A stretch of 64,000 bases of DNA from Natrialba hulunbeirensis JCM 10989 (GTDB lineage Archaea > Halobacteriota > Halobacteria > Halobacteriales > Natrialbaceae): contig NZ_AOIM01000009.1 of assembly GCF_000337575.1 (NCBI RefSeq), forward strand, positions 179,114-243,113. The letters are read 5' to 3'. Made by a program: the position numbers and the translations under genes. The notes below the pieces were generated by a model. It did no database searches. It saw nothing but the letters and a program-made list of their open reading frames with translations, and had not been told where the DNA came from. Within the stretch, counting starts at the first letter, position 1, and the number at the start of each line of letters is the position of its first letter. Below are positions 1 to 64,000 of this stretch, in pieces.

Positions 1-2
1 AT

Positions 3-3000
3 GTCGACAAGAGACTCTACGAACATTTAGTCGAGGACGGGGGAGGGCCCTTGGAGTTCGTCCGCGGTATTTATGCGGCACTTCGCGAGACTCCACTTCG
101 ACCAGTCGGCCTTCGTGACCGCTTGATCGATGAGACTGGTCTCTCCGAGTCCGAAGCAGAGATAGTAGTAGCGAACTTCATGACTATCGGAGAGGTGTCA
201 GATATTCTTGAGCGGCGCGCACACCTGTTTAGTTGGCCGCTCGACGGCTACTACACGTGTCTCAATTGCGGGACGGTCTACGACACTCCGCAGTCCTCCT
301 GTACTGAGTGCGACCATCACTTCGTAACGAAACTCTCGTTGTGTAACGAGTGTGGTGAGGAATCTCTCGAGTCGTGGTTCTGCCCGAACTGTGAGCGCCT
401 CGTACCTCACACCGTCACGTCTGAAGAGGGACGGTTTGAGTATTTCCAACGAAGGGAATGCCAATGTGAGACTGTTGACGGCGAAACCCCCGAGATGGTT
501 CGAGTCTACTGGCGACCGTACTACGAGTGTACGGACTGTGGCGAGCGTCAGAAAATCGACCACCAGCACGACTGTTCCGACTGCGATGCCGCAATGGTCC
601 TCGACGACTCGATGGAAAAACACGTCTGTACTAACCCAGACTGTGACGAGGAACTCACCGTTGAGGAAGCACTGGAACCCGAATGCCATTCCTGCCACTC
701 TACTGCGTTAGAACCGCTTGCAGACGAGGAGGTTCAGTATTGTATCGAGTGTGGGGATGTCTACGAAGATCCTGAGGGACAAGAGTGTACTACTGACGAT
801 TGTAACGGCGATCTTACGCCAAAACGGTTCCTCGGATGGACGTGCAGCGATCCCGCGTGCGAGGAAGTCTATTTCGGAAATCCGCCAGCGTCGTGCAGCT
901 GTGGTAAACGGAAACTCGTTCGCTCGGCGCTGTTCGACATTAGCATGGTCGACGAATGCCAGTCCTGTGGACACGAATTTCTCCCCAACGGCCCACACGA
1001 CTGTAACTGTGACTGCCTCGAGATTAGCCGCCGAGCGAAGGGATACGGCAACTACCGAATGGTCGACGACAACGGTCGAGTTCGAGAAGCCAGCCAGTTC
1101 CCCGGTGGACTACCATGTTACCACGAGGGTCGGCGTGAGACCTATGCAAAGAATCGGCGATACGAATCGATGCTGCGCGGACCGGCCAACGCCGCTGTGA
1201 CGACTGGACGCTATCTGCTGCGTTCGCTCGCAGACCGCGACGATCCCAGTGCCTTCGGGGAATCGAAGATGCTCTCGTTCGCGGACAGCCAGTCCGACAT
1301 GAAGGAACTGGAACGGAACTTCCGCGAACCCGAAGAATCGTTCTTCTTCGATCAGTTGTTCGTCGAGAGCGTCAGATCGGTGAGCGATGGATCGGGATGG
1401 GCAACGCTTTCTGACGTGATAGAGCGTGGAGTAAACGATGCCCACCAGTACGAGGAGGAATTAGCGGGCGAAGGCGGGAACATACCGCGGATGTACGAGC
1501 AACTGACCGGCTACGACCAGTCGGTCGATGAGTACTTGACGGAGGAATTGCTGTCCCGTGCTTTGGAGGGCAAGTACAGCCGACGTTACCGTAGTAATCA
1601 GCTTAGCGACGAGGGATTGATTAACGTTCAATTAGCCACTGATATCGCCGATCTCAGCGAGGGAGAGCACGAGTTGATCGTAGAGGTTCTCGGCCAGAAC
1701 CACCACTACGAACCGAATCTAGTAGACGAGGTTGAGGACGGACACGACCATCTCAATTCACTCGTGGATCGCGGTATTCTGCGCCGCGTCGAAGAGGATG
1801 GGAGTCGATATGTGATGGTCGACGAAGATGCGCTCGAATGTGCTATCGTCGATAACGTGACGCCGACGAACTACAGTCAGACCCGAGAAACATACGCGAC
1901 CTCGGTCGAAGTCGCTCTCGGAACGGCACCCGATGATGTCGTCAAATTCACGGCGACGATAGAGGACCGTTCGGACTTTTCGCATCCACACTACTCCTTG
2001 ACCGCTCAGCAGGTTTCGACATCTGATCCGATGATGCTGCTCGCACGGGCGTACTACGGAGAGACCGACCGCGACGAGCGACGGAAACTAGAGTATCAGT
2101 TCCGGCAGGGCCGGTACCCTCATTTCCTCTCGTCGGGACCGGCGATGGAACTAGGGGTCGATATCGGCGAACTCAATACACTACTCCTCTACGGAACCCC
2201 ACCAAACGCTAACTCATATCTACAGCGAATCGGTCGCGCAGGACGATCTTCGGGTAGGTCACTTATCCACTCGGTTAGCCAGCGTAATCCAATCGACTAC
2301 TACTACCACGAGCATCCAGAGGAACTCATCGCGGCCGATCCGCAGCAAGTCCCGCTCAACGAGGTGAACCGTGAGGTGCTCTATCAGTCGCTTACATGGG
2401 CGGTCTTCGACTGGGCAGCGACGACACAGTGGGTACCGTGGCGTCGCGAACAGAGCGGTCTCGAAGATCTCATCGTCTGTAAGGATAATCCAACACCACG
2501 CACGGAACCTCGACCGAACGATGTAATGACGTTCACTGGAGTGCTATCTTCTACGAACTTCCAAGTTCAGAGCCAGAACGACAATGCACCGCTCGAAGTG
2601 CTCCGGTCTCTCCTCGACGAGAACCGCGAAGAGATTGAGCAGTGGTTAAAGAATCTCCTATCATTCAGCGTATGCTCGGTGTGTGGTAGAAAACACGTCG
2701 CAGGCTACGGAGGCGAATGCCAAGGGAAGAACTGTGAGGGAACCGTCGAGTCAGTCTTGGACAAACATGGTGGCCTCATCGAAGGTATTCTTGCTGGGAC
2801 TGAGGACGAACGGAGCTTTGAGGAGATCACCGTTGACCTATATTACGATCAGCAGGACGATATCTACGACGATATCGACGAACTCGAAAACCAGATAAGC
2901 GATCTGCGGAAGAACGAGAGGAAGGCTCGAGACCGAGATGAAAAACGGCGTCTACGGGAACAGCGAGAGCAGGTCGATCGTCAAGTTGACCATCTATACG

Positions 3001-4190
3001 ACTATCTCGATCGACTCGAGGACATGGACTTCGGTAGTTACCTGAACCGGGAAAGTCCCGCTGCGTTCGGACTGCGATCGGTCGGTAGTTCGGTTGACTA
3101 TCAACTCATCGGTGAAGACTTCGATCCCGTCAGCGACGGATCACGCGAGCGCCGAATTGCGCTTTCCGAACTACACCCGAGTGCTGCGTACCTCTACGAT
3201 AGCGAGACCTACGTCGTGACACAGGTGTACTGGGAGCCGTTGGAGTCTGCGCGCATTACTGATGATCTAGATGATGCGGCTATCTGTCCCACATGTGCTA
3301 CCGAGTACGATAGTGACACTTCCAACTGTGAGGCGTGTGGGACACGACTAAAACCGCTCGTCACCCAAGTTCCGGAGAGAGTGATCGCATACCAGCACGA
3401 TCTCCCGCTCAGTTCGACGCCGAGCACTAAGCAACTTCAACCGTCGACGGTCTACCAGAACGATCAAGAGCCGCAGAATACCTACGCTCCCGTCGAAACT
3501 GACGCTGGCGACTCGTTCGAACCGATGTTCTCCCGTGACATCGTTGATGAGAATGGGACTATTCACGGGCAGTTCGAATACGGTGACGTCACGTTGCTTG
3601 CTTCGACGAGCAAATATTGGGCGACCTACAAAGATGGTGGAGCCGATCCACTACCGAATGTCTTCGAGATGTGTGGTATCGACGGGTGTAGCGGATCGAT
3701 TGCAAAAACCGGAGACTCGGCTTACTGTACGAACAATGTCGAACATCCTGCTGAGGAGAGCGAGGCTGTCCGACCTGCAACGAAGTTCTCTACGAAGGCA
3801 GCCCGTGTCCGATTCGACAACGAAGAACTCGAACACGGCTTCGCTCACGGTCTCCGAGTCGCACTTCAGTACATCGGTGGCGTTAGCGTCAGACAGGTTC
3901 CCGAATCTATCGAGGACGAAGGAACACTGGTGTACGACTCCGATGAGGGTGGGAGCGGCATTACTGTTCTGTTGACGCAAAATGACGGTGAGAAGTTCGA
4001 ACGCGCTGTCGAACTCATGCGTGAGGCATTTTCACCAGACGAATCGAAATGCAACTGCGAGAACGGGTGTCCGTTCTGTATCTACCAGTACGGGTGTGTA
4101 GAACAAAACGACCCAGAATCGTTCGACAAGGACGAACTGCTCGAACTACTGAGCCACGACCTCCATCTCGAACCACGGAATGATGAGTGA
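3..4190 (+). CDS. DUF1998-type superfamily 2 helicase, DpdJ/DrmA-B-like (5' partial)
   Basis: The reading frame is open to the left edge and the first possible start codon is an unconvincing TTG at 51, so the true start and probably the DEAD/DEAH motor half lie outside the window. Counting from 51, several Cys-rich zinc ribbons (CxxC pairs) fill residues 70-330. A helicase C-terminal domain lies near 690-735, with MELGVDIGEL and the arginine finger QRIGRAGR. A coiled stretch covers about 940-1000. The protein ends in a CxCxxGCPxC cluster (about 1340-1350) typical of DUF1998/MrfA-type helicases. Such helicases occur in DISARM and Dpd islands. The TGT-like genes downstream favour a DpdJ-like role in DNA modification or restriction, which is inference. 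It overlaps the next gene by 11 bases, implying co-translation. Confidence 0.8.
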   Translation, partial: VDKRLYEHLVEDGGGPLEFVRGIYAALRETPLRPVGLRDRLIDETGLSESEAEIVVANFMTIGEVSDILERRAHLFSWPLDGYYTCLNCGTVYDTPQSSCTECDHHFVTKLSLCNECGEESLESWFCPNCERLVPHTVTSEEGRFEYFQRRECQCETVDGETPEMVRVYWRPYYECTDCGERQKIDHQHDCSDCDAAMVLDDSMEKHVCTNPDCDEELTVEEALEPECHSCHSTALEPLADEEVQYCIECGDVYEDPEGQECTTDDCNGDLTPKRFLGWTCSDPACEEVYFGNPPASCSCGKRKLVRSALFDISMVDECQSCGHEFLPNGPHDCNCDCLEISRRAKGYGNYRMVDDNGRVREASQFPGGLPCYHEGRRETYAKNRRYESMLRGPANAAVTTGRYLLRSLADRDDPSAFGESKMLSFADSQSDMKELERNFREPEESFFFDQLFVESVRSVSDGSGWATLSDVIERGVNDAHQYEEELAGEGGNIPRMYEQLTGYDQSVDEYLTEELLSRALEGKYSRRYRSNQLSDEGLINVQLATDIADLSEGEHELIVEVLGQNHHYEPNLVDEVEDGHDHLNSLVDRGILRRVEEDGSRYVMVDEDALECAIVDNVTPTNYSQTRETYATSVEVALGTAPDDVVKFTATIEDRSDFSHPHYSLTAQQVSTSDPMMLLARAYYGETDRDERRKLEYQFRQGRYPHFLSSGPAMELGVDIGELNTLLLYGTPPNANSYLQRIGRAGRSSGRSLIHSVSQRNPIDYYYHEHPEELIAADPQQVPLNEVNREVLYQSLTWAVFDWAATTQWVPWRREQSGLEDLIVCKDNPTPRTEPRPNDVMTFTGVLSSTNFQVQSQNDNAPLEVLRSLLDENREEIEQWLKNLLSFSVCSVCGRKHVAGYGGECQGKNCEGTVESVLDKHGGLIEGILAGTEDERSFEEITVDLYYDQQDDIYDDIDELENQISDLRKNERKARDRDEKRRLREQREQVDRQVDHLYDYLDRLEDMDFGSYLNRESPAAFGLRSVGSSVDYQLIGEDFDPVSDGSRERRIALSELHPSAAYLYDSETYVVTQVYWEPLESARITDDLDDAAICPTCATEYDSDTSNCEACGTRLKPLVTQVPERVIAYQHDLPLSSTPSTKQLQPSTVYQNDQEPQNTYAPVETDAGDSFEPMFSRDIVDENGTIHGQFEYGDVTLLASTSKYWATYKDGGADPLPNVFEMCGIDGCSGSIAKTGDSAYCTNNVEHPAEESEAVRPATKFSTKAARVRFDNEELEHGFAHGLRVALQYIGGVSVRQVPESIEDEGTLVYDSDEGGSGITVLLTQNDGEKFERAVELMREAFSPDESKCNCENGCPFCIYQYGCVEQNDPESFDKDELLELLSHDLHLEPRNDE

Positions 4191-6156
4191 TCTACTTCAC
4201 GCCGCGAATAAACTCCGAACGCAGTCACCTGAGCGCCTCTGGGGACTGTCAACAGAGAGTATCTACTCTGCCCTTGCTGCAAAAGCCTCTGATGAGTCGA
4301 TACAGGCACGACTCGAACCACACATTCGGGCAGAGATCATCAGGACAAACGACGAACGAGATAGCGATCTTGTTGTCTCAATACACGAGTGGCTACTCGG
4401 CGAACTCAGTCTCATTGAAACCGGCGATATCTCGCTACTGGGGTTGGTTATACTCTCTTCAGACGAGCCACAATCACTCATCCGAGCAGTCGCTGTCGCT
4501 CGACTCGAGTCCGCTGAGATGGTGCTGCGTTCGTGTATCGAGATCGACGGGGAAATCCCTCGACGCGAACTTGATAGCCTGCTTGCCGATGAGTGGGACG
4601 AGACTGTCCTCGCTCCACTCTTGGGATCTCTTGGGTTCCTGACCATCTATCCTGATAGCGCTGAGTTTGATCAAGAACGAATCGACGCCTCGCTGTCGGC
4701 GCAGCAGACGACGTCGACCGAGACGGCCGTCGCAAAAGCTCATCGAGAGGTTATCTCTCAGGCTATAGAAACTGCAGATGGGGCCTGTCTGGAAGCCCTC
4801 GTGCAGCGATTGACTGGATCCGTTCCGTCTAAGTCAGAACTGACGGCAGCGGAGGTGGCGACTCTCGCCACTACGCGGACAATCGTCGTCAATGGAACCG
4901 ATCTTGAAGATGCGATCCGTGACCAACGCCAAGAGTATGAGGACGAATTAGACAAGGTCCAATCACTGCTGGTACCATCGACGGAGTTGGACGTAGAGCG
5001 AGTTGAGATGGACCAGCCAGTCGGGTTTGGCGAACTCCCAGAGGATTCCGATCAGAGTGACGATGAACGGGAGGCTGCCCTCAAAGTCGTCGCTACTGTC
5101 GCGGCACACCCTGACATCGCGAGGTTCGACGTACACTTCGTCACGGAGCGGTGGCCGAGCGTAACGTCGTACTCTCTCTATCAAATACTCTCATCGGTAC
5201 CCGGTGTTGAGTGTGAAGTCAGCGACGGTCTCGTCGAATTTGAGACCGTGCCGGAAGCTGTCGACGTCGAGATTGCACGTGACGAGTACATGACTCACCT
5301 CGTTGAACGCTGTTCGGCCATTCAAAACCGCATCGACACACTCTCTCAGGAGAGGGTGTCGTTCCCACCCGTGCCTGTCGCGACCGAGTCGATGGTAGTT
5401 CGGGATTACGAATCGATCGAAAGCGGTGCTATTGCGCCGACTTACTTCACCTATACGCTCGTCGATCCGGACGCCCTTGGGGAGAAGAAGATGGACGCTT
5501 ACGTCGGAGATTCACGAGGGCTCGGTAGGGAACGAGCGCGTCTTCGTCGTTGGCACGAGAAACGGTCGTCGGGGCTGGAATCGTACACTGCGATGACCGA
5601 CCGCTTGTTCAGCCTCGGCCTCGAGCGCGACATTGAGGACAAGGTTTTGCGCATCATGACGCCGTTCGACGACGACACGTTCAACGAGTACGTGGCCCAG
5701 ATTCGGCGTCTTCTCGAGCACGGTTTCGAACTTCGCCTTCTTACCCGCCACACGAAGGAACCATGGGAATGGCGACGTCTTCAACGAAATCTGCTAAGCG
5801 AGATTAAAGAGCATCGGGATCAAGTGACGGTCCGAACCTACTCGCGGTTCAAAGAACACCAGCGAGTGACATCTGAGATGGACTTTCGTGACCTCGGTGA
5901 GATTGGGATACACGGCAAACTCCAGACGGTGGGCGCACCCGAGGAAGGTGCCGTGCTCCTCGGTTCGGCTAATTTCATGGAAAATAGCTACGATTGGAAC
6001 CCTGAGTGTGGGGTTTATACCGAACGAACGCAATTCGTTGATGCCGCGATTGAGTTCTTTGACATTGTTTGGCATGTCTCAGCGGCCGATGAGCTATCGA
6101 TAAATAGGCTACAGGAGATTCCTGATCGAAAACTGGTACCCACCTACTACAGTTGA
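4180..6156 (+). CDS. Phospholipase D-like protein (DpdK/DrmC-like)
   Basis: A 658-residue protein whose ATG overlaps the end of the helicase gene, so the two are probably co-translated. The last 85 residues carry one PLD signature: H578-G-K580 followed by GSANF (about 595-599), the phosphodiesterase core of PLD nucleases. The Asp expected four residues after Lys580 appears to be Gly585, so activity is uncertain. The N-terminal two thirds is helical and unrecognised. Known PLD partners of DUF1998 helicases are DrmC (DISARM) and DpdK (Dpd islands). The nearby TGT-like genes make DpdK the better analogy. A nuclease or DNA-binding role is inferred. The 3' end is followed by a convergent unrelated gene pair. 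Confidence 0.7.
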   Translation: MMSDLLHAANKLRTQSPERLWGLSTESIYSALAAKASDESIQARLEPHIRAEIIRTNDERDSDLVVSIHEWLLGELSLIETGDISLLGLVILSSDEPQSLIRAVAVARLESAEMVLRSCIEIDGEIPRRELDSLLADEWDETVLAPLLGSLGFLTIYPDSAEFDQERIDASLSAQQTTSTETAVAKAHREVISQAIETADGACLEALVQRLTGSVPSKSELTAAEVATLATTRTIVVNGTDLEDAIRDQRQEYEDELDKVQSLLVPSTELDVERVEMDQPVGFGELPEDSDQSDDEREAALKVVATVAAHPDIARFDVHFVTERWPSVTSYSLYQILSSVPGVECEVSDGLVEFETVPEAVDVEIARDEYMTHLVERCSAIQNRIDTLSQERVSFPPVPVATESMVVRDYESIESGAIAPTYFTYTLVDPDALGEKKMDAYVGDSRGLGRERARLRRWHEKRSSGLESYTAMTDRLFSLGLERDIEDKVLRIMTPFDDDTFNEYVAQIRRLLEHGFELRLLTRHTKEPWEWRRLQRNLLSEIKEHRDQVTVRTYSRFKEHQRVTSEMDFRDLGEIGIHGKLQTVGAPEEGAVLLGSANFMENSYDWNPECGVYTERTQFVDAAIEFFDIVWHVSAADELSINRLQEIPDRKLVPTYYS

Positions 6157-6246
6157 TATCAGTAGTGATATTAGGACGTATTTTGGGTATATGCCGTAGA
6201 TAAATATCGTCCGGCTTAGGCCTGTGAACACTTCTTCGCGCCCGCT

Positions 6247-7050
6247 TTAGTTATCATCTTTTCTGCCGAGAGTTAGATCCGGAGATGCCTCCAAGACGAA
6301 TACACCCCCGTTATCAATAATAGGTTGAGAAATCACACTTCTGTACATCACCTCTATTTCTTCCTCGAAATCAGAATCAATAGGAGCGGGCTCAATTTCT
6401 TTCCCAAAGTATACCATCAGCTTCTCCTCCTCGTTAACAGAAGTCAGAGACTTATCGAACTCCATCCCTTTAGGTGATTGAGCATCTTCGAACCTTTTTT
6501 GAACAACAGATACTCGGCTACTGTTAGCCACGATCACATCTCGAATACCATAATTAGAGGAGACTCGGTCAATATCTAACCTCACCCCATTCACGACCAG
6601 TTTGCCTTCAGGGGAAAGAGAGAACCTTTGGTCACCTACCCAATCCATGACCGGATCAGTGTAATCATCAGAAATAGGCAGGAACAATCGATCTGCACCT
6701 ACAGTATTCTCCACTGCCAACTCGATATCATCCGGTGACAGCTCTCCCTCAATCTGCTTCGAGCCAAATCTTTCATCACCAGCCGAGTTAGCGAGATCTG
6801 TCAAAACGAACTTTTTCTCGCCATTCACCACGCTACGAATGAACGAAGACGTGGTCGGCAGAGTCACTCCTTGTTCGAAAATATTTGTTGGGACACCAGT
6901 CCTCTTCCCAAACTGCAGATATTCCAACTTGGAATCCTTTCTACCTTTGAAGTCTCTAACAGTGAAGAGATCCGGGAGCAGTGACCTATCTTCGTATTCC
7001 TCTTGCATTTCCTCAGCGAAGCCTTTCAACGAGTGCTTGTCAATGCTCAT
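6247..7050 (-). CDS. Hypothetical protein, lower-GC insert between DpdK-like and DpdA-like genes
   Basis: A 267-residue soluble acidic protein with no motif I recognise. It lies on the minus strand inside an otherwise plus-strand block. Its ATG overlaps the stop of the upstream membrane-protein gene by four bases (ATGA), so the two form one transcription unit. Base composition is visibly more AT-rich than the flanking Dpd-like genes, suggesting separate acquisition. The middle of the protein (about 120-215) alternates short hydrophobic strands and charged loops, suggesting a beta-rich fold. Function is unknown; insertion between modification genes is compatible with a defence or addiction role but does not show it. 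Confidence 0.6.
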   Translation of the reverse strand: MSIDKHSLKGFAEEMQEEYEDRSLLPDLFTVRDFKGRKDSKLEYLQFGKRTGVPTNIFEQGVTLPTTSSFIRSVVNGEKKFVLTDLANSAGDERFGSKQIEGELSPDDIELAVENTVGADRLFLPISDDYTDPVMDWVGDQRFSLSPEGKLVVNGVRLDIDRVSSNYGIRDVIVANSSRVSVVQKRFEDAQSPKGMEFDKSLTSVNEEEKLMVYFGKEIEPAPIDSDFEEEIEVMYRSVISQPIIDNGGVFVLEASPDLTLGRKDDN

Positions 7051-7433
7051 GGCTCAACCTCTTCTTCTTGTTCGGTATCGTTCATTTCTTCTGCCTCACT
7101 ATCATTTGAATATCCGTTATCAGCGAACCCATCTTCGCCCCGAGTAACCTCCGCAAAGTCTTCCCCATGACCAGAATTTGTTCTATAATCAGTTAGAGTT
7201 CTATCCAATCTCCCTTCTCGTTGACGCTGAATCTTCTTGTCTACTCTCTTCCCATTAAGACCGTGAGCCAACAAAAGGAAACCCAGAACACCCAATCCAT
7301 GTCTCGGTAGAGGAGACATGACCAAATAAGTGAGAACTGTGTACTCAGCCAGTAATAGAATAAAGCCAATTGAGCTAGTACCAGTATAGTATCCGCTGAA
7401 ATCTGGCCGGGCATAACCTGCCAAGATTACCAT
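7047..7433 (-). CDS. Small membrane protein with acidic tail
   Basis: A 128-residue protein with one or two hydrophobic segments near the N terminus (about 18-42 and 45-56), then a basic stretch (KKIQRQREGR) and a very acidic C-terminal tail rich in Glu, Asp and Asn. By the positive-inside tendency, the tail is probably cytoplasmic. It is the first gene of a two-gene minus-strand unit and overlaps the next gene by four bases. No family is recognised. It could anchor or regulate its partner. Confidence 0.55.
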   Translation of the reverse strand: MVILAGYARPDFSGYYTGTSSIGFILLLAEYTVLTYLVMSPLPRHGLGVLGFLLLAHGLNGKRVDKKIQRQREGRLDRTLTDYRTNSGHGEDFAEVTRGEDGFADNGYSNDSEAEEMNDTEQEEEVEP

Positions 7434-7859
7434 TAGAGCGCCTCTGATTTTCCTTGTTGTTAGTCCGTCTTGAAACTTCGCCTACCATAGCCCCTGGTAT
7501 TTACAACAACGGGTGGCAGGCGTACAGGTCACAGAGTGGGAGTGAGAACTATTCTATGATACCCTCGTACTTATCCCTGAAAGGAAGTCTAATCGCCACC
7601 GATGGAGGTTGGCGATTCCCAAGCTTCCCAAGTGGACGACAATCTTTCTGGAACCGCCGCGTATCCCACAACACGGCAGGTTTGCCGCCCAGATACACAA
7701 TGGGGATTGGTGAACAAAGATATTTTGTCGTTAGAAATGCCCGTGTTACTACACTATCTTATAGGTCACCCAATCAAATGAATAGCTTCGATCTCATCAC
7801 GAGCAAAAGAGACATTCATATGGTGGAACGAGAATAGGCTAAGACGGTGAATCTTATCT
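7434..7859. other. Intergenic region, divergent promoters
   Basis: 426 bases between the minus-strand pair and the first DpdA-like gene. It is AT-richer than the core and should hold promoters for both directions. An open frame at 7454-7837 (plus) lacks a good start and shows no recognisable protein pattern, so I do not call it a gene. Nothing else is seen. Confidence 0.5.
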
Positions 7860-10757
7860 GTGCGATTCTACGTTCCTGAGTGGGACGATGCTGTCGACAC
7901 CCACTACGACTTCGAGCACGACGAACTCTCTACGCTCAACCGTCAGGAGCGCGATTTGGACTACATCTGGGACATCTTCGACCCCGAAACGACACCCATC
8001 GACGGCGTACTCATCTCTCGTGAACAGGTCGAAGAAACCGACCGAAAGGCCGAGCGGCTTGCGGAGTATGGCGTCTATGAGGACCCGGTACTCTCCGTGC
8101 CGAACTGGCTTCCAACCATCAGCGACTGTGGTGCGTGGGGATACAAATCTCTCCCCTTCCCACCGTACGGCAACGAGGGGATGTTGGAGTTTTACGACAC
8201 TCTCGACGTTACCGTTGGTGTCACCATCGATCACCTTGTCCTCGGCTCCGGCAAAGAGGAAGGTCGACTCTACCTCGATGAACGCGCCTTTGCGGGCGAG
8301 CTGAACAAGAGCGACGTTCCAGATGCAATTACGGACGTCGTCGACGTGATGGTCGACGAATGGCCCGCCGAGTGGCCTCCCTATATTGAGGAATACGAAC
8401 CGACCATACGGACATCAGTTAACGCTGAAGTCGAGCCTTTTACTGCTGAAGACTTTCAGGGAGATTTCGATAGCGTGCTTACGCGACTTGCACAAGATCC
8501 CCGTGCCGTCTACCGTGAAGACGACGCTCAGTTCCGTTATGAGCTCACCCTACGGAACGCCCAAGAGATGTACGACCTCTATCAGCAGCAGGACTACCCC
8601 TTCCGTCTAATGGTCGCTATTCAGGGCTGGAATCCAGACTCTTACGCTGCAGCTGCCGAGGATGTCCTCGAAATCGGCTACGATTATCTTGGTATCGGTG
8701 GCGTTGCTGGTAGTCCCATCCATGATGTCCGCACTATTGTGAAGGGCGTCGGAAAGACGGTAAAATCGTTTGAGCGCGAACACAATACTCGGGTTGACTC
8801 ACACGTCTTTGGGTTTGCGAAGACTGAAGGGTTCGAGACAATCGGTCGTACTGGAATGACCAGTTTCGATAGCGCGAGTATGCTCCGCTCCGCATGGACC
8901 GGCGGCCAAAACTATCGACTCGACCACGACGAGCGCTATGACGCCATTCGAGTTCGCTACCCATCTAGTCGCGATGATTTGGAGACAGCTATTGAAACCT
9001 CGCTGCGTGGTCGGGGAACGCTCATCGCGCTCCGTGCGTACGACGCCGGCGACTCTATCCGTGACGCTCTCGAGGACTGGTACGATTTTGTAGCCGATGT
9101 GTTACCGGCGACGCAACGCTATCTCCGCGAACATCGACACGATGAACGGTTTGACAAACGCTTGCTCCGGGATGTCGAGACAGCGTTCCGAGAGGACTTC
9201 GAATACGGGAGAGAGTTGCAGGCAAGTTTTAGCGAGAACCTTCGCGGTGACCTTGTCAAACTCCTCCGGAAAGATGATCCCGATGATCCAGTCCCATTCG
9301 CGGAATACACCGCTCTCTTGAACACGGCCACCGAGGTTCTCGAGCAGTTCCAAGAGGCAACATCGATCCTCGACTCCGCTGATGCGGTAAGTGACTACGA
9401 CCGAGTTTGGGCAATTGTTCAAGAGTATGCGACTTGGATTGGCGACGATGACCTCCTCGCGGAGTACCAGGAAACCCTTCGCGAGCGCCCATGGGAGAAG
9501 TGTGACTGTCCAATTTGTCGCAAGCACAGTATCGAGGTCTGTATCTTCCGCGGAAACGACCGGAACCGCCGACGTGGATTCCACAACACGCGGCGGTTCT
9601 ACGATGAGTTCGAAGAAAACCTTCCAAAAATTCTCGTAGCAACCAAAGGGACGGCGAGTCTCAGCGGTCACGAGACCATCGAAGACTACCTCCGAGACAA
9701 GCATCACCGATTTTGGACTCACACCCATGACCTTCCCGTAGCTGAAATCGGTGTCCTTGACGCAAACGGCGTGAATGAGTGGTGGGAAGATGCACCCGCG
9801 ATGGTTTCGTTCGCCCCGAGTCGCATGGCTGCGAATGTCGCTGAGCAAGCAGCCCGCTACCAGCATATTTTCATCCAGACCGACGATGGGACGCTCAACG
9901 ACGAGGTTGTGCAGGCAGCACATGAGAACAACTGTACGGTCACGACTTACAGTGATCCAGTTCAACTTCGCAGGGAGGTTCTCGAGACGTGCGGAGAAAA
10001 CTACGCCGTTGGCGACGACTTCCTTCCTCAACCACCTGAGATCGAGACTACCGATCTAAATATTCTCATTATTGACCAGTGCTCGGGATCAAAAGAAATT
10101 CCCGACAATGCTCCAATCTTCGATGCCGATCAGACGCTTCAATTCTCTCGTGAGGACCTACTGGCCCGCGATAACGTCCCCGGGATCGCCGCACGTGACC
10201 TCTATACTGGTCGCCAACAACAATACGTGCAGGAAGCAGTGCGCCGCCTTCGTTCGAACGGCCATAACGTTGAGCGGTACTTCATCAGTGCCGGTTTCGG
10301 TCTTATTACCGAGAACGACCTCCTCCCACCGTATGAAGTGACGTTCAGTTCGATGGGTGTTAACGAGATACGTGAACGCTCTTCGAAACTCCAGATTCAG
10401 CAGGATCTCCGACGTGTACTAGATGAGAGTGATTATGACGTGGTCTTCTTCACACTCGGTAAAGACTACTACACTAGTATTGATATCGACAAGATGGTTC
10501 AAGAAGTACGCTCAGACCGGATCGGTGTCGTGTTCAATCGAGAACTTGTTGAAGAGCAATTCGACAATATTGAGTCTGTCCCTGCTCGTACGGAAGATGC
10601 GAAGAAGCACGGTACAATCGTTGTTGGGCTTAAGGGCCTATACACGAAGAACTTCGCTCAGTACGTTAAGGATATCAATTCACTCCAACCTGAGACGATA
10701 GAAGAACTCTGCCGGCGTATTGAGGAGAAACCGGACCAGACAACGCTACATAACTAG
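7860..10757 (+). CDS. TGT-like DNA transglycosylase (DpdA-like) fused to a YaaA/DUF6884-like domain
   Basis: A 965-residue protein starting at GTG. The first 600 residues look like a tRNA-guanine transglycosylase of the DpdA type. Asp89 in DCGAWGY sits where TGT has DSGGF. A barrel segment near 270-330 ends in SFDSAS, with Asp337 as the likely nucleophile. A zinc site C548-x-C550-xx-C553 with H575 follows. Residues 733-890 resemble the YaaA/DUF6884 fold: DQCSGSKE, then ARDLYTG, FISAGFGLI and PYEVTF. DpdA enzymes swap guanine in DNA for preQ0; haloarchaea already make preQ0 for archaeosine in tRNA, so no precursor genes need be local. It could instead be an ArcS-like tRNA enzyme, but the helicase and PLD neighbours favour DNA as substrate (inference). 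Confidence 0.75.
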   Translation: MRFYVPEWDDAVDTHYDFEHDELSTLNRQERDLDYIWDIFDPETTPIDGVLISREQVEETDRKAERLAEYGVYEDPVLSVPNWLPTISDCGAWGYKSLPFPPYGNEGMLEFYDTLDVTVGVTIDHLVLGSGKEEGRLYLDERAFAGELNKSDVPDAITDVVDVMVDEWPAEWPPYIEEYEPTIRTSVNAEVEPFTAEDFQGDFDSVLTRLAQDPRAVYREDDAQFRYELTLRNAQEMYDLYQQQDYPFRLMVAIQGWNPDSYAAAAEDVLEIGYDYLGIGGVAGSPIHDVRTIVKGVGKTVKSFEREHNTRVDSHVFGFAKTEGFETIGRTGMTSFDSASMLRSAWTGGQNYRLDHDERYDAIRVRYPSSRDDLETAIETSLRGRGTLIALRAYDAGDSIRDALEDWYDFVADVLPATQRYLREHRHDERFDKRLLRDVETAFREDFEYGRELQASFSENLRGDLVKLLRKDDPDDPVPFAEYTALLNTATEVLEQFQEATSILDSADAVSDYDRVWAIVQEYATWIGDDDLLAEYQETLRERPWEKCDCPICRKHSIEVCIFRGNDRNRRRGFHNTRRFYDEFEENLPKILVATKGTASLSGHETIEDYLRDKHHRFWTHTHDLPVAEIGVLDANGVNEWWEDAPAMVSFAPSRMAANVAEQAARYQHIFIQTDDGTLNDEVVQAAHENNCTVTTYSDPVQLRREVLETCGENYAVGDDFLPQPPEIETTDLNILIIDQCSGSKEIPDNAPIFDADQTLQFSREDLLARDNVPGIAARDLYTGRQQQYVQEAVRRLRSNGHNVERYFISAGFGLITENDLLPPYEVTFSSMGVNEIRERSSKLQIQQDLRRVLDESDYDVVFFTLGKDYYTSIDIDKMVQEVRSDRIGVVFNRELVEEQFDNIESVPARTEDAKKHGTIVVGLKGLYTKNFAQYVKDINSLQPETIEELCRRIEEKPDQTTLHN

Positions 10758-10840
10758 TCGCTTCTCTATTCGCATATTTGCCGGGGTTGCTGAGGCGATA
10801 TTGGGGATCAATGAGCTAATCCATACCCGAATAAGACACA

Positions 10841-10850
10841 AATATATAAT
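10841..10850 (+). promoter_or_regulatory. TATA-like box before the second DpdA-like gene
   Basis: AATATATAAT lies about 50-60 bases before the ATG at 10902. That spacing predicts transcription starting near 10872 and a leader of about 30 bases. The gap of 144 bases from the preceding stop supports a separate promoter here. Confidence 0.45.
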
Positions 10851-10901
10851 TTCTATTCGGCCATTATCTAAGTAATAGGACAGCTTAGCCGAGCGGGAGC
10901 C

Positions 10902-11936
10902 ATGTTATACAGACGACGAACACTCAACCTCCCCAGGGGGGAACTAGAGACACCGGTACTCTTCCCAGTTCGTAATCTCGGTAAACGGTCAAGTGACAAC
11001 ACCCCTGCTTATGCGGGCACTATACCAGAATTTTCAGCAGCGATGATCAACGCCCGATCGATCCGCAATCGGAGACCAATGTGGGCGCGTCTTACGAACG
11101 GAACTTCTCTCCGTGAAGAGATGGGGGTGCCCAAAGATACGATTGTGTTTGCAGACAGCGGAGGGTTTGACTTCTCTGCTGAAGAGGTGGATACTACCCC
11201 GGAAGAAACACTCGATACACAACGTCGTCTTGACGCAGATATCTACGGTACAATCGATCTTCCTCTTTCAAGAGAGAATCGGGACGCTGAGAATGAACGT
11301 CGCGTCAACCAGAGCACACAGTACGCTCTCGAAGCAAGCAACCAGCACAACGGCGACGGGTTTCTCTTCGCAAGTGTTCACGGTTATGATCCGGAAACCA
11401 TCCGGAACAACATCCGTTACCTCGAGAAGTACGGCGACTTCGACGGTTATGCGCTCGGGAGTATGGTCCCGATTCGAACCGATTATAAGAAGGTAACTAA
11501 ATTGATACTTTCTGCCAGACAATCAACCGACAAACACCTTCATGTGTACGGACTCGGTGGTCTTGTCTACCAACCACTTCTTCTCTATCTCGGTGTTGAT
11601 AGTTTTGACTCCTCTGCGTTCATCCGTAGTGCAGGAAATCGGAATTATCTCATTCCGGGTTTCGGTGGCGAGGAACTTCGGAATATCGAATCCCTCGAGT
11701 ACCTTCCTTGTCCCTGCCCTGTATGCGGGGAGCGAAGTCTCGACGAGATACGCGAAGACCGAACAGCACTTACTCAGCACAACCTCTGGGCACTTGCAAC
11801 AGAACTTCGGCGATTCCGCTACGTTGCGGAATCGGATCGCAATATTGAGGAATATCTCGATCTGCGCTTTCAGGGCAATGATGTTACACAGCGTGCGTAT
11901 GAAACCGCTAAGCAACAAGTCCGGAGGTTAACATGA
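10902..11936 (+). CDS. Second TGT-like transglycosylase (DpdA-like)
   Basis: A compact 344-residue protein that looks like a TGT catalytic core without a PUA domain. Asp85 lies in DSGGF, the classical TGT motif. FASVHGYD corresponds to the substrate-pocket region. Asp236 in SFDSS matches the TGT nucleophile. A zinc site follows at C270-x-C272-xx-C275 with H293. Its length is shorter than tRNA-modifying archaeal TGT, which argues against a housekeeping archaeosine enzyme. It overlaps the next gene by four bases, so it heads a three-gene unit with 11933-12832 and 12829-13986. Two TGT-like proteins in one block suggest a heteromeric enzyme or two successive base-handling steps; this is inferred. 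Confidence 0.8.
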   Translation: MLYRRRTLNLPRGELETPVLFPVRNLGKRSSDNTPAYAGTIPEFSAAMINARSIRNRRPMWARLTNGTSLREEMGVPKDTIVFADSGGFDFSAEEVDTTPEETLDTQRRLDADIYGTIDLPLSRENRDAENERRVNQSTQYALEASNQHNGDGFLFASVHGYDPETIRNNIRYLEKYGDFDGYALGSMVPIRTDYKKVTKLILSARQSTDKHLHVYGLGGLVYQPLLLYLGVDSFDSSAFIRSAGNRNYLIPGFGGEELRNIESLEYLPCPCPVCGERSLDEIREDRTALTQHNLWALATELRRFRYVAESDRNIEEYLDLRFQGNDVTQRAYETAKQQVRRLT

Positions 11937-12832
11937 GCGATGAGCGATCGACTGTTCGGCCTGTTACACTCAGTCGCCTTGTTGAGCTCACATACGCCTG
12001 TGAGAATGAAACAAGAGAAACAGTGGAACTTGAAGAGAATCTAGATATGAGCCATCGGCGTGCTCGTGAAACCGTTCTTGAAGCAGTCAGAATTGATCTA
12101 CTTTCCGAAGAGGAGACTAGCACCGAACCGGTCTATACGACAACCAATGTCGGGTCCACTTTCCTAAGTGCAATTCAGTCAGAAAACTGGGGAAAAGTAA
12201 GCCAGATACTTGCTACTCGCAGCCCTCACTATGGAGCATTTGTTGATGCCGTTGATGAGTTAGAACATGCCGATCTCGGCACGCTCCTCGAGCAATTAGA
12301 GACTGAGCAGGAATTCACTCCCTATTCATTCAACCAGACTGGTGTTGAGGTCGTCGGCGACTGGGGAGAAAGGCTCGGTCGCGTCCAACGCAATGCCTTC
12401 ACTGGAAGCTATTATCCAGCAGCGCAAACACCGATTCCAAACAATTTCCACTTCATTCTATTAGATGTATACGATGAACTTGAGCAAACTGCCGGCGTTG
12501 ACCTTCGTCAGCGGTATCTCTCTATCCCGCGACTTCGAGAGGTAACGTGTGAGCGACTCAGGTGTACTCGTGAGGCGTTCAATGAGGCACTGCTTGCGCT
12601 CTGTCAGCAGAATATTGGGAAACTCGAACTCTCAGGCGCACCGCTAGATACAGGAGCAAAGAACGCTGCACTCGGCATCAAGCAGATTTCGCTCGCACAC
12701 GACGACGGTCTTGTCTCGACTTCCCAGTCCAGTCAGCAAGTAATGACCGGTGTTGAACAATTCGGAAAACTGTACTACTACCTCGCAGTTCACGATCGCG
12801 ACATCACCTTCACACAGGAGGATTACTCATGA
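11933..12832 (+). CDS. Unrecognised protein of the Dpd-like block (possible winged-helix, DpdG-like position)
   Basis: A 299-residue acidic protein. Residues 10-60 (VELTYACENETRETVELEEN and following) look like a helix-turn-helix, and residues 200-240 (REVTCERLRCTREAFNEALL) like a second helical DNA-binding segment. It overlaps both neighbours by four bases (ATGA), so it is translated with the TGT-like and ATPase genes and probably forms a complex with one of them. In bacterial Dpd islands an uncharacterised protein, DpdG, accompanies the ATPase DpdH. I cannot confirm homology by eye. Confidence 0.6.
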   Translation: MSDERSTVRPVTLSRLVELTYACENETRETVELEENLDMSHRRARETVLEAVRIDLLSEEETSTEPVYTTTNVGSTFLSAIQSENWGKVSQILATRSPHYGAFVDAVDELEHADLGTLLEQLETEQEFTPYSFNQTGVEVVGDWGERLGRVQRNAFTGSYYPAAQTPIPNNFHFILLDVYDELEQTAGVDLRQRYLSIPRLREVTCERLRCTREAFNEALLALCQQNIGKLELSGAPLDTGAKNAALGIKQISLAHDDGLVSTSQSSQQVMTGVEQFGKLYYYLAVHDRDITFTQEDYS

Positions 12833-13986
12833 ACGACGAATTTACCATCACGGACGAACAGCAGGATTACTCGCAATACGACCTCAAAGCAAATCCCTTC
12901 CCGTATAGTCCCGTCCCCGCTGAAGATCCCGAAATCTACTGTGGGCAATCCCACGTCACAGAGAGGATTAGCTCAACGGTCTCCTCGGTGCTTTCAACAG
13001 GTAAATCGAAGCATCTCGTGGTAACCGGGAAATACGGAAACGGGAAGTCTCATACCCTCAAATACACACGTTCCTTGCTTCGCGACCGCAATGACGTCAT
13101 CGTTGGCTACGTTGCCCAGCCCGGTGAAGGTTTCCTCGACATCTATCATGAGTTCACCTACGACCTCGGATTTAACCGGATTCAAGAACTCGCCTACGAG
13201 TATCTCGCTTCAGTTTCACGCGATATCACTGATGCCAACCCGATCAGTGAGGGTGCGATGAAATCTCTTATCGATGAGGGTGATGTCCTCCTTTCCGAGA
13301 TCGTCCCCGAGGCAATTAGGCGATTGAGCGACGTAACAAAGTTTTCGGACTTCGCTCGTGCGATTATCCACATGGTCTACGAAGACACGAACCTCTACGC
13401 TTGGCAGTGGCTTACCGCCGAGGGAATCCGCTATGAGCAACGTAAGGAGATGGAGATCCATAGCGCTCTCGACGACGACACGATGGGTGTCCGTGCGTTC
13501 ACTGCGCTCAAGAATCTTCTCCTCGATCTTGGGTACACTAGCATATTCGTCTTCGTTGATGAATTTGAGAGCATCGCTCGCCTTTCGCCGAAAAACGAAC
13601 AAGCAACGTTGAACAGCATTCGACACTTAATGGATCAGAACAGTTCTGGACTCTGTATGTTGTTTGGTTGTGCTCCTGAAGTCTGGCAGGATGTCATGAG
13701 CGAGTACCATGCTTTTAGTGAGCGTATTGGTCAAGAGGTCGCTCTCCGACCACTAACAGCCGAAAATCTCTATGATCTTGTTGAGAACTATCTTGGCCGG
13801 GAACGGACGATGAGCAGCCATGATAATAGTGTTCATCCATTTACGGAGGACAGCCTTGAACTAATTCTCCAAAATTCACAAGGGAACGTTCGTCAAGTTC
13901 TTTCGGTTTGCAGTCGAATGCTTGATGAAGTCGCAAAGGAGGAGCAATCAAAGATCACTACAGACTTCGCGAAAGAATTTTTCTAA
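12829..13986 (+). CDS. P-loop ATPase (AAA-type, DpdH-like candidate)
   Basis: A 385-residue ATPase. Walker A is GKYGNGKS at residues 67-74. Walker B is VFVDE with D244-E245. A helical lid follows, with a likely sensor region NVRQVLS near 350. The GxGNGKS form of Walker A with a VDE Walker B resembles ATPases of phage-defence systems such as BREX and Dpd rather than replication initiators. It is the last gene of the unit. A role as molecular switch or motor for the helicase and PLD components is inferred. It could instead be a plasmid-type AAA protein, but the overlap with the preceding gene ties it to the TGT-like genes. Confidence 0.7.
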   Translation: MNDEFTITDEQQDYSQYDLKANPFPYSPVPAEDPEIYCGQSHVTERISSTVSSVLSTGKSKHLVVTGKYGNGKSHTLKYTRSLLRDRNDVIVGYVAQPGEGFLDIYHEFTYDLGFNRIQELAYEYLASVSRDITDANPISEGAMKSLIDEGDVLLSEIVPEAIRRLSDVTKFSDFARAIIHMVYEDTNLYAWQWLTAEGIRYEQRKEMEIHSALDDDTMGVRAFTALKNLLLDLGYTSIFVFVDEFESIARLSPKNEQATLNSIRHLMDQNSSGLCMLFGCAPEVWQDVMSEYHAFSERIGQEVALRPLTAENLYDLVENYLGRERTMSSHDNSVHPFTEDSLELILQNSQGNVRQVLSVCSRMLDEVAKEEQSKITTDFAKEFF

Positions 13987-14477
13987 AGAGACGGTATATC
14001 ACAAGCCATGATAATCTACGCACTTCATTGACATTTTCAATTCAACCCCTTCTAAACAAACCTGACAAGGCAAATTATCAAGGTCCCACCCCAACTCATC
14101 AGTCGGCTAAACTCCTCAGCCCACTCAAATCAGGGAATTATTATTTCTCCAGCGCGGCGCGTGCTCTGCGCGCCGCGTAATTCTCCTGCCCCCTTAGGGG
14201 CACCTACCGTAAGGGTACCCGATAACATCGATAATGGCCTGAACCGATAATATCACCAATTTCGAACCTCGAAAGCTGGGATTCGGCAATATCTTCTCTG
14301 GGTGTATTGGTCAAGACTGGCGCAACTAGCTCCGTTTACACCCTAGTGGAAGTAAAATTCACATCAAGAAAAGAAGGTATTGGAAGGTGAATTAGTAATC
14401 GCTGTGGTATTCAACGAAATAAAGGAGTGAACGGGAATACTGTAGCTACTCAGCAGGCAAACCGGACCGACGACGAC
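13987..14477. other. Intergenic region between Dpd-like block and accessory genes
   Basis: 491 bases between convergent genes. It contains the strong hairpin at 14153-14177 and a smaller palindrome around CCCCTTAGGGGC (near 14190). No plausible protein is seen on either strand. It probably holds the end of the Dpd-like transcript and may be a module junction. Confidence 0.5.
14153..14177. terminator. Perfect 9-bp GC hairpin
   Basis: Arms CGCGGCGCG (14153-14161) and CGCGCCGCG (14169-14177) enclose a 7-base loop. No T run follows directly. It sits 170 bases past the ATPase stop, in the gap between convergent genes. It could be a bidirectional terminator, a recombination site or a replication-related structure. 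Confidence 0.4.
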
Positions 14478-16130
14478 TCACTGTAACGGTGGCGGAAGTT
14501 CGTCGATGCGTACCCGAACGTCTTGGTCGTCAATTTGTTCGCACTCAAGCAAGTAAGCGACGTCGTGGATGGACGCATTCAACCGTGTCAAGTACTCGAA
14601 GCCGATTGTATCATCGTCGGAACTCTCGTCGCTATTCGCAACTGATTCCTCGTCGACCTTGTCGGCATCTTCTTGTCTGTTTTCTCTGCGTTCCTTAGCC
14701 CGTTCATCCAAGTCTTCAGCCATATCCTTCGGCTGAACTTTACGCAGGATTTCTCGTGCTCGGTCGAGAACAGCTTCAGAGACGAAAAATACCATTACAG
14801 GGTTGCCACTCCGGTAGACGACACCGTTTTCGGCGAGTCGTCGGACATGGTGCCGGACTGTCGGTTTCGAGAGTCCTACCCGCTGCACGAGTTCCTCATA
14901 AGTAGCTCCGTCGTACTCAGCGATCACCCCAAGGATGTCGTAGACAGCTGTGGTGGATTCTTTAAGTGCTTCCCGGTAGATTTCGGTTGCCACGTCGTCG
15001 TACCGCCGTTGGAGCATCTGGCGGCGGCCTGTCGGGCGTTCGAATTGCCACGATGGCGATGTCGGTCCGTCGAAGTAGTCATCCTCAACGAGGTCTGACC
15101 GTTCAATACCGGCCCAGCGGGCATGCGTTGCGACAACCGTTCGTAGATGATCCAGTATATCGTCCCACTCGCTGACATGCGGGAGTTTGCCACGATCAAC
15201 CCCAGCGTACGAAGCCTCAAGTTTGGGATGATGGAACGGATCACTCTGGGGCCTCTTGTGCCACTGCTTCGCCTGATAAATCTTCACCTCCGTGCTGTAC
15301 CGTTGGGGCTCAAATCCCAGTAGATTCCATCGATTGCTCTCGATGAGCGCTTCGAGCCAGCCTTCTTTCTGCCGCTTCTGGTGTGCCTCAATCTCCGAAT
15401 GGCCACCCCAGTCGATGAGTTGCTTCGACTGCTCGAGAGTGTCGACGGCAGCGCCTTTCTTGTCGATGTTGAACCGGATGTGCGCTTCGACTTTCAGGAT
15501 ACGCCGGGCGTCGTCGACGCGATAATTTAGATCGACAGCGTCGGCCCCGTAGACCGCACGAAGTGCGTCGTACATCCGCCGTTCGATCTCCATGGGATCT
15601 TCCGCCCAGGTTGTCCAGGCGAGCAGGCGCGTTCCCTCGCCATACGGACACTTAAGAGCGTCTCCGCTTTTGTACACCATGTCGTGGAATTGCGGCATAA
15701 TCTCGATGTGCAGCGCCAGCGGTGGCTTTCGCAGCTGCTTTTCATCGTCCTCATCGAGTTCCCACTCACGGAGCATCAGGTGCTGTTCGAAGTACGCTCG
15801 ATAGTCGTCACCAAGTCCTATTCCGGCCTTCCAGCGTGACGACGTAAGCACGAGTGCATAGTTACCGGGTGGGAGCCAGTCAGCGTCGAAGTCTTCGACT
15901 ACAACATGCGGCCCCTGGTCGACGTCACCAACGTGTTTGCGCCAATAACCTACTGACTGGCCATACAGTGTCCCTCGGTCGTCAGGTCGGTCCGCATCGG
16001 GATTCTTGACATCGGCGAGATGATTCATTACTGCCGCACCATGTGCTCGGGGACGAGGGAAAGAATCAGACTCAGTGTCTGTCGGTTTGTCGAACTCTAC
16101 CGGGTCATCCGGTACCCCGGCTTCACTCAT
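14478..16130 (-). CDS. Conserved haloarchaeal accessory protein with winged-helix domain
   Basis: A 550-residue acidic protein. The first two thirds is a large domain without a motif I recognise. Residues 400-450 form a winged helix: YDILGVIAEYDGATYEELVQ, then LSKPTVRHHVRRLAENGVV, as in MarR/ArsR-type DNA-binding domains. The C terminus is Ser/Asp/Glu-rich. Proteins of this type recur on haloarchaeal plasmids and integrated elements; I believe the N-terminal part corresponds to a DUF-type family (possibly DUF7845). A role in element replication or regulation is plausible but unproven. The stop lies next to the 491-base gap. Confidence 0.65.
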   Translation of the reverse strand: MSEAGVPDDPVEFDKPTDTESDSFPRPRAHGAAVMNHLADVKNPDADRPDDRGTLYGQSVGYWRKHVGDVDQGPHVVVEDFDADWLPPGNYALVLTSSRWKAGIGLGDDYRAYFEQHLMLREWELDEDDEKQLRKPPLALHIEIMPQFHDMVYKSGDALKCPYGEGTRLLAWTTWAEDPMEIERRMYDALRAVYGADAVDLNYRVDDARRILKVEAHIRFNIDKKGAAVDTLEQSKQLIDWGGHSEIEAHQKRQKEGWLEALIESNRWNLLGFEPQRYSTEVKIYQAKQWHKRPQSDPFHHPKLEASYAGVDRGKLPHVSEWDDILDHLRTVVATHARWAGIERSDLVEDDYFDGPTSPSWQFERPTGRRQMLQRRYDDVATEIYREALKESTTAVYDILGVIAEYDGATYEELVQRVGLSKPTVRHHVRRLAENGVVYRSGNPVMVFFVSEAVLDRAREILRKVQPKDMAEDLDERAKERRENRQEDADKVDEESVANSDESSDDDTIGFEYLTRLNASIHDVAYLLECEQIDDQDVRVRIDELPPPLQ

Positions 16131-16229
16131 GGGTGTACCCCATGAAAATTGCTCTGATATTCCCCACTGCCCCCGGTTTTAGCTGGTCAGATAATAGTGG
16201 AAGTGACCACCGAGTCTCGAGACCGTTGG

Positions 16230-16400
16230 TCATTCTGACCCCCTCTGCAACGCACAGTCGCGGCAGATCGCTGCTGAGAGGGGGGCTGCGAAGCCATCTG
16301 CTTCTGATTTGCAGACTACGCAACTCCCATCGGTGGTTGTATCAATATACGGTGCGTCTGTTCGTCGGGGACATTCGTCCCCTATAGTGGCGTCAGTCAT
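16230..16400 (-). CDS. Small zinc-finger protein
   Basis: A 56-residue protein from the ATG at 16400 (a longer in-frame start exists but reads through a GC hairpin). It has the CVVC and CRDC pairs of a single zinc ribbon, spaced about 20 residues apart. Small CxxC zinc proteins of unknown role are abundant in haloarchaeal accessory regions. It is 99 bases upstream of the winged-helix gene on the same strand and may be co-transcribed with it. Confidence 0.55.
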   Translation of the reverse strand: MTDATIGDECPRRTDAPYIDTTTDGSCVVCKSEADGFAAPLSAAICRDCALQRGSE

Positions 16401-16424
16401 GCTTAGGTGGATGACGCCACCTTT

Positions 16425-16446
16425 CGGGCCCGTTGGAGCGGGCCCG
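16425..16446. terminator. GC-rich hairpin
   Basis: Two copies of the self-complementary CGGGCCCG (16425-16432 and 16439-16446) flank the loop TTGGAG. TTCTT follows on the plus strand. A second small stem (GGTGG/CCACC) lies just upstream near 16406-16422. The site lies 25 bases before the start of the small zinc-finger gene, so it could be attenuator-like for that gene or a terminator for plus-strand transcription. Confidence 0.4.
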
Positions 16447-16553
16447 TTCTTCACTAACCAAGAGTGTCTTCTTCGGCCTACTATCGGCGGCATCAATACA
16501 TTCTAACCAACTACACATATAGGTTTGGACCACACAATTTGTTGTAGACCACT

Positions 16554-16560
16554 CTTTTTA
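16554..16560 (+). promoter_or_regulatory. TATA box of the winged-helix regulator
   Basis: CTTTTTA lies 27 bases before the ATG at 16587, the spacing expected for a leaderless haloarchaeal transcript. Just upstream, GGACCACA and AGACCACT are near-repeats around ACACAATTTGTTGT, an imperfect palindrome that could be an autoregulatory operator. Confidence 0.5.
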
Positions 16561-16586
16561 TCGTAGTCGCAGTTCAATATGTGTGC

Positions 16587-16943
16587 ATGCGAAAATCGGG
16601 ATCATGGATGAGTATATGGGACGACCGTATTCTCGAGTATATTTTAGACAACAATACCGGCTATGCAACCGAAATCGCAAACGACGAACACGTTCATGTG
16701 AGCCAACAACACATATCGCGACGTCTTCGAGAATTATCTGATCAAGGTCTTTTATCAGAAGGGAAAAAAGGGATATATTCCATCACAACAGAGGGAAGAT
16801 ACTATCTAGCGGGAGCATATGACGCAGAAGAGGGAAAAATCATCGAAACAGAACTCCGAAACTACGAATGGGTGGTTCTTGAGTCAGAAGAGAAACTCCA
16901 AGCATTACGCTCAAAATGGGAAAAGCCAGACATTCTTCAGTGA
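16587..16943 (+). CDS. Winged-helix transcriptional regulator
   Basis: A 118-residue protein beginning MRKSGSWMSIWDDRILEYI, a signature of a large haloarchaeal family of small winged-helix regulators. Recognition helix: VSQQHISRRLREL (about residues 40-52), followed by the wing GKKGIYSITTEGRYYL. I chose the ATG at 16587 over the GTG two codons upstream because a TATA box lies 27 bases before it. The last 30 residues are helical. It probably controls nearby accessory genes or itself; the target is unknown. Confidence 0.75.
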   Translation: MRKSGSWMSIWDDRILEYILDNNTGYATEIANDEHVHVSQQHISRRLRELSDQGLLSEGKKGIYSITTEGRYYLAGAYDAEEGKIIETELRNYEWVVLESEEKLQALRSKWEKPDILQ

Positions 16944-17245
16944 ATTAATCGATAAATTGTGTCGTCCAGTGACGCAATTCACGCCCACCGTGAATGGGGG
17001 ATACTCTCGCTGTTCAAAGACAAACGTCTACTCAATGACGTAATGTGGAACTCGGGAAATCGAAGTTCGGTCTAACTGGGAACAGCAATACGTCGAAGAC
17101 TTCTCCGCTGACTAACCGTTGGGCCTTGGTCCTACTGGTCAACTGTCGGAGAACTCTACTGGATCCGAGGAAGTTGCCCTTATCGGCGGTTGCTTGGAGG
17201 GTAGATATCCCAAAACTCACCTGTGTGGCAACCAGCGGATACACG
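16944..17245. other. Intergenic region, nothing recognised
   Basis: About 300 bases between the regulator and the next small zinc protein. An in-frame extension of the downstream gene runs through here but is not protein-like. No hairpin or repeat stands out. Confidence 0.4.
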
Positions 17246-17653
17246 ATGGCAGCACCAGATGTCCAGCAGCCGTTGTCGGCGATCGGATGTGATGCGTGCC
17301 AGTCTGCCGTCCAGTCTGACGGGCAGCAAGAGGTATCGTTTCTCCTTTTGGACCAGCTCACGATCCCCGTCATCAGCTGTGACGAGCACCTCGAGCAGTT
17401 CTCTTCGTTTTGTGGATTAACGACCGAAGACACAGCAGATCTCCTACATCATCGACCAGCCGGCGGATTATCGTGTCCCAGTTGCCGTCTCGCTCCGTAC
17501 AATTCGCCGCATCCCTTGGTTCAGGTTCAGGACGGGGCCATCCTCCCGATGGCGTGTCCGAAACACCAGTCCGAAATCGTCCAGCGATTCCATACAGGGA
17601 TTCAGACACAATACCAACTGACAGCCAGCCTCGATACCACCCCCTCCTTGTAA
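17246..17653 (+). CDS. Conserved haloarchaeal zinc-binding accessory protein
   Basis: A 135-residue protein from the ATG at 17246 (MAAPDVQQPLSAIGCDACQS). Cys/His pairs CDAC, CDEH, CPSC and CPKH suggest two zinc-binding knuckles. The frame stays open 67 codons further upstream, but that sequence is low quality. Similar proteins occur on haloarchaeal plasmids and integrative elements, usually among small regulators, with no known function. Confidence 0.6.
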   Translation: MAAPDVQQPLSAIGCDACQSAVQSDGQQEVSFLLLDQLTIPVISCDEHLEQFSSFCGLTTEDTADLLHHRPAGGLSCPSCRLAPYNSPHPLVQVQDGAILPMACPKHQSEIVQRFHTGIQTQYQLTASLDTTPSL

Positions 17654-17957
17654 GGCCCGAAATTTCGTTGGATCCAGTGGGACTGTAGGAAAGTGCAGTA
17701 TCGTCGAGGCCACCTTTGCTCTTGCCCAATACAGAGAATATAGCGTACCTGTCCGATAATTGGAGGGATAGTGCGTGATGAATACAGGGCGCGAATTTCG
17801 CATTGGTGAAACCCCAGATGGCGAGAGTAATCGGCCAATACGGACTAAACATGTGTCGGCTTGTGTGTACGAGCCTGTGAGTAGTGGCAGGAGAAATGAT
17901 GTGGGATGTGTAGAGGTTAGCTTTTTTCACTCTTCATATATATATATACGGTATCAT
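17654..17957. other. Intergenic region with promoter of the large orphan gene
   Basis: About 300 bases with no convincing gene. An AT run CATATATATATA at 17935-17946 lies just before the ATG at 17958 and is the likely TATA element of a leaderless or short-leader transcript. Confidence 0.45.
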
Positions 17958-19913
17958 ATGAGTGATGATGGGAAGAACTTCTTCGAGTGGACCGAGTTTG
18001 CTTCTGACTCGGAATCTAAGGATCCGGAGGCTGTTATTCAAGAACGTCAGAATCCAGAGATAGCATACGCACATATTTGTAAGATAGCAGGGACGATTAA
18101 CGCAGGGCTTGATGCGGTGCCCGAGGACCAACGAGATACTGCGGAGGTATACGCTGTTGTGGACCTTTTCCGGGCGACGATGCAGTATATCGAGGAGTTC
18201 GGTTCCTATCTGAGGTATCTAATCTTGGACAAGGATTCTTTCATCAACGAGATTATCCGCACTTCGAGTGGGGATATTCGGCCTCTCTTTGAGGCGTTTA
18301 TCGAGGACGAACTTGACGAGTACCTCCAGGAGCATGATGTCGATGATGATCCGGACGAGCTCTTGAGTTCGGTTTTTGGCTACGAGGCTGTTCAGAAGGG
18401 GATGATCGGCTTTTCTGAGGAGGACCTGGAAGATGCGCCGCCGGATGGTGATCTGGAGGACGTAGTTCTTCGTAGTACTGAGGAGGGAGTTGTGCCTGAA
18501 GGAGCCGAGATGGAGGAACTGGTTAGTGATTCGGTTGAGAACGCCCGGAACAAGCTCAAAGATATTGCTCTGTTCTATCTGAATTTTAGAGAGGCATATA
18601 ACGCGGTTAAGCATGGAAACCGGGTTACAGTTGGTAACAACACCCAGTTCGAACTGGAGAACGATGAGATGCTGGATAATCGGATGGTCCTGGATGAAGC
18701 GATCGTGGAGTTTCTTTGTAAAAATTCGGATCCTGAGAGTGATGGTGAACCGTATCTGTTGACTATTCCTCGTTCAATTCTGGAGGAGAAATCGCTGGAT
18801 ATCGTGGAGAATGTATATACGTTGTATACTCAGTCGTACGACGTAGCCACGCTGGAGGACGGTGATGAGATAAACCTCAGTTTTTGGAAGTCGACGGGAA
18901 GCAGCGGTGAGAGCGAGAATGACTTGATCCAGATATCCAATCCTGATTCACGTATTATCTTACCGAGGAGTGTTGTTCCGAAGGTGATTGAGGATCTGAA
19001 GATCCCTGATGAGACGAAGATAGAGTGGACGAGTGATTGGTCGCTTTCCGGCGACACTCTTGAGTTCGAAGTTCAATATGAGACGGAGTCTACACCAGAA
19101 TACCCGATTCATGTCGAGCTCGTCTGGGAGCAGACTGAACACGATATCCATGAGTTCGGAGAGGGCCAATTCAACTTTAACGTGAGTACTGACGATCTCA
19201 GTGTCAGACAGTACTTGGAGCTTCTTGAGATCAAGAGGAGGGACGATATCCGAACGGTTGAGCTCGTATTTCCGGATGATGATGAGACGCACCAGCTACG
19301 GATGGAAGATGATTTTGAGCCTATTGACGTTCCAGAGCCGGCGAATCCCGAGTTCTTCGAGTTTGTGAAGCGTATCGGGTTGGCTACGGATACCCGTATT
19401 CCTTATCCTGAACATATTTCGGAGAAGCACTGGGAGGTGTACGAGGAATATGCAGATTGCGACTTGGATTCGGAGACGGCGGAAGAGATCCTTTCTGAAT
19501 TGAGGGAGTGTGGTGAGGAGGTTATGCGGTCATATGTCATTGTTGCTGTCTGGGAGGACGAGTCTTCGAGCGTAGATGTCGATGAGGATGAGCCTGCGCA
19601 CGTCGAGGAGTTAGGGGTGCTTCCAGGGATATTGAATGTAAGTGAGGATCAGGGATCAGAAGAGTCAGAGCGTTTTCCGGGGGAAGAGTATCGGACGTAT
19701 CCAGCTGGGTCAGAGTGCACTTCTGAGGAGTTGCTCGATAAACTGAAGGAAGATTATGGAGGGACATTCAGTGAACTCCAAGAGTTAGACATAGATAGCG
19801 AAGAGGCAGAATCAGAGTTTAGTCACAGGATCCGTTTCGGTGAGGAAACGTTGTGGGGGACTATCGATCAGCACATTATTGATATCTTCCCTGTGTCTGG
19901 GCAATCTCCGTAA
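17958..19913 (+). CDS. Large acidic orphan protein, lower-GC cargo gene
   Basis: A 651-residue protein from the ATG at 17958 (MSDDGKNFFEWTEF), chosen because a TATA run lies directly before it; the longer frame upstream is not protein-like. It has no transmembrane segment. Near residue 210 is FREAYNAVKHGNRV, a [YN]xxKHG-type helix seen in several uncharacterised prokaryotic proteins. The region from about 350 to 480 is beta-rich. Codon use (many GAG, GAT, TAT, GTT) and GC content differ from the flanks, suggesting recent transfer. Function is unknown; a stand-alone defence gene is possible. Confidence 0.65.
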   Translation: MSDDGKNFFEWTEFASDSESKDPEAVIQERQNPEIAYAHICKIAGTINAGLDAVPEDQRDTAEVYAVVDLFRATMQYIEEFGSYLRYLILDKDSFINEIIRTSSGDIRPLFEAFIEDELDEYLQEHDVDDDPDELLSSVFGYEAVQKGMIGFSEEDLEDAPPDGDLEDVVLRSTEEGVVPEGAEMEELVSDSVENARNKLKDIALFYLNFREAYNAVKHGNRVTVGNNTQFELENDEMLDNRMVLDEAIVEFLCKNSDPESDGEPYLLTIPRSILEEKSLDIVENVYTLYTQSYDVATLEDGDEINLSFWKSTGSSGESENDLIQISNPDSRIILPRSVVPKVIEDLKIPDETKIEWTSDWSLSGDTLEFEVQYETESTPEYPIHVELVWEQTEHDIHEFGEGQFNFNVSTDDLSVRQYLELLEIKRRDDIRTVELVFPDDDETHQLRMEDDFEPIDVPEPANPEFFEFVKRIGLATDTRIPYPEHISEKHWEVYEEYADCDLDSETAEEILSELRECGEEVMRSYVIVAVWEDESSSVDVDEDEPAHVEELGVLPGILNVSEDQGSEESERFPGEEYRTYPAGSECTSEELLDKLKEDYGGTFSELQELDIDSEEAESEFSHRIRFGEETLWGTIDQHIIDIFPVSGQSP

Positions 19914-19945
19914 CCAAGGAAAGAAGTTCGCTGTTCTCGATAAGC

Positions 19946-20118
19946 GTTCACTATTCCCGTCGCGAAAACAAACGAATATTGCTGCTGGATCCATCCACTG
20001 TATTCATCATGGCAAAGTGCAACATGTTTCTTCCCAGATATTTGTCGAGACGCCGCAACCAGTAGACCTCGAAACAGCGGTCACACAGACTATCGAGTCG
20101 GAGCTTGCGGTGGACTAA
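19946..20118 (+). pseudogene. Possible 3' fragment of an accessory gene
   Basis: The frame ending at 20118 reads IHHGKVQHVSSQIFVETP and then PVDLETAVTQTIESELAVD, which looks like a genuine protein C terminus. It has no suitable start: upstream it merges into the end of the orphan gene in another frame. I read it as the remnant of a truncated gene. The left limit given is approximate. Confidence 0.3.
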
Positions 20119-20154
20119 GACTGGGGCGGTGCACAGACCTGAAAGGGAAAGGAG

Positions 20155-20382
20155 TCAGGTTTCCGGGTGATCGTAGCGATGGAACCGATACTTGCCTGTC
20201 CGCATCACCCAGTACCGTCCGTCAAACTCGAGAAGATCGTCGTTGCCTTCTGCTTTTGAAAGGAGATTCAGGATATCTGTATCGGTGATGACGTGGTCAC
20301 GTGCTAGGTTCGTGATTTCCTCGACGGTGGCTCCCGGGTTCTCCGCCACAACGTCCAGAATCCGGTCGTATTCCTCCGGCAT
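20155..20382 (-). CDS. Small winged-helix protein
   Basis: A 75-residue protein with a compact helix-turn-helix: EEYDRILDVVAENPGATVEE, DTDILNLLSKA, and a wing DDLLEFDGRYWVMR. It is last in a minus-strand cluster with two 50-residue zinc proteins (20386-20538 and 20549-20701). Its start lies 3 bases after the preceding stop. It is probably a regulator of this accessory cluster. Confidence 0.7.
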   Translation of the reverse strand: MPEEYDRILDVVAENPGATVEEITNLARDHVITDTDILNLLSKAEGNDDLLEFDGRYWVMRTGKYRFHRYDHPET

Positions 20383-20385
20383 GTG

Positions 20386-20538
20386 TCAGGAGATTCGGTG
20401 CTGGACGATCGCGTCTGATTCGCATGCTGGACAGGTCTCAGCATCACTATCGACAGTGGTTCCACAGCGCCGGCACTCGTACACGACTTCTGTCTGGGAT
20501 GTCCGGGCCAGCAACCGATTCAGATCGTCAAATAGCAT
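20386..20538 (-). CDS. Tiny zinc-ribbon protein (50 aa)
   Basis: Reads MLFDDLNRLLARTSQTEVVY then ECRRCGTTVDSDAETCPACE and ends in VQHRIS. Two CxxC knuckles (CRRC, CPAC) form one zinc ribbon of the CPxCG type common in haloarchaea. It lies 10 bases after the next upstream zinc gene and 3 bases before the winged-helix gene, so all three are one transcription unit. Confidence 0.7.
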   Translation of the reverse strand: MLFDDLNRLLARTSQTEVVYECRRCGTTVDSDAETCPACESDAIVQHRIS

Positions 20539-20548
20539 AGGACGGCGG

Positions 20549-20701
20549 TTATTGTGGGTTCACGACGTCTCGGCACTCGGGGCACTCGGCGTATACTGCC
20601 GGTCCCGTTGCTGTTTCGTACTCGAGGATCACGTCGGTCGTTGCGATCTCAGCATGGCAGAACGGGCATGCGCCGAGAGACGGTGGATTCGTCGTGGACA
20701 T
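20549..20701 (-). CDS. Tiny zinc-ribbon protein (50 aa)
   Basis: Starts MSTTNPPSLGACPFCHAEIA and ends AECPECRDVVNPQ. CPFC and CPEC give a single zinc ribbon. First gene of a three-gene minus-strand unit. A TATA-like CTTATAT lies on the minus strand about 100 bases upstream (near 20800). Such proteins are often regulatory or protein-binding; the partner is unknown. Confidence 0.7.
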   Translation of the reverse strand: MSTTNPPSLGACPFCHAEIATTDVILEYETATGPAVYAECPECRDVVNPQ

Positions 20702-20877
20702 GAGTTACTGAAAGTGGTGTGAAAGGGGGAGCGCGTGTGACTGCGACAGGGTGTGGTGTGTCTTCCCCCTCTACAATCAGTATCGAACCTAGAACGACAT
20801 ATAAGCGACCCAACCACAGTGAAACTGAAACCACCGCTATCAGAACATGAGGGGTTGTGTCCCTGGCATATGCCGAG

Positions 20878-21141
20878 TTAGTGGTTGCCAGTAGCCTCGT
20901 CGAGCGCCCGAAAGAGCATCACGACAGTGGCCGCTGCAAGACCCATTGTCACCAGTGCGGAGAGAACCTGTAAATTATATCCTCTGACCTGGGTGGTAGT
21001 CCAGAGTTGGATCCCGGTCGCAAGCAGCAACGCCAGCCCAAGGGTGCGGGAGCGGTTCACGCCAATATCTTCGACAACCACTACCAAAAGTGGTGGCAGC
21101 CACAAAGTTCCCGTATGATACGTGTATCGAGCGGGAGTCAT
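20878..21141 (-). CDS. Small membrane protein of accessory region
   Basis: An 87-residue protein from the ATG at 21141 (MTPARYTYHTGTLWLPPLLV). Three hydrophobic stretches are visible: about 12-25, 33-47 and 58-76, so it is a small integral membrane protein. It is divergent from the conserved gene at 21203, with only 61 bases between starts. No family name is known to me. Confidence 0.6.
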   Translation of the reverse strand: MTPARYTYHTGTLWLPPLLVVVVEDIGVNRSRTLGLALLLATGIQLWTTTQVRGYNLQVLSALVTMGLAAATVVMLFRALDEATGNH

Positions 21142-21202
21142 GGAACAGTTCACATCCCTTGCGACCCGTGGATCTTTGACACGTGCCGACCATCATTCCG
21201 GT

Positions 21203-22183
21203 ATGGCTTTCAGCGTCTCGTGGCATACGCTTCTCGACGAACTTGACGATCTACCGGTCGGAGCCACGCTGATTACGCCGCTGTCGCACAACCGGTTTCG
21301 GGTGAATGATGTACAAGAGCAGCGGGTCATCATCGAATTCCTTGACCGCGACATCGATACCACGCAACCGCTCCAGCGCGAGCAATTCGAAACCCTCTAT
21401 CGCCGAATCACTGAGGAGGCAGGCAGTTTCGAAATCGACAGGCTGCCATCCGACGCCGACCCGTATCCCGCCGTCTTGAGTCTTCACCCGCGGTTCGAAA
21501 TCGACGAGGAGCAGGGAATGATCGTTGAGAAGGAGGGGCCGACCACCAACCAACTACTCACCACTGAAAACGAATCTGTGGCCGACGAGCAAGACCGCAC
21601 TGAACCGGATCTCGACGTGTACGCTGATGCACTCCTGCTCGTTGACGCGCTCGAGCGCCACGATGTGACTGCGCTGGAGGAGATGGAGACTGATGCACTA
21701 GTGAACATCTATACGGTTCTCTCAGATGTCCAGCGGAATGCGAACGCTTTCCGGCAGGATGTGGCCGACATCCTACTCAATCGGCTCCATCACGACCGCC
21801 CTGTGAGTGGGCCGTTCGGCTCCGTCCAGCGGACGACACGCACGAATCGTTCGCTTCGAGATGACGAAGATGTCCTGAAAACCCTCGAAGAGGCCGGAAT
21901 TGACCGCGAGCGCGTGCTGGGTGTGGATCGTGACAAGGTCGATGATGCGTTGGAGGTTACGAACCTGTCCGAGAGTGATGTCTACCAGATTGAGGAATCC
22001 AGCTACGTTCGCAAGGCCGACGTCGATGAAGAGCGCAAGGAGACGCGCCTCCAAGGGCTCAAGGATCAACTTGCGGCATCAGAGGGGGAGAAGGCCGAAG
22101 ACCTCCGCGACGAGATTGAAGATCTCGAAGCACGCATTGACGAACTCACGAGTTTTCGGACCGGCGCAGAAGTTCACGAGTGA
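21203..22183 (+). CDS. Conserved haloarchaeal mobile-element protein of unknown function
   Basis: A 326-residue acidic protein from the ATG at 21203 (MAFSVSWHTLLDELDDLPVG). Part 1 (1-115) is a beta-rich domain with LITPLSHNRFRVNDVQEQRV. Part 2 (about 140-205) is helical. The C terminus (270-320) is a coiled coil (DEERKETRLQGLKDQLAASE). The N-terminal pattern recurs on haloarchaeal plasmids and integrated elements. It may act in element maintenance; no function is established. Upstream in-frame codons overlap the divergent promoter, so I prefer the internal ATG. Confidence 0.65.
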   Translation: MAFSVSWHTLLDELDDLPVGATLITPLSHNRFRVNDVQEQRVIIEFLDRDIDTTQPLQREQFETLYRRITEEAGSFEIDRLPSDADPYPAVLSLHPRFEIDEEQGMIVEKEGPTTNQLLTTENESVADEQDRTEPDLDVYADALLLVDALERHDVTALEEMETDALVNIYTVLSDVQRNANAFRQDVADILLNRLHHDRPVSGPFGSVQRTTRTNRSLRDDEDVLKTLEEAGIDRERVLGVDRDKVDDALEVTNLSESDVYQIEESSYVRKADVDEERKETRLQGLKDQLAASEGEKAEDLRDEIEDLEARIDELTSFRTGAEVHE

Positions 22184-22247
22184 TGTCACTGTAGCTGTGA
22201 ACCTCTTGCAGGATACCTGTTGGAACCCAGAAAGAGCCTATCGCTGA

Positions 22248-22556
22248 TCAGTTCCCGTTCCGGGCAGGTAGGCCGTAATCGATATGGACCTCCGGTGTGC
22301 TCGGTGATTCCGATGCCGGGACGCCGTTCCAGTCGACGACGTGCACGTTTGCCATCTGGCCGGAAAATCGGAATCGCATCACTCCGGTATCGACCGCGCC
22401 CTCTGCGGCGTGGTCCGTGACGACCGTGGCTTCCTCGAGTGGATCAGCATCGACCAGTTCGATCTCGCCGTCGACGGTAATTTCGTAGTTCGACGGGACG
22501 CCTCTGCCCACGATGGTAACGAGATGTGGCAGGGTGTCGGTAGTCTCAGCGGACAT
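22248..22556 (-). CDS. Conserved haloarchaeal accessory protein (102 aa)
   Basis: A short beta-rich protein: LVTIVGRGVPSNYEITVDGE, ELVDADPLEEATVVTDHAAE, and VMRFRFSGQMANVHVVDWNG. The pattern of strands suggests a small beta-sandwich. It sits between the 326-residue protein and a PadR regulator, a neighbourhood I associate with haloarchaeal integrative elements. Function unknown. Confidence 0.65.
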   Translation of the reverse strand: MSAETTDTLPHLVTIVGRGVPSNYEITVDGEIELVDADPLEEATVVTDHAAEGAVDTGVMRFRFSGQMANVHVVDWNGVPASESPSTPEVHIDYGLPARNGN

Positions 22557-22648
22557 ACTCCGAGGACACTATCCTGCCAGTATAAGCCTTCTCTTCGATG
22601 CAACCGTCGGAGCCAGTGAACGTCAGCTACGACCGAATGCGCGTCGTC

Positions 22649-22924
22649 TCACAGATCGACGTACTGGTGCTCCCACTCCCGTCGCTCCTGGATCGCTTCC
22701 TCACCGGCATCGGTGATGGCGTAGTAGTTCGTCCGGCGATCGAGCTGTCCCTTCTCGGCGAACTCCTTGTTGACGAGCGTATCCAGGTTCGGATACAGGC
22801 GACCGTGATTGATCTCACTCTCGTAGTACCCCTCAGCCTCATCCTTGATGTCCTGTCCAGACGGCTGGTCAGCACCTGCGATCACGTACAACAGATCACG
22901 CTGAAACCCGGTGAGGTCGTTCAT
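22649..22924 (-). CDS. PadR-family transcriptional regulator
   Basis: A 91-residue protein from the ATG at 22924 (MNDLTGFQRDLLYVIAGADQ). It shows the PadR pattern: winged-helix core IKDEAEGYYESEINHGRLYP, then NLDTLVNKEFAEKGQLDRR and the wing NYYAITDAGEEAI. It lacks the long C-terminal dimerisation helix, as do many haloarchaeal PadR proteins. It probably represses itself or neighbouring accessory genes. A longer in-frame start at 22993 is less likely. Confidence 0.8.
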   Translation of the reverse strand: MNDLTGFQRDLLYVIAGADQPSGQDIKDEAEGYYESEINHGRLYPNLDTLVNKEFAEKGQLDRRTNYYAITDAGEEAIQERREWEHQYVDL

Positions 22925-23180
22925 CCTATGAGAGTCTTCAACGAACCTGTATTTGACTTCTTTTCTGGCCAAAACCGAAAGTTGGTAATGCATGATACTT
23001 GTTGTCTCATGACTGTTACAGTATACCTAGCAGCCGTTGATCTCCCGATTACCTAGTGGGAACGTACTACTGTAGCAGATCACAGATATATTGAGATTGG
23101 CATGCAAGACGTGGGCGCGAATGTCGCACAAGGCTAGACTTGATTCACGAAGTTAGTGACCGGTCAGTCCAGATCCACGA

Positions 23181-23573
23181 GTGAACATTATTCACCAGAT
23201 TAAGGCAGGTCAGGTGTACAGAGACAGTCGAAACGGAAACGAACTGCATCTCGTCTATCTCGACAGTCAGCACATCCTGCTGAAAGACGACGAGAACTAC
23301 GCCCGACTGATGACCCGTCGCGACTTCGGGACGAGTGTTGGAGCTGGCCGCTTCAGCGTGGTTGGGAATGCTCCAGTTATCGCGGAAACGGCGTACAAAG
23401 CGATCGATCTCGAGAGGATCGATGACGACGGTGCAAAGACAGCAAGAGTGCTGCAAGCTCAAGGCCATACGACTGCTGAGTATATTCAACAAGCAGGCCA
23501 TAGCGAACTACTCGATGTCCCAGGGATAGGAGAGAAAAATATTGAAATCATGATCAATAGGGCTGGAGAGTGA
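23181..23573 (+). CDS. Small protein with C-terminal helix-hairpin-helix
   Basis: A 130-residue protein starting at GTG. The N-terminal half is beta-rich (AGQVYRDSRNGNELHLVYLD, then ILLKDDENYARLMTRRDF). The C-terminal half ends in a helix-hairpin-helix (TAEYIQQAGHSELLDVPGIG), a non-specific DNA-binding motif. Similar small HhH proteins occur in haloarchaeal accessory DNA. The role is probably DNA binding; specific function unknown. Confidence 0.65.
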   Translation: MNIIHQIKAGQVYRDSRNGNELHLVYLDSQHILLKDDENYARLMTRRDFGTSVGAGRFSVVGNAPVIAETAYKAIDLERIDDDGAKTARVLQAQGHTTAEYIQQAGHSELLDVPGIGEKNIEIMINRAGE

Positions 23574-23674
23574 TTTATGAATTTCTTAAAAATCTGTTAA
23601 CTCTCAAGAAATCACTTGCCTTGTGGTTCCTCACACACATAAAGAACTAAACACGCAGATGATAGATCTTTAAT

Positions 23675-24511
23675 ATGGAGATTTCCGACAGACTTAATTT
23701 GGACATGTCTGATGATGAAATCGGTGATAAAATCGCTTTTAAAGCCTATAACAAACCTGAATCTATTTCCGAAGATGATATGACCATATGTAAGACACTT
23801 TTGAAATCTAGTAATGACGACGCAAGAAAGTGGGCTGCTGCTGCACTAAGAGATACAGCGGCAGGACAGCCGGGACTTGTGTCTCCCGCCTCGGAATTAC
23901 TTTGGGCTATTATTATCCAAGAAGAAGAGAGGAAGATGACGAAATTAATTGCCCGAAATGCCTTGGAAGAGTTATACCATAATTCGGAAGAAGATTTTAT
24001 GACTGTCTGCCACGACTTGTTGGTCCAAAGTGCTAAAAACAAATCCCATTCTAAAGACGCTGAAGAGCTATCACTGTATTCTGCCAGTTTAACAGTCACA
24101 GAAGAAAGACTAAAAGGAAGAGAGGCTTTTTTTGTAGAATCTATACCACACCTCAATTTTGATGAACAACCTCACTTCAATATGGCTCTCTCCAAAGGAA
24201 AAATCACTCCAGATTGGTCATTTGCAGTTAAAAAACAAGGGTCTACCCAACCAATTATTGAGGGTGATGTGACAGCATCACTGACTGTGACGGATGGGGG
24301 CGTGAGAATATTGTCGAAAGAAGGGCAATGGGCGATCCCTTACGGTAAAATCACTCATGTTAAAGTTGGCTCATATCCAGCAATAAAGATATTTGTCGGA
24401 AATGAATCTTATATTGTAAGATTGGCGAGAACAATTCATTCTAAAGAAGAGGCCAATGATTGTGGTAATTTCATAATGAAGATATGCAAACTTCTTTCCA
24501 AGAATAGCTGA
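23675..24511 (+). CDS. AT-rich cargo protein with helical-repeat and PH-like domains
   Basis: A 278-residue protein of clearly lower GC than its neighbours. The N-terminal part (30-130) looks like HEAT-type helical repeats (ARKWAAAALRDTAA, LIARNALEELYHNS). The C-terminal part (205-270) resembles a bacterial PH-like domain: GDVTASLTVTDGGVRILSKE, then WAIPYGKITHVKVGSYPAIK. PH-like domains can bind ligands or membranes. There is no signal or transmembrane segment. Composition suggests recent acquisition; a defence role is possible but not shown. The 70-bp repeat at 24527 starts just 15 bases after its stop. Confidence 0.6.
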   Translation: MEISDRLNLDMSDDEIGDKIAFKAYNKPESISEDDMTICKTLLKSSNDDARKWAAAALRDTAAGQPGLVSPASELLWAIIIQEEERKMTKLIARNALEELYHNSEEDFMTVCHDLLVQSAKNKSHSKDAEELSLYSASLTVTEERLKGREAFFVESIPHLNFDEQPHFNMALSKGKITPDWSFAVKKQGSTQPIIEGDVTASLTVTDGGVRILSKEGQWAIPYGKITHVKVGSYPAIKIFVGNESYIVRLARTIHSKEEANDCGNFIMKICKLLSKNS

Positions 24512-24965
24512 GTGGCTACGAATTACAGCAGTAGTTGGTAGCATGCTTTCTTTATTTATAGTGACGCGTGAAACTCATGTTCAGTATAGGTGAAACATCT
24601 ATCGAACAGTGTGCATGGCTCTGATGCGAATTCAGGGATGAAGCAGCACATCCTTCGGTATATTCGAGGTGACGCTGCGAGCGAGACGATGGATATCTCA
24701 ATAAAGTTGATCGTGAAGACGTCCGAGAAAAGTACCTGACTGTGGGGTATCATAGAATACGTCTCGTACTCTCTGCCAGAACTGTCGCCGTTCGGGATCC
24801 CATCGGCTTTCAAGTGGAGGAAGACGTCCACAAAGAGGATTAATCTGTCGTCAGAACTTTGGTAAGGCTCGCTGTGAGGATTGGTTTGTATCCGTCGAGA
24901 TGGGTGGAACGGACTTGTGAGTTGTGGCATACCCGCCCGTGAGGTCCGTCCATCTCATAGAAATT
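24512..24965. other. Intergenic region with direct repeat and decayed coding sequence
   Basis: About 450 bases. It starts with the repeat copy at 24527-24597. From about 24690 to 24842 the plus strand reads DGYLNKVDREDVREKYLTVG and then VAVRDPIGFQVEEDVHKED before a stop; an upstream stop cuts the same frame. This looks like the tail of a broken gene, perhaps a transposase. An opposing open frame (24556-24930, minus) has no protein-like pattern. Confidence 0.4.
24527..24597 (+). repeat. Diverged 70-bp direct repeat, left copy
   Basis: Starts AGCAGTAGTTGGTAGCA, has a central TTTCTTTA block, and ends TTCAGTATAGGTGAAACA. The same blocks in the same order and spacing recur at 31800-31869. I count roughly 75-80% identity, with one one-base gap. 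It may be an insertion-sequence end or an attachment-type repeat. Confidence 0.65.
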
Positions 24966-25232
24966 ATGAACAAAATGAATTCTCCCGAGCGGAAGAAACG
25001 CATTGATAGCAGCAACAAGACGGAAGCAGCCTTCGCGTTCACCAGTCGTGCAGATGGATCTCGACACCGATTCCGATTCCTTCATCTAGAGGGTGAGTCT
25101 GGGATGTGGCGGGTCCACGAGGTCAAAGAAGATCAGACTTGGCGCATTGTTGGCCGCGAGCCAGTCCAACAGCTCAAGATGGGTCAAACCGAACCCAGTG
25201 CTAACCACGTGGGACACCGTCTCGTCGAGTAA
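24966..25232 (+). CDS. Conserved haloarchaeal accessory protein (88 aa)
   Basis: Starts MNKMNSPERKKRIDSSNKTE at the ATG 24966. The remainder is a small beta-rich domain (AFAFTSRADGSRHRFRFLHL, MWRVHEVKEDQTWRIVG). Its stop overlaps the start of the HNH gene by one base (TAATG), so the two are co-translated. It may be a partner or inhibitor of the HNH protein. No family name is known to me. Confidence 0.6.
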   Translation: MNKMNSPERKKRIDSSNKTEAAFAFTSRADGSRHRFRFLHLEGESGMWRVHEVKEDQTWRIVGREPVQQLKMGQTEPSANHVGHRLVE

Positions 25233-26092
25233 TGAGCCGATCCAAGCAATCTCCCGAAAATCTCGTGTCTCTACAGCCAGAGCATTCGAAGCCGACACAC
25301 GAAACCAATCCATACGGAGATCGCGCTCACGTTCTCGCTGCAACCGACGAAACTCCAATCTTCGAGACGATACCGACCGTCGTTCTCTGTCCGAACTGTG
25401 GGGATGTCGTTGCCACTCACGAACAGGGCCTCCCACAAACGGTCCCGCAATTCGACACGTGTTGTTCGACCTGCCAGGTTGAACTTCGGCGCTGGTGTGC
25501 TATCGCAGTCGACGCAGCCTACAGTGAGTTGGTTGAGCCGCCAACGCTAACTGCGATGACACAGGCGTACTGGAACGAGTGGCTCTGGGCAGGCATTACC
25601 AACTACAAAGGCCAGCCACGCAACGATGAATATACGGACCGACTCAGTGCAAAGGCATCGAAATTCGGCTGGGACTGGGAACTTACCTGCCCGCTTTGCC
25701 GACGTGACATCTCCTGTCTCAAGCAAGATGTCTCTGACTTCGACGGGAGCCTCGACTATCATCACTGGTCGACAAATCCCGACCGCGGTATCACGCTCTG
25801 TCGTGAATGCCATGATATCATCGGCTTCGACAGCTACGACAACCAAGTTGAACAGCGTGCTCATCAGTGGGGATTTCGATCGCGGAACGATCTCCAGGTC
25901 ATTCGCTTGGCCCTCCGCGAATCGATTATGACCGATCAGCCCCTCAGACGGAACATGGCTGAACAACTCGTCGATCGGTACAATCTCATCCAGTCAGTGA
26001 GCGAAGTTCGTACCTTGCTCGAAGTAGTTCTACAGGATAATACGCTATATGATCGATTTGTGGATGACTCACTCTGGGCTGATTCGGGATAA
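25232..26092 (+). CDS. HNH endonuclease-like protein
   Basis: A 286-residue protein with two zinc-binding parts. The first has CPNC and CSTC (about 53-80). The second is an HNH core: CPLCRRD near residue 153, DYHHWS near 180, and CRECHDI near 193, matching the Cys4-type HNH fold in which the HH pair is catalytic. The C-terminal 80 residues are helical. HNH proteins cut or nick DNA in restriction, packaging or mobile-element biology. Translational overlap with the upstream 88-residue gene suggests a pair. The target is unknown. Confidence 0.75.
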   Translation: MSRSKQSPENLVSLQPEHSKPTHETNPYGDRAHVLAATDETPIFETIPTVVLCPNCGDVVATHEQGLPQTVPQFDTCCSTCQVELRRWCAIAVDAAYSELVEPPTLTAMTQAYWNEWLWAGITNYKGQPRNDEYTDRLSAKASKFGWDWELTCPLCRRDISCLKQDVSDFDGSLDYHHWSTNPDRGITLCRECHDIIGFDSYDNQVEQRAHQWGFRSRNDLQVIRLALRESIMTDQPLRRNMAEQLVDRYNLIQSVSEVRTLLEVVLQDNTLYDRFVDDSLWADSG

Positions 26093-26172
26093 TCGCAAGG
26101 AGGGAAACCTGCCAACTCGATTGAGACCCTTCCTGTGAAAACTCATGTACTCAGCATCATGATTCAGTGACA

Positions 26173-26391
26173 ATGGACGAAGAAGACCTTCAAAAAACGC
26201 TAGACGAGGCTCGGCGTGTGTTCGGGCTCACCGATGACGATCCGGAATATCTCGCCAAATGTCCCGGATGTGGAGGCGAGGTACCAGTGTGGGATCTCGA
26301 CGAGCTACCGATGGGCTATGAGTGCTTTAGCTGTGCTGCAAACTACAAAATTATGGGACAAGACGATATTGAGCTTGTTCAAGAATGGTGA
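26173..26391 (+). CDS. Small zinc-finger protein (72 aa)
   Basis: Starts MDEEDLQKTLDEARRVFGLT at ATG 26173 (a GTG two codons upstream is also possible). One zinc ribbon is formed by CPGC and CFSC, about 20 residues apart. It follows the HNH gene by 80 bases on the same strand. Function unknown; probably protein- or DNA-binding. Confidence 0.6.
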   Translation: MDEEDLQKTLDEARRVFGLTDDDPEYLAKCPGCGGEVPVWDLDELPMGYECFSCAANYKIMGQDDIELVQEW

Positions 26392-26461
26392 CTTCAAACA
26401 CAGGTTCGGATCTGCTTCATAGCTCACAATGGTAGGTGAATGTGCATATTCGGAGATATAC

Positions 26462-27200
26462 TCAGAGACAGAGGTATTGATAGATTCCTGGTGGACTGAT
26501 CAATTCGAGTGCTGTCCAGACTGCTGATCGAATCTCAGCACAACTCCCGAAGTAGCGGTTTCCGAGGGTGAGTTTGAACTGCCGTCAGTACTCTTCGGTT
26601 GGGTTCAGGTCCGGCGATCCAGTCGGAAAATACACCAACTCGATCGGTTCATCAGCGGCGAAGTCCTTCACCGCCCCAGCGGTGAAGTACGTCGCCTGAT
26701 CCAACAGGACGACCAGTTTCTCGCCGAACTCCGCTTGGAGATGCTCCAGAAAGCGGATTGTCACCTCACCGGTGAACGATCCGCCACACGCTAACACTGT
26801 CGTCTCCCCGTACTCAGTGAGTGCTCCCAGCAGGTTTACTCCCTCGCGAGAGGCCGACACGCCCACGGTCGGCCTCTCGCCAACCGGATACCATGCTGCG
26901 TAGAGATCCGCTCCAACCGCTTTCCGTGTCTGATCGATCGTAACAACCGTTGCGTCCTCGTCACGGTGGCCTACTTTTTTCGACTGTCTCTTTGAACTCT
27001 TCGCGTTCGTCTTCGTCGGCAGAGGCCGGCTCCGGCCGGGGTCTCTTCGACGAGACCCCGCCCTTGTGCATCAATCGGCGGACGTGGCGGCGGGAGAAGG
27101 CGACATCGAACGCTTCGATGAGATAGTGTTGAGCAAGAACTGTGCTCCAGGCTGGATCATCGTACCCGGCTTCTTCGGGTGGTTCATGGAGTACAGCGGT
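26462..27200 (-). pseudogene. Decayed IS630-family transposase
   Basis: Spliced across frames, the minus strand reads like an IS630-family DDE transposase. From the left end of the protein: [89 protein letters not shown] and LGNRYFGSCAEIRSAVWTAL. Three defects are visible. The N-terminal part is missing, replaced by the Lrp gene. A run of six A residues (26975-26980 on the plus strand as T) shifts the frame. The Trp expected after NPTEEY is a TGA stop (26585-26587). It cannot make active transposase. The right limit is approximate. Confidence 0.75.
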
Positions 27201-27647
27201 GAATTGCTCGAACTGTTCGTTCTCGCTTACGGCGTTGAGGACAATGCTCGTGTTCGACTGGTTGATGCCGGGATCGGTGATCAGCTGCTTGATCTCGTTG
27301 TTCATGTCGTCCGTGTCTTTGAATTTGTCGATGGCGATGATATCGTAGTCGCCGGTGACCTCGTAGACCGAGATCATTTGCTCGTGATCTCGTAGAGTCT
27401 CTGTGATCTCCTGAAGTGCGTGTCCTTCAGCTTTGATCTGCATGATGGCGGTGACATCGTATCCGGCTTTGTCGTAGTTGATGATCGGTGTGTATCCCCG
27501 GATAACTCCTTCTTCCTCGAGATCGGAGAGATGGTTAGAAATAGTTGTGACGGAGACGTCGAGTTCTTCGGCAAGGCTGCGGAGGCTGGATCGTCCGTCT
27601 TTGAGGAGTTCGTTTACGAGGTCTTGGTCCAGATTTTCGTACGCCAT
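26961..27647 (-). CDS. Lrp/AsnC-type regulator fused to transposase remnant
   Basis: From the ATG at 27647 ([20 protein letters not shown]). Residues 1-55 are the Lrp winged helix ([20 protein letters not shown]). Residues 60-145 are the RAM/effector domain ([37 protein letters not shown]). Haloarchaeal LrpA1-type proteins end soon after the [10 protein letters not shown] motif. Here the frame continues into about 80 residues of IS630 transposase, so the C terminus is chimeric. The Lrp part looks intact and may still fold. A TATA box (AATATAAG, about 27667-27674) lies at leaderless spacing. Confidence 0.75.
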
Positions 27648-27665
27648 TGTATATTTTGAAGTACT

Positions 27666-27674
27666 GCTTATATT
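27666..27674 (-). promoter_or_regulatory. TATA box of the Lrp gene
   Basis: On the minus strand AATATAAG lies about 23 bases before the ATG at 27647, fitting a leaderless haloarchaeal promoter. Confidence 0.5.
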
Positions 27675-27837
27675 GGGGGTTTTTGAATAACCAGTTTCAG
27701 GCTTTTTTTGGAACGTTGAAGACCCCATATATTTTCGTCGGCCATTTCACAGGCTTTCGACGAAATCCGATAGAATTGTATCGGAATAGGCACGTTCATA
27801 GGATGACAGTACATCGATATCCGCTAACCTGGAAAAT

Positions 27838-28713
27838 ATGGATTTACGACTGATAGGGAAGTGGTCGGTGATCACCTTTCTTTCCAGCGTTGTTATTGCT
27901 GGTATTCTGCAGGGTGCGATCTACGGATTAGAACGCTGGGAGATCGCAACAATCGCACTGACCCTTACTGAGTCAGTGTATGTCGCAGCTTTTTCCGGCA
28001 TCGTACTCGCTGGGACGTTGTATTCCTATTTGAATGATGACCGGTTGATTGTGGTCCCACTTCTAACCGTGCTTGGAGCCTTGATCGTGGTGTTCCTATA
28101 CATCTCTGATGCCAAGGATACTTTTGAAATTCTGATCACTGCAGTAGCCACGCTTGTAGCGACTCTGATCGGGGTTAGTCAGGCGTTCCGGCTCGATCGC
28201 CAGGCAGAGAAGAAAGCCCGAGTCCAAGAAGCGACCGATCATTTGAACGCGGTGAAAAATGAATTAGAGCTGAATAAAGAGATCGCGGAGAGGAATTATC
28301 GGATCATCTCTAAGCTTCAGTCAGAGGATCCAGAGTCGGCAACACATTATACGTTAGAGAAGTTCTCAACAGAAGCATGGGATGCAGCTGTAAGCGGCCA
28401 GATTAACACTACTATTGATAGCGAGTTCCATTCTGATATGAAAGAAGTCTATGCTGACGCCGCCTCCACCAATGAGTTGATTAATAGGCTGCGAACTGAG
28501 CAACTCCATCCTTCTATTGGGGAAACAGAAGAGATGGGGGTCGGCGAATACAGGATCTGGACGATAACGGTCACACATTGGTCGGAAGAGACAGGCGATA
28601 TAGAAGAGTCTCCACTGGGGGTGTTGATTAAGGAGCGGAGTAACTCGCTGAGGGTATCTATTGAAGGCAAACTTGGGAAACTGGAGACAAGGGTTTCTTC
28701 ACTGCAGGGATAG
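27838..28713 (+). CDS. Membrane protein with cytoplasmic coiled-coil domain
   Basis: A 291-residue protein. The first 120 residues hold about four transmembrane segments (near 8-28, 38-60, 70-90 and 95-115). A charged helical region follows (RLDRQAEKKARVQEATDHLN) and a soluble C-terminal domain of about 150 residues. The layout, a membrane anchor with a cytosolic sensor or effector, is common among defence effectors. It is tail-to-tail with the PCNA-like gene, with one base between the two coding regions, and shares its low GC. It may belong to that module, but opposite orientation leaves this open. Confidence 0.6.
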   Translation: MDLRLIGKWSVITFLSSVVIAGILQGAIYGLERWEIATIALTLTESVYVAAFSGIVLAGTLYSYLNDDRLIVVPLLTVLGALIVVFLYISDAKDTFEILITAVATLVATLIGVSQAFRLDRQAEKKARVQEATDHLNAVKNELELNKEIAERNYRIISKLQSEDPESATHYTLEKFSTEAWDAAVSGQINTTIDSEFHSDMKEVYADAASTNELINRLRTEQLHPSIGETEEMGVGEYRIWTITVTHWSEETGDIEESPLGVLIKERSNSLRVSIEGKLGKLETRVSSLQG

Positions 28714-28714
28714 T

Positions 28715-29467
28715 CTACTCTTTGACTCGGGGGGCGATTATCATGTGTGAGGTTATTCCGCTTCTCTTTGATTCGAGTTTCAGCACCCCCTCATTTCCAA
28801 TAGATAAATCGATCTCATGCGAATTCATCTCTTTCAGGAAAGAATGGACCGGGTCAATGGCGTAACGATATTCAAAGTCCTGGAGATCATCGCTGTAGAT
28901 ATTCTCCATTACTTCTCCTTTCCCATCCACCATGTCAGAGACTGAAATCCAGAGTTCGCCGTCATCATGCTGTAACTCTACAACATTCGATATTTTCCCC
29001 ATCATGTTCAGGTTCTTCCGGAGCGGCGGCCTCTCTAAGGACCCGATTTCTTTTGAGGAGTGTAGCGATCTTGCTTCTTGGAACTCAGATTCCGAGATTA
29101 GGAACAGTGTGAACGTAGTGGGGGTTGCAAACCAGCTTTCCATGATTTCTATTTCGAACTGATCCCGATCAAAACGTAGTTCGACTCGGTCGACATCAGC
29201 ACCTTTTATCAGCGATCTCAGTGTTTGAGATCCGAACGAGAATCGTGCATTTTCAGCGACCTCGATATCAATATCGGAGTTGTCATCCCGTAATTCATGG
29301 AGCACCTGTATCGAGGATATATGCCGGGCGTAGATCTTGATCGAGTTGTCCTCATTGGCGAGTAGATGAATATCGATTGGTTGGTCGTCTGCTGCTTGAG
29401 ATACCTCGTGCAGACTGTCTAAGATCTTGATCAAATTGTCCCGTTTGATCTGGATTTTCGCAATCAT
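28715..29467 (-). CDS. Divergent PCNA-like sliding clamp
   Basis: 250 residues, against about 247 for haloarchaeal PCNA. Its layout follows PCNA from end to end. The N terminus AKIQIKRDNLIKILDSL matches the first clamp strand and helix. FSFGSQTLRSLIKGA and RVELRFDRDQFEIEI match the segment before the interdomain connector. A second-domain stretch resembles KISNVVELQHDDGELWISVS. The end YRYAIDPVHSFLKEMNSHEI then MIIAPRVKE mirrors PCNA's FSLDYLKDMNKAI and MLAPRI. Core clamps are much more conserved, so this is a diverged paralogue. It is last in a three-gene operon, starting 3 bases after the preceding stop. It may load the operon's proteins on DNA or mimic the host clamp. Confidence 0.72.
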   Translation of the reverse strand: MIAKIQIKRDNLIKILDSLHEVSQAADDQPIDIHLLANEDNSIKIYARHISSIQVLHELRDDNSDIDIEVAENARFSFGSQTLRSLIKGADVDRVELRFDRDQFEIEIMESWFATPTTFTLFLISESEFQEARSLHSSKEIGSLERPPLRKNLNMMGKISNVVELQHDDGELWISVSDMVDGKGEVMENIYSDDLQDFEYRYAIDPVHSFLKEMNSHEIDLSIGNEGVLKLESKRSGITSHMIIAPRVKE

Positions 29468-29470
29468 AGG

Positions 29471-30403
29471 TTATCCGGAAATCTCCAGGTTGTCTTGGAT
29501 ATCTCTAAGGATTCTGTTGCAGTACCTTGGTTCTTTGATTAGGGATTCCTTTTTCCATTTGTATTGGTTTTGGTCCTTGCTTTTCTCCATGAGATTGAAT
29601 CGCCGGAGCATACTGCTCATGTATTTCTGCCAATGTTTTATTCGCTCTTTGCGGGGAAGATGCCCGAGCATTGGCGGATTGATCTGGGTCATGATACGGT
29701 CAATATCGGCGAAGTCTACTTTTGCTACTCGTTCTCGTGAGCAGTGTTTGATAAGACGGTTGCAGAACTCGAATTTTAACAGGGCTTCGTCAGTGTTTCT
29801 TGTGAAGTGGAGGAGATCGCTGCTGTTAGGATATACTTCGAGCTTGTTACAGATCGTGTCCTCTAAATCCATGTTCGAGTGTGTTCCCAATTCTTTCCAG
29901 ATTCTGGAAGTGCCGTTAGAGTTTATCAGCCAAAGGATCAGATCGTTCTCTGAGATCATGTCTGAGATTGTGGCTTCGAATTTCTGGTAGAGGTCTTGCG
30001 ATAATGTGATGACGATCTCGTGATGTGAGGGTGTGAAGTCATGACCATGAAGTTCCACATAGTTCGTAACCATCTGATCGGTGATATTGGCGTATTTGAG
30101 TGCGTCAGAGAGCCGGTCTTCGATTTCTATTTTCTTCTGTGAATCGTTCTCGAATTGGGTATGAAGGTTTGAGAAATCCTCTACTGTGATATGTTGGACG
30201 TCGCCTGTAGAGTTGAAGGCTAGTAAGTCCGGTTCGTAGGTTTCAGATCCGTTTTCTAGTTTGGGATCTGGATAGCCTGAGTAACCGTAGTCGCAGAGCT
30301 GTGTGCCCCAGCTGATCTGCCGTGAGTAGAGTGCATAGATTTGGCTGAGGTACACAGTGTGGGGATCATTCCATGAGAGCTGCTGATAGGGTGATACCGC
30401 CAT
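29471..30403 (-). CDS. Unknown protein of the PCNA-like operon, possible nuclease
   Basis: A 310-residue protein. Residues 55-78 (TYEPDLLAFNSTGDVQHITV, then ED) resemble the strand layout of PD-(D/E)xK nucleases, with P58-D59 and E75. The expected Lys is absent, so the match is weak. The remainder is helical, with a basic patch near 250-290 (LPRKERIKHWQKYMSSMLRR) that could bind nucleic acid. Its start overlaps the upstream stop (TAATG), and the PCNA-like gene follows after 3 bases. Low GC and no known relatives by eye. Confidence 0.65.
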   Translation of the reverse strand: MAVSPYQQLSWNDPHTVYLSQIYALYSRQISWGTQLCDYGYSGYPDPKLENGSETYEPDLLAFNSTGDVQHITVEDFSNLHTQFENDSQKKIEIEDRLSDALKYANITDQMVTNYVELHGHDFTPSHHEIVITLSQDLYQKFEATISDMISENDLILWLINSNGTSRIWKELGTHSNMDLEDTICNKLEVYPNSSDLLHFTRNTDEALLKFEFCNRLIKHCSRERVAKVDFADIDRIMTQINPPMLGHLPRKERIKHWQKYMSSMLRRFNLMEKSKDQNQYKWKKESLIKEPRYCNRILRDIQDNLEISG

Positions 30404-31668
30404 TACTGTCCCTCCTCCATGATTCCGTCACTGCCAGATTCAGAAGGGGTCATGATATCCATGTCCTCTATGTCGATGATATCCTCCCTGACCCGGGGAT
30501 CATATTTCTCTTTTATCTTGTTGTAGAGGTATGTGAGACTGGCTGTTGATGCAGTAACGGGCTTGATATAGAGAGCTGGCCGGGGTTCGCTGTCCGGTTC
30601 TTCTACTGAGGTGAAGAATATTTCAAATCGGCCTTCGTCGAAGGGAGTATTTGTTTCGGCTAAGAATTCTAGATCATCTCTGCCTTTGACTACTCCGTAT
30701 AGATCGACATCTGACTGGCCTACTGTCAGCAAATTAGATAGCTTGATGCTGGCCTCTGGGGTGTACTCTTTTTCTGTGAAAACTAATTTGAGAACTCGTG
30801 GAGGCCTGTATTCCTTGAGCTGGATGATCCCGTGCTCATTTTCTTCGTATTCGCGTTTTGGGATCACTTCTTCTAGCTCATCATAGGCTCCGCGCTGGCT
30901 CTCCAGTTCCTCAAATAAGTGGAATGTAGCGCTGGGTGATCCAGTCCTATGAACTACTTGGCCTTCTTGCCGTATGGTTACGCGAGATGAGGGGGAGCTA
31001 GCTTGTACGCCGCCATCTTGTCGGAAGTCGCTTTCCGGAGGGATTTGGTATTCGAATCGGGAGCGGGAGATCTCTGATTTCTCGAGTAGGTCTTTTTGGA
31101 CTCCTTCTTTCAATGCGTTGTCTACCAGCCATCGTGGTGTCTTGAGGTTGAATTCGATTTCTTGCTCTACGAATTCGTTGATGTTGTCGAAGTAGTAGTC
31201 GTGGAGATGGTCGGGGATGTCGGAGTCGTGTTGATAGATCCAGTAGGGATCCCATCTACGTTCTATTGAGACGCTTTCGTCCTTCGGTGTGTAGGATTGG
31301 TAGAGATCATTGATTTTGTCGCCCTCAAAGCTGACATCTAGCATCCATCCGACGCGGTTGTGTATGTCGGATAGTTTGTTTCTTAAAGACTTGTTTGTGC
31401 TACTTGAGTAGGCGATCAGCCAGCGTTCTTCTGAGAGGCTCCAGAGTAGTATTGGCGAGCTATTGACTCGTACTATGTGTTCGTCTCCTTCTGTTTCTCG
31501 GAATGACAGCTCATTTTCATTGGTTCCCAGCTTCTGGAATAGGTCTTGTATATTTGTCTTGGTTAATTCTTTTGAGGCGTAGTATTGGTTGAGATAGATG
31601 TTTCTTCCTTCATCGATATCTTCTTTGAAGTAGGCCTTTGTGGTTTCCTTTATTGTTTCTATACCCAT
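30403..31668 (-). CDS. Unknown protein heading the PCNA-like operon
   Basis: A 421-residue acidic protein beginning MGIETIKETTKAYFKED. The first 130 residues alternate helices and strands around SPILLWSLSEERWLIAYSSS, a layout reminiscent of restriction-type N-terminal domains. A charged middle part is followed by a beta-rich section (PRVLKLVFTEKEYTPEASIK, DVDLYGVVKGRDDLEF). I recognise no family or catalytic motif. It is the first gene of a tightly packed unit (1-base overlap, then 3-base gap) and would set its expression. Confidence 0.65.
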   Translation of the reverse strand: MGIETIKETTKAYFKEDIDEGRNIYLNQYYASKELTKTNIQDLFQKLGTNENELSFRETEGDEHIVRVNSSPILLWSLSEERWLIAYSSSTNKSLRNKLSDIHNRVGWMLDVSFEGDKINDLYQSYTPKDESVSIERRWDPYWIYQHDSDIPDHLHDYYFDNINEFVEQEIEFNLKTPRWLVDNALKEGVQKDLLEKSEISRSRFEYQIPPESDFRQDGGVQASSPSSRVTIRQEGQVVHRTGSPSATFHLFEELESQRGAYDELEEVIPKREYEENEHGIIQLKEYRPPRVLKLVFTEKEYTPEASIKLSNLLTVGQSDVDLYGVVKGRDDLEFLAETNTPFDEGRFEIFFTSVEEPDSEPRPALYIKPVTASTASLTYLYNKIKEKYDPRVREDIIDIEDMDIMTPSESGSDGIMEEGQ

Positions 31669-31712
31669 TGAAAATCACTCCCCGGGTTAGTGGCAACTAC
31701 TTAGAGCATTGC

Positions 31713-31721
31713 AATATAAGT
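31713..31721 (-). promoter_or_regulatory. Promoter of the PCNA-like operon
   Basis: On the minus strand CTTATATT lies about 45-53 bases before the ATG at 31668, placing the transcript start near 31690. The roughly 20-base leader contains GGGGAGTG, a possible ribosome binding site about 7 bases before the ATG. Confidence 0.45.
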
Positions 31722-31799
31722 ACCCTTTCTATCCGCGTTAGATCTGCTCTATGTTTTGTTATTATGGGTTCTTGAGTTCCCTACTTGATGTAGATCGGT

Positions 31800-31869
31800 A
31801 GCAGTAGTCGGTAGCACTATTTCTTTATCCAGTATTAGATGTGAAATCATATTCAGTATAGGTGAAACA
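31800..31869 (+). repeat. Diverged 70-bp direct repeat, right copy
   Basis: Matches the copy at 24527-24597 in order and orientation: AGCAGTAGTCGGTAGCA, TTTCTTTA, GTGAAA, and TTCAGTATAGGTGAAACA. The sequence after the repeat differs between the copies. The intervening 7.2 kb contains the HNH, Lrp/IS630 and PCNA-like genes. Confidence 0.65.
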
Positions 31870-31925
31870 CGGAGCAATAGGACGAACATGGGCTATACCA
31901 TACTTAGTTAAATTAGAAAAATAAT

Positions 31926-32156
31926 ATGAGCGAACATTTATCATGTGACTCTTCCAACAATCATGTAGACATGGCGAAGTATAGCAACCAGTCATCTTTG
32001 GTTACCGCGTTCGCAGTCCTCATCGCCGGTGTCGCAATCATTGGAACACAGTTTTTTGGATGGGAATGGGGATCAGGACAGCTAATACCATCGATTATCG
32101 GCGTCGTTGTTGCTGGGGTCGCCGTTGTTGTTGCCGCCAGACGCATATTGGAGTGA
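31926..32156 (+). CDS. Small two-helix membrane protein
   Basis: A 76-residue protein with two hydrophobic segments (SLVTAFAVLIAGVAIIGTQF and LIPSIIGVVVAGVAVVVAA) and a short basic C terminus (RRILE). The start is either ATG 31926 or the internal ATG at 31972 (MAKYSNQ). An AT-rich stretch AGTTAAATT about 20 bases before 31926 could be its TATA element. It lies just after the right direct repeat. Confidence 0.55.
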   Translation: MSEHLSCDSSNNHVDMAKYSNQSSLVTAFAVLIAGVAIIGTQFFGWEWGSGQLIPSIIGVVVAGVAVVVAARRILE

Positions 32157-32711
32157 GTGAACGATTGTTAGAATCGTTAAATGTCTGAATGCAACAGGAA
32201 CTTTGACTCACTTACTGCTGCTCAATACGCATACATAGTTACCAGTACAGGGAATGTCTGTAGTGAAGTAGCGTGGGTTAGTTTGTTTGTCTATCGTGGA
32301 TTCTCTGGTATGTTGGATACATCCAAACCCAGATAACCACTCCAAAAATACATATAAACACCCAAGAAGGGCCAGTCCATTGACTAAGGAAATATTCCGA
32401 CGGAGATTGTTCCCGTATAAGAGCAATCAATCCGCCAATACTGACAAGCCCTACAATATACAAAATGATGAATAAAATGTGTCACGGACAAATGAAGGTT
32501 CCAGACCCCCTTATTTGCACTCTCGAATAATAACCCTACTGCCAGTCAATACGCATCTGCACTTACCGGTCACTCCCTTTCATAGATTGAGTCAGATGGC
32601 GTGCGACATTCGCGCGTTCTATCTTGCACGCCTTTTTTGACAAGAGTCGGATAAATAGACCGTGCGAGGGTTTCTATGCTACGCTCTTTCATAGAAGAAG
32701 ATAGGCCAGTA
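32157..32711. other. Gene-poor region with a possible membrane ORF and a hairpin
   Basis: About 550 bases. On the minus strand 32278-32463 encodes 61 residues with two hydrophobic segments (VGLVSIGGLIALI and WVFICIFGVVIWVWMYP), but its only start is TTG. I leave it as a weak candidate. A terminator-like hairpin lies at 32598-32638. Confidence 0.35.
32598..32638 (+). terminator. Hairpin followed by T run
   Basis: GGCGTGC (32598-32604) pairs with GCACGCC (32626-32632), and six T residues follow on the plus strand. It lies 74 bases before the SWIM gene, so it may insulate that gene from upstream transcription. Confidence 0.4.
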
Positions 32712-34724
32712 ATGGAGTACCCGACTCGATCAGAAATTCGTTCGCTCTGTACCGAACAGTCCTTCGAACGAGGCGTCAAGTACTATGAGCAGGGTCGGAT
32801 TCAAGCGCTGGAGATCGACGCTGGAGAAATCACTGCAAGCGTTCGTGGATCCCACGATTACGAGGTCTCGATCGATATCGACGACAACACGATTCGGACC
32901 GTCTGTAGTTGCCCCTACGACTACGCTGGAGACTGTAAGCATATCGTCGCTGTACTACTGGCCGTCGAAGAGCGATCATCCGAGTCAACTCATGAGTCAA
33001 CCGAACCATCAGTCAGCTCCGAGACGGTCGATATTGAAGCCCTGATTGATCAGACACCCGAAGACGAACTTCGGACGTTTCTCCTCGATATCATCGAGCA
33101 CGACCGCGATATTCGTGATCGCTTCGTCGCATTTGCTGGTAAAGAGACCGGCAAGACCCTCTACGATTACAAGCAGGATATCGATCGCCTGTTCGAGGAT
33201 GCAGCCGGTCGTCACGGTATGATCGAATACGATATCCACATCGACTTCTCCCAGTATCACGACCTGGCGGCGATGAAACGAGACCGTGGGAACGTTGATA
33301 CGGCGACCGATATCTACCGTGCGTTCGCGGAGACAATCCGCGAAAATATGAATCGAATCGACGACAGCAGCGGGCACTACGGTCGAGAATTGAACCGTGC
33401 CGTCGAGGGGTACGCTGACACGATCGTCGACCAAGAGTATGAACACGCACAAAAGCGACCGCATATCGAATATCTCTTCGAGGAATTTATCCAGGCAGAC
33501 TACGGCTTTGCCAGAGAGGATTACGACGAGGCATTACGCACGATCTGTACAACAAGGGCGGATCTCGAGTACTGGCTTGAGCTGTTTGATGCACACGTTT
33601 CGGGTGGCGACCTCGATCCAGTTGCCCTCGAAGCGTCGGTCGACTCGACAGCGGATACGGCACAAGGTGAGTCCCGAACAGATGTCTCATCGGAGGACGA
33701 GACAGCGGTTTCGAACGCACAGACTGACGAGGAAGCCGACACAACTGACGAATATGAGCGAACTGACGAGATTCTCTATACCTCGGATTTCACGACTGGA
33801 CCGCTCTCGATGGATGACTTTACTGGTGGTACGATCGACGTCGATCATCTTGCAGTCGGTCCACTGGAACTCGAGTACTTCGTCGGTGATGCCTTCGACG
33901 AGTTGCACGTGGACGTTCTCACGACTGTTGAACGACACATGGCAAAGGTCGAATCATCGATCTCCGACGCCTCCGAGTCAGATCTCGTCTCAAAGTTTCA
34001 GAAGTGGCGTATCCTCTCGACGTACGTGTACGTACTGGAAGAGTTCGGTGAGGAAGGGGTTCTCGACACCCTGTACGAGGAAATTCACCTCGAAGACAAA
34101 CGATTCTGCAAGGCGTACGCCGAACGGCTGATCGACCAAGATGACGAAGAACGTGCACTAGAAGCCGTGGAACACGGAATCAATACCTTCCGGTCGACTA
34201 CAGATCCACGTTGGCTCGCGGCCGACCTGTACCAAGATCGAGACCCAGACAGCTACAAGACGTTTCTGAAGCAACTGTTTCTCGATCATTCTGAGTGGGA
34301 CGCCTACGACGAACTGAAGGAAGCCTGTACCGATCGCGAATGGGCGTCGATATACGGGGAGTTCGAGCAAGAACTTCACGAGAATGATCGACAGCGGCTG
34401 ATCTCTATGTACGTCCACGAGATGGATCTAGAGAAGGCGTTTTTCGAACTGAAGGAGACTGAAAACCTGTCGTGGATTCGTCGGTACCAGAATCCCGTTG
34501 CCACAGTCGATCCGAACGAGTATTTCGAGCTATATCGGGAACAACTGATCCCGTTTGCGGCTGGTGATACTGGACGTCGACACTACCGGGAAATTGCAGA
34601 CCACTTAGAGACGATACAGGAGTTGGTTTCTGACGCCCAGTTCGAAGAGTTCGTCGAGTTTCTTAAAGAGCAGCATTCGAATCGGCCAGCATTCCTCGAC
34701 GAACTCGAAAAAGCTGGGTTTTGA
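32712..34724 (+). CDS. SWIM zinc-finger protein
   Basis: A 670-residue protein from the ATG at 32712 (MEYPTRSEIRSLCTEQSFER); a start 12 codons earlier is possible. The SWIM motif CxCx7CxH is present as C65, C67, C75 and H77 (CSCPYDYAGDCKHIVAVLL). SWIM domains bind DNA or protein and often accompany SNF2 helicases. Here the protein stands alone. Residues 110-330 and 430-660 are helical, TPR-like repeats, separated by an acidic linker rich in Asp, Glu and Thr. In haloarchaea such proteins are conserved but uncharacterised. Confidence 0.75.
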   Translation: MEYPTRSEIRSLCTEQSFERGVKYYEQGRIQALEIDAGEITASVRGSHDYEVSIDIDDNTIRTVCSCPYDYAGDCKHIVAVLLAVEERSSESTHESTEPSVSSETVDIEALIDQTPEDELRTFLLDIIEHDRDIRDRFVAFAGKETGKTLYDYKQDIDRLFEDAAGRHGMIEYDIHIDFSQYHDLAAMKRDRGNVDTATDIYRAFAETIRENMNRIDDSSGHYGRELNRAVEGYADTIVDQEYEHAQKRPHIEYLFEEFIQADYGFAREDYDEALRTICTTRADLEYWLELFDAHVSGGDLDPVALEASVDSTADTAQGESRTDVSSEDETAVSNAQTDEEADTTDEYERTDEILYTSDFTTGPLSMDDFTGGTIDVDHLAVGPLELEYFVGDAFDELHVDVLTTVERHMAKVESSISDASESDLVSKFQKWRILSTYVYVLEEFGEEGVLDTLYEEIHLEDKRFCKAYAERLIDQDDEERALEAVEHGINTFRSTTDPRWLAADLYQDRDPDSYKTFLKQLFLDHSEWDAYDELKEACTDREWASIYGEFEQELHENDRQRLISMYVHEMDLEKAFFELKETENLSWIRRYQNPVATVDPNEYFELYREQLIPFAAGDTGRRHYREIADHLETIQELVSDAQFEEFVEFLKEQHSNRPAFLDELEKAGF

Positions 34725-34725
34725 G

Positions 34726-34960
34726 TCACTCGGCAACTTGCTTGAACTCCCTATCGCGACCGACGAACACGTGGACATCTGGTCCGTCTGCTATCGCAGT
34801 CAACTGGTCTACTGTAGCCGGAACAGCGTCAATATCCAGTTCCCAGGGAACCGTATTGAATACGATCGCAAGAGTCCTGTCTGTATTGTTGCCCGTATCG
34901 GGTGCTAAAAGACGTGCGCGACGACTTGACGAGAAAGTGCATAGCCTATGGCGTCACACC
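34726..34960 (-). pseudogene. C-terminal remnant of an unidentified gene
   Basis: On the minus strand one frame reads RTLAIVFNTVPWELDIDAVP, then ATVDQLTAIADGPDVHVFVG and RDREFKQVAE before TGA at 34726-34728. This has the character of real coding sequence. Upstream it meets a stop near 34960 without any start codon. I interpret it as the 3' end of a truncated gene, unidentified. The 5' limit is approximate. Confidence 0.4.
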
Positions 34961-35055
34961 TCACGAAGCGCCTATCTTACCAAGAATTAGGTTGTCTTCG
35001 TTCGAATCGATTGGTAAGGTTGGAGCAGTACGGCGAACTCTACGACGAGTGAGGA

Positions 35056-35526
35056 CTACCTTCCCTCTTCGGGCGCTGGTTCTTCGAATTGGAGCGCCTC
35101 TTGGACGGCATCAGGAAGCGATGGCCGCGGAGCTGTTTCGTGTCGGCGAACTTTCTCTGATTTGTTCGTCTCTTCGTAGACTGCCCGGGCGACCGGGACA
35201 CCACGAAGGAAGTTGTGTTCGTACAGTACGTCGACGCCACGTTCGGTTGGGCCCCAAAACCGAGACGGCAGATCACGTGTGGAGATGTTCGGCTCGTGGA
35301 CGTAGACGTCCAAGAGGCCGGCCTCTTGAAGCGTCTCGAGTTGATCGAGAATCGCCCCCTCATTTTTCTGGATCATGTAGGTGAGTTCGGCAAGCGACGC
35401 GAGGTGGTGAGGATGGCCCAGCAAACACTGGACGATCAGGTGACGAGTCTCCTGGGAGAGTAACTCCCGCATTTCGCGTTGCTCGGCGAAAGGGTCATCG
35501 AAGACATCGTCCGCCGTATGGCTCAT
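35056..35526 (-). CDS. ArsR-like winged-helix regulator
   Basis: A 156-residue protein from the ATG at 35526 (MSHTADDVFDDPFAEQREMR). The winged helix spans about 20-85: LLSQETRHLIVQCLLGHPHH, SLAELTYMIQKNEGAILDQL and TLQEAGLLDVYVHEP. A conserved stretch RFWGPTERGVDVLYEHNFL follows, then a proline-rich tail. This family is common in haloarchaea and often lies beside a gene like that at 35641, as here, in divergent orientation. The two probably share a regulated promoter region. Confidence 0.75.
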   Translation of the reverse strand: MSHTADDVFDDPFAEQREMRELLSQETRHLIVQCLLGHPHHLASLAELTYMIQKNEGAILDQLETLQEAGLLDVYVHEPNISTRDLPSRFWGPTERGVDVLYEHNFLRGVPVARAVYEETNKSEKVRRHETAPRPSLPDAVQEALQFEEPAPEEGR

Positions 35527-35640
35527 AGTGGACTGTAGCATAGCTCTGCATTTAACGATTTGGGACAACTAAGTGAGTACATATCCCAAATAACTAAGTT
35601 AATCAGAAGACGTATCACTGTACCAGTTGTCGAACGAAAT

Positions 35641-36420
35641 ATGACAACTCCATCTGTACCGCCGAACGCCGGACAAATTATGGGTGCTGTCCGTCGCGCT
35701 CTGCGCAACGTTGATGTCACACCGACAGAAGCGATGGATATTCTCTCGTGGGCACAGGACGAACTCCCAGCCATCTACGAACGGGATCAGACGGCATATC
35801 TCGTCTTGGGAAGTTATCGGTCGCCCTATATCCGCCGGGTGCGGTCGGTAAGTGATCGACTCAATCGCCGCTACGGGACCTATGCCTTCCTGATCGGCGA
35901 TCTGGACGATATCGATGTCTCACGACTCCCCGAGTTTCGCGTCAAGTTTCATCTGACAGCGGCGCTCGCCGACTACATCACGACCATTATCGAGCAGGAT
36001 GCAGGCGGCGAGATTAACGAACTGGGCAAACTTTCGGAGACAGAATATTTCAGGAAGACGCATGTCCTGCCGCGAGGCTACCGGTGGGACACAGAATCAA
36101 ATCTTCGAGACAGGGAAGACGTATTCGCTGCAGCGGCTCAAATCGAGGCCGCAACTGGTGCTGACGAGGAGACGAAGCAGTCCGAGTTATCGAAACTTGT
36201 CGATCGAGCCACTACGGCTGGGATTGACGTGACTGTCGATGATCTCACAGAGTGGCTTGCCGATCATGAGTTAGCGGTTCCCTCCTACAGCTGGGTCCAG
36301 TTGAACGATTTCAGACTGTTCGAGTTGCAGGACCGGTGTTACCCATGGCTAACCGAAGATGAGTTGGTAGAACGAACAGACGAATTACCAGGTTCTCCGC
36401 GACCTCAGTGGGAGGAATGA
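35641..36420 (+). CDS. Conserved haloarchaeal protein, partner of the winged-helix gene
   Basis: A 259-residue protein from the ATG at 35641 (MTTPSVPPNAGQIMGAVRRA). It has a conserved core: YLVLGSYRSPYIRRVRSVSD and YAFLIGDLDDIDVSRLPEFR, which look like alternating strands and helices of a small alpha/beta domain. The C-terminal half is helical. No catalytic motif is recognised. Divergent from the ArsR-like gene with 114 bases between starts. Last gene before the island's right boundary. Confidence 0.6.
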   Translation: MTTPSVPPNAGQIMGAVRRALRNVDVTPTEAMDILSWAQDELPAIYERDQTAYLVLGSYRSPYIRRVRSVSDRLNRRYGTYAFLIGDLDDIDVSRLPEFRVKFHLTAALADYITTIIEQDAGGEINELGKLSETEYFRKTHVLPRGYRWDTESNLRDREDVFAAAAQIEAATGADEETKQSELSKLVDRATTAGIDVTVDDLTEWLADHELAVPSYSWVQLNDFRLFELQDRCYPWLTEDELVERTDELPGSPRPQWEE

Positions 36421-36701
36421 TAATGACTTTACATATATTTAGAGATTTCGATTTTTAGCCAGTAGAGTATGGAGATAATGGCGTGGCTGTATTGGTTGGC
36501 AAATTAGATGTTCGGGGTTTGTCCGCGTCTTTTAAATACCGAAATCGTTCATCGAATGTGGATTGCCCATAAGGCATCGCTCCGGGGATTTATGTAGAAA
36601 GGCCCGAAAATAACTGGTAGCCACCGAGTCAGAGTCAATATAGACGGGAAAAACCGAGATCGGCCGTACTTGCTTGCGATTTCCGTTTGTGAGCGAGGCG
36701 T
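36421..36701. other. Intergenic region at the right end of the island
   Basis: AT-rich stretch (TTTACATATATTTAGAG near 36427) before the tRNA-Glu scar. No gene recognised. No integrase is visible here, so it should be at the island's other end. Confidence 0.4.
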
Positions 36702-36746
36702 GCCCTCTCACGGCAATGACCAGGGTTCGAATCCCTGTCGGAGCAC
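36702..36746 (+). other. attR-type duplication of the tRNA-Glu(CTC) 3' half
   Basis: The sequence contains the anticodon arm TGCC-CTCTCAC-GGCA (anticodon CTC), the variable region, the T arm CAGGGTTCGAATCCCTG and the 3' acceptor strand TCGGAGC plus discriminator A. The 5' half (D arm and 5' acceptor) is missing upstream. This is the scar left when an element integrates into the 3' part of a tRNA gene. The orientation places the element to the left and the intact tRNA-Glu outside the window. Confidence 0.85.
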
Positions 36747-37121
36747 TTCTTCACTTTCGATACGTTGCCGAGCCACTGCAGTCGTTGTTTTACAGAATCG
36801 GGTACCGAGCCCGGCTCTGTCCCGTCTGATGCGGGACGCACTCGAGCGCCCCAAATTCGATACACGCCAATTCGAAATTGAATGGTGGTGAACTCGATTT
36901 ATATCCTGTGTCTGGATAGTCTTCAAATATTGTTTTCCAAATTGTAGTAAATCTCCATGGTGTGGGGGCTGTTGTCCCTGTTGAACCTGTCGCTACAAAT
37001 AAACGAGATATCGTGTGTCAACCGTTCACTCAAACCATCGGTAACTATCACGGAAAACGATGGATGACGGCCGTCTAACGGCCTGCAAGGCTTTTTTACT
37101 ATCCGACTACACGTCTTTGTT
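36747..37121. other. Intergenic region, core side of the island boundary
   Basis: About 375 bases between the tRNA scar and ppc. The sequence ACGGCCGTCTAACGGCC (near 37068) can form a small hairpin. The ppc promoter is at the right end. No gene recognised. Confidence 0.4.
37091..37100 (+). promoter_or_regulatory. TATA element of ppc
   Basis: CTTTTTTACT lies about 22-31 bases before the ATG at 37122, consistent with a leaderless transcript. Confidence 0.45.
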
Positions 37122-39836
37122 ATGCAACTCCACAACAGGGATGTCCGACAGGACGTCCGAGAACTCGGTGCACTACTCGGCGACGTTCTCGAGGACCAGA
37201 CCTCACGACAGGCCTTCGAGACGGTCGAATCGTGTCGGCGAGCGGCAATCGACTACCGGGCTGGCGAACTCGAGTCCCGTGACTCACTCATCGCCGAACT
37301 CGAGGGACTGTCGCCACACCAGCAACGCATCGTCGCGCGGGGGTTCACCTCGTACTTCGAACTGATCAACCTGGCCGAAGAGCGAGAGCGGGTGCGCTCG
37401 ATCCGCACTGAGTCCCAGGAGGGGACACTCGAGGACAGCCTCGAAACGGCGGCGGCAGAACTCGGTGAGGAGGATATCGAGACGGTACAGCAGGTACTCG
37501 ATGACGTGCTGATCGAGCCCACGTTTACGGCGCATCCGACCGAGGCGCGACGCAAGACGGTCAAGTCGAAGCTACGCGCGATTTCGATGGCACTCGAGAC
37601 GCTCGACGAGCGGCTGTTGACCGACAAGGAGTCGGGGCAGGTCTGGGCGGACATCGACTCGGAGGTGACGAGCCTCTGGCAGACGCCCCAGGTTCGCAAC
37701 CGCCAGCCCGAACCGGAGGACGAGGCCCGAAACGTTCAGTGGTACCTGCAGAACACGCTGTTCGACGTAGTCGGTGAGATTTACGACGAGTTCGCCGACG
37801 CGATCGACGAGGAGGTGGCGAGCGACCTCGATATTCCGAAGCTGTTCGAGTTCCGCTCGTGGGCCGGCAGCGACCGCGACGGCAACCCCTACGTGACGCC
37901 GGACGTGACCGCGCGGACGCTCGAACGCCAGCGGTCGGTCGTCCTCGACCGCTACCGGGAACAGCTCAAACGGCTCTCTGGTGTGTTGAGTCAGGACGGC
38001 AGCCGGATCGACCCCGGCTCCGAGTTCCAGGCGGCACTCGAGTCGGATCGCGAGCGGCTGCCGGGGACCGCCAGGACCGCGGCGGAACGCTACCCGGACG
38101 AACCCTACCGCCAGAAACTCAAGCTGATGCGCGAGCGGCTTGACCGCGTGGGTGACGTTCGACCGGGCGGCTACGACGACGCCGAGGAACTGCGAGCCGA
38201 CCTCACGGCCATCGCTACGAGCCTGCGGGACAACGGCGCGGCGAGCGTCGTCGAGGCCCACGTCGATCCGATTCGACGGCAGGTCGCCACGTTCGACTTC
38301 TCGCTCGCGAGTCTCGACCTGCGAGACCACCAGCAGAAACACACCGACGCGATCGCGGAGGCACTCGAGTCCGAGGGGATCGACTACCACGCCCTGTCCG
38401 AAGACGAACGGGCGGAGCTGTTGACCGACGCAATCTTGCAGGACGAACCGGTGATCGACCTGGCCGATGCGGTGAGCGACGATCTCTCGGACGACTCCGC
38501 GCGCGTTCTGCGGCTGTTCGACAGCCTCGCCGACTGGCAACGCGAGTACGGCGTCGAGGCGATCGACACCTACTGCATCTCGATGACCGAGGAGCCGAGC
38601 CACGTCCTCGAGGTGCTGTTCCTGGCCGACCAGGCCGGTGTCGTCTCGCTGCCGGAACACTGTGGTATCGACGTCGTCCCGCTGCTCGAGACCGAGTACG
38701 CGCTTTCGGGGGCGCGCCGGATTATGGGCTCGCTGTTCGAGAACGAGGCCTACGTCCAGGCGCTCGAAGCGCGCGGGCGCACCCAGGAGATCATGCTCGG
38801 CTACTCCGACTCGAACAAGGAGAACGGCTTCCTGGCGGCGAACTGGTCGCTGTACAAGAATCAGCGTCGGCTCGGCGAGATCTGTGACGACCACGACGTG
38901 ACGATGCGGCTGTTCCACGGCCGTGGTGGCTCCATCTCGCGGGGTGGCGGCCCGATGAACGAAGCGCTGCTCGCGCTGCCAAACAGCACCGTGACGGGCC
39001 AGGTCAAGTTCACCGAGCAGGGCGAGGCGATCGCCGAGAAGTACGCCAACCCGCGCATCGCCGAGCGCAACATCGAGCAGATGCTCAACGCCCAGCTTCG
39101 GGCGCGCCTCTACGCGAAAGACCAGCCCGAAGACGAGATTCGCGAGGAGTGGATCGAGGCCATGGAGACAATGGCCGACGCGGCCCGCCGCGAGTACCGC
39201 GACCTCCTGGAGAGCGACGGCTTCGTCCGGTACTTCGAACAGGCGACGCCGATTACCGTCATCGAGGACCTGGACCTCGGCTCGCGGCCCGCCTCGCGTT
39301 CCGGCGAGCGGACCGTCGAGGACCTGCGGGCGATTCCGTGGGTGTTCTCCTGGACCCAGTCCCGGTGCATCCTGCCGGGCTGGTACGCCATTGCGACGGG
39401 AATCGACGCGTACCTGGATGGCGATGGGCCACAAGACGACGGCGGCGACGTGGAGACGCTCCAGACCATGTACGAGGAGTGGCCGTTCTTCCGAACCACG
39501 CTCGACAACGCCGCGCTCTCGCTCTCGCGGACCGAACTCGAAATCGCCGAGCAGTACGCGAACCTCGCGGACGAGGATCTGCGCGAGCAGTTCTTCCCAC
39601 GGCTGACCGGCGAGTACGAGCGCGCAGCCGACCTGATCACCGACATCGGCCAGCGCGACCAGCTTCACACCCGCGACTGGCTCGGTGAGAACCTGGAGCG
39701 ACGAAACCCCTACGTCGACCCACTGAACCTGCTTCAGACGTACCTTCTCGACAGAACCCACCGGACCGACATCGAAGAACGAACGCTCCGGCTGACGGTG
39801 AAGGGGATCGCGGCGGGGATGAAAAACACTGGGTAA
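37122..39836 (+). CDS. ppc: Phosphoenolpyruvate carboxylase
   Basis: A 904-residue protein of the bacterial-type PEP carboxylase family, which adds bicarbonate to phosphoenolpyruvate to give oxaloacetate and refills the citric acid cycle. Signature motifs are present: catalytic His138 in FTAHPTEARRKTV, GSDRDGNPYV near 249, GYSDSNKENGF near 560, and the substrate loop FHGRGGSISRGGGP near 597. Length matches the family. It is a cytoplasmic core gene, monocistronic here, with high GC unlike the island. The long open frames on its opposite strand are composition shadows. Confidence 0.97.
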   Translation: MQLHNRDVRQDVRELGALLGDVLEDQTSRQAFETVESCRRAAIDYRAGELESRDSLIAELEGLSPHQQRIVARGFTSYFELINLAEERERVRSIRTESQEGTLEDSLETAAAELGEEDIETVQQVLDDVLIEPTFTAHPTEARRKTVKSKLRAISMALETLDERLLTDKESGQVWADIDSEVTSLWQTPQVRNRQPEPEDEARNVQWYLQNTLFDVVGEIYDEFADAIDEEVASDLDIPKLFEFRSWAGSDRDGNPYVTPDVTARTLERQRSVVLDRYREQLKRLSGVLSQDGSRIDPGSEFQAALESDRERLPGTARTAAERYPDEPYRQKLKLMRERLDRVGDVRPGGYDDAEELRADLTAIATSLRDNGAASVVEAHVDPIRRQVATFDFSLASLDLRDHQQKHTDAIAEALESEGIDYHALSEDERAELLTDAILQDEPVIDLADAVSDDLSDDSARVLRLFDSLADWQREYGVEAIDTYCISMTEEPSHVLEVLFLADQAGVVSLPEHCGIDVVPLLETEYALSGARRIMGSLFENEAYVQALEARGRTQEIMLGYSDSNKENGFLAANWSLYKNQRRLGEICDDHDVTMRLFHGRGGSISRGGGPMNEALLALPNSTVTGQVKFTEQGEAIAEKYANPRIAERNIEQMLNAQLRARLYAKDQPEDEIREEWIEAMETMADAARREYRDLLESDGFVRYFEQATPITVIEDLDLGSRPASRSGERTVEDLRAIPWVFSWTQSRCILPGWYAIATGIDAYLDGDGPQDDGGDVETLQTMYEEWPFFRTTLDNAALSLSRTELEIAEQYANLADEDLREQFFPRLTGEYERAADLITDIGQRDQLHTRDWLGENLERRNPYVDPLNLLQTYLLDRTHRTDIEERTLRLTVKGIAAGMKNTG

Positions 39837-39904
39837 GCATACGTTCGACGGCGTACGGTACTCGAGTACGGCCTCGCGCTACTCGCTACTCGGTCTCTCT
39901 TTCA

Positions 39905-40066
39905 CTACTCGAGGCGGTGGAACTGATACAGTTCGAGCGCGAACCCAATGAGACCGACAGGGAGAGCTAGCAGCAAGAACGCGCCGCCGAACTCGAGTGC
40001 CAGTTCGCCGAAGCCGCCGACGAGCGCGAGTACGAGTGCGAATCGCTGGAACGCAGCGCCGATCAT
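39905..40066 (-). CDS. Small membrane protein downstream of moxR
   Basis: A 53-residue protein: MIGAAFQRFALVLALVGGFG, then ELALEFGGAFLLLALPVGLI and a C-terminal ELYQFHRLE. Two hydrophobic helices are evident. It starts 7 bases after the moxR stop on the same strand, so it belongs to that operon. Function unknown; small membrane proteins often accompany MoxR ATPases. Confidence 0.65.
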   Translation of the reverse strand: MIGAAFQRFALVLALVGGFGELALEFGGAFLLLALPVGLIGFALELYQFHRLE

Positions 40067-40073
40067 CTATTGG

Positions 40074-41027
40074 CTACTCCTCGACAGTCGGCACCGGCAC
40101 CGACTCCAGCACCCCACTGACAACCTGCGACTTCGCGACGCCGTTGACTGTCGCATCCGGTGTCAACACCAACCTGTGGGCCAGTACCGGCTGGGCAACG
40201 CGCTTGATGTCGTCCGGCGTCACGTACGATCGACCGACAATCGTCGCATACGCCCGTGCCGCCTCGAACAGCCGCTGGGTCCCGCGCGGCGACACGCCCG
40301 TCTCGACGCGGCCATCCGCGCGGGTTTCGCGGGTGAGCGCGGCAACGTACTCGAGGAGATCTTCGTCGACCCGAACCGTTTCTGGTACCTCCCGGAGTTG
40401 CCCGACCTGATCGTGTTCGAGGACGGCCTCGACGGACGGGCTGGTCGTCTCCCGGTCGGCGCGGCGGCGGAGGAGTTCGACCTCGCCGGCTTCGTCGGGG
40501 TAGCCCATCGACGTTTTGACGAGGAACCGGTCGACCTGTGCTTCGGGGAGCGGGAAGGTTCCTTCTTGTTCGACGGGGTTCTGGGTGGCGATGACGACGA
40601 AGGGGTCGGGGAGCTGGCGGGTTTCGCCGTCGACGGTGACCTGGCCTTCCTCCATGGCTTCGAGGAGGGCGGCCTGGGTTTTCGGCGGCGCACGGTTGAT
40701 TTCGTCGGCGAGGACGACGTTCGCGAAGATGGGACCTTTGTTGAACTCGAAGGTGCGCTCGCGCTCGTTGAAGATGTGGGTGCCGGTGACGTCGGCGGGG
40801 AGCAGGTCGGGGGTGAACTGGATGCGTGAGAACGAGAGGCCGAGCGCGGTGGCGACGCTGCGGGCGGTGAGCGTCTTGCCGGTGCCGGGGACGTCCTCGA
40901 CGAGGACGTGGCCGCGGCCGACGACGCCGACGAGGATGTCTTCGGGGAACGCGCGGTCGCAGATGACGGCGTTGTCGATGGTCTGGAGGACGGCCGAACA
41001 CTCGCTACTGGCCTGGGTGACGTCCAT
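40074..41027 (-). CDS. MoxR-family AAA ATPase
   Basis: A 317-residue protein from the ATG at 41027 (MDVTQASSECSAVLQTIDNA). Walker A is DVPGTGKT at 45-52; Walker B is LADEIN with D108-E109. Sensor 1 lies in VIATQNPVEQEGTFPLPEAQ and the C-terminal lid domain at about 230-310. MoxR ATPases act as chaperones in maturation of protein complexes, often with DUF58 and von Willebrand-type proteins. Those partners are not adjacent here; only the 53-residue membrane protein follows. The frame is open a further nine codons upstream (ATG at 41054). Confidence 0.9.
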   Translation of the reverse strand: MDVTQASSECSAVLQTIDNAVICDRAFPEDILVGVVGRGHVLVEDVPGTGKTLTARSVATALGLSFSRIQFTPDLLPADVTGTHIFNERERTFEFNKGPIFANVVLADEINRAPPKTQAALLEAMEEGQVTVDGETRQLPDPFVVIATQNPVEQEGTFPLPEAQVDRFLVKTSMGYPDEAGEVELLRRRADRETTSPSVEAVLEHDQVGQLREVPETVRVDEDLLEYVAALTRETRADGRVETGVSPRGTQRLFEAARAYATIVGRSYVTPDDIKRVAQPVLAHRLVLTPDATVNGVAKSQVVSGVLESVPVPTVEE

Positions 41028-41229
41028 GGAAACGCCGTCGGCCGCTCGTGTCAAATGAGTTTCGCTCGCGGTGAGTTCCGTCGTGCGTGGGCGGGGGCTG
41101 TGTCCGTCTGTGTTCGTGTATGCTCGTGGTAGTTCGATCGCTGACGTTCGATAGAGTGTCCGTGAACCGCTCCCAACCTGGGAAACAGATCGAAACCGGT
41201 AAAAACGATACCCGAGTACAAACAGGTGA

Positions 41230-41314
41230 GCCGAGATAGCCTAGCCCGGCCAAGGCGGCAGATTCGAAATCTGCTGTCCTCACGGACTCGGGAGTTCAAA
41301 TCTCCCTCTCGGCG
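41230..41314 (+). tRNA. tRNA-Ser(CGA)
   Basis: The 85-base gene has acceptor arms GCCGAGA and TCTCGGC with discriminator G, and an anticodon arm CAGAT-TTCGAAA-type loop giving anticodon CGA. The long variable arm around TGTCCTCACGGACT marks class II tRNA-Ser. The T arm is GGGAG-TTCAAAT-CTCCC. CCA is not encoded, as usual in haloarchaea. Partial copies of its 3' end follow at 41446 and 41589. Confidence 0.92.
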
Positions 41315-41409
41315 TTTTTGGAGCAACAAATCGATGAGCGGCGCATAGCGACGCGAATCAACGAGTTGCTGCAAAACGACACAGAGATTTGAATCAGGGA
41401 GGTCGCACG

Positions 41410-41430
41410 CTCGCGAACGAAGTGAGCGAG
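41410..41430. repeat. Haloarchaeal REP-like hairpin
   Basis: CTCGC (41410-41414) pairs with GCGAG (41426-41430) around GAACGAAGTGA. The sequence CGAACGAAGTGAGCG is a frequent haloarchaeal extragenic palindrome core. It sits inside an inverted repeat, GAGATTTGAA (41384-41393) and TTCAAATCTC (41446-41455). Confidence 0.55.
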
Positions 41431-41445
41431 AGCGTCCGACTGTGG

Positions 41446-41465
41446 TTCAAATCTCCCTCTCGGCG
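41446..41465 (+). repeat. Second copy of tRNA-Ser 3' end
   Basis: TTCAAATCTCCCTCTCGGCG is identical to tRNA bases 41295-41314, 151 bases downstream. It contains half of the T arm, the acceptor 3' strand and the discriminator. Confidence 0.85.
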
Positions 41466-41514
41466 TTTTCCGCGAACTAACACCTCTGAGCACCGCGTAG
41501 CGTGTGCTCAGAAT

Positions 41515-41536
41515 CCGTGAGCGAAAACGCTCACGG
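41515..41536. repeat. Perfect 9-bp hairpin
   Basis: CCGTGAGCG (41515-41523) and CGCTCACGG (41528-41536) enclose AAAA. A second hairpin, GAGCAC/GTGCTC (41488-41509), lies just upstream. Both are within the second tandem unit. Confidence 0.6.
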
Positions 41537-41550
41537 GAATTTGAACGAGG

Positions 41551-41582
41551 CCAGACGCGCGCAACGAAGTGAGCACGTCTGG
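41551..41582. repeat. Second REP-like hairpin
   Basis: CCAGACG (41551-41557) pairs with CGTCTGG (41576-41582) around CGCGCAACGAAGTGAGCA. It shares AACGAAGTGAGC with the hairpin at 41410, and is again flanked by ATTTGAAC and GTTCAAAT. Confidence 0.55.
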
Positions 41583-41588
41583 ACGTTG

Positions 41589-41608
41589 TTCAAATCTCCC
41601 TCTCGGCG
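41589..41608 (+). repeat. Third copy of tRNA-Ser 3' end
   Basis: Another identical TTCAAATCTCCCTCTCGGCG, 143 bases after the second copy. Followed by CTTCTACAGCAACCAACA, which partly resembles the sequence after the other two copies. Confidence 0.85.
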
Positions 41609-41893
41609 CTTCTACAGCAACCAACACCCACGAGCAACGCCTCACAGCACGGCGAATCTGTTACTGCAACCCGGTTCTCACCAGCAGTAGCGAATACAGG
41701 GTACTCGAGTACTCCGTCTTTCCGCCACCTTCGAGACAGTCGCTTGCAATAGGTAATCACTTTCTTGCAACCGCTGGCGTCGCCGTCACCTGCAGGGTAA
41801 CGCCTTATTCGCGTTCGTCTGGTCGATGGTTGTGTCAGTGAGTACCAATGGGAACAGTTGTATTCGACCGACGACAGGGGGTGAGCGGCCGCG

Positions 41894-43378
41894 ATGACTG
41901 ACGATGGCGGGCGAGACGAGGAACCACTGGACGACGGATCCGCTGCCGATGGAACGCGGGCTGACGAGGAGGCTGAGTCCCCGGACGAACTAACGGACAC
42001 CGGCGAACTCTTCCACCCGCTCGGAGAGGATGTCCAGACCGACTTCCGTGAGATGCTCGAGGACACCGAGTACGACGCAGATCTCGGGATGGAGATGGCT
42101 CGAGACGCGATGCGGCTCACGAAGGGCGAACTCTCCGAAGAGGAGTTTTACGACCGGTATCACGAGGACGTGGTCGAGGAGTTCGGCGAGGACGATCGGC
42201 CGATGGCCGAACGAATCGAAGACGCCCGAGAGAACGGCACCCTCGACGATGCGCTGTCACGGTTCGGCACGGACGACGAATCCCGTCGCGACGTAATCAA
42301 GAAGATGGGTGTCGGTGCGGGCGCGTTCGGGCTCACGGCCTGGGGTGCGACCAACGGTGACGAGCACGAGCCAGCCGTTGGTGCGGCGCAGGACGACAAC
42401 GGCGACGAAAACGGTGCAGACGGGGACGGGATCCAGTGGGGGATGGTCCTCGATCTCGAGACCTGCGACGGTTGTCTCTCCTGTGTCGTCGCCTGTAATG
42501 ACGAGCACAACTGGAACGACGGGGCGAACTGGATGTACGTCCTTGCCTACGAGGACGGGACCGTCGAATCACCGGACGAAGAGGAGTTCGACGACACGCG
42601 TGATTTCAACTATCTGATTCGGCCCTGCCAGCACTGTACCGACGCCCCCTGCGAGAAGGTGTGCCCGACGACGGCGCGCCATACTCGCGAGAACGGTGGC
42701 CTCGTTCTCACGGATTACGACGTCTGTATCGGCTGTCGGTACTGTCAGGTCGCCTGCCCCTACGGCGTGAACTACTTCCAGTGGGAGAACCCTGACACCG
42801 AAGCGCCATCGGAGGAACTCGAGGAGGACATGATGTTCGACGAGCGCGGTCGTTGGGTGAGCGGGCGCGGGCCACGCGGCGTCATGGAGAAGTGTATCTT
42901 CGACCCGGCCCGACAGGACGGCCAGATGGGCGAGGAGATGGTGGGGACAACCGCTTGCGAGGACGCCTGTCCGCCGGGCGCGATCCAGTTCGGGGACATG
43001 AACGATCCCGAGAGCGATCCCCAACAGTACATCCAGAACGTACCGCTCGCGAGGGCACAGGAACACGATCCCGACGACGAAGAGCTTCAGGAGGCAATCG
43101 CAATCGTCGAGGGTGAAGAGGAGGGGGCCGACGAGGACGATAATGGCATGACCGAGGAGGAAGCGATCCGACTACTTCGTGGCGAGTACGGCGACAACGA
43201 CTCCTCGTTCAAGCTGTTAGAGGAGTTCGGGACCAATCCGAACGTGATCTACCTCGGGAACGAGCCGGGACCAGACGCCGAGCAAGTTCCCGGACCGGTC
43301 GCCTACGACGATGTCGGACAGGTCGACAACCGGATGGACGTTACCGAGGAACGAACCGTCGACGGCCTCGACCTCTGA
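41894..43378 (+). CDS. Four-cluster [4Fe-4S] electron-transfer protein (DmsB/HybA-like)
   Basis: A 494-residue protein. The first 130 residues are an acidic helical domain. It is followed by a twin-arginine-like segment, RRDVIKKMGVGAGAFGLTAW (about 137-156). Cysteine clusters of the DmsB/NrfC/HybA type follow from about 190: CDGCLSCVVAC, CQHCTDAPCEKVCP, CIGCRYCQVACPYG and CEDACPPGAI. Such subunits pass electrons between quinol and molybdopterin oxidoreductases. No catalytic or NrfD-like membrane subunit lies beside it, so its partner is elsewhere. A twin-arginine motif far from the N terminus is unusual, although the same layout may occur in haloarchaeal homologues. Confidence 0.85.
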   Translation: MTDDGGRDEEPLDDGSAADGTRADEEAESPDELTDTGELFHPLGEDVQTDFREMLEDTEYDADLGMEMARDAMRLTKGELSEEEFYDRYHEDVVEEFGEDDRPMAERIEDARENGTLDDALSRFGTDDESRRDVIKKMGVGAGAFGLTAWGATNGDEHEPAVGAAQDDNGDENGADGDGIQWGMVLDLETCDGCLSCVVACNDEHNWNDGANWMYVLAYEDGTVESPDEEEFDDTRDFNYLIRPCQHCTDAPCEKVCPTTARHTRENGGLVLTDYDVCIGCRYCQVACPYGVNYFQWENPDTEAPSEELEEDMMFDERGRWVSGRGPRGVMEKCIFDPARQDGQMGEEMVGTTACEDACPPGAIQFGDMNDPESDPQQYIQNVPLARAQEHDPDDEELQEAIAIVEGEEEGADEDDNGMTEEEAIRLLRGEYGDNDSSFKLLEEFGTNPNVIYLGNEPGPDAEQVPGPVAYDDVGQVDNRMDVTEERTVDGLDL

Positions 43379-43457
43379 GTCGTGACGCCGAGCGGCTCCG
43401 TCCCCCTCAGTCGTTCAGACTCGTTGCGTTGATAATGATTCACTCGTACGGATTCGT

Positions 43458-43661
43458 ATGAACACTCGCGGCCGCCTCTTCGTCGGCCTCCTCTGGCTCG
43501 GTGTCGCCGGTCTGATGGCGACGACGATCCTCGTCGAACCCGGCTTTTCGGCATCGGCGAGCGAACTCGCTCGACTGTTCGTCGTCGCGCTCGCGCTCTT
43601 TCTGGCCGTCGTCTACCTGTTCGATCCGTGGAACGTGCTGAGTCGACAGCCGTTTCACTGA
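43458..43661 (+). CDS. Small two-helix membrane protein
   Basis: A 67-residue protein starting MNTRGRLFVGLLWLGVAGLM. Two hydrophobic segments (about 8-25 and 38-55) are joined by a short loop. It is 79 bases downstream of the iron-sulfur gene on the same strand and could be co-transcribed. The C terminus of the convergent leuA/cimA-type gene lies 27 bases past its end. Function unknown. Confidence 0.6.
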   Translation: MNTRGRLFVGLLWLGVAGLMATTILVEPGFSASASELARLFVVALALFLAVVYLFDPWNVLSRQPFH

Positions 43662-43688
43662 TCCGGCCGCTGACAACGTAATTCTCGC

Positions 43689-45224
43689 TCAGTCGTCCGC
43701 CGGCGCGAGCGGCCGCTGATCGACCGCAAGCAACCGGTCGAGCGCATCGACCATCGCCTCGACGCTCGCGCGCGTGATGTCCGCCTCGCTTCGGGCAACC
43801 GTCACCGAGCGATCGTTTCGCACCATCGTCACCTCGACAGTGACGACCGCATCCGTCCCGCCCGTCACCGCGTCGACGTGGTAGGACTCGAGTTCGGCGT
43901 CGGCTGAGGAGCCAAGCGCCTCCCGGATCGCAGAGACGGCCGCGTCGACGGGACCGGAGCCAGTACCGCTCGCGACCCGTTCCTCGCCGTCCACATCGAG
44001 GCGGATACTTGCCGTGGGGACCGCACCGCCGCTCGTCGCCGTCAGATCGAGCAGGTCGACGACGCGCTCGCGGTCGTCGCCGGTCACGTCCTCGGCGATG
44101 GCGAGCAGGTCGGCGTCCGTGACGCGCCGGCCGCGGTCGCCGAGTTCGGTGACCCGCGTTGCGATTTCGGCCACCTCGTCGTCGCCGGCCTCGACGTCGT
44201 GCTCCTCGAGTGTGGCCGCGACGCCGGCCCGGCCGGTGTGCTTGCCGAGGGCGAGTCGGCGCTCGCGGCCGACGGTTTCGGGCGCGTAGGGCTCGTACAT
44301 CTTGTCGTCTTTGAGGGTGCCGTCCGTGTGGATGCCGCTCTCGTGGGTGAACGCGTTCTCGCCGATGACGGCCTTATTCGGCGGAAGTTCGACCCCGGTC
44401 GCCCGCGAGACGCGCTGTGCGAGGTCGTACAGCGACTCGAGGTCGACCGTTTCGACGTCGTACACGTGCGAAAGCGCGATGGCGACCTCCTCGAGTGCGA
44501 CGTTGCCAGCGCGTTCGCCGAGGCCGTTGACTGTGCAGTGGACGAGGTCCGCGCCGGCCGAGACGGCGGCGAGCGCGTTCGCCACGCCGAGGCCGAGATC
44601 GTCGTGCGTGTGCGCGCTGACTGGTCCGAGTTCGGCGAGCCGGGAGACGGCCGCCGTCGTGTGTTCCGGGCCGGTGTGGCCGACCGTATCGGCGAAACAG
44701 AACCGATCCGCACCCGCATCAAACGAGGTTTCGGCCAGTTCTGCGAGGTAGTCGAGATCCGCGCGGGAGCCGTCCTCGCCGATCACCTCGACCCAGAGGT
44801 CGTGCTCGGTCGCGTACTCGACCAGTTCGGCCGTCGTCGCGAGGTTATCTTCGCGTGAGGTGCCGACCTTCCCCTCGACGTGGCGATCACTCGAGGGCAC
44901 GACGATGTGAACGCCGTCGACGCCGCACTCGAGTGCCTGGTCGACGTCGGCGCGGATGCCGCGACAGAAGCTGGTGACGAGGGCGTCGAGATCGAGGTCG
45001 GTGACGCGGGAGATGGCGCGGCGTTCGCCGGCGCCGGTGCAGGCGCTGCCGGCTTCGATGACGCTGACGCCGGCGCGCTCGAGGGAACGGGCGAGTTCGA
45101 CCTTTTCGTCGGGTGAGAGCGAGACGCCGGGGGCCTGTTCGCCGTCGCGGAGGGTGGTATCGAGGAGTTGAACGGTGCGGTCTGGGTCGATCGTCTGGTC
45201 GGGGGTTGGTGTCTGTGAGTGCAT
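43689..45224 (-). CDS. LeuA/CimA-family synthase, probably (R)-citramalate synthase
   Basis: A 511-residue DRE-TIM metallolyase. LLDTTLRDGEQAPG (about 20-33) carries the catalytic Arg and metal-binding Asp. AHTHDD near 204 supplies the metal-binding histidines. NGLGERAGNVALEE and HESGIHTDG are also family motifs. The C terminus (about 400-505) is the allosteric LeuA dimer domain. It condenses acetyl-CoA with pyruvate (citramalate, isoleucine pathway) or 2-oxoisovalerate (leucine pathway). Haloarchaea usually carry both paralogues. The isolated position, away from ilv and leu genes, favours CimA, but residues alone do not decide. Confidence 0.85.
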   Translation of the reverse strand: MHSQTPTPDQTIDPDRTVQLLDTTLRDGEQAPGVSLSPDEKVELARSLERAGVSVIEAGSACTGAGERRAISRVTDLDLDALVTSFCRGIRADVDQALECGVDGVHIVVPSSDRHVEGKVGTSREDNLATTAELVEYATEHDLWVEVIGEDGSRADLDYLAELAETSFDAGADRFCFADTVGHTGPEHTTAAVSRLAELGPVSAHTHDDLGLGVANALAAVSAGADLVHCTVNGLGERAGNVALEEVAIALSHVYDVETVDLESLYDLAQRVSRATGVELPPNKAVIGENAFTHESGIHTDGTLKDDKMYEPYAPETVGRERRLALGKHTGRAGVAATLEEHDVEAGDDEVAEIATRVTELGDRGRRVTDADLLAIAEDVTGDDRERVVDLLDLTATSGGAVPTASIRLDVDGEERVASGTGSGPVDAAVSAIREALGSSADAELESYHVDAVTGGTDAVVTVEVTMVRNDRSVTVARSEADITRASVEAMVDALDRLLAVDQRPLAPADD

Positions 45225-45534
45225 TGGAGCGGTGGTGTCTGTGGTTGTGGCTGTTGGTGTGGTTGTGGCTGTGTCTGTGCCCGTGGCCGTCGCTGCGGTT
45301 GTGGTTGTGTCCGTGGATGCGTTCGCCTCTGTGGATCCGTCGCTGTTCGCGTCTGCGTCAGTGCCGTCGCTCCCGGTAGTGGCAGCGGTGGCGTCGTCGC
45401 CAGTGGTAGCAGCGTCGGACGCAGTATCAGTTACTGTCGATGCAGATGAAACAGAAGCAGTGGTAGTGTCAGCGTCAGTTTCAGTAGCAATCTCAGTCTC
45501 AGTCTCAGTACTACCGCGAAGAACCGAGGCGAGA
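45225..45534 (-). promoter_or_regulatory. Long leader of cimA/leuA with in-frame low-complexity sequence
   Basis: Between the putative leader ORF and the ATG at 45224, the same reading frame stays open for about 100 codons without any start. It would read as Thr/Ala/Asp-rich repeats (TTTDTTAP, ATGTDTATTTPTA and similar). It may be an untranslated leader or a decayed N-terminal extension. Plus-strand frames here are Val-rich shadows of the same repeats. Confidence 0.4.
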
Positions 45535-45624
45535 CTACGTGTCCCGTATAATTTCGCGTCCAGCCGGATCGCTCCGACTTCCTCTATCCTCCGGCGGTGA
45601 GACCGACTGCGAATCTCGTGCCAT
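45535..45624 (-). CDS. Possible leader ORF (29 aa) upstream of cimA/leuA
   Basis: Reads MARDSQSVSPPEDRGSRSDP then AGREIIRDT. Its ATG is about 27 bases after a TATA-like CTTAAGA (45652-45658), exactly where a leaderless haloarchaeal transcript would begin translation. The synthase start lies 310 bases further on. It could be a regulatory leader peptide. There is no run of branched-chain codons of the classical attenuator type, and the case rests on position only. Confidence 0.35.
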   Translation of the reverse strand: MARDSQSVSPPEDRGSRSDPAGREIIRDT

Positions 45625-45650
45625 TGTACCTCGGTCTACTGTGGCACACG

Positions 45651-45660
45651 TTCTTAAGCA
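45651..45660 (-). promoter_or_regulatory. TATA-like element upstream of the leader ORF
   Basis: On the minus strand TGCTTAAGAA is centred about 30 bases before the ATG at 45624. Confidence 0.4.
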
Positions 45661-45710
45661 CGTCGGCGACGGTACTTTCTGCGCCGTCACCTCACCCAGT
45701 TTGCACGACG

Positions 45711-46079
45711 TTACTCTTCGAGCAGCGCTACCTCGTCACCTGGCTCGACACCAGCCGCAGCGCCGGCGGGTAACTCGAGTATCGTGTCTGCGTGCTCACG
45801 GGCGAAGCCGCGCCACGGGCGAAGTTGCTCGACGCGCTGGACGACGCCATCGGCGACCCAGATGACGTCGAGCGGGACGAAGACGAACAGCATGTGGACG
45901 TCGCGGGTGCTCGCGTCGTCGAAGCGGAAGGCGAGCGCGAAGTTTTCGGGGAGCGAGCGGCGGAACATGAGACCGCGAGTCTGGGCGAGCAGGGAGTCTG
46001 CGAGGTCGATCTGGGTGGCCAGCGTCGTCCGGTCGTCTGGGGATGCAACTGAGCCGTCGGCGGCGTGAACGAGGCGCAC
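45711..46079 (-). CDS. DUF192 family protein
   Basis: A 122-residue protein from GTG 46079 (MRLVHAADG); an ATG 13 codons upstream at 46118 would add a hydrophobic-basic stretch. The DUF192 pattern is clear: ADSLLAQTRGLMFRRSLPEN, then FVFVPLDVIWVADGVVQRVE and ILELPAGAAAGVEPGDEVAL. DUF192 proteins are small beta-barrels with no established activity. It lies upstream of the synthase gene on the same strand, but the synthase has its own likely promoter. Confidence 0.8.
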   Translation of the reverse strand: MRLVHAADGSVASPDDRTTLATQIDLADSLLAQTRGLMFRRSLPENFALAFRFDDASTRDVHMLFVFVPLDVIWVADGVVQRVEQLRPWRGFAREHADTILELPAGAAAGVEPGDEVALLEE

Positions 46080-46174
46080 GACTGGGCGTCGGCGTGCAAC
46101 GAGCAAAAAGACTGTCAAAACGGTGGCTGCTGACTGTGGTCGGTTGTATCCGTGTCCGCTGGCGTCTCCGTGAC

Positions 46175-46196
46175 GTCTCCGTGAGGTGACGGAGAC
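46175..46196 (-). terminator. Hairpin after the transducer gene
   Basis: GTCTCCGT (46175-46182) and ACGGAGAC (46189-46196) enclose GAGGTG, starting 2 bases past the transducer stop on the minus strand. A direct repeat CGTCTCCGTGA lies next to it. It probably ends or protects the transducer mRNA. Confidence 0.5.
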
Positions 46197-46198
46197 CG

Positions 46199-48760
46199 TT
46201 ACTCCTGGTCGCCGGTGAATTCGAAGACGTCGGCTTCGGCGTCAGTGTCTTCGTCGTCGCTGGCAGTGGTGTCTTCGGCGTTAGTCTCGTGGTCGCCGCT
46301 GCCGTCGCCGCCTTCGGGATCGTCGCTGCCGCCCGTCACGCCAGCGGACTCAGCGGTGGCGATACTATCGCCCTCACCAGCCACCGTCGCATCGAGCAAC
46401 GCCGCCTCTCCAGCGTTTGCAGCCGCATCGGTCTCGAACCGGTCGAGCGCCGCCGAAAGCGTCGTCGCCTGCTGGCTCAACTGCTGGGCCGACCCCGTCA
46501 CTTCCGTCAGCGCGCTCGTCTGCTCCTCGGCAGCCGCGGCGACCGTCTCGGCCTCCGCGGTCGTCTCCTCGGAGATCGAGGCGACTTCGTCGACCATCGC
46601 GACGACCTCCTGGGTCGAGGCAGCCTGCTGTTCGGTCGCCGCCGAAATCTCCTGCACGCCGTCGTTCGTCTCCTGAGCGTACGTGGCAATTTCCTCGAGG
46701 TCGTCCACGACGGTCGTCACGAGGTCGTTCACGCGCTCGATTTCGTCGGTCGTCTGGTCGACCTCCGTCGCGGAGCGCGCCGTCTGGGACTCGACCGCCT
46801 CGAGTCGCTCGTCGATCTGCTCTGCGGCCTCCTTGACGTCCTGGGAGAGCTCCTTGACCTCCTCGGCGACGGTACTGAAGCCGCCCGTGTCGCCGTCGCT
46901 GGCGGAACGTGAGGCCTCGATGGAGGCGTTCAGCGCGAGCATGTTCGTCTGTGCCGCGATTTCGGTAATCGTCTCCGTGAGTTCTGCAATCTGGTCGACC
47001 TGCGTCTCGAGTTCCTCGAACTCCTCGACGACTGCCTGGTGTTCGTCTTCGAGGTCCTCACAGGCGTCGATGGCTTCCTGTGCGGTGTCGCTGCCGTCGC
47101 GGCTCGTGGTGGCCGTCCGCTCGGCGAGCGTCGCGACCTGACTCGAGGAGGCCGCGATTTCTTCGGTCGTCGTCGAGAGCGTGTTGAGTTCGCTGTCGAT
47201 CGACTGCAGCGACTGGTGCTGGCGGTCTGCCCCATCGGAAATCTCCTGCACCGAGGTGCTGACCTCCGCGCTTGCGGTCTGGACTTCCTCGCTGGAGGCG
47301 GTCACCTGCTCGGACGCCGTGGCGACGTCGGTCGCGAACTGCGAGAGCTGGTCGACGGTCGTCTCGAGTTCCCCGAGCATCTCGTTGAACTCGGTGGCGA
47401 TGTCGGCCATCGCCTCGTTCTCGCTTTCGGGGTCCATGCGAGTGGTGAGGTCGCCGTCGGCTGCGGCCTGCATCACCGTGCTGTACTCGTCTGCCTTCTG
47501 CTCGAGATGGGTGTTGATCCGGTTGACCCGCTCGCGCTCGGCCTCGGCCTCGTCACGAGCGTCTTCGGCCTCCTGAATCGTGTTCTTGAGTTCGACGCGC
47601 ATGGAGTCGAACCCGTCGTAGAGCTGACCGATGTTGTCGATCCGGTTGGACTCGAGTTCGACGTCGAGATCACCGGCTTCCATCTGCCGTGCCTTCTCAG
47701 TCAGGCGATCGACCGATGCGGCGGTGTTGCGCCCGATGATAGCCCCGAGGACGGCGATGATGAGCACGCTGGCGAGCGTGATCAGCGCGCCGAACTGGCC
47801 GATCGAGTCGACGACGCCGAGTGCCTGATCCTCGGTGGTGTGGACGAGAACGGTCCAGTCCTCGCCGGTCGTGTAGTAGCCGACGACGTAGCCACCCGGT
47901 GAGAAGTCGTACGGCTCCTGCTGGAGTGCGTCGGTCGGTGCCTCATCGAAGCGGAGAGCACCGAGTGAGTTCTCCTCGGCAGTATCGAGGAGTTCCGCGT
48001 TGCCGTACGTCTCGCCGAACGAGACGTTGTCCGGATCGCTGCCGTAGCCGAGGTAGGCGTCGTCCGCGATGATCCGCCCCTCGTCGTCGACGATGGTGAC
48101 GACAGTTTCAGACTGCCAGACGGTCGGCGAGTTCGACGAGCGGTCGGCCAGGTCGAACGTCAGCACGACCGCTCGATCAGTACCGGGAATCCCGACGTAG
48201 TACGAGCGAACGGGCCGTTCGTCAAAGACGAGCGAGACATCGTCCTCGATCAGGTAGGGGTCAGTCCGCTGAACCGCGTAGGCCGAGGCCGACTCGAGTT
48301 CGTCCGTCTCTGGGAACGCGAGTTCCTCGAGGGACTCCGCACCATCGGTACCCGCGAGAATGTCACCGGAGTCGGTGCTGGTATCGACGTAGAGTGCATT
48401 GACTCTGGTGTTTTCGGGGAGTTCACTGTAGACGTCCTCGAGGTAGCCGTCTATCGCTGCGAGGTCTTCGCCATCACCACCCTGTCCCTCGTTTTGAACG
48501 GCGGAGAAGATCGGTGCCTGGGCGGTCGAGAGCAAGAGCTGGTCGTTGCGGTCGTTCCAGTTCTCGATCTCGGTTGCCTCCTGGACGGCCTGATCCTGTT
48601 GTTCGTTGAGTACCGTCTGCTCGACGGTATCGGTGATCATCGACGTTTCGACGATGCCGATGGCACCGACTGACAGTCCGATGACGAGCAGCACAATGCC
48701 AAACTTGAGCGCGTATCGTCGCCTGATAAACGACGGGACAAGTCGCCGTACTCTACTCAT
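46199..48760 (-). CDS. Methyl-accepting chemotaxis transducer (Htr-type, Cache sensor)
   Basis: An 853-residue transducer. A transmembrane helix at about 18-40 is followed by an extracellular dCache-like sensor domain (about 45-325) and a second transmembrane helix (about 330-352). HAMP domains follow (about 353-470). The cytoplasmic signalling domain has the conserved hairpin tip around EIAAQTNMLALNASIEASR (about 600-620). The Ala/Glu-rich C terminus contains methylation-type helices and an acidic tail. It signals to CheW/CheA in the flagellar (archaellum) taxis system. The ligand is unknown; dCache domains often bind amino or organic acids. GGAGAG lies 5 bases before the ATG. Confidence 0.93.
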   Translation of the reverse strand: MSRVRRLVPSFIRRRYALKFGIVLLVIGLSVGAIGIVETSMITDTVEQTVLNEQQDQAVQEATEIENWNDRNDQLLLSTAQAPIFSAVQNEGQGGDGEDLAAIDGYLEDVYSELPENTRVNALYVDTSTDSGDILAGTDGAESLEELAFPETDELESASAYAVQRTDPYLIEDDVSLVFDERPVRSYYVGIPGTDRAVVLTFDLADRSSNSPTVWQSETVVTIVDDEGRIIADDAYLGYGSDPDNVSFGETYGNAELLDTAEENSLGALRFDEAPTDALQQEPYDFSPGGYVVGYYTTGEDWTVLVHTTEDQALGVVDSIGQFGALITLASVLIIAVLGAIIGRNTAASVDRLTEKARQMEAGDLDVELESNRIDNIGQLYDGFDSMRVELKNTIQEAEDARDEAEAERERVNRINTHLEQKADEYSTVMQAAADGDLTTRMDPESENEAMADIATEFNEMLGELETTVDQLSQFATDVATASEQVTASSEEVQTASAEVSTSVQEISDGADRQHQSLQSIDSELNTLSTTTEEIAASSSQVATLAERTATTSRDGSDTAQEAIDACEDLEDEHQAVVEEFEELETQVDQIAELTETITEIAAQTNMLALNASIEASRSASDGDTGGFSTVAEEVKELSQDVKEAAEQIDERLEAVESQTARSATEVDQTTDEIERVNDLVTTVVDDLEEIATYAQETNDGVQEISAATEQQAASTQEVVAMVDEVASISEETTAEAETVAAAAEEQTSALTEVTGSAQQLSQQATTLSAALDRFETDAAANAGEAALLDATVAGEGDSIATAESAGVTGGSDDPEGGDGSGDHETNAEDTTASDDEDTDAEADVFEFTGDQE

Positions 48761-48903
48761 TGTACTCTCCTTCTTCTAACAATTCTTATGTCTGACGAAG
48801 CTACTGTCAATTAATGTGATACGTGTTCGCACCCACCGTCAGACATGTCCCCACGTAGCGTCCGGTGGGTTCAAGCCGATTGCGACGCATTCTCGCATCG
48901 AGG

Positions 48904-49467
48904 ATGGAGCGAACGCCCAACGGTACGCCCGTCGGCGTCGACGACCCCTACGAGTTCGTGGGTGTCTGTGACTACCTTACCGGTGAGGGAACGTGTCGGT
49001 ACGCTTTCAACCACTACGAGCACGATCCCGAGTTCGCCCGCGAGCGCGCACAGGAAGACTACGAGTGCCCGATCGTCGACCCCGAGACGGACGACACCTG
49101 GGCCGATTGCCCACACTTTCGCGCGCGGAACCGTGATCGCGAGTGCGTCCGCTGTGGCCTCGGCGAAAAGCGACTCGCCCACGACGATGAGCGACCACTA
49201 CTCGAGGAACACCACCTGTCCTATGCCCGCGACGGCGAGACGCTCTCCCACGAGATTACGATCTACCTCTGTCGGTGGTGTCACGCCAAGGTCCACAACT
49301 CCTGGGCGCGGATCACGGACGACGCCGCGCCGGACCCCGAGGCGCTGGCCGAACTCGAAGGTCGACGCAGTCGGGAACTCGAGGAGTTGGGTTTCGAGTC
49401 GGCAGCGGAGCGGTACGGGCGAGACGACCGAGACGAACGAAACGAACGAAACGAACGAAACGACTGA
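48904..49467 (+). CDS. HNH-like protein of haloarchaeal type
   Basis: A 187-residue protein from the ATG at 48904 (MERTPNGTPVGVDDPYEFVG). Zinc and HNH elements: CVRCGLGE near 90, EEHHLSYARD near 106, and CRWCHAKVHN near 128, so it has the Cys4-HNH layout. An N-terminal Cys/His part (CDYLTGEGTC, CPIV, CPHF) may bind another metal. The C terminus is a short Asn-Glu-Arg repeat encoded by three GAACGAAAC units. A conserved haloarchaeal gene family without established function; nuclease activity is inferred. Confidence 0.75.
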   Translation: MERTPNGTPVGVDDPYEFVGVCDYLTGEGTCRYAFNHYEHDPEFARERAQEDYECPIVDPETDDTWADCPHFRARNRDRECVRCGLGEKRLAHDDERPLLEEHHLSYARDGETLSHEITIYLCRWCHAKVHNSWARITDDAAPDPEALAELEGRRSRELEELGFESAAERYGRDDRDERNERNERND

Positions 49468-49496
49468 AACTAACGAAACCAGCGAGGCGAGGACGG

Positions 49497-49694
49497 TTAG
49501 TCGAGAATATCGCCGACGCGTCGTGGTTCGCCCTGCAGGTTCGGCTGGTCGGCGACGATTTTGAGGACCTCGTGGTCCGTTACGTCGTAGTAGGATTTCT
49601 CCGTCGCTTCCTCGATGAGTTCTCGTTCGAGGCGAAATTCGGTGCCTTCGTAGACGACATCGACGCCGTCGTCGTCGAACGCGAGTGTTGTCAT
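49497..49694 (-). CDS. DUF5800 family protein
   Basis: A 65-residue protein from the ATG at 49694 (MTTLAFDDDGVDVVYEGTEF), ending EPRRVGDILD. The sequence YYDVTDHEVLKIV matches the haloarchaeal DUF5800 family, which is small, soluble and uncharacterised. It is convergent with the HNH gene and divergent from the bactofilin-like gene. Confidence 0.8.
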   Translation of the reverse strand: MTTLAFDDDGVDVVYEGTEFRLERELIEEATEKSYYDVTDHEVLKIVADQPNLQGEPRRVGDILD

Positions 49695-49819
49695 GATCTG
49701 CCCTATGCCGTGGGGGGTGTAAAAGGAACCGGACCGACGGTCTCCGGTTCGTATTGCCGGCCGCCTCGGAGTGATGGCACACAAACAGGAGTCAGACGGA
49801 CGGCAGACGACGCGCGAGG

Positions 49820-49826
49820 TTTATTA
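49820..49826 (+). promoter_or_regulatory. TATA element of the bactofilin-like gene
   Basis: TTTATTA lies about 23 bases before the GTG at 49846 and decides that start over the longer frame from 49771. Confidence 0.45.
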
Positions 49827-49845
49827 CCGGCCACCCATATTGGAT

Positions 49846-50715
49846 GTGAGTGTGGCCGGACATAGGGATCCGCTCGACGAACTCGTCGTCCCTGACGGGA
49901 CCGAAGCCAAGGAAGTCGCCCTCGAGACCGACGGAGACGTGCTTATCGGGAGTCGCTCGACGATCGAGTTCGGCGTGCGCGGACGCAACGTGCTCGCCGG
50001 CGAAAACGTCACCGTCGACGGCGAGATCGAAGCCGAGGGCGACTGCCGACTCGACATGTGGTGTGACGTCGCGGAGAACGTCCTCGTCGGTCAAGACGCC
50101 TACATCGGCGAACGGGTCCACATCGCCGGCGAACTGAAGGTTGCAGGCGACCTCGACATCGGTGACGACGTCGACATCGAGGAAGGATTCGAGGCCAACG
50201 GCTGGATCGTCATCCGGAACCCGATGCCGACGATCGTCCTCATGTTCGTCTACCTCAAACACCTGCTTTTGATCGGCGAAGAGGATACCGCCCAGCGACT
50301 CATCTCCGAACTCGTCGACGAAGACGACGACGAGGACGACCCCGAGACCGACCCGCTCGTCATCCCGCGCAACGCGACCGTCGGCGACGACGCCTGGCGC
50401 GTCTCGACGCCCGCAACGCTTGGCGACGACTGTCGACTCCACGGCAACGTCCGCGCCGAAACGATCGATGTCGGCAGCGAGTGCAACGTGTTCGGTAGCC
50501 TCCGCGCCCGCGGCGACGTCACCGTCGGCGAGGAAACACGCATCCACGGCGACCTGACCACCCGCGAGGGCGACGTCGTGCTCACCGACGACGCACGCGT
50601 GCTCGGCGACGTCTCCTGTGCCAACCTCGAACTCGGCCCCGGTGCCGAAATCGACGGCACGATTCGCGCCGACGGCGAGATCACGATGGACACTGGCGAA
50701 CGCGAACTCGAGTAA
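49846..50715 (+). CDS. Bactofilin-like polymer-forming cytoskeletal protein
   Basis: A 289-residue protein from GTG 49846 (MSVAGHRDPLDELVVPDGTE). Two stretches (about 20-125 and 185-285) are made of short repeating strands with Gly/Asp turns, the right-handed beta-helix typical of bactofilins (GDVLIG, GENVTVDGEI, GDVTVGEETRIHGDL). The middle (about 125-165) includes a hydrophobic stretch PTIVLMFVYLKHLLLIGEED that may contact membrane. Haloarchaeal homologues are annotated as polymer-forming cytoskeletal proteins; a role in cell shape is plausible. Confidence 0.8.
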   Translation: MSVAGHRDPLDELVVPDGTEAKEVALETDGDVLIGSRSTIEFGVRGRNVLAGENVTVDGEIEAEGDCRLDMWCDVAENVLVGQDAYIGERVHIAGELKVAGDLDIGDDVDIEEGFEANGWIVIRNPMPTIVLMFVYLKHLLLIGEEDTAQRLISELVDEDDDEDDPETDPLVIPRNATVGDDAWRVSTPATLGDDCRLHGNVRAETIDVGSECNVFGSLRARGDVTVGEETRIHGDLTTREGDVVLTDDARVLGDVSCANLELGPGAEIDGTIRADGEITMDTGERELE

Positions 50716-50790
50716 GGCCCGACCGACTGGGTCCAGATTTTCCTGCCCGCGGTCGGCGTACTGTCTCGCAGACGGATTCTCACCCCCAGT

Positions 50791-50800
50791 CTTAATAGCA
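50791..50800 (+). promoter_or_regulatory. Promoter of the etf operon
   Basis: CTTAATAGCA is a TATA-like element placing the transcript start near 50820. The leader carries GGAGG (50852-50856), a Shine-Dalgarno match 6 bases before the ATG at 50863, unusual among the mostly leaderless genes here. Confidence 0.45.
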
Positions 50801-50862
50801 GCACTGTGGATACGCGAGATGAGCATGCGAATGACAATCATACAACAGAGACGGAGGCGCGT

Positions 50863-51765
50863 ATGCGGTCCGTCGTCCTGACCAAGGGCGTCCCGGACTT
50901 CTCGGACGGTGCCGTCTCGTTCGACGAGGACGGCCACCTGGAGCGCGGGAAGACACCGACGGTGATGAACCCGAACGACGCGTTCGCACTCGAGGCGGCC
51001 CTGCAGACGCGGGTCCGCCACGGCGGCCACGTCTCGGGGATGAGTATGGGGCCGCCGGGCTATGCGCAGGTACTCGAGGAGGCGATGGAAGCGGTGTACA
51101 CCGACGACAGCTACCTCCTTTCGGACCGGGAGCTCGCCGCCTCGGACACGTGGGCGACGGCGATCACGCTCAGTGCGGGCATCGAGACCTATCAGGAGGA
51201 GATCGGCGACGTCGACCTGCTCTTTGCGGGGTTCAAGACGGCGGACGGCGAGACGGGCCAGACCGGGCCGCAGACGGCGTGGGCGCTCGACTGGCCGATC
51301 GTTACGCACGTCATCGCGCTCGATATCGACCCGGACGAGCGTCTGCTCCGCGCGAAGCGACTGGTCGAGGGCGACGTCGACGAGATTGAGACGGTCGAAG
51401 CACCGCTGCCGTGTATGGTCGTTACGGACCCCGAGTTCGAGCCGACCTACCGGAAGGCCTCGCACCGACTCACTCACAAGCGACTCCGCGAGGAGACCCA
51501 GAACCGTGCGGCCGCCCACGATCGGCACCTGACCACGTGGGATCACGAGGATCTGAATCTGGATCCGGACTACATCGGCCTCGACGGCTCGCCGACGATC
51601 GTCTCCTCGGTCGACCCGATCCCAAAGGCACCCTCTGAGCGGGAGGCGACGATGGTCGATCCCGGCGATTCGGAGGGGATGAACGAACTCCTTGGGGAGT
51701 TCCAGCCCTACGCGGCGGCGACGAACGGTGCAGACGGACCGAACGCAGCGGAGGGAGGTGACTAA
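50863..51765 (+). CDS. etfB: Electron transfer flavoprotein beta subunit
   Basis: A 300-residue protein from the ATG at 50863 (MRSVVLTKGVPDFSDGAVSF), selected by the adjacent Shine-Dalgarno. It matches the EtfB/FixA family: NPNDAFALEAALQTRV, SMGPPGYAQVLEEAMEAVYT, DTWATAITLSAGI and ETGQTGPQTAWALDWP. With EtfA it takes electrons from acyl-CoA and other dehydrogenases via FAD (and AMP or a second FAD). First gene of etfB-etfA-fixCX, with 2 bases before the etfA start. Confidence 0.93.
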   Translation: MRSVVLTKGVPDFSDGAVSFDEDGHLERGKTPTVMNPNDAFALEAALQTRVRHGGHVSGMSMGPPGYAQVLEEAMEAVYTDDSYLLSDRELAASDTWATAITLSAGIETYQEEIGDVDLLFAGFKTADGETGQTGPQTAWALDWPIVTHVIALDIDPDERLLRAKRLVEGDVDEIETVEAPLPCMVVTDPEFEPTYRKASHRLTHKRLREETQNRAAAHDRHLTTWDHEDLNLDPDYIGLDGSPTIVSSVDPIPKAPSEREATMVDPGDSEGMNELLGEFQPYAAATNGADGPNAAEGGD

Positions 51766-51767
51766 TC

Positions 51768-53450
51768 GTGGCACTCGATCCGGACGACTACTCGGTCGAC
51801 GAACTGCGCGAGGAACTGGATACAATCGACGAGACCGACGAACTACAGGCGGTTCTCGAGGCCGAACAGGCGGGACGAGACCGGAAGACGGCTCGGGAAG
51901 CGGTCCACCGGCGACTCGAAGCTGTCGGTGCGGACGTCGCTGGCAGTGATGAAAGCAGCGACGGCGTCGAGGAGGGGACGGAAACCGAAGGCGAGTACGA
52001 GGAGACGAAAGAGACGGTCGGCGACGAGGCGGAAGGTGAGCCGGTCGACGAGGTCGATGACGAGGACGAACCGGCCGCTGACGACGAGGACGCCGCGGGA
52101 GAAGCCGACGGACCCCAGACCCGCGACAAGAAACACGTCCGCGCGCTCGCCGATGGCCACTACGAGGACATGTGGGTCTTCTGTGAGACCCAGCAGGGCG
52201 AACTACTCGAGGTCTCTCGAGAAATGCTCGGCAAGGCGCGCGAACTGATGGACCAGTTCGCCGAGGACTACGGGGTCTCCGCGAGCGAAGCGAGCGTAGG
52301 CTCGGAAGACGGAACGTCTTCCGGTGACGAGGAGCGCGTCGTCGCCTTCCTCATGGGCGACGACTGCGAAGGACTCGCCGAGGAGTGTATCGCTTACGGC
52401 GCTGACGTTGCGGTCTACCACGATGACCATAGGTTGGAACGGTTCCTGCACAAACCCTACACCGAAATTTCAGCGCACATGGCCCGCGGCGAGGGCACCG
52501 TCGAGAGCACCAACTGGCGCGAGTACGACAAGCCGCGCTACATCCTGTTCCCGGCGACGAACAACGGACGGGACCTCTCGGCGAAGGTGCAGGCCGAACT
52601 CGACTCCGGTCTCGCCTCGGACTGTTCTGACCTCTTCATCGAGGAGAACGAGGTCTCAAATCCCGTCAAGACTGGCGAGCCTGGCGTCAAGAAGACCTTT
52701 GAGAAGGTCCTGCACATGAAGCGACCCGATTTCTCGGGCTTCGAGTACTCGACGATCCTCTGTCTGGACAACCCCGGTCGGGAGTTCCACCCGCAGGGCG
52801 CATCGATCATCCCCGGCAGTTTCGACCCAATCGAACCCGACCACGACCGTGACGGACTCGTGATCGAACACGACATGGAACTGGACGAGGACTGGTTCCG
52901 CGTCGAGATCACGGAGTACGACCAACTCGAGGCCGGCGTCGATCTGACGGGCCACGACGTGGTCGTCTGTCTCGGTCGCGGCATTGCGGACGACCCCACT
53001 GAGGGGATAGAACTCAGCCTCGATCTGGTTGACGCCTTCGAGGACGCCGAACTCGGCATTACGCGGGGGATCGTCACCTCCTCCTACCAGTTCGACGGTC
53101 ACGTCGAGCAGTACGCGAAGGAGGAGCGCCAGATCGGCGAGACGGGACAGGTCGTCGCGCCCGACCTCTACGTCGCAGCCGGCGTGTCGGGTGCCGTCCA
53201 GCACAAGGTCGGGATGGACGAATCGGATACCATCGTCTCGATCAATACTGACCCCGACGCGCGCATTCGGGACTTTAGCGACTACTTCGTTGAGGGCGAC
53301 CTCTTCGAGGTTCTCCCCGAACTTACCGACGCAGTCGAGTCGGGTGAGCTGGCACCCGAAGCGGTCGCGGACGGGAGCGGCGACGGGTCGGAGGACAGCG
53401 AGCCAGATGCCGGTGCTGACACTACAACTGGAGGTGAGACCGATGACTGA
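51768..53450 (+). CDS. etfA: Electron transfer flavoprotein alpha subunit with N-terminal extension
   Basis: A 560-residue protein starting at GTG. The first 125 residues are an acidic extension beginning with a LEM/SAP-like helical stretch (DDYSVDELREELDTIDETDE), absent from bacterial EtfA. The EtfA domain follows, with the C-terminal FAD-binding part: DVVVCLGRGI, DLYVAAGVSGAVQHKVGMDE and IVSINTDPDARIRDFSDYF. It partners EtfB and delivers electrons to the quinone oxidoreductase encoded next. Its end overlaps the fixC start by 8 bases. Confidence 0.92.
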   Translation: MALDPDDYSVDELREELDTIDETDELQAVLEAEQAGRDRKTAREAVHRRLEAVGADVAGSDESSDGVEEGTETEGEYEETKETVGDEAEGEPVDEVDDEDEPAADDEDAAGEADGPQTRDKKHVRALADGHYEDMWVFCETQQGELLEVSREMLGKARELMDQFAEDYGVSASEASVGSEDGTSSGDEERVVAFLMGDDCEGLAEECIAYGADVAVYHDDHRLERFLHKPYTEISAHMARGEGTVESTNWREYDKPRYILFPATNNGRDLSAKVQAELDSGLASDCSDLFIEENEVSNPVKTGEPGVKKTFEKVLHMKRPDFSGFEYSTILCLDNPGREFHPQGASIIPGSFDPIEPDHDRDGLVIEHDMELDEDWFRVEITEYDQLEAGVDLTGHDVVVCLGRGIADDPTEGIELSLDLVDAFEDAELGITRGIVTSSYQFDGHVEQYAKEERQIGETGQVVAPDLYVAAGVSGAVQHKVGMDESDTIVSINTDPDARIRDFSDYFVEGDLFEVLPELTDAVESGELAPEAVADGSGDGSEDSEPDAGADTTTGGETDD

Positions 53451-55128
53451 TTCGAACGAGACAGACCGTGAGCACTACGAGGCCGTCGTCGTCGGCTGCG
53501 GTCCCGGCGGCGCTGCGGCAGCCGTACGACTCGCAGACCACGGTATCGAAACGCTCGTCCTCGAACGAGGAACGGATGCGGGCTCGAAGAACGTCTCCGG
53601 CGGCCTGATCTACGCCGAGGACTCTGCTCCCTACACGATCGACGACCTGTTCGACGGCTTCCGTGAGGAGGCCTCCGAACGGCCCGTCACCGACTACTAC
53701 ATCCACAACATGGCCGGGAACAAGGTCAAGAGCTACGATCTGACCGACCTCCACGAGGACGACACCGACTGGTGTGACGCCGTCCTCCGTCGGCCGATGG
53801 ACTCCTGGCTCGCAGAGCGAGTTCACGAGAAGACCAGCGAGACCGGCGGCGGCGTCCTGACGAACGTACGGGTGAACGGCCTCCTGCGTGAACGCGGTCG
53901 TATCGTCGGCGTCACCTGCGACGAACTCGATCCGATCGAGGCCGACATCGTCGTCGCCGCCGACGGTGTCAACTCCGAACTCGCCCGCGAGGCAGGTCTG
54001 ATGGACTGGGAGGACCCGAACGAGTGGTTCCAGGGCGTCAAAGCCGTCGTCGAGATGGAGCCCGACGTGATCGACGACCGGTTCGATATCGACGAGGACG
54101 AAGGCGTCGCGCACCTGTTCTCGGGCGACCTCTTCGAGGACGTCCGTGGCGGTGGCTTCCTCTATACGAACGAGGACTCGCTCTCGATCGGGACCGTCTT
54201 CCACCTCGACAGCCTCGTCGAGGAGCAGGCCGAACCGCACGAACTGCTCGACGCCTTGCTCACCCATCCGCTGCTCGCGCGGTGGCTCGGCGACGAGTAC
54301 GACGAGCGCGAGTATTCGGCGAAGCTCGTCCCGGACTCGAAAAAGGTCGCCCACCGCGAGCCGTACCGGGACCGACTCGTCCTGGTCGGCGACGCCGCGG
54401 GCCAGATGCAGGCCCAGGGACCGATCATCAAGGGAATGAACCACGCCGTCACGGCGGGCGCGCTCGCAGCCGACGCCTTCGCGGTCACGCGCGGGAACGC
54501 CGACCCGGCCGCTGCGGGTCGTCGGTACACCCAGATGCTCGAGGACTCGGGCACGATGGACAAGCTTCGGCCACGGCGATACGATCTCGCCCGAACCGTC
54601 GGTGAGCGCGACCGGGTGACAGACGCCGTCGAACGAGTGCTCGACTCGCGGGTCGGCTCGCTCGCGATCGGCAACCCGATCGCAGATCGACTGCTTCAAC
54701 GGGCGTACAACTCGCCGTTCCTCGTCTCGATGCTGCCCGACACGCGAACGGGCTACGTCACTCTGCCGTCGATCATCGGGGAAGAGCACGGGCGAACGCT
54801 GCACTGGGAGAGTTCGGTCGAGCCGCCGTCGCTCGACGAACGAATCGGCGATCTCACCTACAACACGGATATCGGTAACCCACACATCGAAGTGCGAGAC
54901 ACGTCCTTCGAAGCCAGCGGCGCGGCAGTGTACGCCTGTCCGGTCAGCGCCGAAGACTTCGGCGGCGGCTGCTATCGCTCCGAGGAGGTCAAACGCAACG
55001 GCACCGCAGCAACCGTCGTCAGCCTCGACACTCAGCCCTGCGTCGAGTGTGGCACCTGCGCCGTCGTCGCCGATACCGAGTGGGAACACCCCCGCGGCGG
55101 CAAGGGCGTCGAGTTCCGTGAGGGGTGA
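53443..55128 (+). CDS. fixC: Fused FixC-FixX ETF:quinone oxidoreductase
   Basis: A 561-residue protein from the ATG at 53443 (MTDSNETDREHYEAVVVGCG). The N-terminal FAD-binding fold has VVVGCGPGGAAAAVRLA (GxGxxG) and the C-terminal FAD segment LVLVGDAAGQMQAQGPIIKG near 310. From about 470 to the end lies a FixX-like ferredoxin: CPVSAEDFGGGCY and CVECGTC, usually a separate gene in bacteria. It passes ETF electrons to menaquinone at the membrane. The coding frame is open upstream within etfA, but the overlap start fits the operon. Confidence 0.9.
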   Translation: MTDSNETDREHYEAVVVGCGPGGAAAAVRLADHGIETLVLERGTDAGSKNVSGGLIYAEDSAPYTIDDLFDGFREEASERPVTDYYIHNMAGNKVKSYDLTDLHEDDTDWCDAVLRRPMDSWLAERVHEKTSETGGGVLTNVRVNGLLRERGRIVGVTCDELDPIEADIVVAADGVNSELAREAGLMDWEDPNEWFQGVKAVVEMEPDVIDDRFDIDEDEGVAHLFSGDLFEDVRGGGFLYTNEDSLSIGTVFHLDSLVEEQAEPHELLDALLTHPLLARWLGDEYDEREYSAKLVPDSKKVAHREPYRDRLVLVGDAAGQMQAQGPIIKGMNHAVTAGALAADAFAVTRGNADPAAAGRRYTQMLEDSGTMDKLRPRRYDLARTVGERDRVTDAVERVLDSRVGSLAIGNPIADRLLQRAYNSPFLVSMLPDTRTGYVTLPSIIGEEHGRTLHWESSVEPPSLDERIGDLTYNTDIGNPHIEVRDTSFEASGAAVYACPVSAEDFGGGCYRSEEVKRNGTAATVVSLDTQPCVECGTCAVVADTEWEHPRGGKGVEFREG

Positions 55129-55182
55129 GCGCAAGCATGCGGCAACTCCGGTGTCGTTCGCGGCCAGGCGGAGGCTCGCGCC

Positions 55183-55611
55183 ATGAGTGAGTACGGCCCC
55201 CAAATCGCCGCACTCGCCCGCCGCGCCGAGCGCGAGTACGACGCCCTCTCCCGTGGCGATGACCCATCGGAACCGGCGTTCGCCTCCCAGTACCTCCGCG
55301 ACGGCGTCGGCCAGGCCATCGCGGTCTACATCGACGCCCGCACCGGCGGTCAACCCGCTCCGCTCTCGCCAGCCGAACTCGACGCGCTCGAGTACGCGAT
55401 GCATCGCTGGCTCGAGTGCTACGCTCGCTGCCACGGCGTAGTACTCGAGTCGGATGTCAGTATCCGGACGGCCGCGGAGGTGGTACTCGAGACGCGGACC
55501 ATCGACGATGTTGGGCAGTTGGTGACGGGTGTGCCGTCGCGGTGTGGGGGTGAGCGTGAGCGTGAGCGTGAGCGTGAGCAAGAACGCGAGCGAGAACGTA
55601 AGTGTGAGTAG
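55183..55611 (+). CDS. Conserved small protein after the fix operon
   Basis: A 142-residue protein (MSEYGPQIAALARRAEREYD). The core is helical (ASQYLRDGVGQAIAVYIDAR, LDALEYAMHRWLECYARCHG). The last 20 residues are an Arg-Glu repeat encoded by GAGCGT units, so the C terminus could vary in length. GGCGGAGG lies about 11 bases before the ATG. The position right after fixCX suggests an accessory role in the same pathway; function unknown. Confidence 0.65.
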   Translation: MSEYGPQIAALARRAEREYDALSRGDDPSEPAFASQYLRDGVGQAIAVYIDARTGGQPAPLSPAELDALEYAMHRWLECYARCHGVVLESDVSIRTAAEVVLETRTIDDVGQLVTGVPSRCGGEREREREREQERERERKCE

Positions 55612-55743
55612 GGAGTGCAGCGCCACCAGCAGTGACCCGTGAGCGCTCGAACACCGGCCGGCACAGTGACGGAACCACGACAGTCACCACAACCGACCCG
55701 TCCGAACAATCATCGCCTTCGCGCACGGAGACGTACCGTACCC

Positions 55744-56385
55744 GTGTCCCTTATCGTCGAGTACGAACTGCGAACGCCTATCCTCGAATCGACGGCCCAA
55801 GTCGTCCGAAAGCTCGAGTTAGAGGAACTCTACGGCACACAGGACGGAACGTCGAAATTGCTTTTCTGGGCGTTCGCCGATGATTTCGACGCGTTCGAGG
55901 ATGCGCTCACATCCGACGAGACGATCGAGAGCTACACGAGGCTCGAATCCTTCGGCGATCGCAGCCTGTACGGCGTCACACTCACCGATGAGGCCGCAGC
56001 AAAGCTGACCTACCCCCTAGCCGCCGAGTACAACGTGGCGATCACCGACATTACGGTCTCCGACAAGACGATCGTGAGCGCTCGTGTTCCATCCCGAGAG
56101 ACCTTACTCGAGTACCGAAAGCGCTGCCTCGAGAAGGGAGTTGGATTCCAGGTACGCCGAATTTATCACGAACACGAGTCCGAGGCGAAGCAGTACGGAC
56201 TCAGCGAGCACCAGCGCGAGGCGTTGCTGACGGCGCTCGAACGGGGATACTTCGACGTACCGCGGGCGGCGACGTTGTCGGAGGTTGCGGACGAACTCGG
56301 TATTTCGGATCAGGCGCTCTCTGCCCGGCTCCGGCGCGGACAGGCGAACCTGCTCTGGCACACGATCGCAGACGACCCTACTTAA
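55744..56385 (+). CDS. Bat-type helix-turn-helix regulator (HTH_10)
   Basis: A 213-residue protein from GTG 55744 (MSLIVEYELRTPILESTAQV); codons upstream are Arg/Pro-rich and unlikely. Residues 1-150 form the beta-rich Bat sensor domain. The C-terminal HTH_10 domain is clear: LSEHQREALLTALERGYFDV, then PRAATLSEVADELGISDQAL and SARLRRGQANLLWHTI. Such regulators respond to redox or light signals in haloarchaea. The target here is unknown; it could be the fix operon or the HalOD1 gene. Confidence 0.88.
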   Translation: MSLIVEYELRTPILESTAQVVRKLELEELYGTQDGTSKLLFWAFADDFDAFEDALTSDETIESYTRLESFGDRSLYGVTLTDEAAAKLTYPLAAEYNVAITDITVSDKTIVSARVPSRETLLEYRKRCLEKGVGFQVRRIYHEHESEAKQYGLSEHQREALLTALERGYFDVPRAATLSEVADELGISDQALSARLRRGQANLLWHTIADDPT

Positions 56386-56438
56386 AGGGTTGGCCACCCA
56401 ATGAACGGGCTTTCCCCGCTCCCAGCCGTTCTTCAACT

Positions 56439-56813
56439 ATGAAACAGCGAGCCCACTCGTCTACGTCAACGTCACCAGAAACGACCGAATCACCCTCCGA
56501 GACAGCTGACACGGCTGATCGGCCGACCGCTGACGACAACCAGTTCACCTTCCAGGCCGACACCGAACAGCCACCGAGCGTCGCGGTCATCTCTGCTATC
56601 GCCGCACAGGACGACCTCGACGTACTCGCCGTCGCAGACGAACTCGAGCCACTCTACAACGCCGTCGACCCGGCGGCACTGGATGCACTCTTTGCGGACT
56701 CGAGTGATGCGTCCGAACTCGACCGAGCTGGCGGCAGTGTGACGTTCGCCTACGCTGGCCGAACGGTGACTGTCGATACGACTGGTCGGGTTGTGCTCGA
56801 AGAGATGGAGTGA
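56439..56813 (+). CDS. HalOD1 output-domain protein
   Basis: A 124-residue protein. The first 35 residues are a Thr/Ser/Pro-rich linker. Residues 38-122 match the HalOD1 domain: PPSVAVISAIAAQDDLDVLA, PLYNAVDPAALDALF and GGSVTFAYAGRTVTVDTTGR. HalOD1 is a haloarchaeal output domain of two-component and regulatory proteins; standalone copies are common. It follows the Bat-type regulator by 53 bases in the same orientation and may be co-transcribed. Confidence 0.85.
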   Translation: MKQRAHSSTSTSPETTESPSETADTADRPTADDNQFTFQADTEQPPSVAVISAIAAQDDLDVLAVADELEPLYNAVDPAALDALFADSSDASELDRAGGSVTFAYAGRTVTVDTTGRVVLEEME

Positions 56814-56873
56814 CGGTGAGCGGTGCCCGGAGCACCCTCAAAATCGCTCAAACCGCCCAAATCGCTCAAACCG

Positions 56874-57545
56874 TCAGTAAATCAGTTCGTCGTCGTTTTC
56901 GACCATATACAGCGTCCGCGCGGCGATATTGACCGCGTGGTCACCCACTCGTTCCAGGTCACGAATCGTGAGCAACAGCCGCGAGACATCCTGGAGCAAC
57001 TGCTCGACTTCGTCGGGGGACTCGAGTTCACGTTCGATGAGGTCGCGGACGACGATCTCGCTCGCCCGTTCGGCGAAATGGTCGAGGTCGTCGTCGTGCT
57101 CGGCGAGCTGTCGGCAGCCGTCGGTGTCTTCGGTGTCGTAGGCGACCATGGCGTCTTCGATCATCTCGAGCGTCATTTCGCCCATTTCCTGGACGTCGAC
57201 ATCCGGGAAGAGGTCGTGTTTGGCGTCGAGGGTGTACTCGCCGAGGTTGACCGCGAGGTCGCCGATTCGCTCCAGGTCAGTGATGATCTTGAACGAGGCG
57301 GCGATAAATCGGAGGTCGCTCGCGACGGGTTGCTGGAGCGCGAGCAGTTCGATACACTGCTGTTCGAGGTCGAGGTACATCTCGTTGACCTCGTTGTCGC
57401 CGGTGATCACTTCGTTGGCAAGGTCCTCGTCTTTTTGTTCTAAGGCGTCGAGTCCCATGCGAAGGCGTTCCATCACAACCTCGCTCATGTAGAGGATGTC
57501 CTCGCGGAGTTCCGCGAGCTTCTCCTGGTACGATTGTCTGGCCAT
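56874..57545 (-). CDS. phoU: Phosphate-uptake regulator PhoU
   Basis: A 223-residue protein with the two PhoU helical bundles: LYMSEVVMERLRMGLDAL with FIAASFKIITDLERIGDLAV in the first, and LLLTIRDLERVGDHAVNIAA in the second, including the metal-binding ERIGD/ERVGD motifs. PhoU restrains the Pst transporter and phosphate signalling. The pst genes on the same strand lie 2.5 kb upstream, separated by a dehydrogenase and an HNH gene, so it is likely expressed from its own promoter. Confidence 0.93.
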   Translation of the reverse strand: MARQSYQEKLAELREDILYMSEVVMERLRMGLDALEQKDEDLANEVITGDNEVNEMYLDLEQQCIELLALQQPVASDLRFIAASFKIITDLERIGDLAVNLGEYTLDAKHDLFPDVDVQEMGEMTLEMIEDAMVAYDTEDTDGCRQLAEHDDDLDHFAERASEIVVRDLIERELESPDEVEQLLQDVSRLLLTIRDLERVGDHAVNIAARTLYMVENDDELIY

Positions 57546-57668
57546 ACTGCAGACAGCACGCCGGTCACTGATAAATATTGGTAGCGGTCTGCACGTCGTG
57601 CACCGACTTCGATCGGCTGCAGGGATCGACGGCCGTCCCCGTAGCGGACCAGCCAGGAGTGGACGACC

Positions 57669-58826
57669 TCAGGGGGTGAGCAAAACCTTCGTCACGCCCT
57701 CCTCGCGCTCGTCGAACCGCTCGTACATCTCGGGCGCGTCGTCGAGCGAAACCGTATGCGAGACGAGGAAGCCCGGCTCTGCCCGCCCCGAGGTAATCAT
57801 GTCTCGGAGCTTCCGATTGTAGCGCTTGACCGGACACTGGCCCGTTCCAAAGCGCAGTCCCTTCTCGAACGCCAGCCCCAGATTGATGTCGAGCGTTCCC
57901 TGCTCGTCGATCTGTTCCGGTGGGTCCGGCTCCTCCGAGATGTAGAGGCCGACGATACCGATCTTCCCGCTCGCCTCGACGGCCTGAATCAACTGGTTGA
58001 CAACCAGTGACGGGTTCTCCCGCTCGTGATCGTAGGGGTGATCGCCGTCTCGCGCCCCGTCGATCGCCTGATATCCCACCGCGTCGACGCCCTTGTCGAC
58101 CGGGTTGCCGTGGGCGTCGACGATCGCCTCGGCTGCGTTTTCCTCCTCGAAATTGATCGTCGTCGCGTCGCAGTACTCTTCGGCCAACTCGAGTCGACTC
58201 TCTACGCGGTCGACGACGTAGATCTCCGAGGCACCCTTGAGTTTCGCGCTGTAGGCGGCCATGAGGCCGACCGGTCCCGCGCCGTAGATGGCGACGGACT
58301 CGCCGGACTGCAGGTCGGCGAGTTCGGTGCCGTGCCAGCCCGTCGGGAACACGTCCGCGAGCATGATGAAGTCTTCCTCGTTACCCTCGTCGGGCAGCGT
58401 GAGCGCGTTGAAGTCGGCGTAGGGAACACGGACCTTCTCGGCCTGGCCGCCCTGATACGGCCCCATCTTGACGTAGCCGTAGGCACCGCCCGGCGTTTCC
58501 GCGACGGTTTCGCAGTAGCCGTAGTGGCCCTCCTCGCAGTTTTCACAGAAGCCACAGGCGACGTTGAACGGGAGGACGACGCGGTCGCCCTTCTCGAGCG
58601 TGTCGACGCCCTCGCCGGTCTCGGCGATTCGGCCCATAATCTCGTGACCGAAGACCATGCCCTGGTCTGCCCCCGCGCGACCTTCGTACATGTGGAGATC
58701 CGACCCGCAGATCGCCGTCGTCGTCACGTCGAGGATTGCGTCGTTCGGGTGCTCGATTTCGGGTTCGTCGATTTCTTCGATCGATACGTCGTGGGAATCG
58801 CGATAGACAACGCCTTTGATGGACAT
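57669..58826 (-). CDS. Zinc-dependent alcohol/formaldehyde dehydrogenase
   Basis: A 385-residue medium-chain dehydrogenase from the ATG at 58826 (GTG 58835 is an alternative). Catalytic zinc ligands: CGSDLHMYEGR and GHE near 60. Structural zinc: CGFCENCEEGHYGYC. Rossmann motif: GAGPVGLMA near 180. The layout (about 390 residues, an insert near GYQAIDGARDGDHPYDHERE) fits the glutathione-independent formaldehyde dehydrogenase subgroup. It oxidises a primary alcohol or aldehyde with NAD(P). The substrate cannot be read from the sequence. Divergent from the HNH gene. Confidence 0.88.
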   Translation of the reverse strand: MSIKGVVYRDSHDVSIEEIDEPEIEHPNDAILDVTTTAICGSDLHMYEGRAGADQGMVFGHEIMGRIAETGEGVDTLEKGDRVVLPFNVACGFCENCEEGHYGYCETVAETPGGAYGYVKMGPYQGGQAEKVRVPYADFNALTLPDEGNEEDFIMLADVFPTGWHGTELADLQSGESVAIYGAGPVGLMAAYSAKLKGASEIYVVDRVESRLELAEEYCDATTINFEEENAAEAIVDAHGNPVDKGVDAVGYQAIDGARDGDHPYDHERENPSLVVNQLIQAVEASGKIGIVGLYISEEPDPPEQIDEQGTLDINLGLAFEKGLRFGTGQCPVKRYNRKLRDMITSGRAEPGFLVSHTVSLDDAPEMYERFDEREEGVTKVLLTP

Positions 58827-58979
58827 CTGTGACACCTGCAGGTGGCGACGCCAACCCTGTCCCTAAAGATTCGCGGTGCAGGTGCAACGGGTGTCGTGGG
58901 TCGGGACGGAGGGTGTACTAGCGAGGGCGATCACTGCCGATGCGTCTTTGCAACTCCGCCACGTAGGCGTTCGAAAGCG

Positions 58980-59888
58980 ATGGCTGATGGGACCGTGTCC
59001 GGCGCGGATCGAGACGAGTCCGGTCGCAGGGGTGCCAGTGACCACAGCGACGGCGGCCATGGCGACGATGTCCGTAGCGGTGACAACCGCAGCGACGACA
59101 GCGATACCGATAACGGCTACAGCGACAACAGCAACAGCGACAACGGCGACAACAACGACAGCAGCGGCGGCGACGACAGGCAAGACTACCACGACCGCGG
59201 CTACGGCGACGGCTGGGAGGAACTCCGCCAGCAAACGCTTCGCCGAGACAACTACGCCTGCACCCGCTGCGGCGCAGACGACCGCACACTTCAGGCCCAC
59301 CACATCGTACCACGCTCCGCCGGCGGCCCCGACGAACTCGAGAACCTCCTCACACTCTGTCGGCCCTGCCACGGTGTCATCCACCAGCACAACAACGCCT
59401 TCGACGACGTTCGCGACGACGCGCCGCTCTTTCCCGAGCGGACTGCACCCGATCCAGTCGCCCGGTTACGGACGCCAGCGGACCAGTGCTGTACACGCTG
59501 TGGGGCCGAACGCAGTGATCCGACCGAACTCGTCGCCTGGACGGACGTACCAGCCAGCGACGATGGTCGTCCGGCTCCGTCGCACGTCACCCTCTGTAAA
59601 CCCTGTGCGGGGCTGCTGATCGAGCGCGATTCAGCGGTCGAAAAAGAGGTCCTCACCGCAAACCACACCATTTCGGTGCACGAACTCGCGGCCCGCCGAA
59701 CCGACGCGCCCGTCCGACCCAGCGCCTTCGCGCTCTCACAGGTTGGGATTCGACGCGAGCCACGCACGCTCCGCGAACGCGTCGTGGACGATACACCACT
59801 CCGATTTCTGCTGAACCACCGTGGGATCCGTCTGGCGCTGCTCGTCGCCGTCGGCTACGTCGCACTCTTCGTGGTGCTGGCGCTGTAG
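58980..59888 (+). CDS. HNH protein with C-terminal membrane anchor
   Basis: A 302-residue protein from the ATG at 58980. The first 75 residues are a low-complexity Asp/Asn/Ser/Gly linker encoded by near-repeats. An HNH core follows: CTRCGADDRTLQAHHIVPRS (about 95-114) and CRPCHGVIHQH (about 130). A second zinc pair (CTRC near 168, CKPC near 203) comes next. The end, LALLVAVGYVALFVVLAL, is one transmembrane helix. An HNH nuclease tethered to the membrane is unusual and may guard against incoming DNA; this is inference. Confidence 0.78.
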   Translation: MADGTVSGADRDESGRRGASDHSDGGHGDDVRSGDNRSDDSDTDNGYSDNSNSDNGDNNDSSGGDDRQDYHDRGYGDGWEELRQQTLRRDNYACTRCGADDRTLQAHHIVPRSAGGPDELENLLTLCRPCHGVIHQHNNAFDDVRDDAPLFPERTAPDPVARLRTPADQCCTRCGAERSDPTELVAWTDVPASDDGRPAPSHVTLCKPCAGLLIERDSAVEKEVLTANHTISVHELAARRTDAPVRPSAFALSQVGIRREPRTLRERVVDDTPLRFLLNHRGIRLALLVAVGYVALFVVLAL

Positions 59889-60003
59889 CCAACCTGTGAG
59901 CGCGTGCGATCAGCCGTCGTGTGCTGTAAAAACGAGATGGAGAGGGACGGAACGACAAAACAGATCGCAGACCGCACTGCAACGCCAGAGAACCGCCTAC
60001 CGC

Positions 60004-61065
60004 CTACCCGAACTTGCCCGTAATGTAATCCTCGACCCGGTCGCTCTCGGGATTCTCGAAGATCTTGTTCGTGTTGTCGAACTCGACGAGGTGGCCACCC
60101 GTGAGGAAGACCGCCGTCTTATCCGAGATGCGGGCCGCCTGCTGCATGTTGTGCGTGACGATCGCGACCGTGTACTCCTGGGCTAACTCCTCGACCAGAT
60201 CCTCGATCTTCGAGGTCGCAACCGGGTCGAGCGCAGAGGCCGGCTCGTCCATCAGGATGACTTCCGGATCCGTCGCGATTGCACGGGCGATACAGAGACG
60301 CTGTTGTTGCCCACCGGAGAGATCCAGTCCGCTCTCGTCGAGCTGGTCTTCGACCTCGTCCAGCAACGCCGCGCGCTCGAGTGCGGTCAGTACTTTCTCC
60401 TCGATGTTGTCGTCCTTGCCCTGCACGCGGAGGCCGTAGGCGACGTTGTCGAAGATGCTCTTCGGGAACGGATTCGGCTTCTGGAAGACCATGCCGATCT
60501 TGCGCCGAAGGGCGACGGGGTCGACATCGTCTTCGTAGACGTTCTTCCCGTGGAAGTGGAGATCACCCTCGACGCGAGCCACGTCGATGAGGTCGTTCAT
60601 CCGGTTGATCGAGCGCAGGAACGTCGACTTCCCACAGCCGGAGGGGCCGATGAGGGCCGTGACCTCCTTTTCGGGAATGTCCATGTTGATCCCGTGGAGA
60701 GCCTGCGTATCGCCGTAGAAGACGTCCAGATCGCGGGCTTCGATGACGGCGTTGTCGACCCGGGGAGAACCAAGCGGCTTGTCGCTAGCCGGCATTGCGA
60801 GACCGGCTCCTGACTCTCCGGCTGGCGTCGTCTCCGCATCAGTCTGCGTCGACGCGGCCGCACTGGCACTGGCACCGGCACCGGAATCGGCTCCCGACCT
60901 CTGTCGGCCCACCGATTCTGATTCGCTACTGGCCGCTGTGATTTCGGGCGATTTCGTGTTCGCACTCCCACGCGTGCCTGTGAGAGAGCCATCGTTCGCG
61001 TTCGGGCGGATCGACGACAGCGCCGATCGAAGTCCAGCTAGTCGACCGTCCGTCTGGTCGCTCAT
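60004..61065 (-). CDS. pstB: Phosphate ABC transporter ATP-binding protein PstB
   Basis: A 353-residue ATPase. The first 105 residues are a Ser/Ala/Asp-rich extension absent from bacterial PstB. The ABC domain follows: Walker [10 protein letters not shown] at 140-148, signature [14 protein letters not shown] near 250, Walker [14 protein letters not shown], and H-loop [25 protein letters not shown] is specific to PstB. It drives import by PstCA on the cytoplasmic face. A 143-base gap separates it from pstA, with an AT-rich element (CTATATAG near 61113) that could be its own promoter. Confidence 0.95.
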
Positions 61066-61208
61066 TACACCATTCCAGCGGGCGAATCCCTAAATACCAT
61101 ACTATGTCATCTATATAGTGCTATAGTCGGACACAGTGGCCGCGACAGCGGGAACTGGGCGAGTGGGGTACTCGAGTAAAAACTACTGACGGCGGTTGGC
61201 CAGCGTAA

Positions 61209-62213
61209 CTACGATCGTTTGTCGTACTTGTTCCGGATGAGGATCGCAATCGCGTTCATGAGCAGGAGGATCGTCAGTAGGACGACGATCCCGGCTGCGG
61301 CGACGTGCTGGAACTCGGCTTCGGGCATCTTCGCCCACTCGTAGATCTGCATCGGCATCGCGCCGAACGAGCCAGTGGGGTCCGTCAGGTCCGGCGGGGT
61401 GAACATCGTCGTCGCAGCACCGACCATCAGGATCGGTGCGGTTTCGCCGATTGCACGGGAGAGCGAGAGGATGATCCCGGTCATGATTCCCGGCACGGCT
61501 TCCGGAAGCACGACGTTGCGGATGGTCTGCCACTTCGTGGCACCGGTACCGTAGGAGGCCTGTCGCATCGAGTCCGGGACCGCCCGCAGAGATTCCTGCG
61601 ACTGGACGATGACGATCGGCAAGATGAGCAGCGTCAGCGTCAGGGCACCGGCGATGAGGCTCGCGCCGGTCTGCATGGCGCGGACGAACACGGCGAGCCC
61701 GAGTAGTCCGTAGACGATCGATGGAACGCCGGCGAGGTTCGAGATGTTTGCCTCGATGAACCGCGTCAGGCCCGAGTCAGGCGCGTACTCCTCGAGATAG
61801 ATCGCCGCACCGACACCCAGGAAGAGGGTGAAGATCGCCGTCAGGATGATCAGGTAGATCGAACCGATGATCATCGGGTACATGCCGCCGGGTCCGGTCG
61901 ACAGTTCGCCGTAGTTGCTCGGGACGTAATTCTCTGCGATCTGGGACGGCGGATACGTCAGGAACTCCAAGGTGAGCCAGCCACGGGCCTCGAGAAGGAC
62001 GTCCGCGAGGAGGGCGACCAGCGCGACGATGCCGACCATCGTCGCGGCAAAACACAGCCCGAGGAAGATTGTTCCAAGCTGGTGTTTGCGTTTGATCGAG
62101 GAGCCGTCGAAGTCGAAGTCATCGCCGTCGGGGTCGAAGCCGTCGGGATCCCCGCCCGTACTTGTGGTCGAGGTCGTGGTCGTCGTGGTACTCGTATCCG
62201 TATTGGTACTCAT
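61209..62213 (-). CDS. pstA: Phosphate ABC transporter permease PstA
   Basis: A 334-residue permease from the ATG at 62213 ([20 protein letters not shown]), with a Thr-rich, acidic N terminus. About six transmembrane segments follow, with the binding-protein-dependent permease motif around [20 protein letters not shown]-type residues ([20 protein letters not shown]) that contacts PstB. It pairs with PstC to form the membrane channel. Its start overlaps the pstC stop by four bases. Confidence 0.94.
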
Positions 62214-63133
62214 TGGTACTCCTCCCGGTAGCGCGAGCGAATCCACATGCTGAGCACGTTCATCAGGAACGTCATCACGAACAGCGTCAGGCCGATCGCG
62301 AACAGGCTCTGGTAGCCGATCGAGCCGACCGAGGCGTCACCAGTCCCAATTTCGACCATGTACGCCGTCATCGTCTGAATCTCTGCGAACGGGTTCATCG
62401 TCACCTGTGCGAGTGCGCCCGCTGCGAGCGTGACGGCCATCGTCTCGCCGATGGCCCGTGAAATAGCGAGCACGTACGCGGCGAGAATGCCCGATAGCGA
62501 CGCCGGCAACACGACCTGCGTCGAGACTTCGAGCTTCGTCGCGCCCAGTCCGTAGGCGGCGTTACGAAGCGAGTCGGGAACGGACGACATCGCGTCCTCC
62601 GAAATCGAGGAGACCATCGGGATGATCATGACGCCGACGACGATCGCCCCCGCAGCAGCGTTGAACGTTCCCGTGCCGGGGTAAATCTGCTGGAGAATCG
62701 GGGTGATAAACGAGAGCGCGAAGAAGCCGTAGACGATGGTCGGAATCCCCGCGAGGATCTCGAGTGTCGGTTTCACGACGCGGCGAACACGTGAACTCGC
62801 GTACTCGGAGAGGTAGATCGCGGTCAGCGTGCCGATCGGAATCGCGATCAGTGCCGAGCCGACCGTGATCATCAGCGTCCCCCAGACGAGCGGGAGCACG
62901 CCGAAACTCGGATTGTCGGCCGCTCGTGGCGACCAGTCGGTGCCTGTGAAGAACTCGGTGAGCGAGACGGTCGAGAAGAAGTCCGTCGCGCCGTTGACCA
63001 GGACGAGCACGATTGCAAGCGTCGTCGCGATGGTGACGGCGGCACATCCGAAGAAGATGTAGCGAGCGAGCCGATCCCCGATCGTCCCCACGTCGTTTCC
63101 GTTTCGGCTGAGATCTATGGGTTCCGTACTCAT
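62210..63133 (-). CDS. pstC: Phosphate ABC transporter permease PstC
   Basis: A 307-residue permease from the ATG at 63133 ([20 protein letters not shown]), which overlaps the pstS stop by four bases. About six transmembrane helices are present, with the coupling motif [20 protein letters not shown] near 190 and the Pst-type stretch [20 protein letters not shown]. It forms the channel with PstA. The frame is open upstream within pstS; the overlap start is preferred. Confidence 0.94.
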
Positions 63134-64000
63134 GTGTAGTCCTCGATTGCGCCTTCTAGCTTCTCGCGTTGCTCCGCGATGGTCTCGTCGGGAATCGCGT
63201 AGAATTTGACCTCGCGTGCAGTCTCCTGTGTGTTCTCGAGATAGAACCGAACGAACTCGCGGTACTCCGGTCGAGCGAGTTCGTCCCGCCGAACGTAGAT
63301 GTACATCGGCCGAGAGAGTGGCTGGTACGCCTCGGCTTCGATCGATTCCTGAGTCGGAACGATACAATCGTCCCACTCATCGCCGAGGTCCTCACCGTCC
63401 TCGTTGTTGACACCGATGAGGTCGGCATCCTCTTCGTTCTCGTAGTAGTATCCAACCCCACCGAATCCGATCGTGTTCTGGTTGCCCCTGACGCCGCGAA
63501 TAATGTTGTTGGTGTCTGGGGTTCCGCTGTAGTCGTTGCGGATGTTTCCGACAGCGCCAGTGATGTGTTCGGTAAAGTAGTCGAACGTCCCCGACGCGGA
63601 GTCACGACCGTAGAACGAAATGTCCTCGTCGGGCCAGTCATCATCGAGATCGGACCAGGTGTCGATCTCGGAGCCACGTTCCCAGAGATCGCCGAGTTCC
63701 TCGACGGTGAGACACTCACACCAGGTGTTGTCGGGATGTTTCAGGAGGGCGATGCCGTCGAGAACGACCTCGAGTTCGAGCCACTCGACGCCGTTCTCGC
63801 GGCAGTGTTCGGCCTCCTCGTCCGTGATCGGTCGACTCGCGTTCTGGAGCGAGATTTCGCGTCGGGCAAACTGCTGGAAGCCGGCACCAGTTCCCGAGGC
63901 GCTGACCGACGCCTGCACCTGATTGTTCTCCCACATGAACTTCTCGGCGACGAGGGCACTGTTCGGTCTGAGTGTATTCGAGCCGTCGATTCGAATCTCC
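63130..64000 (-). CDS. pstS: Phosphate-binding protein PstS (5' partial)
   Basis: About 290 C-terminal residues are visible; the gene runs off the right edge. The fragment begins IRIDGSNTLRPNSALVAEKF, the phosphate-binding strand-loop of PstS. YGRDSASGTFDYFTEHITGA gives the second binding loop and NTIGFGGVGYYYE the region that follows. It captures phosphate outside the cell and hands it to PstCA. First visible gene of pstS-pstC-pstA-pstB. The signal peptide and promoter lie beyond the window. Confidence 0.93.
   Translation of the reverse strand, partial: EIRIDGSNTLRPNSALVAEKFMWENNQVQASVSASGTGAGFQQFARREISLQNASRPITDEEAEHCRENGVEWLELEVVLDGIALLKHPDNTWCECLTVEELGDLWERGSEIDTWSDLDDDWPDEDISFYGRDSASGTFDYFTEHITGAVGNIRNDYSGTPDTNNIIRGVRGNQNTIGFGGVGYYYENEEDADLIGVNNEDGEDLGDEWDDCIVPTQESIEAEAYQPLSRPMYIYVRRDELARPEYREFVRFYLENTQETAREVKFYAIPDETIAEQREKLEGAIEDYT

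What the first reader, a model, noticed from the sequence alone, without database searches (positions are those of the whole stretch)
7860..11936. Two different TGT-like enzymes side by side, one fused to a YaaA/DUF6884-like domain
Both carry an Asp motif at the DSGGF position (DCGAWGY and DSGGF), a SFDS nucleophile motif and a CxCxxC...H zinc site, so both may be active. The 965-residue one adds a domain with DQCSGSKE, ARDLYTG and FISAGFGLI at its end. A pair could form a heterodimer like eukaryotic TGT, or do insertion and further conversion. The extra domain might replace a separate base-tailoring protein such as DpdC.
Basis: partly seen in the sequence, partly recalled or inferred. Interest (0 to 1): 0.7.

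Follow-up and report, generated by a model that had tools for sequence, protein, structure and literature searches.

The report
DNA-modifying Dpd locus with two transglycosylases
A salt-loving archaeon carries a probable antiviral system that swaps guanines in its own DNA for 7-deazaguanines; its base-swapping enzyme is fused to the base-finishing enzyme (DpdC) and almost always travels with a second, different base-swapping enzyme whose role is unknown and testable.

Summary
The 965-aa protein is a true DpdA (NCBIfam DpdA 276 bits, cut-off 200) fused at its C-terminus to a DpdC/DUF6884 domain, the only DUF6884 in the genome. The 344-aa protein (TGT2) is a bare TGT core: all catalytic aspartates and the zinc site kept, no PUA domain, its own clade apart from housekeeping arcTGT and from DpdA. 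Over 391 haloarchaeal genomes DpdA and TGT2 co-occur 55/56 (p about 6e-65), even where unlinked. TGT2 always heads a unit with an unknown 299-aa protein and a BrxD-like ATPase. The genome has no DpdB. The surroundings (two YprA-type helicases, PLD nuclease, halophilic archaeon) match BRIGADE, named in a 2025 preprint whose main text mentions neither the fusion nor a second TGT. Beyond haloarchaea, long bacterial DpdAs carry the same DpdC domain at the opposite end, and about half of 88 examined DpdA loci hold a second TGT-fold protein, from at least two clades. Best reading: a Dpd-type DNA 7-deazaguanine modification-restriction system in which DpdA-DpdC makes dPreQ0 then dADG, and TGT2-p299-ATPase is an obligate partner module doing DpdB's job. 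Heterodimer formation remains untested. New variant of a known kind.

The parts
7860..10037 (+). DpdA (DNA-guanine transglycosylase) part of the 965-aa fusion, residues 1-726, with insertions and a C-terminal extension relative to bacterial DpdA
   Evidence: NCBIfam NF041059 275.6 bits, cut-off 200; PDB 7ui4 E 2.7e-40; catalytic residues and CxCxxC...H kept; in the DpdA clade
10038..10757 (+). DpdC-like (DUF6884/YaaA superfamily) domain, residues 727-965, C-terminal to DpdA
   Evidence: Pfam DUF6884 above gathering score; PADLOC DpdC models match all 37 homologues; homologous to the N-terminal domain of 53 long bacterial DpdA proteins; all invariant residues kept
10902..11936 (+). TGT2: second tRNA-guanine-transglycosylase-like protein, catalytic core only, no PUA domain
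   Evidence: Pfam TGT E 8e-29; own clade with support 100; co-occurs with DpdA in 55 of 56 genomes
11933..12832 (+). p299: uncharacterised partner protein, start overlaps the TGT2 stop by 4 bases; weak winged-helix resemblance at the N-terminus (inference)
   Evidence: follows TGT2 in every locus with an intact unit; no Pfam, PADLOC or PDB match of note
12829..13986 (+). BrxD-like ATPase, start overlaps the p299 stop by 4 bases
   Evidence: Pfam BrxC_BrxD 5e-15, PADLOC BrxD 3e-11; third gene of the TGT2 unit
51..4190 (+). second YprA/MrfA-type helicase; the frame is open from about 1.3 kb upstream of the window
   Evidence: Helicase_C and MZB domains; open frame joined across the window edge; 36% identical to the upstream helicase
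4180..6156 (+). PLD-family nuclease
   Evidence: Pfam PLDc_2 2.6e-6

Best explanation
The locus is a Dpd-type (BRIGADE-type) DNA modification-restriction system of haloarchaea. The DpdA part of the 965-aa protein exchanges guanine in DNA for preQ0 made by the host's archaeosine pathway; the fused DpdC domain hydrates the nitrile, giving dADG as the self mark. TGT2, p299 and the BrxD-like ATPase form an obligate partner module that supplies the ATP-dependent part of modification (done by DpdB in bacterial Dpd, absent here) and a second DNA-directed TGT active site. The two YprA helicases and the PLD nuclease attack unmarked DNA. Shown here: identities, fusion, co-occurrence, conserved gene unit, absence of DpdB, conserved catalytic residues. 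Inferred: the chemistry on DNA, TGT2's substrate, and replacement of DpdB by the TGT2 module.
For: DpdA membership; DpdC domain and no other DUF6884 in the genome. DpdA-DpdC fused in about 32 and split but adjacent in about 24 of 56 haloarchaeal genomes, and fused in the opposite order in bacteria. DpdA and TGT2 co-occur in 55 of 56 genomes with DpdA, against TGT2 in 1 of 335 genomes without it; of the two exceptions one is a decayed TGT2 locus and the other has DpdA at a contig edge. TGT2-p299-BrxD is an invariant unit, also in G508 outside the class. No DpdB or DndB in the genome. QueC in the genome; preQ0 synthesis or precursor-transporter genes beside many sister loci. In G131 consecutive same-strand genes read TGT2-p299-BrxD-DpdA/DpdC-folE-queD-queE-queC. 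Two YprA helicases and PLD next door.
Against: No biochemistry for any of these proteins. TGT2's closest relatives by profile are tRNA enzymes (TIGR00432; 1iq8), so an RNA substrate is not excluded. A base-pocket Gln that is invariant in DpdA, arcTGT and the bacterial second TGTs is His in 55 of 57 TGT2. Mutual exclusion of DpdB and confident second TGTs in bacteria is weakened by DpdB-bearing cyanobacterial loci that carry a divergent TGT-fold protein and by G273, which has both a DGQHR protein and TGT2.
Confidence: 0.6

Rival explanations
1. DpdA and TGT2 form a heterodimeric DNA transglycosylase (both subunits active), for instance each serving one strand of the target site.
For: Near-perfect co-occurrence; TGT enzymes are usually dimers (established knowledge); second TGTs recur in Dpd loci of several phyla; both proteins keep catalytic and zinc residues.
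Against: TGT2 is tied more tightly to p299 and the ATPase than to DpdA, from which it can lie several kb away or on the other strand. No complex prediction could be run. Alphaproteobacterial Dpd loci have DpdA without a second TGT.
Confidence: 0.2
2. TGT2 installs or recognises a different base (or the same base at different sites) independently of DpdA, so that the DNA carries two marks, or TGT2 acts in sensing or restriction rather than in modification.
For: Base-pocket Gln to His in 55/57 TGT2; TGT2 sits in a BREX-like ATPase unit; TGT-like proteins also occur with ATPases in loci without DpdA and in the published BRC systems (PMC12839542).
Against: TGT2 almost never occurs without DpdA, so it is not a free-standing system.
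Confidence: 0.2
3. TGT2 is a tRNA- or other RNA-directed enzyme related to arcTGT that merely hitchhikes in the island.
For: Closest solved structure and profile are archaeosine TGT.
Against: Housekeeping arcTGT and ArcS are present elsewhere in the genome; TGT2 lacks the PUA domain and forms a separate clade; hitchhiking does not explain 55/56 co-occurrence with dispersed gene positions.
Confidence: 0.1

Closest known systems
BRIGADE (Bell et al. 2025 preprint, PMC12458937)
   Same: Halophilic archaeon, two YprA-family helicases, PLD nuclease, Dpd-like 7-deazaguanine genes
   Different: The main text mentions neither the DpdA-DpdC fusion nor a second TGT nor the TGT2-p299-BrxD unit; its supplements could not be read
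Canonical bacterial Dpd system (dpdA-K)
   Same: DpdA and DpdC modification chemistry, PLD nuclease, YprA/DpdJ-type helicase
   Different: No DpdB; DpdC fused to DpdA; extra TGT, p299 and BrxD-like ATPase
BREX-Related Capture (BRC) systems (PMC12839542)
   Same: A TGT with BREX-type ATPases
   Different: HerA/PglZ-centred, no DpdC, single TGT; the BRC-like TGT in L140 is a long, unplaced branch
Archaeosine tRNA-guanine transglycosylase (TgtA, arcTGT)
   Same: Catalytic fold, motifs and zinc site of TGT2
   Different: TGT2 scores 135 against a cut-off of 350, lacks a PUA domain and is a separate clade
Eukaryotic QTRT1/QTRT2 heterodimer
   Same: Two paralogous TGT subunits as a possible analogy
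   Different: QTRT2 is catalytically inactive (established knowledge); both proteins here keep the catalytic residues

Membership tests
DpdA | NCBIfam equivalog NF041059 above cut-off | tested here: met
   275.6 bits, cut-off 200
DpdA | TGT catalytic Asp residues and Zn site | tested here: met
   three Asp and CxCxxC...H aligned in 12 of 12 DpdA including the window's
DpdA | exchange of guanine for preQ0 in DNA | not testable with these tools
   needs biochemistry
DpdC | DUF6884/DpdC profile match | tested here: met
   DUF6884 34.4 bits, cut-off 30; PADLOC DpdC 1.2e-8 for the domain, all 37 homologues match
DpdC | YaaA-like fold | tested here: inconclusive
   pLDDT 86 model, no PDB match at E <= 0.001; sequence profile link to YaaA in 30 of 37 homologues
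Canonical Dpd system | DpdB present | tested here: not met
   no NF041060 or DndB match in the whole genome
BRIGADE | two YprA-like helicases with a PLD nuclease in a halophilic archaeon | tested here: met
BRIGADE | 7-deazaguanine biosynthetic cluster in the locus | tested here: inconclusive
   TGT-type enzymes present; preQ0 synthesis genes not local here, QueC elsewhere in the genome; local in many sister loci
BRIGADE | helicase inside the BRIGADE clade of the YprA tree | not tested
   reference sequences not held
arcTGT (for TGT2) | TIGR00432 above cut-off | tested here: not met
   135.3 bits against 350
arcTGT (for TGT2) | C-terminal PUA domain | tested here: not met
   344 aa, only the TGT domain found
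arcTGT (for TGT2) | position inside the arcTGT clade | tested here: not met
   arcTGT one clade (99), TGT2 one clade (100)
QTRT1/QTRT2-type heterodimer | one subunit lacks catalytic residues | tested here: not met
   catalytic Asp and Zn ligands kept in 57 of 57 TGT2 and 12 of 12 DpdA
QTRT1/QTRT2-type heterodimer | physical association of the two subunits | not testable with these tools
   no complex prediction available

The most novel reading that the evidence does not exclude
DNA 7-deazaguanine modification commonly uses two different TGT enzymes. A second TGT was recruited to DpdA loci at least twice (arcTGT-like in haloarchaea, DpdA-like in Bacillota and Chloroflexota, others in cyanobacteria), forming heteromeric DNA transglycosylases or installing two distinct marks; in haloarchaea the altered base pocket (Gln to His) means that TGT2 handles a base other than preQ0.
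Probability: 0.2. Interest if true: 0.8.

Novelty: new variant of a known kind. Interest (0 to 1): 0.62.

Why it matters
It extends DNA 7-deazaguanine modification to a lineage-wide archaeal variant without DpdB and gives a clean genetic question: why does DpdA need a second TGT? The opposite-order fusions place DpdC's step on the same molecule as DpdA. Annotation pipelines name the fusion 'queuine tRNA-ribosyltransferase tRNA-guanine transglycosylase' and TGT2 'tRNA-guanine transglycosylase', so surveys that require DpdA plus DpdB (for example PMC11888242) would miss these loci. Haloviruses with 7-deazaguanine DNA are known (PMC6884629), so a host-virus contest over the same marks becomes testable.

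Tried and rejected
TGT2 as a general replacement for DpdB, read from mutual exclusion in bacterial loci (0 of 23 DpdB loci have a confident second TGT, p 2e-5), was weakened when the small protein next to DpdA in many DpdB-bearing cyanobacterial loci proved TGT-folded (its profile comparison alone had failed); kept only for the haloarchaeal case. A search of viral contigs with either protein found no relative. p299 matched nothing of note. Fold search of the DpdC domain gave no significant match (best AF0587, E 0.014). One clade for all second TGTs is not clearly rejected (p 0.067), but TGT2 with the Bacillota/Chloroflexota type is (p 0.016) and TGT2 with DpdA is (p 0.010); the test of TGT2 with arcTGT did not finish. 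The apparent 1379-aa helicase was a window-edge artefact.

Full report
What is there. The two ORFs are real and adjacent on the + strand. The 965-aa protein passes the NCBIfam DpdA equivalog cut-off (275.6 against 200 bits) and aligns with the solved DNA-guanine transglycosylase 7ui4 (E 2.7e-40), including the DCGA motif. Its C-terminus (residues 727-965) matches DUF6884 above the gathering score and the PADLOC DpdC models; a published survey gives DUF6884 as the domain of DpdC (PMC11888242). The 344-aa protein (TGT2) is a TGT core nearest to, but far below the cut-off of, archaeosine TGT (135 against 350 bits), with no PUA domain.

Active or not. On an alignment of all TGT types used here, the general-base Asp, the base-binding Asp and the nucleophile Asp are kept in 57/57 TGT2 and 12/12 DpdA, as are the zinc ligands. 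One base-pocket position, Gln in every DpdA, arcTGT, bacterial Tgt and Bacillota/Chloroflexota or cyanobacterial second TGT examined, is His in 55/57 TGT2. The residue equivalences to Zymomonas TGT are from established knowledge.

Phylogeny. In a tree of 96 TGT-family proteins TGT2 (100), arcTGT (99) and DpdA (99) are each one clade. The AU test rejects joining TGT2 with DpdA (p 0.010) or with the Bacillota/Chloroflexota second TGT (p 0.016); joining it with the cyanobacterial type is not rejected. Only two bacterial Tgt were in the tree. The genome's own arcTGT and ArcS lie on other contigs.

Co-occurrence. Over the same 391 haloarchaeal genomes, 56 have DpdA and 56 have TGT2 (at least 53% identity, against at most 34% for arcTGT), 55 in common (Fisher p 6e-65; genomes are related, so this is not an independent-sample probability). 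The TGT2-only genome has p299 cut by a transposase and no DpdA; the DpdA-only genome has DpdA at a contig edge. TGT2 is usually the next gene, but in about a dozen genomes it lies kilobases away, on the other strand or on another contig, still followed by p299 and the BrxD-like ATPase. The same unit, with DpdA 18 kb away, occurs outside the class in G508.

Fusion. DpdA and DpdC are fused in about 32 and split but adjacent in about 24 of the 56 genomes. All 53 long bacterial DpdA proteins tested carry a homologue of the window's DpdC domain at the N-terminus (E 4e-5 to 7e-27). Opposite orders imply separate fusions and argue for coupled steps. The 15 invariant residues of 37 DpdC domains are all present in the window.

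Surroundings. Just upstream stand two YprA/MrfA-type helicases, 36% identical to each other, and a PLD nuclease. This is the composition of BRIGADE systems, reported only from halophilic archaea. The genome has QueC but no DpdB or DndB and no other DUF6884 protein. Sister loci often carry queC/D/E/folE or a precursor transporter; in G131 one run of same-strand genes holds the TGT2 unit, DpdA/DpdC and preQ0 genes.

Beyond haloarchaea. Among 88 further DpdA loci (not all independent), 29 have a confident second TGT within the fetched flanks and 17, mostly DpdB-bearing cyanobacterial loci, have a small protein whose predicted structure matches TGTs (best E 1.3e-7, 122 matches at E <= 0.001, though the model is only of moderate confidence, pLDDT 69). 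Second TGTs are thus recurrent but not universal: alphaproteobacterial loci with two DpdB genes have none.

Mechanism. Most likely DpdA inserts preQ0 into DNA, the fused DpdC domain makes ADG, TGT2-p299-ATPase is a required modification partner standing in for DpdB, and the helicases with the PLD nuclease restrict unmarked DNA. Bacterial DpdA, DpdB and DpdC chemistry is established knowledge; its extension to this locus and everything about TGT2's substrate is inference.

Noticed in passing
L267 (7386-12270), L237 (5956-10655), L236 (3133-5735): Another haloarchaeal set of paired or ATPase-linked TGTs, e.g. TGT 673 aa - ATPase-like 516 aa - TGT 413 aa, not DpdA by profile; also His at the base-pocket position.
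   Followed up: partly
L162:12138-12974 and alignments A3/A8: A 279-aa cyanobacterial protein annotated hypothetical, right after DpdA in DpdB-bearing loci, is predicted to have a TGT fold with conserved Asp residues and no zinc site.
   Followed up: yes
L140 (4887-16813), Haloplanus sp. HW8-1 plasmid: Divergent TGT beside BREX-type ATPases, GNAT and QueC/QueE/QueD, resembling the published BRC systems.
   Followed up: no
window 6247-7433: Two minus-strand ORFs (267 and 128 aa) with no family match lie between the PLD gene and DpdA in low-GC sequence; no sister locus examined has them.
   Followed up: no
window 38000-41314: GC content steps from about 0.50-0.55 to about 0.65 near 38 kb with a tRNA-Ser at 41230-41314, suggesting the edge of a genomic island.
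   Followed up: no
L034:3353-5473: GmrSD/DUF262-type restriction protein upstream of the locus, i.e. a defence island.
   Followed up: no
L107:10700-11889, L266:9177-11047: Decayed copies: TGT2 (with whole or partial p299) left behind next to transposases without DpdA.
   Followed up: partly

Follow-up and report, generated by a model that had tools for sequence, protein, structure and literature searches.

The locus analysed here raises the question of whether a partial tRNA gene, found where gene content appears to change, is the end of an integrated element and, if so, how this element was inserted and what it carries. The window, i.e. the whole stretch of 64,000 nucleotides that was analysed, corresponds to C9:179114-243113 of the genome under study (G000, contig C9). 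The original prediction held that a partial tRNA-Glu(CTC) gene at 36702-36746 forms the right end of an accessory island, that an intact copy and an integrase lie to its left, and that a Dpd-like block and a PCNA-like operon travel together on one element or on a stack of elements.

Both junctions and the empty site

Sequence comparison places the partial gene on the plus strand at 36701-36745, one base to the left of its predicted position. It corresponds to positions 31-75 of tRNA-Glu(CTC), starts in the 5' strand of the anticodon stem and lacks the 5' part of the gene. ARAGORN calls a tRNA-Ser as the sole tRNA in the window and makes no call at 36701-36745, as would be expected of a fragment. 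In a search of the whole of G000, the fragment finds itself and one second place, C9:155921-155967 (E = 2.5e-14 by BLAST). This place lies in an intact tRNA-Glu(CTC) gene at about C9:155891-155965 (to 155966 according to ARAGORN), outside the window and 59.9 kb to the left of the fragment. The two copies are identical at 43 of the 45 positions, and the match extends to window 36747. Besides these two copies, the best 45-base match on both strands of 93,113 contig bases reaches 25/45, and a chance origin of the fragment match is excluded. The predicted change from accessory to core genes at this point agrees with the jump in G+C content, which is 51.0% in the island as against 60-67% in the window to the right of 37000, and with the PEP carboxylase gene (904 aa, 37122-39836, plus strand) that belongs to the core chromosome right of the element. 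Farther along this core region, the window also contains a leuA-Halobacteria RNA (RF03001, 69.6 bits) on the minus strand at 45546-45598.

On the left, a complete tyrosine integrase gene (367 aa; PF00589, E 3e-17) starts 164 bp behind the intact tRNA and on the same strand. In an alignment of this integrase with 23 homologues, R216, K244, H321 and Y351 are invariant in 24/24 sequences, and R320 and H342 are kept in 23/24, with a single sequence (L078) deviating at both; we take these six residues to be the catalytic positions of the tyrosine integrase family. An intact tRNA, a 3' fragment in the same orientation on its 3' side and a complete integrase gene inside the element are thus all present. 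The same order of tRNA, integrase and fragment, the same orientation and the same crossover are found in the anticodon-centred class of tRNA-borne islands in Islander, and nothing essential differs from that class as it is outlined there (PMC4383910).

One congener, G003, has the site without the island. There, a single intact tRNA, identical to the fragment at 45/45 positions, is followed directly by the right flank of the window and by the PEP-carboxylase gene, which lies ~380 bp behind the tRNA. The locus is uninterrupted: its alignment with the left flank of the island extends as far as tRNA position 77, that with the right flank begins at tRNA position 31, and the 10 kb fetched around it contain no tRNA fragment. 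Among the informative congeners, there is no case of a partial tRNA at a site free of an island. The intact tRNA and the integrase on the left together with the empty site in G003 imply that an integrative element is borne by this tRNA and that the window covers its right part. Another congener, G004, carries a separate 5.4-kb element at the same place, which has an integrase (65% identical) and a tRNA fragment of its own. In G005, a stretch of ~1.5 kb that contains an open frame separates the tRNA from the PEP-carboxylase gene, and no tRNA fragment lies between the two. By eye, the frame in this stretch (L043, G005:C1, about 3690-5380) resembles a hybrid-cluster protein gene; the first bases of the stretch resemble the left end of the element in G004, and it is perhaps a remnant. 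In G001, G002 and G006, the tRNA and the PEP-carboxylase gene are on separate contigs, which makes these genomes uninformative for the empty site.

It is conceivable that partial tRNA duplicates arise in other ways, and the fragment would then be a chance similarity or an unrelated tRNA pseudogene at a break in composition. No tool result favours this explanation, and the precise empty site in G003, the integrase adjoining the intact copy and the agreement in break position among 10/10 att pairs from 10 genomes make it extraordinarily improbable. By contrast, we are highly confident that 36701-36745 is the attR of a 59.9-kb integrative element borne by tRNA-Glu(CTC), C9:155891-215858, which has its own recombinase and was inserted by strand exchange within positions 31-51. 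The fragment, then, is the displaced 3' part of the host's original tRNA-Glu(CTC) and the right end of the element, and the proposal that the island ends at a 3' duplication of this tRNA holds, in agreement with the intact copy to the left and the empty site. Both ends of a 60-kb accessory block are in this way fixed, and about 36.7 kb of the block fill the left part of the window.

Strand exchange and the tRNA allele

Bases 52 and 66, partners in one base pair of the T stem, are the two differences between the intact tRNA and the fragment. The pair is T:A in the intact tRNA (attL) and A:T in attR; it is A:T in G003, G004 and G005, and G:C in G001, G002 and G006. Among the genus genomes G000-G006, T:A is restricted to the attL of G000. 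Because G003 and the fragment share A:T while the intact tRNA has T:A, the fragment represents the old allele of the host and the intact tRNA is foreign, presuming that the T:A pair was not made by two mutations after the insertion. Elsewhere in the family, the T:A allele is found in full-length tRNA matches with 100% identity in G024 and G095. It looks native in at least these two genomes, which fits an outside origin but is no proof of it.

The switch of alleles at 52:66 places the strand exchange within positions 31-51, i.e. between the anticodon arm and the variable loop, and with a crossover before position 52 the present tRNA carries an element-borne 3' half. In other words, the allele difference in the T stem serves as a natural map of the crossover point. 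Of the two sites originally proposed, the anticodon loop and the T arm, the former is retained in the wider form of the anticodon arm and variable region, while the T arm is ruled out by the switch at 52:66. In the two-copy pairs of 10 genomes, identity sets in at position 30-33 in 10/10 cases and extends over 43-46 bp to the 3' end; the repeat begins at position 34 at a Natronomonas locus (L069) and at position 32 in a more distant relative at tRNA-Leu (L076). Most likely, the anticodon loop (35-41) is the natural crossover site, which is resolved to an interval rather than to a base. The other nine att pairs show no such T-stem difference, barring decay in G004, and the allele difference is therefore particular to G000.

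Based on these data, we suggest the following model for the insertion. The attP of the element would have contained a duplicate of the 3' part of a tRNA-Glu(CTC) gene, and the element's own tyrosine recombinase would have joined this site to the tRNA-Glu(CTC) gene of the host. At the left junction, this would have generated a whole and presumably working tRNA composed of the host 5' part and the element 3' part. At the right junction, the old 3' part of the host gene, severed from its promoter, would have come to lie in front of the PEP-carboxylase region. The integrase behind the intact tRNA presumably performed the insertion and is predicted to be still active, and the 60 kb probably arrived in a single step.

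The original prediction had named integrases of the SSV type or of haloarchaea. In SSV-type (self-splitting) integration, attP lies inside the integrase gene, which is cut in two upon insertion, and an att repeat of ~45 bp as observed here is the usual length for this class (PMC8371274). However, the integrase gene at this locus is a single uninterrupted ORF that starts outside the tRNA, and no piece of an integrase is present at attR, where the last listed ORF, with its end at 36420, matches no family. We consider the chance of an SSV-type insertion to be negligible, and what is left of the prediction is a classical haloarchaeal enzyme of the HSTV2-like kind. Integration of the SNJ2 type, which is described as using a short att of 13 bp located at the tRNA 3' end (PMC8371274), was considered separately and rejected, given an identity block of the length and starting position reported above.

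Cargo of the island and its probable unity

The island carries a set of genes at C9:165521-193099, i.e. window 1-13986 and the adjoining sequence to the left (L004). Two YprA/MrfA-like helicases are encoded in tandem, one of 1842 aa (DEAD and Helicase_C) and one of 1819 aa (window 1-4190, whole gene C9:177844-183303) with Helicase_C and a borderline MrfA Zn-binding domain, as scanned in its 1379-aa window part. Like the second helicase, the genes that follow are on the plus strand and encode a PLD-family protein (658 aa, 4180-6156; PF13091, 27.7 bits vs a cut-off of 27), DpdA fused to a DUF6884 (DpdC-like) domain (965 aa, 7860-10757), a second tRNA-guanine transglycosylase-like protein (TGT; 344 aa, 10902-11936), a 299-aa protein (11933-12832) conserved beside DpdA in G023, G029, G032, G060 and G080, and a BrxC/BrxD-like ATPase (385 aa, 12829-13986). 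A CARF-type regulator and a weak DpdH-like protein of 1026 aa are also part of the set, and the island additionally encodes a GmrSD protein. In the majority of the other family genomes with DpdA and DUF6884, the two are encoded by separate, neighbouring genes.

In a preprint, BRIGADE has been described from halophilic archaea alone, as a system that usually combines a 7-deazaguanine cluster and a PLD or PD-(D/E)xK nuclease with two YprA helicases, whose place in the YprA tree separates type I from type II (PMC12458937). With this description the cargo shares two YprA/MrfA-like helicases, 7-deazaguanine transglycosylases as DNA-modification genes, a PLD protein as the putative nuclease and the halophilic host. 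Judged by these similarities, the set appears to be BRIGADE-like. That a Dpd-like block is on the element is well supported, with DpdA scoring 275.6 against an NCBIfam cut-off of 200. At E <= 1e-20, DpdA is present in 19/125 family genomes and in 0/6 of the other congeners. By coordinates, it lies between two tRNA copies in two of these 19 genomes, G000 and G023; the latter, from another genus, has a homologous set bounded by the same tRNA on one side and by its remote second copy on the other. The tRNA-Glu(CTC) element is, therefore, one way in which BRIGADE-type defence could spread between genera. As a general rule, a location of DpdA cargo at tRNA-Glu(CTC) does not hold, since in the other genomes DpdA is on another contig or far away, a count in which draft assemblies could hide cases.

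The PCNA-like operon is a block of three genes on the minus strand (28715-31668; 421, 310 and 250 aa), the last of which (28715-29467) is a weak sliding-clamp candidate. Five of its seven matches among PDB sequences are sliding clamps (E 0.11-0.5), and it matches the NCBIfam PCNA model at E 7e-4 with 19 bits vs a cut-off of 293. No match was found in Pfam or PHROGs and no relative in viral contigs or in the 124 other family genomes; AlphaFold, run without an alignment, gave a mean pLDDT of 38.5, too low to be informative. The operon lies within the att-bounded island as predicted, while its identity as PCNA is weak. The Dpd-like and the clamp-like genes of the window thereby lie on a mobile element. 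Because the clamp-like gene is found in 1/125 family genomes, and no relative carrying the same 60-kb cargo was found, we infer rather than observe that the whole block moves as one unit.

Whether the island is one element or a stack was left undecided in the original prediction. In a tandem stack at tRNA-Glu, the Dpd-like and the clamp-like blocks would be on separate elements. Consistent with such a stack, the G+C content varies along the island, and two further integrase-like genes lie inside it: a second integrase 1.3 kb behind the first (C9:158556-159668, L003:8556-9668), which is 41% identical to it and keeps the catalytic positions, and a more distant gene at C9:161080-162168. Both could be relics of other elements. 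Moreover, a 71-bp direct repeat, 79% identical (window 24527-24597 and 31800-31869), brackets a 7.3-kb segment with the clamp-like genes; it is possibly the trace of a nested insertion or a shared regulatory sequence. However, each element of a tandem array leaves behind a tRNA fragment of its own (PMC4383910), and the island with its flanks contains only two tRNA copies, the next best match of 25/45 being at noise level. Internal att copies were found neither by a mismatch search, nor by BLAST self-comparison, nor by full 45-mer scoring. An Rfam search of window 1-37000 for relics of tRNAs or other RNAs, with E values up to 5 allowed, gave just two weak matches of other kinds, and the part of the island left of the window was screened for RNA genes by ARAGORN alone. 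Finally, a second integrase near the first is also present in other elements with one att pair.

Evidence from Natrialba swarupiae (L081) bears on the same point. At this locus, a tRNA with the same T:A pair precedes sequence shared with the G000 element, namely a piece of the integrase 5' end (92% identical over 70 residues) and, next to it, two right-end genes (92.6% identical at the DNA level over 1449 bp); the locus has no second copy of the tRNA. In the window, these two genes are at 35560-36420 (plus strand, 286 aa, no Pfam match, 93% identical to the copy in the decayed L081 element) and at 35056-35568 (minus strand, 170 aa, 97% identical to its copy). L081 resembles a copy of the G000 element that has lost its interior, and the adjacency of the integrase piece and the right-end genes argues that the left and right ends of the element belong together, which speaks against a stack. 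Altogether, a stack is improbable, and we favour a single element, which may have gained cargo stepwise by other routes.

A provirus related to HSTV-2-like tailed viruses would be an alternative to a virus-free genomic island. The closest relatives of the integrase in the phage collection are from these tailed haloviruses (47.2% identity over 98% of its length), and the genes at 14478-16130 and 21122-22183 match PHROG families with E 4e-266 and 1e-186, respectively. By contrast, 0/20 scanned island proteins match a head, tail or packaging family of PHROGs, neither of the two genes has a match in the phage collection, the gene at 14478-16130 has none in plasmids, and the integrase has no confirmed match in IMG/VR. 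Thus, while HSTV-2 is described as a free virus (PMC8371274), the scanned cargo of the G000 element is without virion genes, and a provirus is very unlikely. The best plasmid relative of the integrase, at 64%, is from a Natrinema plasmid.

Related integrases and their use of tRNA-Glu(CTC)

The arrangement of integrase and tRNA-Glu has been known since 2011, and the element in G000 is a well-resolved further case. Loci reported at that time in Hfx. volcanii, Hgm. borinquense and Nab. magadii have an integrase next to a complete tRNA-Glu and a truncated copy 5-48 kb downstream (PMC3119063). The same source describes genomic island 3 of Haloquadratum, at tRNA-His, with a 43-nt 3' repeat at its far end and with a second integrase, a helicase and restriction genes in its interior. 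The G000 element shares with the tRNA-Glu loci the integrase behind the complete tRNA and the truncated copy downstream; it is set apart from them, as they are presented there, by its length of 59.9 kb, its BRIGADE-like cargo and tRNA copies that differ at one T-stem pair (PMC3119063).

For the HSTV2 family of integrases, a criterion of >=30% identity over 60% has been given (PMC8371274), and the enzyme of G000 exceeds both values in its match to the HSTV-2 enzyme. All 31 loci with this integrase bear haloarchaeal or uncultured-archaeon titles, in line with the restriction of the HSTV2 family to Halobacteria; outside Halobacteria there are distant partial matches, on two Alkalihalophilus plasmids (26%). 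At E <= 1e-60, the integrase is present in 54/125 family genomes. Of 73 matches, 23 sit <=600 bp behind tRNA-Glu(CTC), as determined from coordinates copied by hand, and this position is taken by 21/27 matches with at least 61% identity vs 2/46 below. Of the 31 named loci, 19 lie just downstream of a tRNA-Glu(CTC), two of a tRNA-Glu(TTC), three of a tRNA-Gly and one of a tRNA-Leu, and no tRNA was found in front of the other six.

Using an exact core pattern, a second core copy was detected in 10/22 integrase-bearing genomes and none in the other 12, while a reversed control pattern gave 0 matches in the 22 genomes. In eight of the ten, the second copy is on the same contig, and all eight are on the strand of the tRNA and on its 3' side. 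Elements in several genomes, e.g. G023, G056, G072 and G107, likewise have a second integrase close to the first. Partial scans of three other elements (34/66 ORFs) gave matches to pAgo, type IIG restriction, HerA, GmrSD and Lamassu-like proteins and also to Cdc6, transporters and metabolic genes. The G000 element belongs to a widespread haloarchaeal family that uses tRNA-Glu(CTC) and has variable cargo, which in G000 comprises the BRIGADE-like set and many uncharacterised genes. We speculate, and hold the case to be evenly balanced, that elements with HSTV2-like integrases use tRNA-Glu(CTC) across genera for defence cargo including BRIGADE, swap in their own allele of the tRNA 3' half and in this way pass compensated tRNA variants between species.

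The distance between the att copies is 5.4 kb in G004, 39 kb in G114, 60 kb in G000, 64 kb in G083 and 76 kb in G056, and reaches 156 kb in G023, 162 kb in G109 and 288 kb in G064. The last three pairs may be explained by elements of very large size or composite make-up or by chromosomal rearrangement; they lie at G023:C1:2054630-2210286, G109:C1:3243590-3405631 and G064:C1:1685246-1973514.
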